Virus record (IMG/VR): IMGVR_UViG_3300028829_000675 | Coordinates: 1-33,830 of that record | Direction: 5' to 3' (one strand) | Length of the DNA stretch: 33,830 bases | Source: a virus | In this document: piece by piece, positions 1-33,830 of the stretch | Position numbering within the stretch: position 1 is the stretch's first letter | Layout: every line of letters starts with the position of its first letter | Position numbers and translations under genes: made by a program | Notes under the pieces: generated by a model | Seen by the model: the letters and a program-made list of their open reading frames with translations, nothing else | Database searches by the model: none | What the model was told of the DNA's origin: nothing

Positions 1-1
1 A

Positions 2-229
2 GCACCGCTCCTCTTCGCAGCGGTCGGCTATCTGCTGATGTCGTTAAATGAGTTGGAAAACCGTCTCTATCAGGTAGAATCACGGATGATGCAGCTGGTC
101 ACCCCCGACGGACAGATTGTCCCATCACCGGGTAACGCCATTGCCCGTCAACAACTCAGGGAAAACCTGATGCACACCATTCACGATCTACAGGTCCGCC
201 TGTCACTGCTGGAGGCGAAGGGTGGCTGA
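2..229 (+). CDS. Small membrane-anchored coiled-coil protein (5' end outside window)
   Basis: The frame is open from base 2. The first available ATG is at 38, but no Shine-Dalgarno (SD) sequence precedes it. The codons before it encode a hydrophobic stretch (APLLFAAVGYLLM) that looks like the end of a transmembrane helix, so the true start probably lies left of the window. After the helix comes a heptad-like region (ELENRLYQVESRM) and a second helical stretch near the C-terminus (IHDLQVRLSLLE). The stop overlaps the next gene by 8 bp. The layout of one N-terminal membrane helix plus coiled coil recurs at 10501 and 23762. A lysis accessory or membrane-anchored virion-assembly factor is possible, but no family was recognised. 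Confidence 0.6.
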   Translation, partial: APLLFAAVGYLLMSLNELENRLYQVESRMMQLVTPDGQIVPSPGNAIARQQLRENLMHTIHDLQVRLSLLEAKGG

Positions 230-1406
230 CGATATCAGAGAACTGAATGCACTTGTCGAAAATTATGGTCGGGAGTTCCAATCTCCTGACCGGCGTCGTG
301 GCCCGTCGTTAGCGTCGGCTCGTCTGTACAACGAAGACTACCAACCAGCCACCGGCAGTCAACAGGCCGAGATGCTTATGTCCTTGCTTCCGGGTGTCGG
401 GGAAGGACTAGACGCTGCCCACTTCGCCAAAGATATTGGTGATCGTAATTATCTTGGGGCAGGTTTGTCGGGTCTGTCAATGATTGTCCCCGGACTCGGG
501 GCAGCTACAATTAAAAAAATTGCCGGGGCCACGCAAAAGGGCAGTCCTGTTGTGAGTAAGTTTACTACCGGACGCGGTTCTACGTACGAACAGTATAATG
601 ATGGAACAACACAGCGAAATCGGAGCGGTGCCAGACATAGAGATACGTCAACAGGACTACAGCCACGATCAAATAAGACGGTATTTGCAGACAAAGATTC
701 GATCAATAGTGTTGGTGGGATATTCCAAAATACTGACATGGCAACACGTCTTGATCCTGTTTTTGATAACGACGGAAACATTACAGAGATGTCTCTTAAT
801 CTCCTAGAAGACTTCGGACCACGCCGCGCAGGAGAAAGTCTTGCCTCAGTACCAGTCACAACACGGCCTGAAGTAGGTCTCTACCCAGTAGAAATAGGAA
901 ACCCGGAAAGTCCCATGGGCAGTTCTGGAAGTGGTGTTCACTTTGGATCAGAGATTATTTCTGTAGACTCAGCTAAACCAGTAAACTACAGCCGTGGCGG
1001 CTCTAAATTTCGTGAAGGACCACCTATAAACATAGGAGACACCACACATCCTTCTCTTCTCACATCTGACGGAGAAACCCCGGAAGCTCTCTACCGAGTT
1101 GTCTCCCGAAAAGAATTTGACAAAGCCCAAGAAAGTGGTAAGTTTACCCCGAGCAGTTTCTATGAACGAACACACGCCTCCTCCTCCCCGGATATGCGAT
1201 ATAAAAACGCACCGGATGATGTAGTTATAAAAATTAAATATGATCCTGATGATGGTTGGTATTCAAAACAGTCTCTTGACGAAGTCTATGGAGTAACTAG
1301 ACAAGATATTCCAATTTCCCGGATTAGCGAATTCCCCGTCCAGAAAAAAAGTCGTGGCGGCTCTGTCGTCGAACGACCTAACAATTACGAACCGAAGGCA
1401 ATCTAA
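222..1406 (+). CDS. Unknown virion-module protein with a possible ADP-ribosyltransferase-like C-terminal domain
   Basis: 394 residues from a GTG start with a good SD (GGAGG at 211-215). The GTG and the upstream stop share GTGGCTGA. Visible parts are an N-terminal LVENYG motif also found at the start of the portal, a hydrophobic glycine-rich segment (about residues 77-102), a polar low-complexity middle, and a compact C-terminal unit (about 289-372). That unit opens with LYRVVSR, has HASSSP (318-323), then a VVIKIKYDPDDGW strand and ends in IPISRISEF. The order resembles predicted ADP-ribosyltransferase/toxin folds on phage polyvalent proteins; this is inference from pattern only. The tail carries SRGGSVV, a motif shared with other proteins here. 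It sits next to the portal, so a head-packaged protein is plausible. Confidence 0.55.
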   Translation: MADDIRELNALVENYGREFQSPDRRRGPSLASARLYNEDYQPATGSQQAEMLMSLLPGVGEGLDAAHFAKDIGDRNYLGAGLSGLSMIVPGLGAATIKKIAGATQKGSPVVSKFTTGRGSTYEQYNDGTTQRNRSGARHRDTSTGLQPRSNKTVFADKDSINSVGGIFQNTDMATRLDPVFDNDGNITEMSLNLLEDFGPRRAGESLASVPVTTRPEVGLYPVEIGNPESPMGSSGSGVHFGSEIISVDSAKPVNYSRGGSKFREGPPINIGDTTHPSLLTSDGETPEALYRVVSRKEFDKAQESGKFTPSSFYERTHASSSPDMRYKNAPDDVVIKIKYDPDDGWYSKQSLDEVYGVTRQDIPISRISEFPVQKKSRGGSVVERPNNYEPKAI

Positions 1407-3703
1407 TGTCACTCGTTGAAAACTATGGCCCGATGCTTCCCACGGGTCTTGAAGTCGAAATGGAAGAAGGCCCTGAGTTCGAGATGGAGATGGATGACAT
1501 CGACATCGAAGGGATGAGCCTGTCCCCGGAAGACATAGATTTTATGTCGGCCATGCAAGACGAAGTTGTTGCAGAAATTGAAATCCCACACTTTGCCAAC
1601 CTTGCCGAATATCTTGGCGATGAAGAACTATCAGATGTTGCTGAGAAAGTCATCGAAGGATTTGATGCCGACAAGGACAGCAGGGCAGACTGGGACGAGA
1701 CACTGACCCGTGGTCTTGATCTTCTCGGCCTGAAGTTTGAGGAGACCGGGACGGCCTTTCAAGGATCGTGTGCGGCAACACACCCGCTTATTATTGAGTC
1801 GGCAGTCAAGTTCCAGTCGAAGGCGTCTCAGGAAATTCTCCCATCTAATGGTCCTGTCCGGACACAGATAATCGGTGATCCTGACTCCCAGATTGTCCAG
1901 CAGTCGAACCGTGTCCGAAAGTTTATGAATTATGAACTGACCGAGATGATGCCCGAATACTTCGACGAGATGGAGCGGATGCTTTTCCATCTCCCCATCG
2001 TCGGGTCGGCAATCGTCAAGATGTATTACGATGCAGGTCTGGCCCGTCCGACAGCAGAACACATCCCGATTGATCAGTTCTATGTAAATTATTCAGCAAC
2101 TGATCTCCGCCGGGCAGACCGGTACACCCACGTCATCTACAAGTCCCCGGTCGATCTCCGCAGAGACATCCGTGCCGGGATGTACGCAGACATTGAAGAC
2201 CTCTCAGACGAGCCTGACGGGCAGGGCAGATCAGACAATGAGATTTCATCCAAGATTGATGAGATCATGGGTCTGGCCGGGAACATGTCTGAAGACCCGG
2301 AGTACACCCTCCTTGAGCAGCACTGCTACATGGAACTCGAAGATGATGATCAACCTTATCCTTACATTATCACCGTAGAAGAATCGTCACGGTCGGTCCT
2401 GTCGCTCCGGCGCAACTATCGTGAAGATGATCCTCTCTCAGAAAAAATGATTCACTTCACCCACTATCGTTATGTCCCCGGTTTCGGATTCTACGGTCTG
2501 GGCTTGATCCATCTGATCGGGAACCTGACCATGACGGCCACCTCTGCGATGAGGGCGCTTGTCGATGCCGGACAGTTCGCCAACCTCCCCGGAGGATTCA
2601 AGGCGAAGGGTGTCCGTGTTGTCGGTGATAACGACCCGATCAGCCCCGGTGAGTTCAAGGAAGTTGAGGCACTCGGGATGGACCTGAACAAGGCCATCGT
2701 CAATCTCCCGTACAAAGAACCGTCCCAGACACTCTTCCAACTACTCGGGTTTGTCTCCGGCGCAGCCGAGAAGTTTGCCGACCAGACAGATCAAGTTGTC
2801 TCAGACGCAGCATCGTACGGTCCTGTCGGGACAACCATGGCCTTGCTCGAAGCATCGGCCAAGTTCTTCACAGCAGTTCATAAGCGTCTCCACCATGCCC
2901 AGCGTCAGCAGTTCAAGATTCTGGCCCAGATTAACGAAACCTTTGTCCCGGTGAACGGCTACCCGTACGCCACCCCTGAAGGTGATATGACAATCTTTGC
3001 CCAAGATTTTGACGGCAGGGTTGATGTTCTCCCCGTCTCGGACCCGAACATCCCGAGCCGGGCACACCGATTGTCCCTGTCTAGTTTGGCCCTCCAGCTA
3101 TCAGCACAGACACCTCCGGGGACATTCAACACCCCCGAACTTATCCGTCAGGTTCTTGAGGCAGCAGACTTCCCGAACATTGATCAGGTCATCCCGAAGA
3201 AGCAGGAAGCCCAGCCGGGTGATCCTGTCACGGATATTATGAATGCCACAAAGGGAATGCCTATCGCAGCCTTCCCCGGTCAGGATCATGAGGCACATAT
3301 TCAGGTCAAGACAAACTTCTTGTCCGACCCGACATCGGGTGCATCGGATGCCCTGAAACAGTTCGTCCCGATTATTCAGGCCAACATTCAGGAACATATG
3401 ATGCTCCGGTACAAGACACAGATCGAGGGTGTGGTTGCCCAGACTGTCAGATCGAGGGTGTGGTTGCCCAGACTGTCCCCCCAGAGCAGTATCAGATGGC
3501 TGTCCAGCAGGGAATGCAGGACGCAATTATCGCAGAAGCAGCGGCTCGTGTTGCCACGGCTAATCAGCAGATTGTCTCCGGTGGCACACCAGAACAGCAG
3601 CTTGTTGCACTTCAGGGAGAGCGTGTCCGTCTTGATGAGGAGAAACTACAACTCGACGCTATCAAGGATGCGGCCAACATTGCAACTAAGAACCGTCAGC
3701 TAG
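1406..3703 (+). CDS. Portal protein, main part (reading frame broken near its C-terminus)
   Basis: The portal forms the dodecameric DNA channel at the capsid vertex. The start overlaps the previous stop as TAATG. The N-terminus is very acidic, followed by the conserved portal body: TRGLDLLGLKFEETGTAFQ, then HPLIIESAVKFQSKASQEI, MLFHLPIVGSAIVKMYYD, and a long helical part around VVSDAASYGPVGTTMALLEA with KRLHHAQRQQFKIL. The length and pattern fit portals of short-tailed marine phages. About 672 codons read correctly, to QIEGVVAQTV. A 29-bp duplication then shifts the frame and the last ~90 residues are Arg/Ser-rich nonsense ending at 3703. The proper C-terminus is encoded at 3460-3861. Removing one copy of the duplication gives one 808-residue protein. 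Confidence 0.85.
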   Translation: MSLVENYGPMLPTGLEVEMEEGPEFEMEMDDIDIEGMSLSPEDIDFMSAMQDEVVAEIEIPHFANLAEYLGDEELSDVAEKVIEGFDADKDSRADWDETLTRGLDLLGLKFEETGTAFQGSCAATHPLIIESAVKFQSKASQEILPSNGPVRTQIIGDPDSQIVQQSNRVRKFMNYELTEMMPEYFDEMERMLFHLPIVGSAIVKMYYDAGLARPTAEHIPIDQFYVNYSATDLRRADRYTHVIYKSPVDLRRDIRAGMYADIEDLSDEPDGQGRSDNEISSKIDEIMGLAGNMSEDPEYTLLEQHCYMELEDDDQPYPYIITVEESSRSVLSLRRNYREDDPLSEKMIHFTHYRYVPGFGFYGLGLIHLIGNLTMTATSAMRALVDAGQFANLPGGFKAKGVRVVGDNDPISPGEFKEVEALGMDLNKAIVNLPYKEPSQTLFQLLGFVSGAAEKFADQTDQVVSDAASYGPVGTTMALLEASAKFFTAVHKRLHHAQRQQFKILAQINETFVPVNGYPYATPEGDMTIFAQDFDGRVDVLPVSDPNIPSRAHRLSLSSLALQLSAQTPPGTFNTPELIRQVLEAADFPNIDQVIPKKQEAQPGDPVTDIMNATKGMPIAAFPGQDHEAHIQVKTNFLSDPTSGASDALKQFVPIIQANIQEHMMLRYKTQIEGVVAQTVRSRVWLPRLSPQSSIRWLSSRECRTQLSQKQRLVLPRLISRLSPVAHQNSSLLHFRESVSVLMRRNYNSTLSRMRPTLQLRTVS
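3419..3476 (+). repeat. Perfect 29-bp tandem duplication inside the portal gene
   Basis: Bases 3419-3447 and 3448-3476 are identical (29 bp, beginning cagatcgagg and ending cccagactgt). Identity continues for one further base. Because 29 is not a multiple of three, the portal frame is lost after the first copy and the correct frame is regained only through the second copy. Deleting either copy gives the uninterrupted junction AQTVPPEQYQM. Possible causes are uncollapsed overlap at a contig join, a chimeric read, or a genuine slippage duplication. Confidence 0.95.
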
Positions 3704-3861
3704 ACCTGAAGGAAGACCAGCAACGGATGGTCGCCCTCAAGGATGGTATTAAAATTATGTCTGACAAAGAGGAGGCCGAACTTGATCGTGAAGAAGATCG
3801 TCGTAAAATGCTGCTTGATCTCCTTGCTGATGTTGCCAAGTCAGAGGCCGCTGATGGCTGA
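3460..3861 (+). CDS. Portal protein, C-terminal fragment (out of frame with main part)
   Basis: The fragment starts at a GTG inside the second copy of the 29-bp duplication; this is not a natural start, and no SD fits it. The residues are highly charged and helical: an Ala/Gln-rich stretch (QYQMAVQQGMQDAIIAEAAA), then a long coiled coil (QGERVRLDEEKLQLDAIKD, followed by KNRQLDLKEDQQRM), ending with an Asp/Glu/Arg-rich helix. Long C-terminal helices of this kind form the barrel of P22-type portals and are common at the end of marine podovirus portals. Its stop overlaps the lysozyme start as ATGGCTGA, as expected for the true end of the portal gene. As written it would not be translated on its own. 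Confidence 0.8.
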   Translation: MVAQTVPPEQYQMAVQQGMQDAIIAEAAARVATANQQIVSGGTPEQQLVALQGERVRLDEEKLQLDAIKDAANIATKNRQLDLKEDQQRMVALKDGIKIMSDKEEAELDREEDRRKMLLDLLADVAKSEAADG

Positions 3862-4588
3862 ATCAATACCCGTGCCAAGACAAAAACCTGCCCCGCCAGA
3901 TCGGGTGGAAGAAGTACAAAAATTGTTACGTGCCGCCGGGTTTGGTGATGCAGCAGTAGCCGGAATCATGGGAAATATTCACGTTGAAACTGGAGGTACG
4001 TTTGACAGTAGAAAACGTCAGGATAACAACGGTCCGGGCCGTGGACTTTTCCAGATGGAGCCGGGTACGGGTAAATTAGATGAATACCAGATATGGTTAG
4101 ACCAGACGGGACGGGGAGATACTTCCGACAACCAGATTAAATTTTTTAGGGACACAATTTATAGCCCGGCAGAAATGGAGTCTATTGTCGGAAGAGATGT
4201 AGCTGGACACGGAAACGTCAGAAAACTTAGAAAGATAATGGACTCTGATGATCCTGAAATGATATCCCGGAGAGTGTCTGAACTATGGGAAAAACCCGGA
4301 AAACCACATATGGATCGACGGCTTGAGGCTACAAACAGATACTATCAAGAGAACCTGCCACCACTAGCATCTGATCTTGTTGCGAGTGCCCCTGTTAACA
4401 ACATAGAAGAACCAGAAGAACCAAACGGAATTAGAAATTTGATCTCAAACATTCTTGGTTCGTTCAGAAATAATAACGATACAGCTAGTTTTGATACATC
4501 TGAGTCTCGTAGTACACTTTCTGAGCGGAAATTTTCCCCGAAAGATGAAGCACAGTTTCAAAATCTTATGCAACGACTGAAGGAATAA
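3854..4588 (+). CDS. Phage tail-lysozyme-type peptidoglycan hydrolase
   Basis: 244 residues from the ATG at 3854, whose first 8 bases contain the portal stop. The open frame extends upstream, but that part overlaps the portal and has no signal. Residues ~15-165 match the phage tail lysozyme family (Phage_lysozyme2 type): a short helix (VEEVQKLLRAAGF), AAVAGIMGNIHVETGG with the probable catalytic Glu45, then GRGLFQMEPGTG, and a late region with RRVSELWEKPG and MDRRLEATNRYY. The last ~75 residues are polar and probably unstructured. No signal peptide or membrane helix is visible, so it either needs the distant 3TM holin or acts from the virion during entry. Its place directly after the portal favours a virion enzyme, but that is inference. 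Confidence 0.8.
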   Translation: MAESIPVPRQKPAPPDRVEEVQKLLRAAGFGDAAVAGIMGNIHVETGGTFDSRKRQDNNGPGRGLFQMEPGTGKLDEYQIWLDQTGRGDTSDNQIKFFRDTIYSPAEMESIVGRDVAGHGNVRKLRKIMDSDDPEMISRRVSELWEKPGKPHMDRRLEATNRYYQENLPPLASDLVASAPVNNIEEPEEPNGIRNLISNILGSFRNNNDTASFDTSESRSTLSERKFSPKDEAQFQNLMQRLKE

Positions 4589-4591
4589 ATT

Positions 4592-5794
4592 ATGGCAATT
4601 CAAGACGATATTATGGCGATGCTGTCGCAAATTCCTAGTGGTGGAAATCGGGCGACAGCCGCTGGTAAAGAAGGCGTAAACATGTACGGACGCATATCTG
4701 ATCTCATTACTGATGAAGATAAAATGTATAAGGCCCAGCGAGAACTCGGTTCGCTTTATGATCCAATTCAGTTTGGCAGTCTTGATGAGCAGATGCGACA
4801 AGACCCCCTGACAGGTGGGGGCGTTGCAGATATTATCCGCAAGTATATGGATGATGCCGGGGACGGTGTCCCTGACGATATGATTGTTGACGATACTCGT
4901 GCAGCCGAGCGAATGATGGAAGTATTGCCGTCTCCAAACACTGCTCCGCTTACACCTGTCGAAATTGAAGAACTTCCAGTATCTGCCCCACAAATCCCTG
5001 TCGATGCTGGACAACTTCCCCCGCCATTGCCCCGTCCTGATTTTGATCCAGAAGACGCTGAAAAACTTATTCGTGAAGCGGATCAGGGTCTTGCCGGTCT
5101 GATGGCCGGGCAGATGGCACCGCTTCGTGCGTCCGACATTGAACCCACGGCTGAATACAGGCCCGGACAGGCTAAACTTATGGGGGCTATGCGCGACATG
5201 TCTCAAAGTCCCTCTGCTCGTCGTCCTGAAGGAATGTCGGAGGAACAGAACCAAGCCTTTACGCGAATGATGAAATCGCAGATAGCCAACGAATTATTTC
5301 CACGGACCGGAATGAGTCCTGAAGATGCTTATGATCTTTTCATGAGCGGCGATGCAGAGGCAGAAGGCAAAATGATGGATCGTATGGGCGGTCCTAGCGG
5401 ACGTGAATATACAGAAAAACGCGGACGGCTAACTGAAGGCGACAGAGAATATCAGGCTCTTGCCATCGGCTCTACGTTTATCCCTTTCGCTGCTATTCCA
5501 AAACTTGCAGCACAAGTTGGTATCGGTGCTAGTGTAGTTAATAAATTTCTAAGCGCCGGACCAGCCGGAGTCAAAAGACTGGAGTCTATGATTAGGTCCA
5601 AACTTAAACCCATTCCTAATAAGACTCCGGGGGACAGCCAAACTATGAGGCAACGAGTCCCACTAACCCCTACTCGAAATCCTCTTCAGGAAAAACTATA
5701 TCAGCAGATGCAAAATCCCGGCGGACCTACAGGCGGTCTGGCCCGAGGCGGGGCTGTCCGCGACAACATCATGAATACTTATGGGAGAATGTAA
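4592..5794 (+). CDS. Unknown virion-module protein with C-terminal RGG-V motif
   Basis: 400 residues, starting 3 bp after the lysozyme stop. The first half is acidic, with a proline-rich stretch (residues ~125-155, including QLPPPLPRPDFDPEDAEKL). A hydrophobic segment (FIPFAAIPKLAAQVGIG, about residues 298-314) could touch membrane or pack inside a particle. The tail is basic and glycine-rich, ending GGLARGGAVRDNIMNTYGRM. The RGG-x-V element recurs in neighbouring proteins. The gene overlaps the next by one base (TAATG). No family was recognised; position and composition suggest a head-internal or ejected protein. Confidence 0.55.
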   Translation: MAIQDDIMAMLSQIPSGGNRATAAGKEGVNMYGRISDLITDEDKMYKAQRELGSLYDPIQFGSLDEQMRQDPLTGGGVADIIRKYMDDAGDGVPDDMIVDDTRAAERMMEVLPSPNTAPLTPVEIEELPVSAPQIPVDAGQLPPPLPRPDFDPEDAEKLIREADQGLAGLMAGQMAPLRASDIEPTAEYRPGQAKLMGAMRDMSQSPSARRPEGMSEEQNQAFTRMMKSQIANELFPRTGMSPEDAYDLFMSGDAEAEGKMMDRMGGPSGREYTEKRGRLTEGDREYQALAIGSTFIPFAAIPKLAAQVGIGASVVNKFLSAGPAGVKRLESMIRSKLKPIPNKTPGDSQTMRQRVPLTPTRNPLQEKLYQQMQNPGGPTGGLARGGAVRDNIMNTYGRM

Positions 5795-5997
5795 TGGCTA
5801 GTCAAGCAGAGGTAAACGAAGCCATAGGAATACGTAACACCCCCGGCGATAAAGACGACAAGTACGCTAAAAAGGTGATTAAAACTGCAACTCCTGAACA
5901 ATTAAAAACTGCACGGGAAGAAGTTGTTGTTAAAAAAGCAGCCGGTGGTCGGGTAGGTAAATCCTATCGCGGTTACGGTGCAGCACGTTGTAACTAG
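5794..5997 (+). CDS. Small basic protein with GG-x-V C-terminal motif
   Basis: 67 residues, start coupled to the previous stop (TAATG). Lysine-rich with a helical middle (ATPEQLKTAREEVVVKK) and the tail AAGGRVGKSYRGYGAARCN. The GGRV element resembles the RGG-x-V tail of the gene just upstream and elements in the ejection proteins. No known family. The stop codon overlaps the strong SD of the next gene (AGGAGG at 5996-6001). Confidence 0.55.
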   Translation: MASQAEVNEAIGIRNTPGDKDDKYAKKVIKTATPEQLKTAREEVVVKKAAGGRVGKSYRGYGAARCN

Positions 5998-6006
5998 GAG
6001 GCCACC

Positions 6007-6153
6007 ATGGCTAAGAGTAAACTATCTAAATTAAATTCTAAAACCTTTGGTAACACTGCCAAGATTCCTCAGTCAGATTTCAGTGTTCGTGCTGATCTTG
6101 AGGTTCTTCGTAAGTCTCCCAAGTCTGCTTATCAGATTAAAAAAGGTAAATAA
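6007..6153 (+). CDS. Very small lysine-rich protein
   Basis: 48 residues from the ATG at 6007, with a perfect AGGAGG SD five bases upstream. Sequence features are MAKSKLSKLNSKTFGNTAK at the N-terminus, a short acidic patch (VRADLEVL) and the tail AYQIKKGK. It lies in the same tight gene chain as its neighbours. The strong ribosome site is the main evidence that this short frame is real. Function unknown; a DNA- or capsid-associated accessory protein is possible given its charge. Confidence 0.5.
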   Translation: MAKSKLSKLNSKTFGNTAKIPQSDFSVRADLEVLRKSPKSAYQIKKGK

Positions 6154-6188
6154 ACCTTACCCCGTCTTCCCCACGTAACGGAGAAACA

Positions 6189-6377
6189 ATGTATTACGAA
6201 GACATAAAAAAACAAATAAAATCTCAGATTATTGAGTACGAGAAACTCCTTGGATCGGGAGCACCAGAAGACTATTCTTCCTATCGTCAATACGTTGGCA
6301 CCATCTCAGGATTGAAGTGGTGTCAGGATTTGGTCGCACAAATCCAGAAACGTACAGCGGAAGGAGATGACGACTAA
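6189..6377 (+). CDS. Small helical protein of unknown function
   Basis: 62 residues preceded by CGGAGAAACA-ATG. Predicted almost entirely helical: YYEDIKKQIKSQIIEYEKLL, then a loop with Tyr residues, then GLKWCQDLVAQIQKRTAEGDDD. Its stop shares one base with the co-chaperonin start (TAATG). Comparable ~60-residue proteins occur next to capsid genes in short-tailed phages, where they are usually unassigned. No catalytic motif is visible. Confidence 0.55.
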   Translation: MYYEDIKKQIKSQIIEYEKLLGSGAPEDYSSYRQYVGTISGLKWCQDLVAQIQKRTAEGDDD

Positions 6378-6796
6378 TGGTAATGGAACCAAAGATGGCA
6401 GGAGCCATCAGTAATGCCGACTGGGCACAGGACGATAACGTGGCGGACCCGTCCCCGCTCCCGGTAATTCCGGGCTACCGTATCTTGATCAGACCTCTTC
6501 AGGTTCAGGGCAAGACAAAAGGCTCGATACTACTCCCTGACAGTTTTCAAGATGACATCAACTACCTGACCACAGTAGGTCGTGTTGTTGCTGTCGGCGA
6601 TCTTGCATACGAAGATAGTGAAAAGTTTTCAAAAGGACCGTGGTGTAAGGTCGGAGATTTTGTCTGTTACGGCAAGATGACCGGGAACAAACTTCGGTAC
6701 AAGGGCGTAAACTTTATCCTGCTCTATGATGATCAGGTAATCATGAAAATTGAAGACCCGTCGGATGTTGATCCGATGTTTAATATCGCCTCATAA
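6377..6796 (+). CDS. GroES-like co-chaperonin (Cpn10 fold)
   Basis: 139 residues with AAGGAG at 6361-6366. Residues 31-125 follow the GroES order: PGYRILIRPLQVQGKTKGSI, then the mobile-loop hydrophobic triplet ILL (51-53, compare IVL in GroES) in GSILLPDS, VGRVVAVGDLAYED, the conserved WCKVGDFVCYGKMTGNKLRY and a final strand VNFILLYDDQVIMKIED. Viral GroES homologues such as T4 gp31 replace host GroES on GroEL so that the capsid protein can fold. Its place between portal and scaffold/capsid genes supports that role here. It has a longer N-terminus (about 30 extra residues) than bacterial GroES. Confidence in the fold is high; the client is inferred. Confidence 0.85.
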   Translation: MVMEPKMAGAISNADWAQDDNVADPSPLPVIPGYRILIRPLQVQGKTKGSILLPDSFQDDINYLTTVGRVVAVGDLAYEDSEKFSKGPWCKVGDFVCYGKMTGNKLRYKGVNFILLYDDQVIMKIEDPSDVDPMFNIAS

Positions 6797-6817
6797 GCGT
6801 AACCTATGGAGACAGCA

Positions 6818-7813
6818 ATGGCTGATGATGATTGGAACGAAGTTGATACTACGGCAGTATCAACAGACGAAGACAAAGTAGAGTACGAGCTTGAAGAAGA
6901 GCCTGTCAAAGAAGAAAAACTAGAAGTTGAGAAAGACACTGAAGAAGTTATCGAGGTAGACGAAGACGCCCCCGATCCTGATCCGGTAGAAACTGCCCCG
7001 GAACTAGATGGTGTTGAGACAGACGGGGCGCAGAAACGTATCCGTCAGCTTGTCCGACAACGTAAGGAACGTGAAGAGCAGATCATTGCACAACAGATGC
7101 AGGTCGCTGCCCTTGAAGAAAAACTTCAACAGACAGAGCAGAAGAACGCCGAAGTCTTCAAGAAGAACTATGACGTAACGGAACGTCAGCTTCAGGAAAA
7201 AACTGAGATGGCTCGTCAGCAGTATCTTCGGGCGTACGATGATGGCGACAAAGAAGCCATGCTGTCGGCGCAGGAAGCCATGATGGACGCCCGTCAGAAC
7301 ATCTCTCTGGTCAAACAGGGTCGTCAGGATGTTGAAAGATATTCTGAAGAACTTGTAAAACACGCCGAGACGGCTAATAATCAACAGGTAGCCCAGCAGC
7401 AACAGGCGTACGACCCCAAAGCTGTTGAATGGGCAGAGAGTAATACATGGTTCGGTCAGGATCAGGTAGCCACAGCCGCAGCACTGGCGATTGACGCAAC
7501 GCTGAAGAATGAAGGTTACGATCCGACGGACGATAATTTTTATAGAGAAGTTGATAAACGTCTCCGGACGGAACTTCCTAACAAGTTCGGGGCTGCTCCT
7601 GCCCCGGCAACACAGGAGCAAGTGGTTGGGGGACAGTCGCGTAAGTCGCCCGATTCTGTAGGTAAGAAAGGTAATCGGAAGGTTAAGTTGACCAAGTCTG
7701 ATATTGATCTTGCAACTAAATGGAATATACCACTTGAACGCTACGCCAAAGAAAAGGCAAAAGCAGACAAAGCAACAGAGACGGGCGATTATACGTCCAT
7801 CAATGTTGGTTAA
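6818..7813 (+). CDS. Capsid scaffolding protein
   Basis: 331 residues from the ATG at 6818, chosen over the ATG at 6806 because GGAGA (6808-6812) is correctly spaced from 6818. The N-terminal ~65 residues are extremely acidic. Residues ~70-190 are a long charged coiled coil rich in Gln/Glu/Lys/Arg (LVRQRKEREEQIIAQQMQVA, LQQTEQKNAEVFKK). A globular part follows (AVEWAESNTWFGQDQVATAA) with a lysine-rich C-terminus. This acidic head, coiled-coil middle and basic tail directly before the capsid gene is typical of phage scaffolds, which shape the procapsid and then leave. No protease domain is visible. Confidence 0.8.
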   Translation: MADDDWNEVDTTAVSTDEDKVEYELEEEPVKEEKLEVEKDTEEVIEVDEDAPDPDPVETAPELDGVETDGAQKRIRQLVRQRKEREEQIIAQQMQVAALEEKLQQTEQKNAEVFKKNYDVTERQLQEKTEMARQQYLRAYDDGDKEAMLSAQEAMMDARQNISLVKQGRQDVERYSEELVKHAETANNQQVAQQQQAYDPKAVEWAESNTWFGQDQVATAAALAIDATLKNEGYDPTDDNFYREVDKRLRTELPNKFGAAPAPATQEQVVGGQSRKSPDSVGKKGNRKVKLTKSDIDLATKWNIPLERYAKEKAKADKATETGDYTSINVG

Positions 7814-7829
7814 CGCGGAGGACGAAAAC

Positions 7830-8303
7830 ATGAGTGAAGCACGTAAAAGCCGAGTAGAGGAAGAGCGTTTCGACGAAGAGTTCACAGAGCCAAACTGGTT
7901 GTCAATCCCCGATTCTGTAGTTGATCGGTTCAAAGATGAAGGTATGGTCCTCCGATGGATCAGGATCACGGTCAATGGACAAGATGATTACAAGAACGTA
8001 GGCGACCGGCAAAATGATGGCTGGACTTTTGTCGAACCAAACGATGTTCCCGAAATGATGGTAAATTCTCGTATCGTGGACGAGGGACGATTTGAGGGTT
8101 GTGTTGTTCGTGGTGACGTAGCACTTGCGAAGGCTTCTGCAAAACGTATGCAGAGCCGACAAGAGTACTATCAGAACCGTTCTCGAACAATGATGGATAA
8201 TGTTAATGCCCAGTTGATGAATCAATCAAACTCGGCAATGCCTATTCATAACAATTCTAAATCGAGTGTAACTAGAGGAAGGACGCCTTCCTTTAATGAT
8301 TAA
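7830..8303 (+). CDS. Unknown head-module protein
   Basis: 157 residues. The start is the ATG at 7830 with GGAGG eight bases upstream; the frame stays open further upstream inside the scaffold gene without a ribosome site. The N-terminal half is acidic and folded-looking (LRWIRITVNGQDDYKNVGDR, then GWTFVEPNDVPEM), the middle has a VVRGDVALAKASAKRMQSR helix, and the last 50 residues are Asn/Ser/Gln-rich and probably disordered. It lies between scaffold and capsid-module genes. The RWIR..G..D..N...R...GW pattern is familiar from marine phage genomes, but no function is known to me. Confidence 0.6.
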   Translation: MSEARKSRVEEERFDEEFTEPNWLSIPDSVVDRFKDEGMVLRWIRITVNGQDDYKNVGDRQNDGWTFVEPNDVPEMMVNSRIVDEGRFEGCVVRGDVALAKASAKRMQSRQEYYQNRSRTMMDNVNAQLMNQSNSAMPIHNNSKSSVTRGRTPSFND

Positions 8304-8314
8304 GGAGTATCATT

Positions 8315-8893
8315 ATGTCTGGCTTGTCAAAAGCACTTAATGGCTTCGTCCCTTCGCGTCGTCGTGGTTCGGGTGCTAACAGCACCGGCTCCAGTCGTTA
8401 TCGGGTTGCAAACAGCTTTGGTAGCAACATCTTTTACGGCGATCTTGTGAAATTGGACGGTGGCTTTATTGAAGTTATCACCACAACCACGGACTATTCC
8501 ACCGGGGTATTTCAGGGTTGTGAATATATTGATCCAGTCTCGAAGCAGCCCACCTTCTCGAATTATTATCCGAGCGGTGTTTCTTCGGCGGTTGGAAATG
8601 TTACGGCATTCGTTGTTGACGATCCTGCCGCAACATACATTGTTCAGGCCGACGCCTCGGTATCCGTTGGCGACGTTAACCTGAACTTTGACGTAACTCT
8701 TGGGGCGGGTTCCTCCTTTACCGGTGTTTCCGGTTTTGGTATCATAGCCACTTCCCGAGTTGAAACAACTGCAATGGTCCGTGTCCTTGACATTTATGGT
8801 GAGCCGGGCAATAACTTTAGTGATGCAAATCCTAAAGTTGAGGTTCGTCTCGTCCAGCATGTTGACGCTGACGTATCTTCGCACGACGCATAG
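8315..8893 (+). CDS. Putative capsid-associated (decoration-like) protein
   Basis: 192 residues. AAGGAG overlaps the previous stop and sits seven bases before the ATG. A short Arg/Ser-rich N-terminus is followed by a beta-rich domain: GDLVKLDGGFIEV, GVFQGCEYIDP, FSNYYPSG, AFVVDDPAATYIVQADAS, NLNFDVTLGAGSSFTG and a final VRVLDIYGEPGN strand. There is no enzyme motif. The position immediately before the major capsid gene and the small all-beta character suggest a decoration or cement protein, or a minor head protein; this is inference from place and composition. Confidence 0.6.
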   Translation: MSGLSKALNGFVPSRRRGSGANSTGSSRYRVANSFGSNIFYGDLVKLDGGFIEVITTTTDYSTGVFQGCEYIDPVSKQPTFSNYYPSGVSSAVGNVTAFVVDDPAATYIVQADASVSVGDVNLNFDVTLGAGSSFTGVSGFGIIATSRVETTAMVRVLDIYGEPGNNFSDANPKVEVRLVQHVDADVSSHDA

Positions 8894-8907
8894 GGGAGTA
8901 ATTAACA

Positions 8908-9822
8908 ATGGCTATTAACCGCAGTAATATTGCAAAGGAACTGCTCCCCGGTCTTAACGCCGTCTTCGGTGTTGAGTACGGTGATGTAAACGACGAGCAG
9001 CTTCCTCTTTATGATGTCGAGAACTCTGATCGTTCTTTTGAAGAGGAAGTTCTCTTCACCGGGTTCGGTTCGGCCCCGACTAAAACAGAAGGCTCGGCGG
9101 TCCAGTTCGACACCGCGCAGGAATCGTACACCTCACGTTACAACCACGAGACTGTCGCCCTTGCATTTTCCGTCACGGAAGAAGCAATGGAAGACAATCT
9201 TTACGACACCTTCTCGAAGGTTCGTTCCCGTGGTCTGGCCCGTGCGATGGCGAATACCAAGCAGGTCAAAGCTGCTGATATCTTCAACAATGGTTTTGCC
9301 GCTGGTGACTTTGCCATCGGTGACGGTCAGGCGTTCTTCAGCGCCGATCATCCGACCATCGCTGCTGGTACACAGTCTAACCTTGCCGCCGCTGCTGATC
9401 TTTCAGAAGCAGCTATGGAGACTATTCTTACGAACATCCAGCTTATCGAGGATGATCGTGGTATTCTGATCGGGGCCGGAGCCAAGTCGCTTCACATTCC
9501 CCCGGCACTTCAGTTTACCGCTGAGAAGATTCTCATGTCTCCGGGTACAACGACTGGTGCATTCGCAAAGAATGACATCAATGCCATCCGTTCGATGGGT
9601 GCTGTACCGGGTGGTTACTTCGTGAACCGTCGTTTCACGGATGTTAACGGCTACTTTGTCAAGACTGATGTTCCGAACGGTGCGAAGATGTTCGTCCGTA
9701 CGCCGCTTCAGACGAAGATGGAAGAAGACTTCGACACTGGTAACCTGCGATTCAAGGCTCGGGAGCGTTACAGCTTCGGCGTCTCTGATTGGCGTGGTTA
9801 CTTTGGTTCTCAGGGTGCGTAG
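8908..9822 (+). CDS. Major capsid protein, Mu gpT-like HK97 fold
   Basis: 304 residues with GGGGAG nine bases before the ATG. The protein matches the Mu-type major head subunit (gpT) pattern: an N-terminal region with LYDVENSDRSFEEEVLFTGF, a SVTEEAMEDNLYD-F motif followed by ARAMANTKQVKAADIFNNGF, then FFSADHPTIAAGTQSNLAAA (about 145-164), the LIEDDRGILIGAGAKSLHIP block, and a C-terminal FKARERYSFGVSDWRGYFGS. It is the capsid building block and presumed client of the upstream co-chaperonin. No long N-terminal delta domain is present, in line with a separate scaffold gene. It is the last gene before a strong terminator, suiting a highly expressed product. Confidence 0.9.
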   Translation: MAINRSNIAKELLPGLNAVFGVEYGDVNDEQLPLYDVENSDRSFEEEVLFTGFGSAPTKTEGSAVQFDTAQESYTSRYNHETVALAFSVTEEAMEDNLYDTFSKVRSRGLARAMANTKQVKAADIFNNGFAAGDFAIGDGQAFFSADHPTIAAGTQSNLAAAADLSEAAMETILTNIQLIEDDRGILIGAGAKSLHIPPALQFTAEKILMSPGTTTGAFAKNDINAIRSMGAVPGGYFVNRRFTDVNGYFVKTDVPNGAKMFVRTPLQTKMEEDFDTGNLRFKARERYSFGVSDWRGYFGSQGA

Positions 9823-9831
9823 TACACGTCC

Positions 9832-9860
9832 TTGTTAAGCCAATTTTGGTGTGTGATAAT
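9832..9860 (+). promoter_or_regulatory. Sigma70-like promoter candidate overlapping the post-capsid terminator
   Basis: TTGTTA at 9832-9837 and GATAAT at 9855-9860 are separated by exactly 17 bases, with an extended -10 element (TG at 9852-9853). A transcript would begin near 9867, inside the left arm of the terminator hairpin. It lies in the only sizeable intergenic gap of the window. Matches to consensus are 4/6 and 5/6; use in vivo is unproven. Confidence 0.45.
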
Positions 9861-9861
9861 C

Positions 9862-9890
9862 GGGGGGCTGGGAGACTGGCCCCCCTTTTT
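9862..9890 (+). terminator. Intrinsic terminator after the major capsid gene
   Basis: A seven-base GC stem (GGGGGGC at 9862-9868 pairing with GCCCCCC at 9879-9885), extendable by a T-G wobble, closes a loop of about ten bases and is followed directly by TTTTT (9886-9890). It starts 40 bases after the capsid stop. It would end or reduce capsid-operon transcripts before the mini-protein and tail genes. Confidence 0.85.
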
Positions 9891-9918
9891 ATAAGACCTG
9901 TCAGGTCGGGAGAATTAA

Positions 9919-10218
9919 ATGTCAACAAATATCAATTATGCTTATGCAGCAGCAACTGCCACGGGGGATGCTGCCGGTCTTACAAAACCCATGTTAAAAG
10001 TACAGAATGATGTGTCGTTGTCTGACACACGTATTCAGGGAGTCCATGCTACTGGTGTCGGTGTTTTTACTATTTCAGACGAAAACGCCACAAAGATTAA
10101 ATTTAATAGCGTAGCAGACGCCGAGATTTATATTGCTGATTCTGGGGTACGTTTTGACGGTGCAGTTACTGTTGTCATGCCAACCACCGCCTCTACCGTT
10201 GCTGTCCAGTACGGCTAA
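9919..10218 (+). CDS. Small beta-rich protein after the capsid gene
   Basis: 99 residues with GGGAG about seven bases before the ATG. It starts the transcription segment downstream of the terminator. Rich in Ala/Thr/Val with alternating strands (FTISDENATKIKFNSVADAE, GVRFDGAVTVVMPTTAS), no cysteine and no charged clusters. The size and beta character suit a small virion component (decoration, or a collar/fibre accessory). No known family was recognised. Confidence 0.55.
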   Translation: MSTNINYAYAAATATGDAAGLTKPMLKVQNDVSLSDTRIQGVHATGVGVFTISDENATKIKFNSVADAEIYIADSGVRFDGAVTVVMPTTASTVAVQYG

Positions 10219-10220
10219 TT

Positions 10221-10496
10221 ATGGCTATTGATTATCGTGGCGAGAAGTTCTCCGGATACAATAAACCGAAGCGGACTCGCGGCCACCCAAAAAAATCTCA
10301 TGCTGTTCTTGCCAAAGAGGGTAGCAAAGTAAAACTTATCCGGTTCGGACAGCAAGGTGTCAGCGGCTCACCTAAAAAAACAGGCGAGTCTGACTCGTCT
10401 CGTAATCGTCGAAAGTCTTTCAAGGCCCGTCATGCCAAGAATATTAAAAGAGGCAAGATGTCCGCAGCCTACTGGGCAGATAAGGTTAAATGGTAA
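10221..10496 (+). CDS. Conserved short basic protein
   Basis: 91 residues starting 2 bp after the previous stop. Strongly basic. Recognisable blocks are KSHAVLAKEGSKVKLIRFGQ, GVSGSP, then RRKSFKARHAKNIKRGKMSA and the C-terminal AAYWADKVKW. I associate this pattern with a small protein conserved in many marine phages and without an assigned function. The charge suggests nucleic-acid contact, for example packing with virion DNA. It is the first of four basic mini-proteins in this stretch. Confidence 0.65.
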   Translation: MAIDYRGEKFSGYNKPKRTRGHPKKSHAVLAKEGSKVKLIRFGQQGVSGSPKKTGESDSSRNRRKSFKARHAKNIKRGKMSAAYWADKVKW

Positions 10497-10500
10497 ACTC

Positions 10501-10731
10501 ATGGATAGTATCAATCTTCCTATTGCCACCGTTGTTATCATTCTCATCCAACTCGGGGGTGGTATATGGTTTGGATCAAACATATCATCTCGCGTCTCCG
10601 CAGTTGAAAATAGACTTGAATCTTCAGAAATTTTGCCTCTTGGATCAGCAAATAGATTATCAGAAATGTCTGACCGACTCGCTCGGATTGAGACTAAGCT
10701 GGAGCTTCTGATGGAATATAATAATAAATGA
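10501..10731 (+). CDS. Small bitopic membrane protein with coiled coil
   Basis: 76 residues from the ATG at 10501; a longer open frame exists upstream but overlaps the basic gene before it. A hydrophobic helix (INLPIATVVIILIQLGGGIW) is followed by a coiled coil (VSAVENRLESSEIL, then RLSEMSDRLARIETKLELLM). The stop overlaps the next start as ATGA. One N-terminal membrane helix with an exposed coiled coil is seen in phage lysis accessory proteins (inner-membrane spanin, antiholin), but no lipoprotein partner is visible, so the role stays open. Confidence 0.6.
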   Translation: MDSINLPIATVVIILIQLGGGIWFGSNISSRVSAVENRLESSEILPLGSANRLSEMSDRLARIETKLELLMEYNNK

Positions 10732-10907
10732 CTTATGTTTTTATCTTTGCAACGCTCTTCAGTGGGCTTATTCATGAAATAGAAATTACAGGATTTCAGA
10801 CAAAAGAAACTTGTCAGATGTATGCAGGAGTTACGCTAGAAGCATTCTCACAGGCTGGTCATAAGATTCTTGAGGCCGAGTGTGTTCCTATAGAAAAGGA
10901 AGCATAG
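10728..10907 (+). CDS. Tiny exported or membrane protein with two cysteines
   Basis: 59 residues, beginning ATGA on the previous stop, so translation is probably coupled. The N-terminus MTYVFIFATLFSGLIHEIEI is hydrophobic and could be a signal or anchor. Cys29 and Cys52 (ETCQMYAGV, AECVPIE) would suit a disulphide outside the cytoplasm. There is no lipobox. Coupling to a bitopic coiled-coil gene suggests the two act together at the envelope; this is inference. Confidence 0.5.
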   Translation: MTYVFIFATLFSGLIHEIEITGFQTKETCQMYAGVTLEAFSQAGHKILEAECVPIEKEA

Positions 10908-10910
10908 ATT

Positions 10911-11171
10911 ATGACAATTCGTAGATCAAACATACCGGCTCAAGTAACACGCAGCCCTGCCAGAAAAAAACCGACCCTGCTAAAAGCCGGGGGAAAACCT
11001 AAATCAAAGGTAAATGAAGCTGGGAACTATACCAAACCATCGATGCGTAAAAACTTATTTAAGAAAATTAAAGCCGGTAGTAAAGGCGGCAAACCGGGCC
11101 AGTGGTCGGCACGGAAAGCGCAGATGTTGGCAAAAGAATACAAAGCCAAGGGCGGGGGCTATCGCGGCTAA
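10911..11171 (+). CDS. Conserved short basic protein (GGKPGQWSARKAQ type)
   Basis: 86 residues, starting 3 bp after the preceding stop. The N-terminus is Arg/Lys/Pro-rich. The conserved core is YTKPSMRKNLFKKIKAGSKG, then GGKPGQWSARKAQMLAKEYK and KGGGYRG at the end. I recognise this core as a recurrent marine-phage protein of unknown function. It is highly basic and probably binds nucleic acid. The stop shares one base with the next start (TAATG). Confidence 0.65.
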   Translation: MTIRRSNIPAQVTRSPARKKPTLLKAGGKPKSKVNEAGNYTKPSMRKNLFKKIKAGSKGGKPGQWSARKAQMLAKEYKAKGGGYRG

Positions 11172-11431
11172 TGGCCCTGAAGAAATCACAGAAGTCGCTC
11201 AAGAAGTGGACCAAGCAGAAGTGGCGGACCAAGTCGGGCAAACCGTCAACGCAGGGATCAAAGGCAACAGGCGAACGGTATCTTCCGGAGAAGGCTATCA
11301 AAGCCCTGAGTTCAAAAGAGTACGCCGCAACCTCTTCGGCGAAAAGGAAAGGGACAAAGCGAGGAAAGCAGTATGTCCCCCAGCCAAAGAAAGTTGCAAA
11401 GAAAGTAAAACCCTACAGGAAAAAAGGATAA
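11171..11431 (+). CDS. DUF5872-like basic protein
   Basis: 86 residues from the ATG at 11171; the open frame continues upstream but that part overlaps the previous gene. The pattern KSLKKWTKQKWRTKSGKPS, then ATGERYLPEKAIKALSSKEY, AATSSAKRKGTKRGKQYV and PKKVAKKVKPYRKKG fits the short virus-associated DUF5872 family as I remember it. The family name should be confirmed. About a third of residues are Lys/Arg and acidic residues are few, so nucleic-acid binding or DNA condensation in the virion is plausible. Confidence 0.65.
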   Translation: MALKKSQKSLKKWTKQKWRTKSGKPSTQGSKATGERYLPEKAIKALSSKEYAATSSAKRKGTKRGKQYVPQPKKVAKKVKPYRKKG

Positions 11432-11435
11432 GATA

Positions 11436-11555
11436 ATGGCTATGAAACCCCGGATGAAAAAGAAAAAGACTATGATGCGTGGCGGCGGTAAGGTAAAGTC
11501 TCCGAAGAAAATGATGCGTGGAGGCAAGACTGGTGCAAGGAAGACCCGTAAGTGA
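11436..11555 (+). CDS. Tiny Met/Lys/Arg-rich protein with repeated MMRGG motif
   Basis: 39 residues with AGGATAAGATA before the ATG. MMRGGGKV and MMRGGKTG form two near-identical units, embedded in lysines (MKPRMKKKKT at the start, ARKTRK at the end). It contains one acidic residue or none. It overlaps the following gene by 23 bases and provides that gene's ribosome site. It is too short for family assignment; the placement after three other basic mini-proteins supports it as real. Confidence 0.5.
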   Translation: MAMKPRMKKKKTMMRGGGKVKSPKKMMRGGKTGARKTRK

Positions 11556-12099
11556 TTACATTCTCGATATTCAAAAATGGACCCGTGAAGTTCTGTCTGT
11601 CCCTTCTGAAGAGTTGGGCGGACAGCCTCCGTGCCCTTACGCACAAGGCACGTGGGATGCTGGACTTGTCGCTGTCGGTATTTGCCACAGTCTGGATGAT
11701 GTCACTGACGCTCTTGATTTTTTTCCCGCTAGTAGTAGTGATGTTTTCATCGCTGTTCTTCCTGATGTTGAAAGACCTTCTGCTGAAGAACTGGCCCGTT
11801 ATGTGGAAGAAAAGAACACAGGTCTGGTGGCAGAAGACATGTGGCTTATGGCGTACCACCCAGAAGACGATCCATCCGAATACGGATTAGATTATTTAGA
11901 TGTTGAGTGGGAGCCTGTAGTACCTGAAGAGTACAGCATGATCTTTATCCAGTATCTTTCAAAGTTGAAGGACGCATCCTATAATCTTGAACAGCAGGGC
12001 TATTATGATAAGTGCCCATGGGGGACGTACCGTGATCTCGTCCATCGCCGTAACGAGAAAGCAGTAGCTCATGACAAGTTCAGGCCAGACGACATTTGA
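11533..12099 (+). CDS. Unknown protein, distant DUF1415-like pattern
   Basis: 188 residues from the GTG at 11533, chosen because GGAGG (11520-11524) is eight bases upstream; an earlier GTG at 11518 lacks this spacing. Visible blocks are an N-terminal WTREVLSVP...PCPYAQG, a central strand VFIAVLPDVE, then MWLMAYHPEDDPSEYG and a C-terminal GYYDKCPWGTYRDLVHRRNE. The order W..V....CP(F/Y)A, then HP, then a terminal (R/K)-x-P-(W/Y)...L..R resembles cellular DUF1415 proteins; the similarity is remote and the function unknown. The tail overlaps the connector gene by 29 bases. Confidence 0.55.
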   Translation: MQGRPVSDYILDIQKWTREVLSVPSEELGGQPPCPYAQGTWDAGLVAVGICHSLDDVTDALDFFPASSSDVFIAVLPDVERPSAEELARYVEEKNTGLVAEDMWLMAYHPEDDPSEYGLDYLDVEWEPVVPEEYSMIFIQYLSKLKDASYNLEQQGYYDKCPWGTYRDLVHRRNEKAVAHDKFRPDDI

Positions 12100-12742
12100 T
12101 CTTACGATTGACGATGTGATCGAACAGGCTTTTGAGCAGGTCGGCGGTCAGCCTATCAGCGGTGAGGAAGCACGGTCGGCACGTATATGTCTTAACCTGC
12201 TGATGACAGAGTGGCAGAACCGTGGTGTTCTCCTCTGGAAACTTGCAGATACCCCGGTGACTGTCAGCACGTCTGTCACCGAATATACTCTTGATTCAGA
12301 TATTATTGATAGTCTCCAGACTACTATTACTGTGAACGGTAATGATCTGGAGATGAATCGCATTACTTATCAGGACTATATGAAGCTGCCTGATAAGACG
12401 CAGACAGGTCGTCCCACACAGTTCTCGTTTCTCCGGGGGAAAGACAATGTCAGCATGGTTGTCTGGCCGACTCCTGAACAGACCTACACCATGAACTTAC
12501 TGGCAATGACTCGGGTACAGGATGTGACAGCCTCGGCGATCCAGACATCTGATATGCCGTTCCGTTTTCTCCCCCCGCTTGTTGACGGACTGGCGTACAA
12601 ATTGTCATCCCGTCGTCCCGGCATTGATGCAGGAAGGATCGGCTTTCTCAAGCAGCAGTACGAGGAATCGTTTGCTTTTGCTCTTGAAGAAGATCGTCAG
12701 CGTACGTCGATGTTTATCCGTCCCCGTCTTGGGCCTCTCTGA
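12071..12742 (+). CDS. Head-tail connector, P22 gp4-like tail accessory factor
   Basis: 223 residues. The N-terminal helical part carries the gp4-type signature (EEARSARICLNLLMTEWQNR followed by GVLLWKL), then a beta part (VTVSTSVTEYTLDSDIIDSL), a YQDYMKLPDKTQTGRPTQFS block, and the C-terminal RFLPPLVDGLAYKLSSRRPG helix region. P22 gp4 binds beneath the portal, closes the filled head and receives the rest of the short tail. Presence with a gp10-like nozzle and an adaptor, and the lack of tube or sheath genes, supports a podovirus-type tail. Confidence 0.75.
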   Translation: MTSSGQTTFDLTIDDVIEQAFEQVGGQPISGEEARSARICLNLLMTEWQNRGVLLWKLADTPVTVSTSVTEYTLDSDIIDSLQTTITVNGNDLEMNRITYQDYMKLPDKTQTGRPTQFSFLRGKDNVSMVVWPTPEQTYTMNLLAMTRVQDVTASAIQTSDMPFRFLPPLVDGLAYKLSSRRPGIDAGRIGFLKQQYEESFAFALEEDRQRTSMFIRPRLGPL

Positions 12743-13029
12743 TGGCTACAGGTCGGCGGTCAAACGCTATATGCGACAGGTGTGGATGGCGGTGTAAGTA
12801 CATCGAGCTTCTCAATGAAGTTGAGGTAGGTGTCTGGGTCTGCTCAGAATGTTATGATGGTGCATTCAATGCAGTCAATCATCCACAGAATATGACGAAC
12901 GTGGACACCACAGACGATCCGTCTCTTGATCATCCGCGTCCTGATACCACGGCAGATACGTCAGCAACAGATGATTCGTGGACACCGGATATGTCGTCTC
13001 CGTCGTATCATAACGGACAGGAAAATTAG
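12742..13029 (+). CDS. Small zinc-ribbon protein with acidic tail
   Basis: 95 residues; start overlaps the previous stop (TGATG). Two cysteine pairs, CDRC (11-14) and CSEC (34-37), with an intervening WRCKYIELLNEVEVGVWV, form a probable zinc ribbon. The rest is Asp/Thr/Pro/Ser-rich and probably disordered, with a SLDHPRPDT element. Similar zinc-ribbon mini-proteins sit beside gp4-like connector genes in other short-tailed phages. Role unknown; structural stabilisation of the neck is one option. Confidence 0.65.
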   Translation: MATGRRSNAICDRCGWRCKYIELLNEVEVGVWVCSECYDGAFNAVNHPQNMTNVDTTDDPSLDHPRPDTTADTSATDDSWTPDMSSPSYHNGQEN

Positions 13030-13031
13030 TC

Positions 13032-13688
13032 ATGGCACTTAACTACTCACAGCTACGAACCAACATAATTGAATCTACGGAGAATGATGGGGCAGAGTTT
13101 GAGTCTCAGCTTGATCAGTTTATCGGACGTGCAGAAACAAGACTGACTATTGATATTGACGATGCAGGTCTGACCCAGCATCAGTACACACAGGTTGTTG
13201 CGTCTGATCCGTTCCTTGGATTGCCGACCGGATTTACGATTGTCGAGTCTGCCAACATAACGGCTGACGGGACACGTATCAATCTGCTTAACAGAAACGT
13301 AGACTTTATTGCCGACTACTGGCCGGTACGTACATCTGTCGGTACGCCAAAGTATTACGGTCTCTGGGACGACAATACCATGATTATCGCCCCGACACCG
13401 GTCTCAGCATTCCCGATTGAACTGGCGTTTGTTGTGGCCCCGACAGTCCTGACTTCTGTTAACTCGACAAACTATTATACCGACGAAACACCTAATGCCC
13501 TGTTCTATGCGTGTATGGTTGAGGCAGAGCTTTTTAACAAGAACTACGAAGTTGTTAAAGTCTGGTCTGAACTTTACACTAAGGAAATTGAATTGCTCCG
13601 TAACCGTGCCCGTCGTGCCCGTCGTGACGATCTGGAGCCGCGCAATCAACAGGCAAACAATGCCAACACGCTTACCGGAGGCTCATAA
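13032..13688 (+). CDS. Phage adaptor protein (SU10-like)
   Basis: 218 residues. The N-terminus has a helical ESQLDQFIGRAETRLTIDID, then FLGLPTGFTIVESANITADG, a middle GTPKYYGLWDDNTMIIAPTP and the characteristic ETPNALFYACMVEAELFNK helix followed by a WSELYTKEIELLRNRARRAR helix. This layout is that of the SU10-type adaptor family, which links portal/connector to the short tail. It lies between connector and fibre genes and overlaps the next gene as TAATG. The Asn/Gln-rich tail is probably flexible. Confidence 0.7.
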   Translation: MALNYSQLRTNIIESTENDGAEFESQLDQFIGRAETRLTIDIDDAGLTQHQYTQVVASDPFLGLPTGFTIVESANITADGTRINLLNRNVDFIADYWPVRTSVGTPKYYGLWDDNTMIIAPTPVSAFPIELAFVVAPTVLTSVNSTNYYTDETPNALFYACMVEAELFNKNYEVVKVWSELYTKEIELLRNRARRARRDDLEPRNQQANNANTLTGGS

Positions 13689-14113
13689 TGGCTATTACTT
13701 CAGGAATTTCTATCTCGTTCCGTAAAGAGATTATGCTTGGTGAGCATGATCTTGATACGAACTCAATTAAACTTGCGCTTTATTCTAGTTCTGCTTCTCT
13801 GTCGGACGGCACCACAGTCTATACTACCTCGAACGAAGTTGTCGGGACAGGCTATTCAGCCGGGGGTGTTGTTCTTACAGGCATTGATGTTACTACTGAT
13901 TCGTCCGTGGCTGTTGTGTCAATCACCGACGCTGTCGTCAGCACGGCGACGATCACTGCCCGAGGTGCCCTAATTTATAATTCTTCAAACTCAAATAAAG
14001 CAATCGCAGTGTTCGACTTCGGGGCTGACAAAACTTCTACCGCAGGTGACTTCACAATTCAGTTCCCGTCTGCTGCTGCCGCAACGGCGATCATCCGAAT
14101 CAAGTCTTCGTAG
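13688..14113 (+). CDS. Conserved beta-rich virion protein
   Basis: 141 residues starting on the previous stop. The pattern SFRKEIMLGEHDLD, SIKLALYSSSASLSDGTTVY, EVVGTGYSAGGVVL, then ARGALIYNSSNSNKAIAVFD and FTIQFPSAAAATAIIRI is one I associate with a widespread small phage virion protein. It is all-beta with no enzyme motif. Its place between the adaptor and the first fibre suggests a tail or fibre-attachment component. Assignment beyond virion protein is not possible from sequence alone. Confidence 0.65.
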   Translation: MAITSGISISFRKEIMLGEHDLDTNSIKLALYSSSASLSDGTTVYTTSNEVVGTGYSAGGVVLTGIDVTTDSSVAVVSITDAVVSTATITARGALIYNSSNSNKAIAVFDFGADKTSTAGDFTIQFPSAAAATAIIRIKSS

Positions 14114-14122
14114 GTCTGACCC

Positions 14123-16879
14123 ATGGCACTGGTTCTTAAAGACAGGGTCAAGGAACAAACCACGACCACCGGCACCGGGACTGTTACCCTTGGTGGTGCC
14201 GTGTCTGGTTTTGAGACGTTCTCCGCAGTTGGTAACGGCAATACGACATACTATGCTATTGTCAGCCAGACTGCCGACGAGTGGGAAGTTGGTCTTGGGA
14301 CGTACACCGCCGCAGGTACTCTGCTGTCCCGCGACACCATCCTTGAATCATCTAACTCTGACGCTGCTGTAAACTTCTCAGCCGGGACAAAGGATGTCTT
14401 CGTCACGTACCCGTCCGACAAGGCTGTCTATGCTGATGCTGCCGGGGAGGTGTCGGTTACCCGTGCAACGTCGGCCACGTTTGCCACCTCTGCTACATTT
14501 GCTACATCAGCAACCAACGCAACGACTGCTATTAACGTATCGGGCTTTGGTATTGGAGGCGGTGTTCTATTAAATAGTGGGGTGTCTGTTAGCAGTATCC
14601 TTGACGAAGACAACATGGCCTCCAATAGTGCCACAGCACTATCTACGCAGCAGTCCATCAAAGCCTACGTCGATGCACAGGTAGGCACTGCTGACACCCT
14701 CTCAGAAGTTCTGGCACTGGGTAACACCACTGGCGGCACTGATATCGCCATGACGGGTGGTGATAAGATTACCAACTTTGAATCAACTGGTATCAACGAT
14801 GATGCTACCAGTACTGCCATTACCATCGACAGCAGCGGCAGGGTCGGTATTGGGGTTAGCACCATTGACTCGGCACTTAGCACAAAGCTGCACGTTGCTG
14901 GAACCATTCGAACAGATACAGGTTCTGTTAGTGCTAACCCGGCAATCGTGTTTGACCACGACAATTTTGGCGATGCAGATGCTAACTACATCATGCTGGA
15001 TCGTACAAGTGAAGCAATGCGGTTTAGTGTCAATGCCTCAGAACGTGTGCGTATCGACAGCAGCGGCAACGTCGGTATTGGGACGAGTAGTTCTGCTAAT
15101 AAATTAGAAGTTAATGGGGCAATAGTTGCTCTAGGTGCAGTAACTGCCTATACAAATACGGGTTTGTACTTACAGAACAAAGGTTCAAGTGTTTTTGATG
15201 TAGGTGCTTGGCGTTCAGGAGCTTCTGTAGCTGAATTAACTTTTTCAACTGACTCTGGTTCTGACGCTGCTCCAGTAGAACGTATGCGCATCAACAGCAG
15301 CGGCAATGTCGGTATTGGTACTTCGTCTCCTCGTGCACCATTGCACGTTCAACCGGCTGGAGGCGCTTCGGATGATTTTAATGTTTTAGTTTCGCAGTTT
15401 CGGCCAAACATTGTCCTTGAAGACCTTTCCGGCTCTTCAACAGATTTTCAGTTTTTTGTTGATGCAAACGCTTTTCAAATACGCTCTGGAGATGCAAGTA
15501 CAGATACAAAATTAGCTTCTGAACGTATGCGTATCACCAGCGCGGGTAATGTCGGTATTGGTAATGCGGCACCGAGTTATTTACTTGATCTGTACAAGGC
15601 GGCAAGTACTGTCGCCCGAGTTCGAAACTCGGCAGCTACTGGAGGAACACCCAGCGTAACTCACGGCGAGTTTGTTATTGAGTCCACCGATGCCAACATG
15701 GGTATGCAGTTCCTTGGATCGACAACTGCTGATCAGCGTATTCTTTTTAGTGACACGGCTGCGGCTTCAGGACAAATCGTATATAACCATACTTCTAATT
15801 ACATGGCTCTATCTGCGAATGGCTCAGAACGTGTGCGTATTGACAGCAGCGGCAATGTCGGTATTGGAACGACGGCACCTGCTGAAAAATTAGATGTCAA
15901 TGGTAATATAAAAACCAATGCAATCTTCTCAGATAAACCAGCAGACTTTTGGAGTGCAGGAGCTAGTTTTTTTGGGGTGGATACCCTCGGGTCGCTCACT
16001 ACCCAAGGTTCATATGAAGTTACCCTAACCGCAAATGGGTATCGTGGGGCGGGTTCTCTTTGGGTTTCACAGAACAACAACTCTCAAACAGGTGCTACTC
16101 AACTAACATTAAACCCGGCAGGGTATATGAGTTTCCGCACTGAAGCAGTAAAAGCCACTGGCGCTGGTGCTACTGTTACAGAACGTATGCGTATCACCAG
16201 CGCGGGTCTGGTCGGTATTGGTACTTCGTCTCCGACTGCTGAACTGGATATTGAATCCACGTCGCCAGAAATTCATCTAAACGATAGTGATGGAGTTCTA
16301 GGCGCGGCAGTAACTAGTCGAATGATATTTCAAGCAGGTGGGTCGACACAGGGTCGTGTTGGATTTGGAACGTCCGCCGGAAATATGGCTCTCACAAATC
16401 TTCAAGGCAACCTGTTTATACAAGCGGATACGAACAACGCACAGGCAAATAGTTATATCACCTTTAGTGTCGATAATTCTACCAAGATGCGTATCACCAG
16501 CACGGGTAACGTCGGTATTGGAACTACCGCTCCTGCCAAGCAGCTTCACATAACTAAATCGGCTAAAGCAGACATCGGCGTACTAACAGACGGTGCGACG
16601 ATCACACCTAACTTTGATGCCAAACAAAACTTTATAGTAACTTTGGGCGGCAATCGCACACTGGCGAATCCAACAAATGCTGATGGAGGTCAGACAGGTT
16701 CAATTTTTGTCGTGCAAGATGCAACAGGTGGTCGTACACTTTCATTTGGTGCTAATTGGAAATTTGCCGGAGGTACTGCCCCGACACTTTCAACCGGCGC
16801 TAACGCTGTAGATCGCATTGACTACATCGTAAAATCGTCTACACAAATACATGCAGTGGTATCACTCAATCTAAGTTAG
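14123..16879 (+). CDS. Long tail fibre with seven GNVGIG-type repeats
   Basis: 918 residues. The N-terminal ~110 residues (LKDRVKEQTTTTGTGTVTLG, LLSRDTILESSNSDAAVNFS) form a virion-attachment domain common in marine phage fibres. An Ala/Thr/Ser repeat (ATFATSATFATSATNA, near 125-140) and a TALSTQQSIKAYVDAQVG linker follow. Residues ~230-810 hold seven RxRIxSSGNVGIGTxxP-like units spaced about 80-120 residues apart, separated by variable beta domains. There is no recognisable C-terminal S74 chaperone; instead the last ~100 residues form a domain also found at the end of the 21031-21945 product. It probably binds host surface glycans. Confidence 0.85.
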   Translation: MALVLKDRVKEQTTTTGTGTVTLGGAVSGFETFSAVGNGNTTYYAIVSQTADEWEVGLGTYTAAGTLLSRDTILESSNSDAAVNFSAGTKDVFVTYPSDKAVYADAAGEVSVTRATSATFATSATFATSATNATTAINVSGFGIGGGVLLNSGVSVSSILDEDNMASNSATALSTQQSIKAYVDAQVGTADTLSEVLALGNTTGGTDIAMTGGDKITNFESTGINDDATSTAITIDSSGRVGIGVSTIDSALSTKLHVAGTIRTDTGSVSANPAIVFDHDNFGDADANYIMLDRTSEAMRFSVNASERVRIDSSGNVGIGTSSSANKLEVNGAIVALGAVTAYTNTGLYLQNKGSSVFDVGAWRSGASVAELTFSTDSGSDAAPVERMRINSSGNVGIGTSSPRAPLHVQPAGGASDDFNVLVSQFRPNIVLEDLSGSSTDFQFFVDANAFQIRSGDASTDTKLASERMRITSAGNVGIGNAAPSYLLDLYKAASTVARVRNSAATGGTPSVTHGEFVIESTDANMGMQFLGSTTADQRILFSDTAAASGQIVYNHTSNYMALSANGSERVRIDSSGNVGIGTTAPAEKLDVNGNIKTNAIFSDKPADFWSAGASFFGVDTLGSLTTQGSYEVTLTANGYRGAGSLWVSQNNNSQTGATQLTLNPAGYMSFRTEAVKATGAGATVTERMRITSAGLVGIGTSSPTAELDIESTSPEIHLNDSDGVLGAAVTSRMIFQAGGSTQGRVGFGTSAGNMALTNLQGNLFIQADTNNAQANSYITFSVDNSTKMRITSTGNVGIGTTAPAKQLHITKSAKADIGVLTDGATITPNFDAKQNFIVTLGGNRTLANPTNADGGQTGSIFVVQDATGGRTLSFGANWKFAGGTAPTLSTGANAVDRIDYIVKSSTQIHAVVSLNLS
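14829..16540 (+). repeat. Seven dispersed direct repeats in the fibre gene
   Basis: Units centre near 14829, 15040, 15280, 15525, 15830, 16185 and 16485. Each encodes (E/K)RxRI(D/N/T)S(S/A)GxVGIG. Copies at 15521 and 16181 share the same first 27 bases (beginning gaacgtatgcgtatcaccag), while others differ by a few bases. Such DNA-level similarity can promote recombination that swaps or deletes the variable domains between units. Confidence 0.85.
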
Positions 16880-16889
16880 GAGAAAATTT

Positions 16890-17213
16890 ATGGCAATTAC
16901 ATGGTCTATAGTACAGCTTGACTACGCACTATCCGAAGACGGACATACCGACGTGGTCAATAACTCGCACTGGCAGTGCATCGACGAAGATGCGTCCGGT
17001 AATCAGGCACGGGTCTACGGGTCCGTGGCAATACCGACAGACGATCTGTCGAGCTTTACCCCGTACACTAATATCACCGAAGCAGAGGCCGTCCAGTGGA
17101 CGAAGGATGCTCTCGGCGCAGAAGAAGTTGCCTCTATTGAGGCGAACGTGGCCGCACAGCTACAGCTGATCGAAAACCCGACTGAGGGGAGCGGCACCCC
17201 TTGGTCTAACTAA
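16890..17213 (+). CDS. DUF7936-like small protein
   Basis: 107 residues; AGGAG overlaps the fibre stop, seven bases before the ATG. The pattern TWSIVQLDYALSEDGHTDVV, SHWQCIDED, VYGSVAI, YTNITEAEAVQWTKDALG and a C-terminal LIENPTEGSGTPWSN fits the DUF7936 group of phage proteins as I recall it. These commonly sit beside fibre genes. Function is unknown; a fibre accessory role is suggested by neighbours only. Confidence 0.65.
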   Translation: MAITWSIVQLDYALSEDGHTDVVNNSHWQCIDEDASGNQARVYGSVAIPTDDLSSFTPYTNITEAEAVQWTKDALGAEEVASIEANVAAQLQLIENPTEGSGTPWSN

Positions 17214-17224
17214 TGGAGATACAG

Positions 17225-17431
17225 ATGGGAAAAAATGAAAAAACCCCCATTATTATTGATGACGTTGAGTACCAGTACGAAGACATGTCCCCGGAACAGC
17301 AGACGATGATCAATCACATTGCTGATCTGGACCGTAAACTATCATCGGCCCGATTTAATGTAGACCAGCTAGAAGTTGGCAAACAGGCTTTTGTCAACAT
17401 GCTGACAGAGTCGTTGAAGACTGAGGAATAA
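17225..17431 (+). CDS. Small coiled-coil protein, DUF6447-like
   Basis: 68 residues from the ATG at 17225, preferred over the ATG at 17213 because GGAG (17215-17218) is correctly placed for it. A short beta segment (PIIIDDVEYQYEDMSPEQQ) precedes a coiled coil (INHIADLDRKLSSARFNVDQ, LEVGKQAFVNMLTESL). This matches the DUF6447 layout as I remember it (short strand pair, then helix). It often neighbours fibre genes; a small chaperone or accessory is possible. Confidence 0.55.
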   Translation: MGKNEKTPIIIDDVEYQYEDMSPEQQTMINHIADLDRKLSSARFNVDQLEVGKQAFVNMLTESLKTEE

Positions 17432-17433
17432 CA

Positions 17434-18120
17434 ATGTTCGGCTTCTCGTCGTTTTCAGAACTGCCGTTTTCTACGCAGGAAAATGCCGCAGCAGCCGCCC
17501 TTGTCGGGCAATCTCTCGACATAGACGAAGGTGTTCTGACGGTTTCTGCAAATGCAGTGCTCGAAGAATTAACCGGCCTTGGCCTCGACATCGAAGAAGG
17601 TGTTGTCACCTTTGCCATCTCGGCGACTATCCTGCTGACAGGTGAGTCGCTAGACATTCTTGCTGGTACGCCAACAGTTGACGCCGCAGCATCCGTCGTC
17701 CTGACAGGTGCTTCGCTTGACATTGACGAGGGCACGGTAACAGTCAGCGGTGAGGCGGCGATTACCCTGACCGGACAATCTGTTGATGCCGATGCCGGTA
17801 CGATTACCATTACCGGCGATGCAATCCTGACACTGACTGGCGAGTCAGCAGATATTCTTGCCGGTACTCCGACGACCAAGGCAGATGCTAATGCAGCCGT
17901 AGTTGGAGAAAGCCTGTCTACCGAGTATGGTACTCTGACAATTACCGGGACAGCGAACGTGTTTCCAACTGGGCAGTCTGTTGATATAGTACTCGGACAG
18001 TACCCTGTTTGGATTGTTGTCCCTGTCGGACCTGACGATGTTTGGACGACGGTATCAACAGGGGCACTAGACTCATGGAATCCGGTAACTGCCGGTTCTG
18101 GAAACACTTGGACAAACTGA
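17434..18120 (+). CDS. Repeat protein with 22-residue LTGxSLDI units, probable fibre or surface protein
   Basis: 228 residues. An N-terminal FGFSSFSELPFS motif seems typical of phage surface proteins of this kind. Residues ~23-189 hold seven full repeats and one partial, nearly all exactly 22 residues, with consensus LTGxSLDIxxGTxTVxxxAx. The tail is Val/Trp-rich (WIVVPVGPDDVWTTV, LDSWNPVTAGSGNTW). The regular spacing of hydrophobics and glycines predicts a beta-solenoid or stacked beta-hairpins. It lies between fibre accessories and the spike gene, so a slender fibre or capsid-surface protein is likely. There are no cysteines. Confidence 0.65.
   Translation: MFGFSSFSELPFSTQENAAAAALVGQSLDIDEGVLTVSANAVLEELTGLGLDIEEGVVTFAISATILLTGESLDILAGTPTVDAAASVVLTGASLDIDEGTVTVSGEAAITLTGQSVDADAGTITITGDAILTLTGESADILAGTPTTKADANAAVVGESLSTEYGTLTITGTANVFPTGQSVDIVLGQYPVWIVVPVGPDDVWTTVSTGALDSWNPVTAGSGNTWTN
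17500..18000 (+). repeat. 66-bp-period coding repeat
   Basis: Seven and a half units of about 66 bases encode the 22-residue repeats. Units 3 and 6 share LTGES(L/A)DILAGTPT, while 1 and 4 share LDIDEG, which suggests that a three-unit block was duplicated. The units have diverged at DNA level, so this is an old array rather than a recent expansion. Confidence 0.75.
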
Positions 18121-18133
18121 GGCGTAACGACGC

Positions 18134-20455
18134 ATGGTATTTCAAAACGATATTCTTGCAGGTGCATCTGGTACAGCCGCTGGTTATAGCATCGACCAGT
18201 CGATCCGGTTTGATAAAACGGCGAGTTCTAGGCTGCAACTAACTCAGGGCACCCCGGATGGGACTAGTTGGACGCTTTCATGGTGGATGAAGCGGGGTAA
18301 AATTGATGCTTCTGAGATGTGGTTTATAAACGGCGGCAACGCCTATCCTGATTACATTCGGTTTGAAACAAGCGAGAAAATCCGTTTCCGTATTTTTAGT
18401 CGCAGCATTGACAATACAACCACTGCGGTCTTCCGTGATCCGTCAGCTTGGTATCATTTCGTCGCTAACTGGAATGGATCAACTGGGGCCTACAACCTCT
18501 GGCAGAACAATGTCAGCTTAATTAGCGGGACGGGATCGTCTGGCGAAACATACTACAACAAAAGCGGCGAGTTTTTCAGCCTTGGCAGTCAAGGCGGTGG
18601 AGGTAACTACTATGACGGTTACCTTTCCGAAATCGTAAAGTTGGACAATACTGTTGCTGATCCCACCTCGTTTGGCGAATACAACGACAGCGGTGTATGG
18701 GTTCCTAAAGCCTACACAGGAACCTACGGCACCAACGGCTTCTACATCACAGGCGAGGACAGTGCTGATCTGGGCGCAGATTACTCCGGCAATGGCAACG
18801 ACTTCACCTCGTCAGGTCTCGCCGCAGCAGATCAGGTCACTGACACGCCGACTGACAACTACTGCACAATTAGCCCACTTGATTCATTGTCGTTTACGCC
18901 GACTGCTTCAACAATATCAGATGGAAATCTGCAAGTTTCTTTTAATACATCAAGCAACTTCCCCGGCGTTCGCAGCACAATGGCCGTTGATGCGTCGGGA
19001 GATCATTATTTTGAAGTAACGGTAGGCACCAATACAGGTGCTGGAATGGAGATTGGGATAGTCCCACCAACAGTTCGCGTTACTAGCGGTTATCTTTCCA
19101 GCGTTGGAGCGGTTGCACGTAGCTACCGAAGCAACGGCCAGAAATGGAATGGGAGTGCCTATGTATCTTACGGAGACAGTTACACAACTGGTGACGTTAT
19201 CGGTCTGCGCCTAAATAGCGGAAGCCTTTACGGGTACAAAAACGGCACAATTCAAAACTCTGGCACTCCGTTGGAAACAGGTTTAACCGGCGAGTACGCT
19301 GCGGGGGGCAACCACGTTAACAACACAGGCGGCTCCGAAATTGCTACTTTTAATTTTGGGCAGTCCTCTTTTTCTGCGCTTCCAGCCGGTTCAGGCGGGT
19401 GGTCTACGTCAAGGCTGTCGGCCCCCACGATCACAGACGGCTCGGCGTATTTTCAGACGACACTGTACACGGGCAACGGCACTACAAATGAAATAAATCA
19501 AATAGGCAACTCGACGTTTCAGCCTGATTTTGTTTGGGCAAAGTCTCGAAGCGCGGCACAAAGTCATCGTCTAGCAGACGCAATTCGTGGCTCTGCTGTG
19601 TTGTTTTCAGACCTAACTAATGCAGAAGACACTACGGCTGGAATCAGTTTTGACGCTGACGGCTTTAGCTGGACTAATAGCGACGGCTCAAATGCAAACG
19701 ACAGCGGCGTTACATATGCTGGTTGGCAATGGTTAGCCGCTAACGGCACAGCATCGAACGGAAACGGCAGCATCACGTCCACGGTGTCAGCCAATACTAC
19801 GGCTGGATTTAGTATTGTCGGTTACACAGGCAACGGAACCGCTGGGGCGACAGTTGGGCATGGGCTAGGCGTCAAACCGTCAATGCTCATTTGTAAAAAC
19901 AGAGACAATACTGAGCAGTGGATTGTTTATCAAGAAGACCAAGGCGCGACCAAGTATGGGTTGCTAAACAGCACTGCGACGTTCCAGTCATCCTCTGGTG
20001 CTTGGAATAATACAGAACCCACGAGCAGCGTCGTCACGCTCGGCGGTGGTGGCTTCGGCACCAACGTCAGCAGCAACGATATGATTATGTACGCCTTCGC
20101 AGAAGTAGAAGGTTTCAGCAAATTCGGCAGCTACACCGGAAACGGTTCTACCGATGGCCCCTTTGTCTGGTGCGGTTTCAGACCTGCCTTTGTTATCTTC
20201 AAAAAATCAAGTGGGGCAGATTCATGGGAACTTTTTGATAATACACGCCCCGGTTATAATGCTACTGGTCTTGGGCTATTTCCAAATACTGCGTCGGCTG
20301 AAGTAACCGGACGTAATATTGATATTTTATCAAATGGTATTAAGCAGCGAAATGCAAATGGCACGACAAACCAAAGCGGCAGCACTTACATCTTCATGGC
20401 ATTTGCCGAACACCCCTTTGGCGGCGATGGTGTCGCCCCCGTCCCGGCTCGATAG
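18134..20455 (+). CDS. Large tail spike/fibre: LamG-like, SPRY-like and DUF7483-like domains
   Basis: 773 residues. Residues ~20-195 look like a LamG/concanavalin-type lectin (SIRFDKTASSRLQLTQ, WTLSWWMKRG, WYHFVANWNGSTGAYNLWQN, DGYLSEIVKLD). Residues ~285-400 look SPRY-like (DHYFEVTVGTNTGAGMEIGI, GDVIGLRLNSGSLYGYKNG). The C-terminal ~330 residues fit DUF7483 as I recall it and contain three copies of YTGNG(T/S)...(F/V)(Q/K/R)P-x-(F/M)(V/L): near 441 (DFVWAKSR), 562 (SMLICKNR) and 665 (AFVIFKKS). It ends FMAFAEHPFGG. Glycan binding on the host surface is the likely job. Confidence 0.75.
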   Translation: MVFQNDILAGASGTAAGYSIDQSIRFDKTASSRLQLTQGTPDGTSWTLSWWMKRGKIDASEMWFINGGNAYPDYIRFETSEKIRFRIFSRSIDNTTTAVFRDPSAWYHFVANWNGSTGAYNLWQNNVSLISGTGSSGETYYNKSGEFFSLGSQGGGGNYYDGYLSEIVKLDNTVADPTSFGEYNDSGVWVPKAYTGTYGTNGFYITGEDSADLGADYSGNGNDFTSSGLAAADQVTDTPTDNYCTISPLDSLSFTPTASTISDGNLQVSFNTSSNFPGVRSTMAVDASGDHYFEVTVGTNTGAGMEIGIVPPTVRVTSGYLSSVGAVARSYRSNGQKWNGSAYVSYGDSYTTGDVIGLRLNSGSLYGYKNGTIQNSGTPLETGLTGEYAAGGNHVNNTGGSEIATFNFGQSSFSALPAGSGGWSTSRLSAPTITDGSAYFQTTLYTGNGTTNEINQIGNSTFQPDFVWAKSRSAAQSHRLADAIRGSAVLFSDLTNAEDTTAGISFDADGFSWTNSDGSNANDSGVTYAGWQWLAANGTASNGNGSITSTVSANTTAGFSIVGYTGNGTAGATVGHGLGVKPSMLICKNRDNTEQWIVYQEDQGATKYGLLNSTATFQSSSGAWNNTEPTSSVVTLGGGGFGTNVSSNDMIMYAFAEVEGFSKFGSYTGNGSTDGPFVWCGFRPAFVIFKKSSGADSWELFDNTRPGYNATGLGLFPNTASAEVTGRNIDILSNGIKQRNANGTTNQSGSTYIFMAFAEHPFGGDGVAPVPAR

Positions 20456-20464
20456 GAGAAGACA

Positions 20465-21031
20465 ATGTGGACATATAACGGAAAACGTATTCGAGAGGGT
20501 CGGGCATGGACAGACGACAACGGTGTCCAGCATCCGGCCAACTGGGCTATCTGGTCTGAGGACGAGAAGGTTGCCCACGGTCTTGTCTGGGTAGACGCCC
20601 AGCCACAGCCAGATGAACGCTTCTACTGGTTCTCACAAAACGCTGACGGCACGTACACGACTACGCCGAAGGTTCTGGAAGACACTAATGAAGTAGATGA
20701 CAACGGTGATCCGTTGCTAGATGCAGATGGTGTGCAGATGGTAACGCCGGGGCTGAAGTCAAACTGGATTGCCCAGACTAAGCAATCGCAGGGTAGCCTT
20801 TTGTCTCAGACTGACTGGGCGTATATTCGTAAGCAGGATACCGGCATTGAAGTTCCGGCTGACATTCAGCAGTACCGCGATGAGGTTCGTCTGTCTGCTG
20901 GAACCATCGAAGATCAGATTAATCAGTGTGCCGATCTCGATGCCTTCAAAGCATTGTTCGTCACCCCGACGGACGCTGATGGCAATCCGACCGGTAACGC
21001 ACCAATCTATGACTGGCCGGAGACAATTTAA
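20465..21031 (+). CDS. Tail fibre assembly chaperone-like protein
   Basis: 188 residues; AGGAG overlaps the spike stop. The N-terminal half (WTYNGKRIREGRAW, then WVDAQPQPDERFYWFSQN) describes a small fold common beside fibres. The C-terminal half (LLSQTDWAYIRKQDTGIEVP, ADIQQYRDEVRLSAGTIEDQ) matches the Caudo_TAP/DUF4376-type ending (LxxTDW...R....P..i..YR..vR). Such proteins help fold or trimerise the adjacent fibre. The gene ends on the start of the next fibre (TAATG). Confidence 0.7.
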   Translation: MWTYNGKRIREGRAWTDDNGVQHPANWAIWSEDEKVAHGLVWVDAQPQPDERFYWFSQNADGTYTTTPKVLEDTNEVDDNGDPLLDADGVQMVTPGLKSNWIAQTKQSQGSLLSQTDWAYIRKQDTGIEVPADIQQYRDEVRLSAGTIEDQINQCADLDAFKALFVTPTDADGNPTGNAPIYDWPETI

Positions 21032-21945
21032 TGACAGCCACGTACACCACCAGAATCAGGCTAACCAAGCAAGGAACCGGCGATAATGACTCAACGTGGG
21101 GCGTAGTCCTGAATGATGAGGTTATTGACCTTACTGATTATGCTATTGCCGGATACACCACAATTAGTCTAGCAGCCGGAGATGTCAGCCTGACAATTAA
21201 CGATGGGGCGGCTGATGAGGCTCGTTCTGCAATGCTCGAACTTACCGGGACACTGACAGGAGATAGGGGTGTATACCTCCCAACAAATATTAGCAAAAGT
21301 TATATTGTTAAAAATGATACGTCCGGGGCATACAGTACAACTGTTCTGATTAACGGAGGGACTGGTTCTGCTATTCCGCAAGGAGCGTCTGTTATTGTTT
21401 TCACAGATGGTACTACGGTTACTCCGGCAACAGACTCGACAGGTCTTGGGCTTGGCACAGCAGCAGAGCTAAACTTTGGAACATCTATTAACGAGCTTAT
21501 CCCTGTATCTTCGGCTGATACCCGATATGCAAACGTGTCTTCCGACGAGACAATTACCGGGGCGTACACGTTCACATCAACAACGTCTTTTAATACTACA
21601 GAAGTTATTGCATCTGCTACTCAGGCGTATTCAAAACCAGTTTCGGTGGCAGTCGCATCATCGGCTGTGTCTCTTGATTTTTCGACAGGGAATAACTTTA
21701 CAACTATTCTGAATGGTAACGTATCTATTGCAAATCCGACCACCCCGCAACCGGGTCAGTCAGGTATTATTTATATCCGACAGGACGGGACCGGTAGCAG
21801 GACAATGTCATTTCAAGGGAACTGGGACTTTGCCGGAGGAAACGCACCTACACTTTCTACTGCCGCGAACGCAGTTGATGCTCTGATTTATAATGTCCAG
21901 ACATCGACGGCGATTAGTACATTCGTACAACAGAATTTGAGTTAA
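21031..21945 (+). CDS. Second tail fibre protein
   Basis: 304 residues, coupled to the chaperone-like gene. The N-terminal domain has the common marine-phage fibre signature (RIRLTKQGTGDNDSTWGVVL, NDEVIDLTDYAIAGYTTISL, then GAADEARSAMLELTGTLTG). A middle linker contains AELNFGTSINELIPVSSADT. The last ~95 residues (IANPTTPQPGQSGIIYIRQD, TGSRTMSFQGNWDFAGGNAP, TLSTAANAVDALIYNV) form a domain closely similar to the end of the long fibre at 16560-16879. A short fibre or a base for it is likely. Confidence 0.75.
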   Translation: MTATYTTRIRLTKQGTGDNDSTWGVVLNDEVIDLTDYAIAGYTTISLAAGDVSLTINDGAADEARSAMLELTGTLTGDRGVYLPTNISKSYIVKNDTSGAYSTTVLINGGTGSAIPQGASVIVFTDGTTVTPATDSTGLGLGTAAELNFGTSINELIPVSSADTRYANVSSDETITGAYTFTSTTSFNTTEVIASATQAYSKPVSVAVASSAVSLDFSTGNNFTTILNGNVSIANPTTPQPGQSGIIYIRQDGTGSRTMSFQGNWDFAGGNAPTLSTAANAVDALIYNVQTSTAISTFVQQNLS

Positions 21946-21947
21946 AC

Positions 21948-23756
21948 ATGGCAGGGGTTCTCTCAGAACTTACATTTGCTGCCCCCGGATTTAATCGGGA
22001 GAACACCCGGTATGCCGAACAAGGTCACTGGTACGACGGTGACCATGTCCGCTTCCGTGACGGTACCCCTCAGAATATACGAGGATACGAGCGTCGTGGT
22101 GCTATTTTTGACGGGACACCGCGAGACACAATTACATGGGCTGATTTTAATTCATCACGTCTGATTAGCTTTGGTACTGAGAAAAAACTGTACCTGTACG
22201 AAGGCGGCCTAAATTACGACATCACGCCTATTGTATCTGTCGTATCTGTTACCAATGCTCTTAACACTGTGACCGGGTCAACCCGTATTGTTGTGTCGGC
22301 CACCGGCATCGGTGTTGAAGACGGTAACTATGTTGCCTTTACATCACAGGCTGTTTCGGCAGGTGGCAACATATTCCTGACAACAATCAGCGATGCGTAC
22401 GAAGTATCAGTAATCGGTGCCGGATCATTTGCCGTGGATGTTTCAACAACCGCAGCAGCAACATCAGCATCGGCAGGTGGGGATATTACTATTCACCGGC
22501 TGCTCCCGGCAGGACCATCTGTATCTCAGCCCGGCTTTGGTTGGTCGGCAGGTACTTACGGGTTGTCTACGTACGGGACGGCCCGGACAACATCTAACAT
22601 CACGGTAAACATCAGGCAGTGGAGTCTTACCAACTGGGGTGAAGACCTTCTGGCAAATCCTCGTGGTGGCCGTATCTATCAGTGGGATGCAACCGGGGCT
22701 AACAGTGCAGAGACCCGTGCAGTACTAGTCACCGCCTCGCCGTCAATTAACAATTCTATTCTTATTACCCCGGACAGCCAGTTTGCAATCAGTCTGGGAT
22801 GTACTGATCAGGCAGGAGATTACGATCCTCTTCTGGTACGGTGGTCTAGTCAGGAGGACTATAACGATTGGACGGCCTCTGCGACCAACACAGCAGGGTC
22901 TAATCCGCTCGGGACAGGATCACAGATTGTTGGTGGGATGCATAGTCGTCAGGCTGTTATGATCTGGACAGACACGGCAACCCATACGATGCAGTATGTT
23001 GGTGGTCCTTTTGTCTTCCGTTTCCGACACGTCGGTGACAACACCGGACTTATTGCCCAACACGCCGCAACAGAATTTAATGGTATTCCCTTCTGGATGG
23101 GTGAGGATAACTTCTTTGTCTGGCAGGGTGGGGCTGTCCAGACTCTTGACTGTACTGTCCGTCGTTATGTTTATGACAACATAAACTTTACACAGCAAGA
23201 CAAGATTTTTGCAGGGATTAACGCGGAGTTTAACGAGATTACATGGCTCTACCCATCAGCAGGTTCGCTGGAATGTGACTCGTACGTCAGCTACAATCCT
23301 CTTGAAAACTATTGGGTCTACGGGACTGGTACGTTTACAACGTGGGCAGACAGGGGAATCTACGACACTATCATTACTGGTGGTGCTGATAGCTATCTGT
23401 ACAATAACGAGCCGCAAGATGTTTACACGGCTAACGGTCAGCCGCTCGTCTCGTACCTTGAGTCTGCATCGTTTGAAATTGAGTCGGGTAATAAAATGAT
23501 GTTGATCAGAAGGCTAGTCCCTGATGTTTCAATTTCTTCTGGCGGTGATGTATCATTCACCATTAAGACAAAGAAGTACCCACAGGCTACTGCGGAAACA
23601 GTCAAGGGTCCGTATACTATTCAGCCGGGGACAGAGAAGATTGACTTCCGTGCTCGTGGACGACAGGCCCGTATCAGAATTGACTGCTCAGTAGGTGGGA
23701 CAGATTGGAAGTACGGTTCGATGCGTCTCCAGATACAGCCTGATGGTGGTCGATAA
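21948..23756 (+). CDS. Tail nozzle/hub protein, P22 gp10-like
   Basis: 602 residues. The N-terminus has the family's GFNRENTRYAEQGHWYDGDH-VRFRDG start. Repeated beta blades (RLISFGTEKKLYLYEGG, GRIYQWDATGANS, LVRWSSQEDYNDWTASATNT, SRQAVMIWTDTATHTMQYVG, GEDNFFVWQGGAVQTLDCTV, YNPLENYWVYGTG) indicate a beta-propeller with a C-terminal beta domain. P22 gp10 and its relatives form the hexameric nozzle under gp4 and keep DNA in until infection. Together with the gp4-like and adaptor genes this completes a podovirus tail. The length is at the upper end for such nozzles. Confidence 0.75.
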   Translation: MAGVLSELTFAAPGFNRENTRYAEQGHWYDGDHVRFRDGTPQNIRGYERRGAIFDGTPRDTITWADFNSSRLISFGTEKKLYLYEGGLNYDITPIVSVVSVTNALNTVTGSTRIVVSATGIGVEDGNYVAFTSQAVSAGGNIFLTTISDAYEVSVIGAGSFAVDVSTTAAATSASAGGDITIHRLLPAGPSVSQPGFGWSAGTYGLSTYGTARTTSNITVNIRQWSLTNWGEDLLANPRGGRIYQWDATGANSAETRAVLVTASPSINNSILITPDSQFAISLGCTDQAGDYDPLLVRWSSQEDYNDWTASATNTAGSNPLGTGSQIVGGMHSRQAVMIWTDTATHTMQYVGGPFVFRFRHVGDNTGLIAQHAATEFNGIPFWMGEDNFFVWQGGAVQTLDCTVRRYVYDNINFTQQDKIFAGINAEFNEITWLYPSAGSLECDSYVSYNPLENYWVYGTGTFTTWADRGIYDTIITGGADSYLYNNEPQDVYTANGQPLVSYLESASFEIESGNKMMLIRRLVPDVSISSGGDVSFTIKTKKYPQATAETVKGPYTIQPGTEKIDFRARGRQARIRIDCSVGGTDWKYGSMRLQIQPDGGR

Positions 23757-23761
23757 GAGCA

Positions 23762-23914
23762 ATGACCGTAGTAGAAGCTATTATAAAATCATGGCCTATA
23801 TTTTTAGGAATAATTACTTTGATTATTGTACTAGCTAAGATGCACGGTGATATAGAAATACTAAAAGAAAAAGTAAAAACTTTGTTTGATCTTTGGAATA
23901 AGAATAATGGCTGA
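23762..23914 (+). CDS. Tiny single-span membrane protein
   Basis: 50 residues from the ATG at 23762, four bases after the nozzle stop region. A hydrophobic helix (WPIFLGIITLIIVLAKMHG) is followed by an amphipathic charged helix (DIEILKEKVKTLFDLWNK). The stop is embedded in the next start (ATGGCTGA). The layout equals that of 10501-10731. A pinholin-like or lysis accessory role is possible; nothing in the sequence decides this. Confidence 0.55.
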   Translation: MTVVEAIIKSWPIFLGIITLIIVLAKMHGDIEILKEKVKTLFDLWNKNNG

Positions 23915-24185
23915 AGTATACCCAGAATTATTCGTGTCGTTCAATCAGTTTACTGATCCGCAGATTATTCAACTGCACCGTATTCTGACAGACTATGTGA
24001 GTCAGCTTAATCTGTCTCTCCAGCAGAGGGACGACGAAATTGATTCAACACCGACAAATCAGGTCTCACCGGTAAACGACACGTCCGCAGTACAAAGCCC
24101 ACAAGAAGGCGATGTGCGGTACGACAGGGCAACTTCCAAGTATCAGGGGTACGTCCCTGCCACTGGTTGGGTAGACTTCCACTAA
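23907..24185 (+). CDS. Small tail-associated protein with GDVRYD...GW C-terminus
   Basis: 92 residues from the ATG at 23907; the longer upstream frame lacks a plausible start. The N-terminus is helical and hydrophilic (TDPQIIQLHRILTDYVSQLN, then LSLQQRDDEIDS). The C-terminus EGDVRYDRATSKYQGYVP-ATGWVDF is the short beta element often found at the ends of fibre proteins (GDxxYDxxxxKFxGYxxGxW). It could trim or cap a fibre or nozzle. Its overlap with the TM mini-gene suggests coupled translation. Confidence 0.55.
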   Translation: MAEVYPELFVSFNQFTDPQIIQLHRILTDYVSQLNLSLQQRDDEIDSTPTNQVSPVNDTSAVQSPQEGDVRYDRATSKYQGYVPATGWVDFH

Positions 24186-24200
24186 CGGATATAATGAATT

Positions 24201-26003
24201 ATGGATTATTATAGATCACAACCGCCGATGGCCGGACTTTCCTCTGCACTTGCAATGCAGGGACGCATGGGTGACTCAACACTTGTCCATATGAATCCGA
24301 TGGAAGTCGAGATGTTGAAGACAATGTCCCCGGACGGCAGTCTGTCGATTAACCCTGAGACTGGTCTGCCCGAGGCGTTCAAGCTGAAAGACCTTGCAGC
24401 GTTTGCACTGCCGATTGCTGCGAGTGTTGCTTTCCCGATGTTAGCCCCTTCTATTGGACTAGGCGGTCTTTCAAGTGTCGCGACGGGTGCCATTGGTGCA
24501 GGTCTTGGCGGAGTAGGGGCTGGATTTATTCAGGACAAAGATCTAGGTGACTCACTAATTCAGGGCGGTTTGTCAGGTCTTATGTCGTACGGTCTCGGTT
24601 CTGCCATGGGTGCATTTGCCCCGTCTGGTGGGGTAACTGCTGGACCTCCAACTCAAGCAACAATGGCAGCGTCTGGTCAGCAACTAATGTCAACTGCTCC
24701 TGATACAGTCGGTGCTGTAACTACTGCCGCAGCATCAGAACCTACCGGCTTCTTCGGCGGTCTTGGCGAGACACTGAAACAGACACCGTTCACCGACGTC
24801 CCGTCTGTAGGCTCCCCAACATATGGAAGTATGCTCGGCTCCGGCGCATCCGGTCTTCTTGCATCCGGCCTGACTGCCGAAGAAGTTCCGTACGACATTG
24901 ACGGTATGGATGACATGGACGCCTACTATGCTGGTCGTATTCCTGATCTTAGGTCGGGTCGTCGTCGCGGCAGGGCTGCTGCACGGGGTCTTAACTATCC
25001 TCCATCAGGCGGCAGTGCTGCTGATTACTACGGCATGGCAACATCTCCCGGCGGCTTTGGTACGTTCTATGCTGCCGAGGGCGGATTGGTTCCTAACGCA
25101 TACGGCGATACATACGGCGATCCTTACGGTCCCGGCGATGCGTATGGCGGCGTGGCTGACGCATCTAATACATCTGGTACACCCGGATCAGAAAGTACAT
25201 CCGGATCAGCAGGTACATCAGGTTTAGGATCATTTGGAAACTCTATTGATATGGGTCTTGGAGTAGCTAACCCTTCTCCAATGGGTATAGCGGCCAGTCT
25301 TGCAGGACTAGCACTAGGAATACCCGGTCTTGGCCCTGCCGTGGCGATAGGACGTGGAATTGCAGGTCTGATGGGTCCAGCAAATGTAAATGCTATAGGG
25401 CAGTCGCAAGTATCCGGAGTCGGTAATCAAAGTGTTGATGCGTATGGCAATCCAGTGGGGAGCATGGAGAATATTGCGTCCGAAATGAACATGGGCAATA
25501 AAGGGTTTGACGCCGCCGATGATGTTGAGGGTATGATGTCTGACGCTGTTCAAGGGTTTGCCGACGCACACGAGGGCGAAGTTGGTGATGCTGGTGCCGC
25601 CGCAGCCGCCAATGCCGATGCCGCAGCTTCGGCAGCAGCAACCGCTGATGCGATGGGTTTTGCACAAGGGGGCATCGCATCTCTTGCATACGGTGGCAAT
25701 CCTCCTACCGGATACGCCAATCAGGCATTTGAGGGCACGGTCCCCGGTGTTGGTACCGGAATGTCGGACGATGTCCCATTCTCCATCGAGGGTAATCAAC
25801 CTGCCCTACTGTCTCGTGACGAGTATGTCCTCCCGGCTGATGTCGTATCACAGCTTGGTGATGGATCATCCGGTGCAGGATCAGATATGTTAGACAATTT
25901 CATTTCACAAGTACGCCAGACCAAGTATGGTAATACTCAGCAACCGCCGCCTGTAGGTCCGCAGTTGATGACAGGTCTTATGCGTGAGGGTGGTATTGTA
26001 TAG
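24201..26003 (+). CDS. Glycine/alanine-rich ejection-type virion protein
   Basis: 600 residues. The first third has long hydrophobic Gly/Ala stretches (FALPIAASVAFPMLAPSIGL, SVATGAIGAGLGGVGAGF, SLAGLALGIPGLGPAVAIGR) that could insert into a membrane during DNA entry. A Tyr/Gly/Asp repeat (YGDTYGDPYGPGDAYGG), a Ser/Gly/Thr-rich stretch and an Ala-rich helix follow. The C-terminus has the widely shared FSIEGNQPALLSRDEYVLPA-DVVSQLGDG motif and three GG elements (AEGGLV, AQGGIAS, REGGIV at the very end). Position after the nozzle and before two further large proteins fits an ejection protein set. Confidence 0.6.
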   Translation: MDYYRSQPPMAGLSSALAMQGRMGDSTLVHMNPMEVEMLKTMSPDGSLSINPETGLPEAFKLKDLAAFALPIAASVAFPMLAPSIGLGGLSSVATGAIGAGLGGVGAGFIQDKDLGDSLIQGGLSGLMSYGLGSAMGAFAPSGGVTAGPPTQATMAASGQQLMSTAPDTVGAVTTAAASEPTGFFGGLGETLKQTPFTDVPSVGSPTYGSMLGSGASGLLASGLTAEEVPYDIDGMDDMDAYYAGRIPDLRSGRRRGRAAARGLNYPPSGGSAADYYGMATSPGGFGTFYAAEGGLVPNAYGDTYGDPYGPGDAYGGVADASNTSGTPGSESTSGSAGTSGLGSFGNSIDMGLGVANPSPMGIAASLAGLALGIPGLGPAVAIGRGIAGLMGPANVNAIGQSQVSGVGNQSVDAYGNPVGSMENIASEMNMGNKGFDAADDVEGMMSDAVQGFADAHEGEVGDAGAAAAANADAAASAAATADAMGFAQGGIASLAYGGNPPTGYANQAFEGTVPGVGTGMSDDVPFSIEGNQPALLSRDEYVLPADVVSQLGDGSSGAGSDMLDNFISQVRQTKYGNTQQPPPVGPQLMTGLMREGGIV

Positions 26004-26367
26004 TCCAGTAGGTGCGGAATTTTGGCTTGTCGCAGAGCCGCTGTTGATAAAAGCAATCAGAAGAGATGAGACACACACATCTGAAAGTGTTTATCAGCTT
26101 ATAAAACTAGAACAGGCACAGCTTTGGCTTCATGATAGTCAGAAAACTGCCGGAGTTACATTTTTTATTCCTGCGGTAAATGGACCAATTCTTCATATTT
26201 GGTTAGCCGGTGGGGACAGAAACGAGTTGAAAGAAATGCTGCCGTCAGTAGAAGAGTGGGGAAGGCGTCAAGGAGCCAACCGACTTATGATTACTGGAAG
26301 AGCCGGATGGGAAAAATTTTTACCCGGTTTTAAGCGACAAGCAGTACTAATCACTAAGGAACTATGA
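25984..26367 (+). CDS. GNAT-like phage protein
   Basis: 127 residues from a GTG at 25984 that overlaps the previous gene by 20 bases; GTG 25990 or TTG 25996 are also possible. The sequence follows the GNAT acetyltransferase order: SVYQLIKLEQAQLWL, GVTFFIPAVNGPILHIWLAG, then GDRNELKEMLPSVEEWGRRQ-GANRLMITGRAGWEKFLPGF, where the helix and following strand resemble the acetyl-CoA fold. The usual R/Q-x-x-G-x-G/A motif is not clear, so activity is uncertain. GNAT-fold proteins have been linked to T7 gp13-type virion factors; placement among ejection genes supports such a role. Confidence 0.6.
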   Translation: MRVVLYSPVGAEFWLVAEPLLIKAIRRDETHTSESVYQLIKLEQAQLWLHDSQKTAGVTFFIPAVNGPILHIWLAGGDRNELKEMLPSVEEWGRRQGANRLMITGRAGWEKFLPGFKRQAVLITKEL

Positions 26368-26368
26368 C

Positions 26369-28156
26369 ATGAGTTTTGGATCATCAAAACCGGCACCAGC
26401 CCCGACGCAGACGACAACCCGTCAAGTTCCTGAGTACGCCCCGGAGCAGCGCGAATATGTTTCCGATGTCTTCGGCAAGGCGCAGGAACTTTACGAGCAG
26501 CGGTCTGAGGAGGGCTTTACCCCATTCCCCGGTGCCCAGTTAGCCCCATTCGCCGCACAGGAACAGGAAGCCTTTGGTGGTATCGAGTCACTTGCCCGTG
26601 GTCCCGGTGCTGCACCTGCCTTCGACATTGCCCGGAACGCTGCCCTTGGTGCAGCCGCCCCGATAACTGCCGGTGAAGTTCAGCAGGGAATGAATCCGTA
26701 CCAACAGGCTGTGACTGACATTGGTAAGCGTGAGGCCGTCCGGCAGTATCAGCGTGGCCCACAGGCACAGCTTCGGGCCGGTGCGGTAGAGGCGGGTGGT
26801 CTTCGCGGGGCACGTCGATTCATCGAGGAAGGTGAAGGTCAACGTAATCTGAATCAGCAGTTGGCTGATCTCCAGACCATGGGTCCTCAACAGGCATTCC
26901 AACAGTCAATGGCAGAAGCGGCTGCTGCTCGTGGCCGTCTGGCAAACCTTGCTACCCAGATGCCATCGATTGGTATGGGGGCGTACAATCAACAGATGCA
27001 GCAGCTTGGTCAGCTTGGCGGTGTTGGTGAGGCGTATCGTGCTCGTGAACAGGCAGCTATTGATCTGGCCCAGAACCAGTTCCAGAGAGAACAGATGTTC
27101 CCCGAGGAGACACTGGCAACGTATCTCCGGTTTATTACTAATGCTCCGTCGCCTTCAGGTTTCCAGCGGACAACACAGGCACCGGGCATTGCTGGTCCGG
27201 GAACTCTGCAACAGTTGGCAGGTCTTGGCATTAGCGGGGCGGCGACTGGTAAGGCATTCGGATTGTTCAGCAGTGGTGGTGCGGTGCCTCCGGCCTCGGG
27301 TCGTCGGGCCGGATTGTCGGGCATTGTCCGCCGTGCCAATGGTGGTCAGATTGTCCGTTTGCAGACGGGTTCTATTGGAAAGACTGGTGGTTATGGAGGT
27401 TATTTTGGTGACTTTGAAAAATATTATTCAGGCTCGGATGGCGTCCAAGACATTATAAATGCTTACACTCCTCCGACAACTCCAGTCGGAGGTGATTCTG
27501 GTTATGATAGAGTTCCAGTTGATGAGGTAATTGCAGAAGCACTCCAGCCTACTGGTCTTTTAGTTTCGGAAGTCGAATCAAAACCAAAACCAACTCCTAC
27601 TGCTCAGGTAAAAAAAGATATTGAAAAACTAAACACCCGTACTCTTAGTGAACCTGAACCTGAACCTGAATCTAAACCTGAAACTGGAACTATTAGTGAC
27701 GCAGGATATCTTGACATTGCCGCAGCGGCTCTTGCCGGGATGAGTGCAACTGATCCAGCCGGTACTCCGCAGACAACTCTGGGACAGCTTTCCAAGGTAC
27801 TGTCCCCAACTACAAAGGCTGCTGCTTCCGGAATGCGTGATGCTAACAAGACTGCGCGTGAACAAAAACTTCTTGACATGGCAATTACTAAGGAGACGCG
27901 TGAGGCTGCTGAATCAGGGGCAAAATCTGACTATTATAGAGCAGTAGCAGAAGAAAAACGTCGCGACAGCACCCGCATTGACGAAATAAAGGCTTTGACA
28001 CAAATCCTAAAAAATGAAGACCTTGACAATGCTGATAGAGAAAAGTACCTGAATATGCTTTCAGCGAGGCTTGGGTCCGGTAAAATTCAGGGCGGCGGCA
28101 GCAATGACGGTAGTTTGGCTCAAGGAAGAACTAGTGATCTAGGGGGGCAGCGATGA
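26369..28156 (+). CDS. Ejection/internal virion protein
   Basis: 595 residues. The N-terminus is Pro/Thr/Gln-rich (SKPAPAPTQTTTRQVPEYAP), followed by a long Ala/Gln-rich helical domain (residues ~25-255; YQQAVTDIGKREAVRQYQRG, AQLRAGAVEAGGLRGARRFI, LANLATQMPSIGMGAYNQQM). A glycine-rich patch with FSSGGAVPPASG and RANGGQIVRLQTG lies near 305-335. A (E-P)n tract around 27650-27680 and a charged C-terminal helix (AEEKRRDSTRIDEIKALTQI) complete it. This matches the DNA-ejection proteins found next to P22-type tails. The stop and next start are adjacent. Confidence 0.6.
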   Translation: MSFGSSKPAPAPTQTTTRQVPEYAPEQREYVSDVFGKAQELYEQRSEEGFTPFPGAQLAPFAAQEQEAFGGIESLARGPGAAPAFDIARNAALGAAAPITAGEVQQGMNPYQQAVTDIGKREAVRQYQRGPQAQLRAGAVEAGGLRGARRFIEEGEGQRNLNQQLADLQTMGPQQAFQQSMAEAAAARGRLANLATQMPSIGMGAYNQQMQQLGQLGGVGEAYRAREQAAIDLAQNQFQREQMFPEETLATYLRFITNAPSPSGFQRTTQAPGIAGPGTLQQLAGLGISGAATGKAFGLFSSGGAVPPASGRRAGLSGIVRRANGGQIVRLQTGSIGKTGGYGGYFGDFEKYYSGSDGVQDIINAYTPPTTPVGGDSGYDRVPVDEVIAEALQPTGLLVSEVESKPKPTPTAQVKKDIEKLNTRTLSEPEPEPESKPETGTISDAGYLDIAAAALAGMSATDPAGTPQTTLGQLSKVLSPTTKAAASGMRDANKTAREQKLLDMAITKETREAAESGAKSDYYRAVAEEKRRDSTRIDEIKALTQILKNEDLDNADREKYLNMLSARLGSGKIQGGGSNDGSLAQGRTSDLGGQR

Positions 28157-28447
28157 ATGGCTACCTACGATCAGCTTATTAACGATAGGCAGTTCCTTAC
28201 TAACCTATACGACACTTATAAAGAACTTAACTACGACATCCCTGAGACCAATCAGGAGATGGTGGACGATTTTTTGTCGCGACGGCGCAGCTTTGAAGAC
28301 AATATTGTCGGGACAGTTGCACTCGGATCAGACGTGGATCGTCTATCTGACGAGGGCAAGTCTCGCTTTGGCGAGGTGTACAGGGTATTATTGGCGGTGT
28401 GTTTACAGGCGGGGCAGCAACTGCCGGTACAATGGCAGCAAAGGTAG
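28157..28447 (+). CDS. N-terminal fragment of the large internal virion protein (frame broken)
   Basis: The ATG at 28157 follows the previous stop without a gap. The first ~76 residues (TYDQLINDRQFLTNLYDTYK, ELNYDIPETNQEMVDDFLSR, then RLSDEGKSRFGEVYR) look like the natural beginning of a large protein. After position 28384 the frame runs into a short unnatural tail (VLLAVCLQAGQQLPVQWQQR) and stops at 28447, while the continuation (GIIGGVFTGG) lies in the -1 frame. The main part begins at 28399. With one base restored the whole protein would be 1210 residues. Confidence 0.7.
   Translation: MATYDQLINDRQFLTNLYDTYKELNYDIPETNQEMVDDFLSRRRSFEDNIVGTVALGSDVDRLSDEGKSRFGEVYRVLLAVCLQAGQQLPVQWQQR
28382..28386 (+). 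other. Apparent frameshift site in the large internal virion gene
   Basis: The frame switches here from that of 28157 to that of 28399. Reading AGG then restarting one base back gives YR followed by GIIGGVFTGG, so one missing G in the GGG run at 28383-28385 restores the gene. No canonical X-XXY-YYZ slippery heptamer or strong downstream hairpin was seen, which speaks against programmed frameshifting. Confidence 0.7.
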
Positions 28448-31400
28448 CAGCACAAAAAGGCGTCACTAATCTTCTGAAAAACCGGCTGAAGGCTTCTGTA
28501 TCTGCGCCTGTACTTAAAGCAGCAGGAGTTGATGCAGCAATCAGCGGTACCGGCGGTGCGGCGCGTGAGGCCCTGATACAGGAAACAGAGCAAGACATTG
28601 GTGTGCGGGAGGGCTACGATCCTGCAATGATGGCCCTGACCGGTGTTCTTGAAGGACCGGGTTCTGTTCTTCTTGGCGGAGTTGCAGGAACACTTGCAAA
28701 AGCTGGGGGCATGGGCACTGCTGATGCTTTCCGTCTTGCCCGAGATAAATCTGAGTTGGTAGATCAATATCCGGGCACCGTTGTTGATTTTATCGATGAA
28801 AAATTTCGTACATTTATTCTTCCCAGCGGCGGGATGAGCGACAACGTGGTCAGAAGTGACGAGCTTATAGCCGCACGACAAAACAGCATTGTATCAAGGG
28901 CAGAGGACGTACGAAAAAAACTTAATAAAAATAAAAATTATAGAGACATTATGAGCGGTACTGATGAAACTGCAAAAAGTCTACTTACCCGTGCTGCTGA
29001 AGGTTTCACAAAAGACATAGATGAAGTACGTAATTTGTACGGTGACGACCTTGCAGATTCTCTTATTAAAGGGCGTAAATCTATTCGGGAAGCGTCGATG
29101 TTTGCCAACGAAGTTGAAGGTCTTAATCCTTCTGTTTCTAAACTGTTTGATCCAGAGTCTTCTACATTTAATCCAACTTATTTACGTCGTACTTACGAAG
29201 CGTACGAGCTTGGGCAGCGACGGCCTATTACTTTTAAAAAATTTATGGAGCAAAATCCAGACGCGGTAGACAACCTGTACAACACGCTTAGACTAGATGC
29301 TGGTTCTGCTCAACCTGTAAATTACTACAAATCTTTTGGGCTTGATGAAAGTTTTCTTGCCCCCTCAAGAATGACAGACGAGACTCGTACACATCTTACC
29401 GGACAAGCCAAGAAATTGTACGAAGGAAAACTTGGGAAATTTGATTACAGCGGTTCGGTTGGTAAACGTAGAAAAGCTATTGATCCTGCTATCAAAGAAT
29501 TTCTAGGCGCAGAACAAGCAGACCTTGGTACTCGTATCTTCCGTTCTGTTGAAGGAATAATGGAGCCTCTTACTCAGATACATCGTGCTAATGAAATAGG
29601 CAGAATACTAGAAGCAGAAGGAAAAGCTGTTCATGCCAAAGATGCGTACGAAGCACAGAAAAAATTTGCTGCTCAGACAGGAGAAATAAAACCTGCAACT
29701 GAGTTTGTCAGTATTTACGGGGACAAAGCATTTCCTGTAAAGCACGGTCTAAGATCAGGAGAAATAAATTATTACGTCCCCAAAGAACTTGGGAATAGAC
29801 TAAACAAAGTTTTAACTAATCCGGCCCTACGATTTTCAGGAGAAGGTGCTCTTAGCGGTGTAAATAATATTCTTGAAGGAATGTCTTTTCTTCAAGGTGC
29901 TATAAAGCTGGGCAAGACAGCATATAATCCTGTGGGACAGGTACGTAACTTCGGCGGGATGGGGATGTCTGTATTTGGCAGCGGCAACTATCGAGGCGCT
30001 GTAGACCTACTAAATAAAAAACTTAATGGTACCAAGCAAGAACGAGAAGAATTTATCCAGCTAATGATGGACCTTGGTATTCAGGATACCGGGGTAAACT
30101 TGCGTCAGATTCTTAACAGGCTTGGTCCTGATTTTGAACGCGGCACGGTAGACGCTAACAAGATTAGAAAAGTAGCTGAGAGTGTTTTGAAGGCAGGTAA
30201 AGTTGGTAACGCTGCTCGTGAAGCATATCGAATTACAGATGATCTTGGTAAGTTTATGGCGTTCCTTGGTGAACGTCGCAAGATGGATAATATCTGGGGA
30301 AATGCAGACGAGTCGTATCGAAATGTTCTGCGTGACGAAGTCAGAGAAATATTTAATAAACAGACACGAACTCCTCTTGAGGGAAGCGGAGACTTACTGA
30401 GTACACGAACTGTTGGTATGACAGATGAAAAAGTTCTTAATGAACTTGCTGCTCGTAAAGCACTAAACGTAATGCCGACATACAGCCGTGTCCCGGCAAT
30501 TACTGAATACCTGCGAGGTGTTCCTGTTGTCGGTAACTTTATGGCTTTTTCTGCCGAAGTATTTCGTAACAGTTATAAAATTTTACAGATGGGCCATCAA
30601 GAAATGGTGGATGGTTTTAACACCGGAAACTCTGCTCTGGTCAAGTCAGGAGCAGAACGTCTCGGTGCGATCTCTGCTCTTAATGCAGGAGTGGTCGGAG
30701 GAGCATACGCATGGAACGAGCTTAACGGATACGATGAAATAGCTTCGGCCCTGAAAGATTATCTGTCCTTTGATAAATATAATCCGATTGTAATAACCGG
30801 TGTTGAAGAAAACAAAAACGGGGAAAGAACTATTGCGTACAAAGACCTCGGTTACGTTAATCCATTTAACCCGTTGATGCAGGTCGTAGATCGAGTAACT
30901 TCTGCCGCAGCAACTGGTAAACCGATTGAAGATGTTTTGGCAGATTCTTTGCCGGGAGCCATCGGAGAAACTTTTAGTCCCTTCTTAGATCAATCTCTTG
31001 CTTTCAGTGTTGGAGAATCCATTTACAAATCTATAGTTGCTACACAAGAAGGTGATGAACGAGCCGCAGAATATTATATAGGAAAAGCCTATCGTACGCT
31101 TGAGCCGGGGTTTGCAAAAATTATCAGAGAACTCACCGTTGAAGCAGATGTTCTCGACCCTAATCTTGAGCGAGTTATTGCTCCCAGATATTACGGTGCC
31201 GATGGAAAAAAAGTTGAGTCAGTTGCAGATGTTGGTGAATACTTTTACCGTACTGGACTGTTCACGTTTGCCCCGGAACGCAGATTTGAGGTTAATGCAA
31301 CGACAGGATTTGCACTTGGGGAGCAGTCTCGCGCTTTGAACACAGGATGGTCTGGGTTCCGTCGTAAGATTGGGCAAACATTGCGCGATCCTAGCTTTAC

Positions 31401-31788
31401 CTCACGATTAGATTTTACTGAAATTGCACAAGAATATGAAGAAGAACTTGGAAGACAGGTAGGCATACAGGCAAACATTGCTGATCTTTTGGACAATCTT
31501 GAAATTTTGGCAGGTGGTAGCAGAGGTGCACGACGTGTTATGAACGATCCTGACTTGAAGAGTGCAATGCCTCGGTCTAGGAAAGAACGCGGTCGGCTGT
31601 TAAGAGATCGTTCTGCTATCAAAAAAATGTCAGGAAACAATGAGTTCTGGAGAGAGGTGCGGAAGACAAACCCTGAATTAGATATCTATACACTACGTAA
31701 TATGTTCCGCACGATTGAGCGTGAATACGATAACAAAAATCTAAACATGGCTGATCCGGAAGACTTGCCTCAACCAGTGATTGAGTAG
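28399..31788 (+). CDS. Large internal virion/ejection protein, main part
   Basis: 1129 residues as annotated from a GTG inside the frame; the true N-terminus is in the 28157 fragment. The N-terminus is Ala/Gly-rich and hydrophobic (GGAATAGTMAAKVAAQKG). The bulk is helical and charged (ADLGTRIFRSVEGIMEPLTQ, IHRANEIGRILEAEGKAVHA, KLGKTAYNPVGQVRNFG, GRLRE-like segments), with VPVVGNFMAFSAEVFRNSYK in the last third, followed by helix-rich MGHQEMVDGFNTGNSALVKS. The C-terminus has a basic patch (RSRKERGRLLRDRSAIKKM) and an acidic end. Its size and position as the last gene of the tail/ejection block resemble the largest T7/P22-type ejection proteins. No lytic transglycosylase motif was found. Base composition is clearly more AT-rich than in the portal. 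Confidence 0.65.
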   Translation: MFTGGAATAGTMAAKVAAQKGVTNLLKNRLKASVSAPVLKAAGVDAAISGTGGAAREALIQETEQDIGVREGYDPAMMALTGVLEGPGSVLLGGVAGTLAKAGGMGTADAFRLARDKSELVDQYPGTVVDFIDEKFRTFILPSGGMSDNVVRSDELIAARQNSIVSRAEDVRKKLNKNKNYRDIMSGTDETAKSLLTRAAEGFTKDIDEVRNLYGDDLADSLIKGRKSIREASMFANEVEGLNPSVSKLFDPESSTFNPTYLRRTYEAYELGQRRPITFKKFMEQNPDAVDNLYNTLRLDAGSAQPVNYYKSFGLDESFLAPSRMTDETRTHLTGQAKKLYEGKLGKFDYSGSVGKRRKAIDPAIKEFLGAEQADLGTRIFRSVEGIMEPLTQIHRANEIGRILEAEGKAVHAKDAYEAQKKFAAQTGEIKPATEFVSIYGDKAFPVKHGLRSGEINYYVPKELGNRLNKVLTNPALRFSGEGALSGVNNILEGMSFLQGAIKLGKTAYNPVGQVRNFGGMGMSVFGSGNYRGAVDLLNKKLNGTKQEREEFIQLMMDLGIQDTGVNLRQILNRLGPDFERGTVDANKIRKVAESVLKAGKVGNAAREAYRITDDLGKFMAFLGERRKMDNIWGNADESYRNVLRDEVREIFNKQTRTPLEGSGDLLSTRTVGMTDEKVLNELAARKALNVMPTYSRVPAITEYLRGVPVVGNFMAFSAEVFRNSYKILQMGHQEMVDGFNTGNSALVKSGAERLGAISALNAGVVGGAYAWNELNGYDEIASALKDYLSFDKYNPIVITGVEENKNGERTIAYKDLGYVNPFNPLMQVVDRVTSAAATGKPIEDVLADSLPGAIGETFSPFLDQSLAFSVGESIYKSIVATQEGDERAAEYYIGKAYRTLEPGFAKIIRELTVEADVLDPNLERVIAPRYYGADGKKVESVADVGEYFYRTGLFTFAPERRFEVNATTGFALGEQSRALNTGWSGFRRKIGQTLRDPSFTSRLDFTEIAQEYEEELGRQVGIQANIADLLDNLEILAGGSRGARRVMNDPDLKSAMPRSRKERGRLLRDRSAIKKMSGNNEFWREVRKTNPELDIYTLRNMFRTIEREYDNKNLNMADPEDLPQPVIE

Positions 31789-32235
31789 TTACTTGGCGTT
31801 CTTAACTATCGAAGCACCGAAGTACAATCCGACAATAGCAGAGACAAGATGAGTATCCAGAGGGGTCAGGACCAGACCCTTCATTGTCTGCCACACAGTC
31901 GCCTCTTTCCCTTCTGTGATGAACAAGAACCCCGGATTCCACTCAGTCCACCCAACAATAACAGGTACATCAGGCCAGAAGATAGGAACAATCTTGGGCC
32001 ATACGATGACGGCACCGATTGCTGACAAGGCTATGATACGGCGCGTCACCTGAAAGCCCTTGTTCTCGTACCGTCGGGCCATATCAGTAGCCTTAGACTG
32101 CGCTGAGAGGCCGTCTATGGCCCTCTGGAATGCTTCCTGCTTGGCCTTCATGTTCTGTGACCAGAGGGTCATGACGCCGCCCATAAGGCCGGAGCCAAGC
32201 ATTGTGATTAGTTCAAGAGGGATACCGCCAAGCAT
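31789..32235 (-). CDS. Holin-like three-TM protein (GTA-holin type)
   Basis: 148 residues on the - strand with GGAGA before the ATG. Three hydrophobic segments: ITMLGSGLMGGVMTLWSQ near the N-terminus, IIALSAIGAVIVWPKIVPIF in the middle and LVSAIVGLYFGASIV near the end, with a charged linker (KAKQEAFQRAIDGLSAQ). The blocks IPLELITMLGSGLMGG, VIVWPKIVPIFWPDVPVIVG, GFLFITEGKEATVWQT and TPLDTHLVSAIVGLYFG fit the 3TM holin group first described in gene transfer agents (PF11351), which opens the inner membrane for the lysozyme. Its stop touches the stop of the convergent + gene. Confidence 0.7.
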   Translation of the reverse strand: MLGGIPLELITMLGSGLMGGVMTLWSQNMKAKQEAFQRAIDGLSAQSKATDMARRYENKGFQVTRRIIALSAIGAVIVWPKIVPIFWPDVPVIVGWTEWNPGFLFITEGKEATVWQTMKGLVLTPLDTHLVSAIVGLYFGASIVKNAK

Positions 32236-32541
32236 TTAAGTCTCCAGTTTTTGGAAATCAATCTGCGTTAGCAATACGTTGTTGATAAGCAGACAATGTA
32301 AAACGTGGCTTACTTCTGCCATGTTAAGGTGGCCTACAAGGTAGTCTTCTGACGTGTTGTCTTTATTAAATGTAATAACAATGATACCGTCAACTTCTTC
32401 AGAGGCTACCTTGGCCTCCACAAGGGTAAGACAGTCGCGCATAGTACGCAATGCCTCTTCTTTGTCAGCATTTTCATCTTCTTCCGGGAGACTTGTGCTG
32501 TGCTTACCGCGAAGGTACACAACTTTATCATCATCGCTCAT
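32236..32541 (-). CDS. Acidic protein of unknown function
   Basis: 101 residues on the - strand; it ends directly before the holin start and begins in an ATGA overlap with the methyltransferase-like gene. The N-terminus is acidic and Ser/Glu-rich (TSLPEEDENADKEEALRTMR); the C-terminal half is a beta/alpha mix (VDGIIVITFNKDNTSEDYLV, GHLNMAEVSHVLHCLLINNV). No known family. Close spacing in the - strand cluster implies coexpression with its neighbours. Confidence 0.5.
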   Translation of the reverse strand: MSDDDKVVYLRGKHSTSLPEEDENADKEEALRTMRDCLTLVEAKVASEEVDGIIVITFNKDNTSEDYLVGHLNMAEVSHVLHCLLINNVLLTQIDFQKLET

Positions 32542-33221
32542 CGATATTTACTCTGCATAGGCCAGATAACAGGTCCGGTGTGTTTAGTCATGCGTTCAAA
32601 CGCCATGATATTTGTCACCTCAACAGGTTGCTCGAACTTAAATCTTCCGTGGAGGTGTTCTTTCTTGTAAGGCACTACCGACCTGTCAGACATAGGCCCG
32701 GCAACACCGCACCCGCTGATCATGTCGAAGCCATTATCTTTATAGAAGTCTGCATAAGCAGTCGGGCTGATGTTCCAGAAGCCATGGTTCATCATGTTCA
32801 GGGGGTTGACATGGATTACCACCCCACCATCAGGTCGAGTAGCGGAAAGGATGTTAGCAAATACTTGTCCGATATTGAAACAATGCTCGGCAGTCCCGCC
32901 GTCAATGACAATATCGTATTGTTCATCCCACTTTTCTGGATAATTGAGATCAACAATTCGTTCCGGTCCTCGGGCCTGTACAATGTCAACATAGTCTACC
33001 TTTCTGAATCCTAGTTCACCGATCAGTACTTCTGTTGTGTTGTACACCGGGTGCGGCCAACCGTGCCACGCCCTGATCTTGTCGGCATCTGGAAGTTCCT
33101 TGTACTCGCCGTTGATTAGCTTCGGATCAACAAGAAGATCAGAGTACCCAAGGCATAGGCACGTCTTATCTGTGGTGTCGAGTTGCTGGAGCATCTTGTA
33201 TGTTGTTGTCTCAATACCCAC
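32538..33221 (-). CDS. Class I SAM methyltransferase-like protein
   Basis: About 227 residues on the - strand from the GTG at 33221, preferred over the TTG at 33227 because AAGGA is spaced eight bases from it. Motif I-like CLCLGYSDLLVD is near residues 20-31. The central YDIVIDGGTAEHCFNIGQVF is the motif II/III-like region, with a following NILSATRPDGGVVIHVNPLN and MMNHGFWNISPTAYADFY. This D-GT-EH-FN pattern is, as I recall, shared with methyltransferases in surface-glycan gene clusters. Together with the DUF115-like neighbour it suggests sugar or glycan modification; no substrate can be named. The usual motif I Asp/Glu is not certain. Confidence 0.6.
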   Translation of the reverse strand: MGIETTTYKMLQQLDTTDKTCLCLGYSDLLVDPKLINGEYKELPDADKIRAWHGWPHPVYNTTEVLIGELGFRKVDYVDIVQARGPERIVDLNYPEKWDEQYDIVIDGGTAEHCFNIGQVFANILSATRPDGGVVIHVNPLNMMNHGFWNISPTAYADFYKDNGFDMISGCGVAGPMSDRSVVPYKKEHLHGRFKFEQPVEVTNIMAFERMTKHTGPVIWPMQSKYR

Positions 33222-33830
33222 GGGCAACGTCCTTTATGTCTTTGAGCGGACGTAGCTTACGGTTCTTCCACGTCTCGGAGCAGAGCGTCCCTTCCCCGAC
33301 AAAGTCTAGTTCCATATCGAGGTCTGTCTTGTCGAACAGTCGTTCACAATCTTGTGCCATGGCAAGAAGTTCCCCGGTCGTCCAAAAATCTTTATCATTA
33401 AGTTTAACAGACAGATACTTCTCACGTATCTTACCGTCATGGCTGCTAATTTTATCATTCTTCTCCTCATCAGGAGGTTCAGGGAACGATCCGTCCAGAC
33501 CAAGCATGATAGCGTCACGAAACCCAAGGGTGTGGAGCAGCCCGACAGCCCGTGTTGCAGCACACGTCCCGCCTGTTATGTAGACGGTATCCGGGTCGAG
33601 CGGGAAGTCTTCGTCTTCGGCAACACGTTTGATAGCATTAGAGTAAGCATGAAACCCCACAATAGTTGCACCGCGTTCAATAAGATAACGGGTAACAGAC
33701 GGGTCAGTCATGGACGCGACAAAAAAGATTGTTCGTTTGTCGATGTTCTCGAACAGGTCTTTACGGGTAACGCCGTGTGTGGACGTGCCATCAATAGGCC
33801 GGGGATCAAGGACAATACAACCCCATGGGA
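33211..33830 (-). CDS. DUF115-like protein, C-terminal part (5' end outside window)
   Basis: The frame on the - strand is open to the right edge, so the gene starts beyond 33830; the ATG at 33711 is internal. The open part upstream encodes GCIVLDPRPIDGTSTHGV and NIDKRTIFFVAS, continuous with DPSVTRYLIERGATIVG. The core ITGGTCAATRAVGLLHTLGF-RDAIMLGLDGSF resembles the DUF115 (MptE-like, sialyltransferase-related) signature GGS-A-T-a---lGf--i-l-G-D-sf. Such proteins occur with flagellin/surface glycosylation. The C-terminal extension is acidic (EEKNDK) and ends in LRPLKDIKDVARGY. It overlaps the methyltransferase-like gene by 11 bases. Confidence 0.65.
   Translation of the reverse strand, partial: PWGCIVLDPRPIDGTSTHGVTRKDLFENIDKRTIFFVASMTDPSVTRYLIERGATIVGFHAYSNAIKRVAEDEDFPLDPDTVYITGGTCAATRAVGLLHTLGFRDAIMLGLDGSFPEPPDEEKNDKISSHDGKIREKYLSVKLNDKDFWTTGELLAMAQDCERLFDKTDLDMELDFVGEGTLCSETWKNRKLRPLKDIKDVARGY

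Follow-up and report, generated by a model that had tools for sequence, protein, structure and literature searches.

The window analysed here is the whole of a 33,830-nt stretch (positions 1-33,830) of IMG/VR record IMGVR_UViG_3300028829_000675, a viral fragment that carries the virion module of a tailed marine phage. Portal, major capsid, SU10-type adaptor and tail-fibre-like genes are present (Table 1), as is a gene for a GroES-like co-chaperonin, which has the same place in Pelagibacter phage HTVC023P, phage DSL-LC04, CRP-902 and Caulobacter phage RW. The subject of this report is the region just downstream of the major capsid gene, where a putative promoter and a putative terminator together span 59 bases.

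Table 1. Features of the window at and around the capsid gene boundary.
Feature	Position	Strand	Evidence or remark
Portal gene	1406-3703		
GroES-like co-chaperonin gene	6377-6796		inside virion module
Major capsid protein gene	8908..9822	+	phrog_371 major head protein E=3e-19; Pfam Phage_capsid_4 E=5e-13; Mu-like gpT E=6e-8
-35 hexamer TTGTTA	9832..9837	+	TTG invariant in 13/13 variants
Extended -10 (TGT)	9852..9854	+	invariant, 13/13 variants
-10 hexamer GATAAT	9855..9860	+	ATAAT invariant after an initial G or A, 13/13 variants
Terminator hairpin, 10 pairs, GAGA loop	9862..9885	+	folding; covariation
Predicted transcription start, in left hairpin arm	9867	+	7 nt 3' of -10; purine in 13/13 variants
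U-tract TTTTT	9886..9890	+	sequence
Perfect 13-nt palindrome GACCTGTCAGGTC	9895..9907	+	downstream-transcript leader, between terminator and ribosome-binding site
Ribosome-binding site GGGAG	9908..9912	+	sequence
First gene of downstream unit, 99-aa small all-beta protein	9919..10218	+	AlphaFold2; same-place homologues in most relatives
91-aa gene (phrog_7595)	10221-10496		
Terminator-like hairpin with TTTTTTT	10990-10971	-	opposite neighbouring genes; chance possible
SU10-type adaptor genes	12071-12742, 13032-13688		

Several other features of the neighbourhood may be recorded here. The palindrome in the leader folds as a 5-bp hairpin; it is partly kept in two relatives (L110 and L111) and absent from those of the L092 type. 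The 91-aa gene matches a stretch of the unrelated marine podoviruses SIO1, P12053L and CRP-4, with 78-84% DNA identity over 76-87 bases, and homologues were found in no fewer than 595 stretches of viral contigs, so that it is a widespread and strongly conserved small gene. The terminator-like hairpin on the minus strand sits within a short plus-strand reading frame. Scanning the window for Rfam families and tRNAs gave no matches.

A candidate promoter and terminator after the capsid gene

The earlier note had placed a TTGTTA-17-GATAAT promoter candidate with an extended -10 next to a strong hairpin terminator, and its coordinates all hold: TTGTTA begins nine bases past the capsid stop codon, and a single base, C9861, lies between the -10 and the stem. 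The candidate has the hexamers, a spacing within 16-18 nt and the TGn before the -10 that define a sigma70 extended -10 promoter, its 17-nt spacer ending in TGT, and it agrees at 9 of 12 positions with the sigma70 consensus, the use of which is an assumption here.

How much weight should such a match be given? A plain 9-of-12 scan of the window finds 26 matches when 21.6 are expected, so that a bare match is uninformative, generic matches being no commoner than in shuffles. The full pattern TTG-N17-TG-NN-ATAAT is another matter, as it occurs once in the window against 0.10 expected in shuffles. The top promoter score in the post-capsid region exceeds those of all 300 shuffles (p=0.003), and across the clade of the window p ranges from 0.003 to 0.02. 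Because plus-strand promoter-like sites occur in the background at 4.4e-4 per base, the chance that one would end within 6 nt upstream of the sole strong terminator is about 0.003.

The hairpin, GGGGGGCTGG-GAGA-CTGGCCCCCC, folds at -21.9 kcal/mol (z=-3.5), and eight of its ten pairs are G-C; with its adjoining U-tract it has the make-up of an intrinsic terminator, and it is the best of the 22 terminator-like sites in positions 1-20000. A U-tract this short, five T residues and then an A, may let some polymerases through. Among 56 strong terminators in the fetched contigs, the geometry in which a promoter abuts the hairpin is found in five cases where 0.07 would be expected, all of them in the lineage of the window.

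Conservation in close relatives and across the capsid family

Eighty capsid relatives were fetched. A second capsid query gave largely the same contigs, and DNA pattern scans of IMG/VR added the closest ones; the scans with 14-15-base patterns yielded relatives plus many chance matches, which were sorted by context, while an exact pattern scan with variable gaps gave no matches in a collection that may omit the window's own record. From these sources came at least 13 distinct variants of the post-capsid site, with capsid proteins 89-100% identical, which were aligned ungapped on the -10. The 13 are close relatives, and reduce to about four distinct promoter haplotypes when near-copies are merged.

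The earlier note had proposed checking both elements in relatives, and both are kept. All 13 variants have the -35, a spacer of exactly 17 nt and TGTRATAATY, followed by GGGG. Columns are invariant at 11 of the 15 motif positions and at one of the 14 spacer positions (Fisher p=0.0005, an optimistic value because the variant rows are related). In two variants, L217 (TTGCCA) and L256 (TTGTCT), the spacer bears no relation to that of the window, yet the hexamer cores and the 17-nt spacing persist, which argues for a promoter signature rather than a mere stretch of conserved DNA. The hairpin is preserved in another manner, by compensatory change, as is expected of an intrinsic terminator. Its arms vary together as GGGGGG/CCCCCC, GGGGGAG/CTCCCCC and GGGGAGG/CCTCCCC, three pairs having been replaced in both arms. 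Paired cells make up 98.9% of the alignment, against 47-71% in slid controls, and none of the 500 shuffles and none of the slid controls reaches the covariation score. All of the variant hairpins are strong, at -19 to -24 kcal/mol.

The post-capsid regions of L205, L238 and L266 are mosaic when compared with those of the window, L092 and L177, one promoter half being combined with hairpins and downstream genes that differ from variant to variant. This suggests recombination at the post-capsid boundary.

How widespread is the arrangement? The post-capsid gap was surveyed in at least 93 distinct loci, which were mapped on the capsid tree and assigned to classes by hand from sequences and scores. 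Class alpha is the clade of the window, at least 13 rows in one clade (SH-aLRT 99), with the promoter upstream and the predicted start in the left arm. In class beta the -35 (TTGTAT, TTGCAT, TTTCGT or TTCACA) is part of the hairpin, in its loop or right arm, and the -10 comes past the U-tract, so that the right arm and U-tract lie within the spacer, mostly of 17 nt, and the start would fall downstream of the terminator. To this class belong a clade of at least 14 rows, HTVC023P (TTCACA-17-TATAAT, with the -10 directly after the U-tract) and DSL-LC04, which has a weaker match with a 16-nt spacer (TTGCAA/TATGCT); in the L008/L034 clade TTGTAT/TTGCAT-17-TATAAT shares bases with the terminator. 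Interlocks of the beta type lie just past the capsid stop codon in L008 (at about 3990-4005 of its locus), L034, L012 and L426, the last being HTVC023P. In class gamma the U-tract itself, or the bases just past it, serve as the -35 (L062, L063 and L071 are examples). In Caulobacter phage RW a terminator is followed by a promoter-like match to what we take to be the Caulobacter housekeeping consensus. From these comparisons, a terminator plus promoter at the capsid boundary appears to be recurrent across lineages, with differing overlap geometry.

The remaining class comprises at least 47 rows, mostly with gaps of 55-70 nt, in which a hairpin lies immediately upstream of the ribosome-binding site and no promoter was recognised; HTVC027P and the sister group of the window are among them. 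The predicted arrangement is thus not universal, as the nearest sister group in the capsid tree (L004, L005 and L009) has the hairpin and no recognisable promoter. The hairpin of these rows, which include L003, L010, L024, L035 and L506 (HTVC027P), is strong, mostly lacks a U-tract and lies between the capsid stop codon and the next ribosome-binding site; it is kept although neither a promoter nor a clear terminator accompanies it. Does the kept hairpin of this class serve in mRNA 3'-end protection or processing?

One might think, then, that the terminator alone matters, that the promoter-like sequence of the window is due to chance or is some other conserved element, such as a protein-binding site, and that the downstream genes are transcribed by read-through. 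Promoter-like matches are common in the window, as noted, and the large group of relatives that has a hairpin without a promoter would fit as well. But the hexamers and their spacing persist where the spacer has been replaced, the promoter score of the clade is unlikely to arise by chance, and in other lineages a promoter also accompanies 36 of the 39 rows with a strong U-tract, though these amount to only 3-6 independent contrasts. We consider the terminator-only explanation very unlikely. By count, the co-occurrence of strong U-tract and promoter across the family is highly significant (Fisher p=3e-7); a correlation of the two was nevertheless discarded, as it is not significant when kinship on the tree is respected.

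A proposed boundary that stops arriving polymerases and starts new ones

Both signals are kept in relatives, even where the DNA between the hexamers is replaced, so the end of the capsid mRNA and the start of the next operon probably coincide. We propose that these 59 bases form a compact boundary between operons, in which a terminator for the capsid mRNA overlaps a promoter whose own transcript escapes that terminator, both being read by a host RNA polymerase of the sigma70 type; we put the probability of this reading at roughly 0.77. Polymerases arriving from upstream through the capsid gene would transcribe the entire G-rich hairpin and stop at the TTTTT, the hairpin also providing a structured 3' end for the capsid mRNA. 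The extended -10 promoter, TTGTTA-17-TGTGATAAT, which overlaps the same DNA, would start a new RNA at about 9867, within the left arm. Lacking five of the six G residues of the lower stem, this RNA would not rebuild the terminator, and would continue into the decoration-like gene and then the neck and tail genes. With a separate terminator and promoter, capsid output and downstream output would be set by different promoters. Sequences and computed folds establish that both elements exist and are conserved, that the hairpin arms covary and that the stem is lost; actual termination, the position of the start and the effect on expression we infer. That the host polymerase does the reading is suggested by the sigma70-type consensus and by the reliance of related phages on the host enzyme: neither HTVC027P, which depends on host RNA polymerase, nor CRP-901 or CRP-902 encodes a polymerase of its own (PMC12753301, PMC10149686).

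The earlier note had argued that an RNA started near 9867 would lack most of the left-arm G-run and so pass the terminator, and the comparison of relatives supports this. In computed folds the RNA from 9867 reaches only -5.0 kcal/mol, compared with -21.9 when the stem is complete, and across the variants a start 7 nt past the -10 costs about 13 to 17 kcal/mol. At that position a purine is found in all 13 variants (A in eight, G in five), consistent with initiation there. In the truncated RNA unpaired C residues separate the residual stem from the U-tract. With the lower stem lost and unpaired C before the U-tract, the new transcript is expected to escape.

Might the promoter instead be real, and its transcript mostly stopped at 9890? 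In Escherichia coli a single terminator serves the upstream frd operon and sits at the promoter of ampC, so that the ampC transcript includes the hairpin and is subject to attenuation; the boundary of the window would likewise end the capsid mRNA and throttle the downstream operon. The order of promoter and terminator is that of frd/ampC, and starts at 9865 or 9866 would leave part of the stem in place (-11.6 or -8.3 kcal/mol in a short fold). A start at 9862-9864 would keep most or all of the stem, and attenuation would require starts at 9862-9866, while a transcript holding the complete hairpin would have to begin at or before 9862. Against attenuation, with a canonical start, 7 nt past the -10, five of the six lower-stem pairs are lost and unpaired C residues come between the remaining stem and the U-tract, the purine at the start position is kept in 13 of 13 variants, and the U-tract would fall at only about +20 to +24 of the transcript. 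Attenuation of this kind seems highly improbable.

A further proposal would add to the escape reading without excluding it. RNA polymerase that terminates at 9890 might stay on the DNA, slide about 20-60 bp and restart at the overlapping promoter, so that capsid-operon traffic would be re-registered into the downstream operon. Retention of bacterial RNA polymerase after intrinsic termination, with restart at nearby promoters, is frequent (PMC6978380, PMC6978322, PMC11347151), and in vitro 37-55% restart downstream and 43% upstream (PMC6978380); within the capsid family, three geometries are seen in which the promoter touches the terminator or shares bases with it. Compact genomes alone, however, could account for the overlap, and since recycling operates over about 1000 bp (PMC11347151), contact between promoter and terminator is not needed for it. 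We regard such recycling here as unlikely. A bolder form is about as doubtful: in this abundant marine capsid family the boundary between capsid and next gene would be a recycling hub that arose in separate lineages as an interlocked terminator-promoter, with the start in the left arm, the -35 in the loop or the U-tract serving as -35, and passes terminating host polymerase to the next operon.

Which gene products would be placed under the new promoter? The earlier note spoke of a separation of capsid from tail expression. The boundary element itself stands, but the first gene past it is small and all-beta and has the place of the annotated cement protein gene of the related phage DSL-LC04. 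Adaptor-like genes start about 2 kb, and a tail-fibre-like gene about 4 kb, beyond this boundary gene, so the phrase "capsid versus tail" should be "capsid versus decoration, neck and tail". The predicted structure of the 99-aa product (AlphaFold2, pLDDT 87.5) consists entirely of strands. Sequence comparison found no match to the DSL-LC04 cement protein and no solved relative, and structure comparison returned only weak matches to beta-sandwich or cupin-like folds; homology to cement proteins was set aside as unsupported by sequence and weakly matched in structure. Our guess, from position and fold, is that a head decoration role is likelier than a tail role.

Comparison with known systems

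In the arrangement proposed for the window, one short stretch would be read in two ways, stopping polymerases that arrive and passing those that start locally. A literature phrase search on terminator-promoter overlap found nothing relevant. In frd/ampC the downstream transcript keeps the hairpin, whereas in the window the start would lie inside the left arm and the hairpin would be lost. HTVC023P and the L008/L034 clade have a terminator and a sigma70-like promoter at the same boundary, but in the reverse order. The T7-like phages (T7, LUZ100) have a strong terminator directly past the major capsid gene, and capsid expression is separately controlled (PMC10134795); they differ in using a phage-encoded RNA polymerase and its own promoters, with no sigma70 promoter interlocked with the hairpin. 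No polymerase gene was found among the 20 proteins of the window that were scanned, the window being a fragment.

Because some relatives have opposite geometries or no promoter, the family offers a ready-made series for comparison, in which terminator-promoter spacing might be related to capsid-to-decoration ratios, and in which the recycling of terminated polymerase might be followed.

The closest likeness is to the filamentous phage M13. Gene III of M13 presumably has its own promoter at the junction with gene VIII. In the Ff sequence (V00604), the major coat gene VIII is followed by TCGAAA-17-TACAAT, whose -10 ends a single base short of a rho-independent hairpin and its U-tract, and the next virion gene follows the hairpin, a geometry equal to that of the window. 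Both thus have a -10 no more than 2 nt from a terminator stem after a major coat gene, which is likeness and not homology: M13 is an unrelated ssDNA phage with a weaker, non-extended promoter, and shares neither gene nor sequence homology with the window. Since the M13 junction has the geometry of the window, this kind of arrangement is already known. What the window and its relatives add is an extended -10 form that is conserved within an uncultured marine lineage, the evidence from covariation, and the alternative interlocks in relatives.
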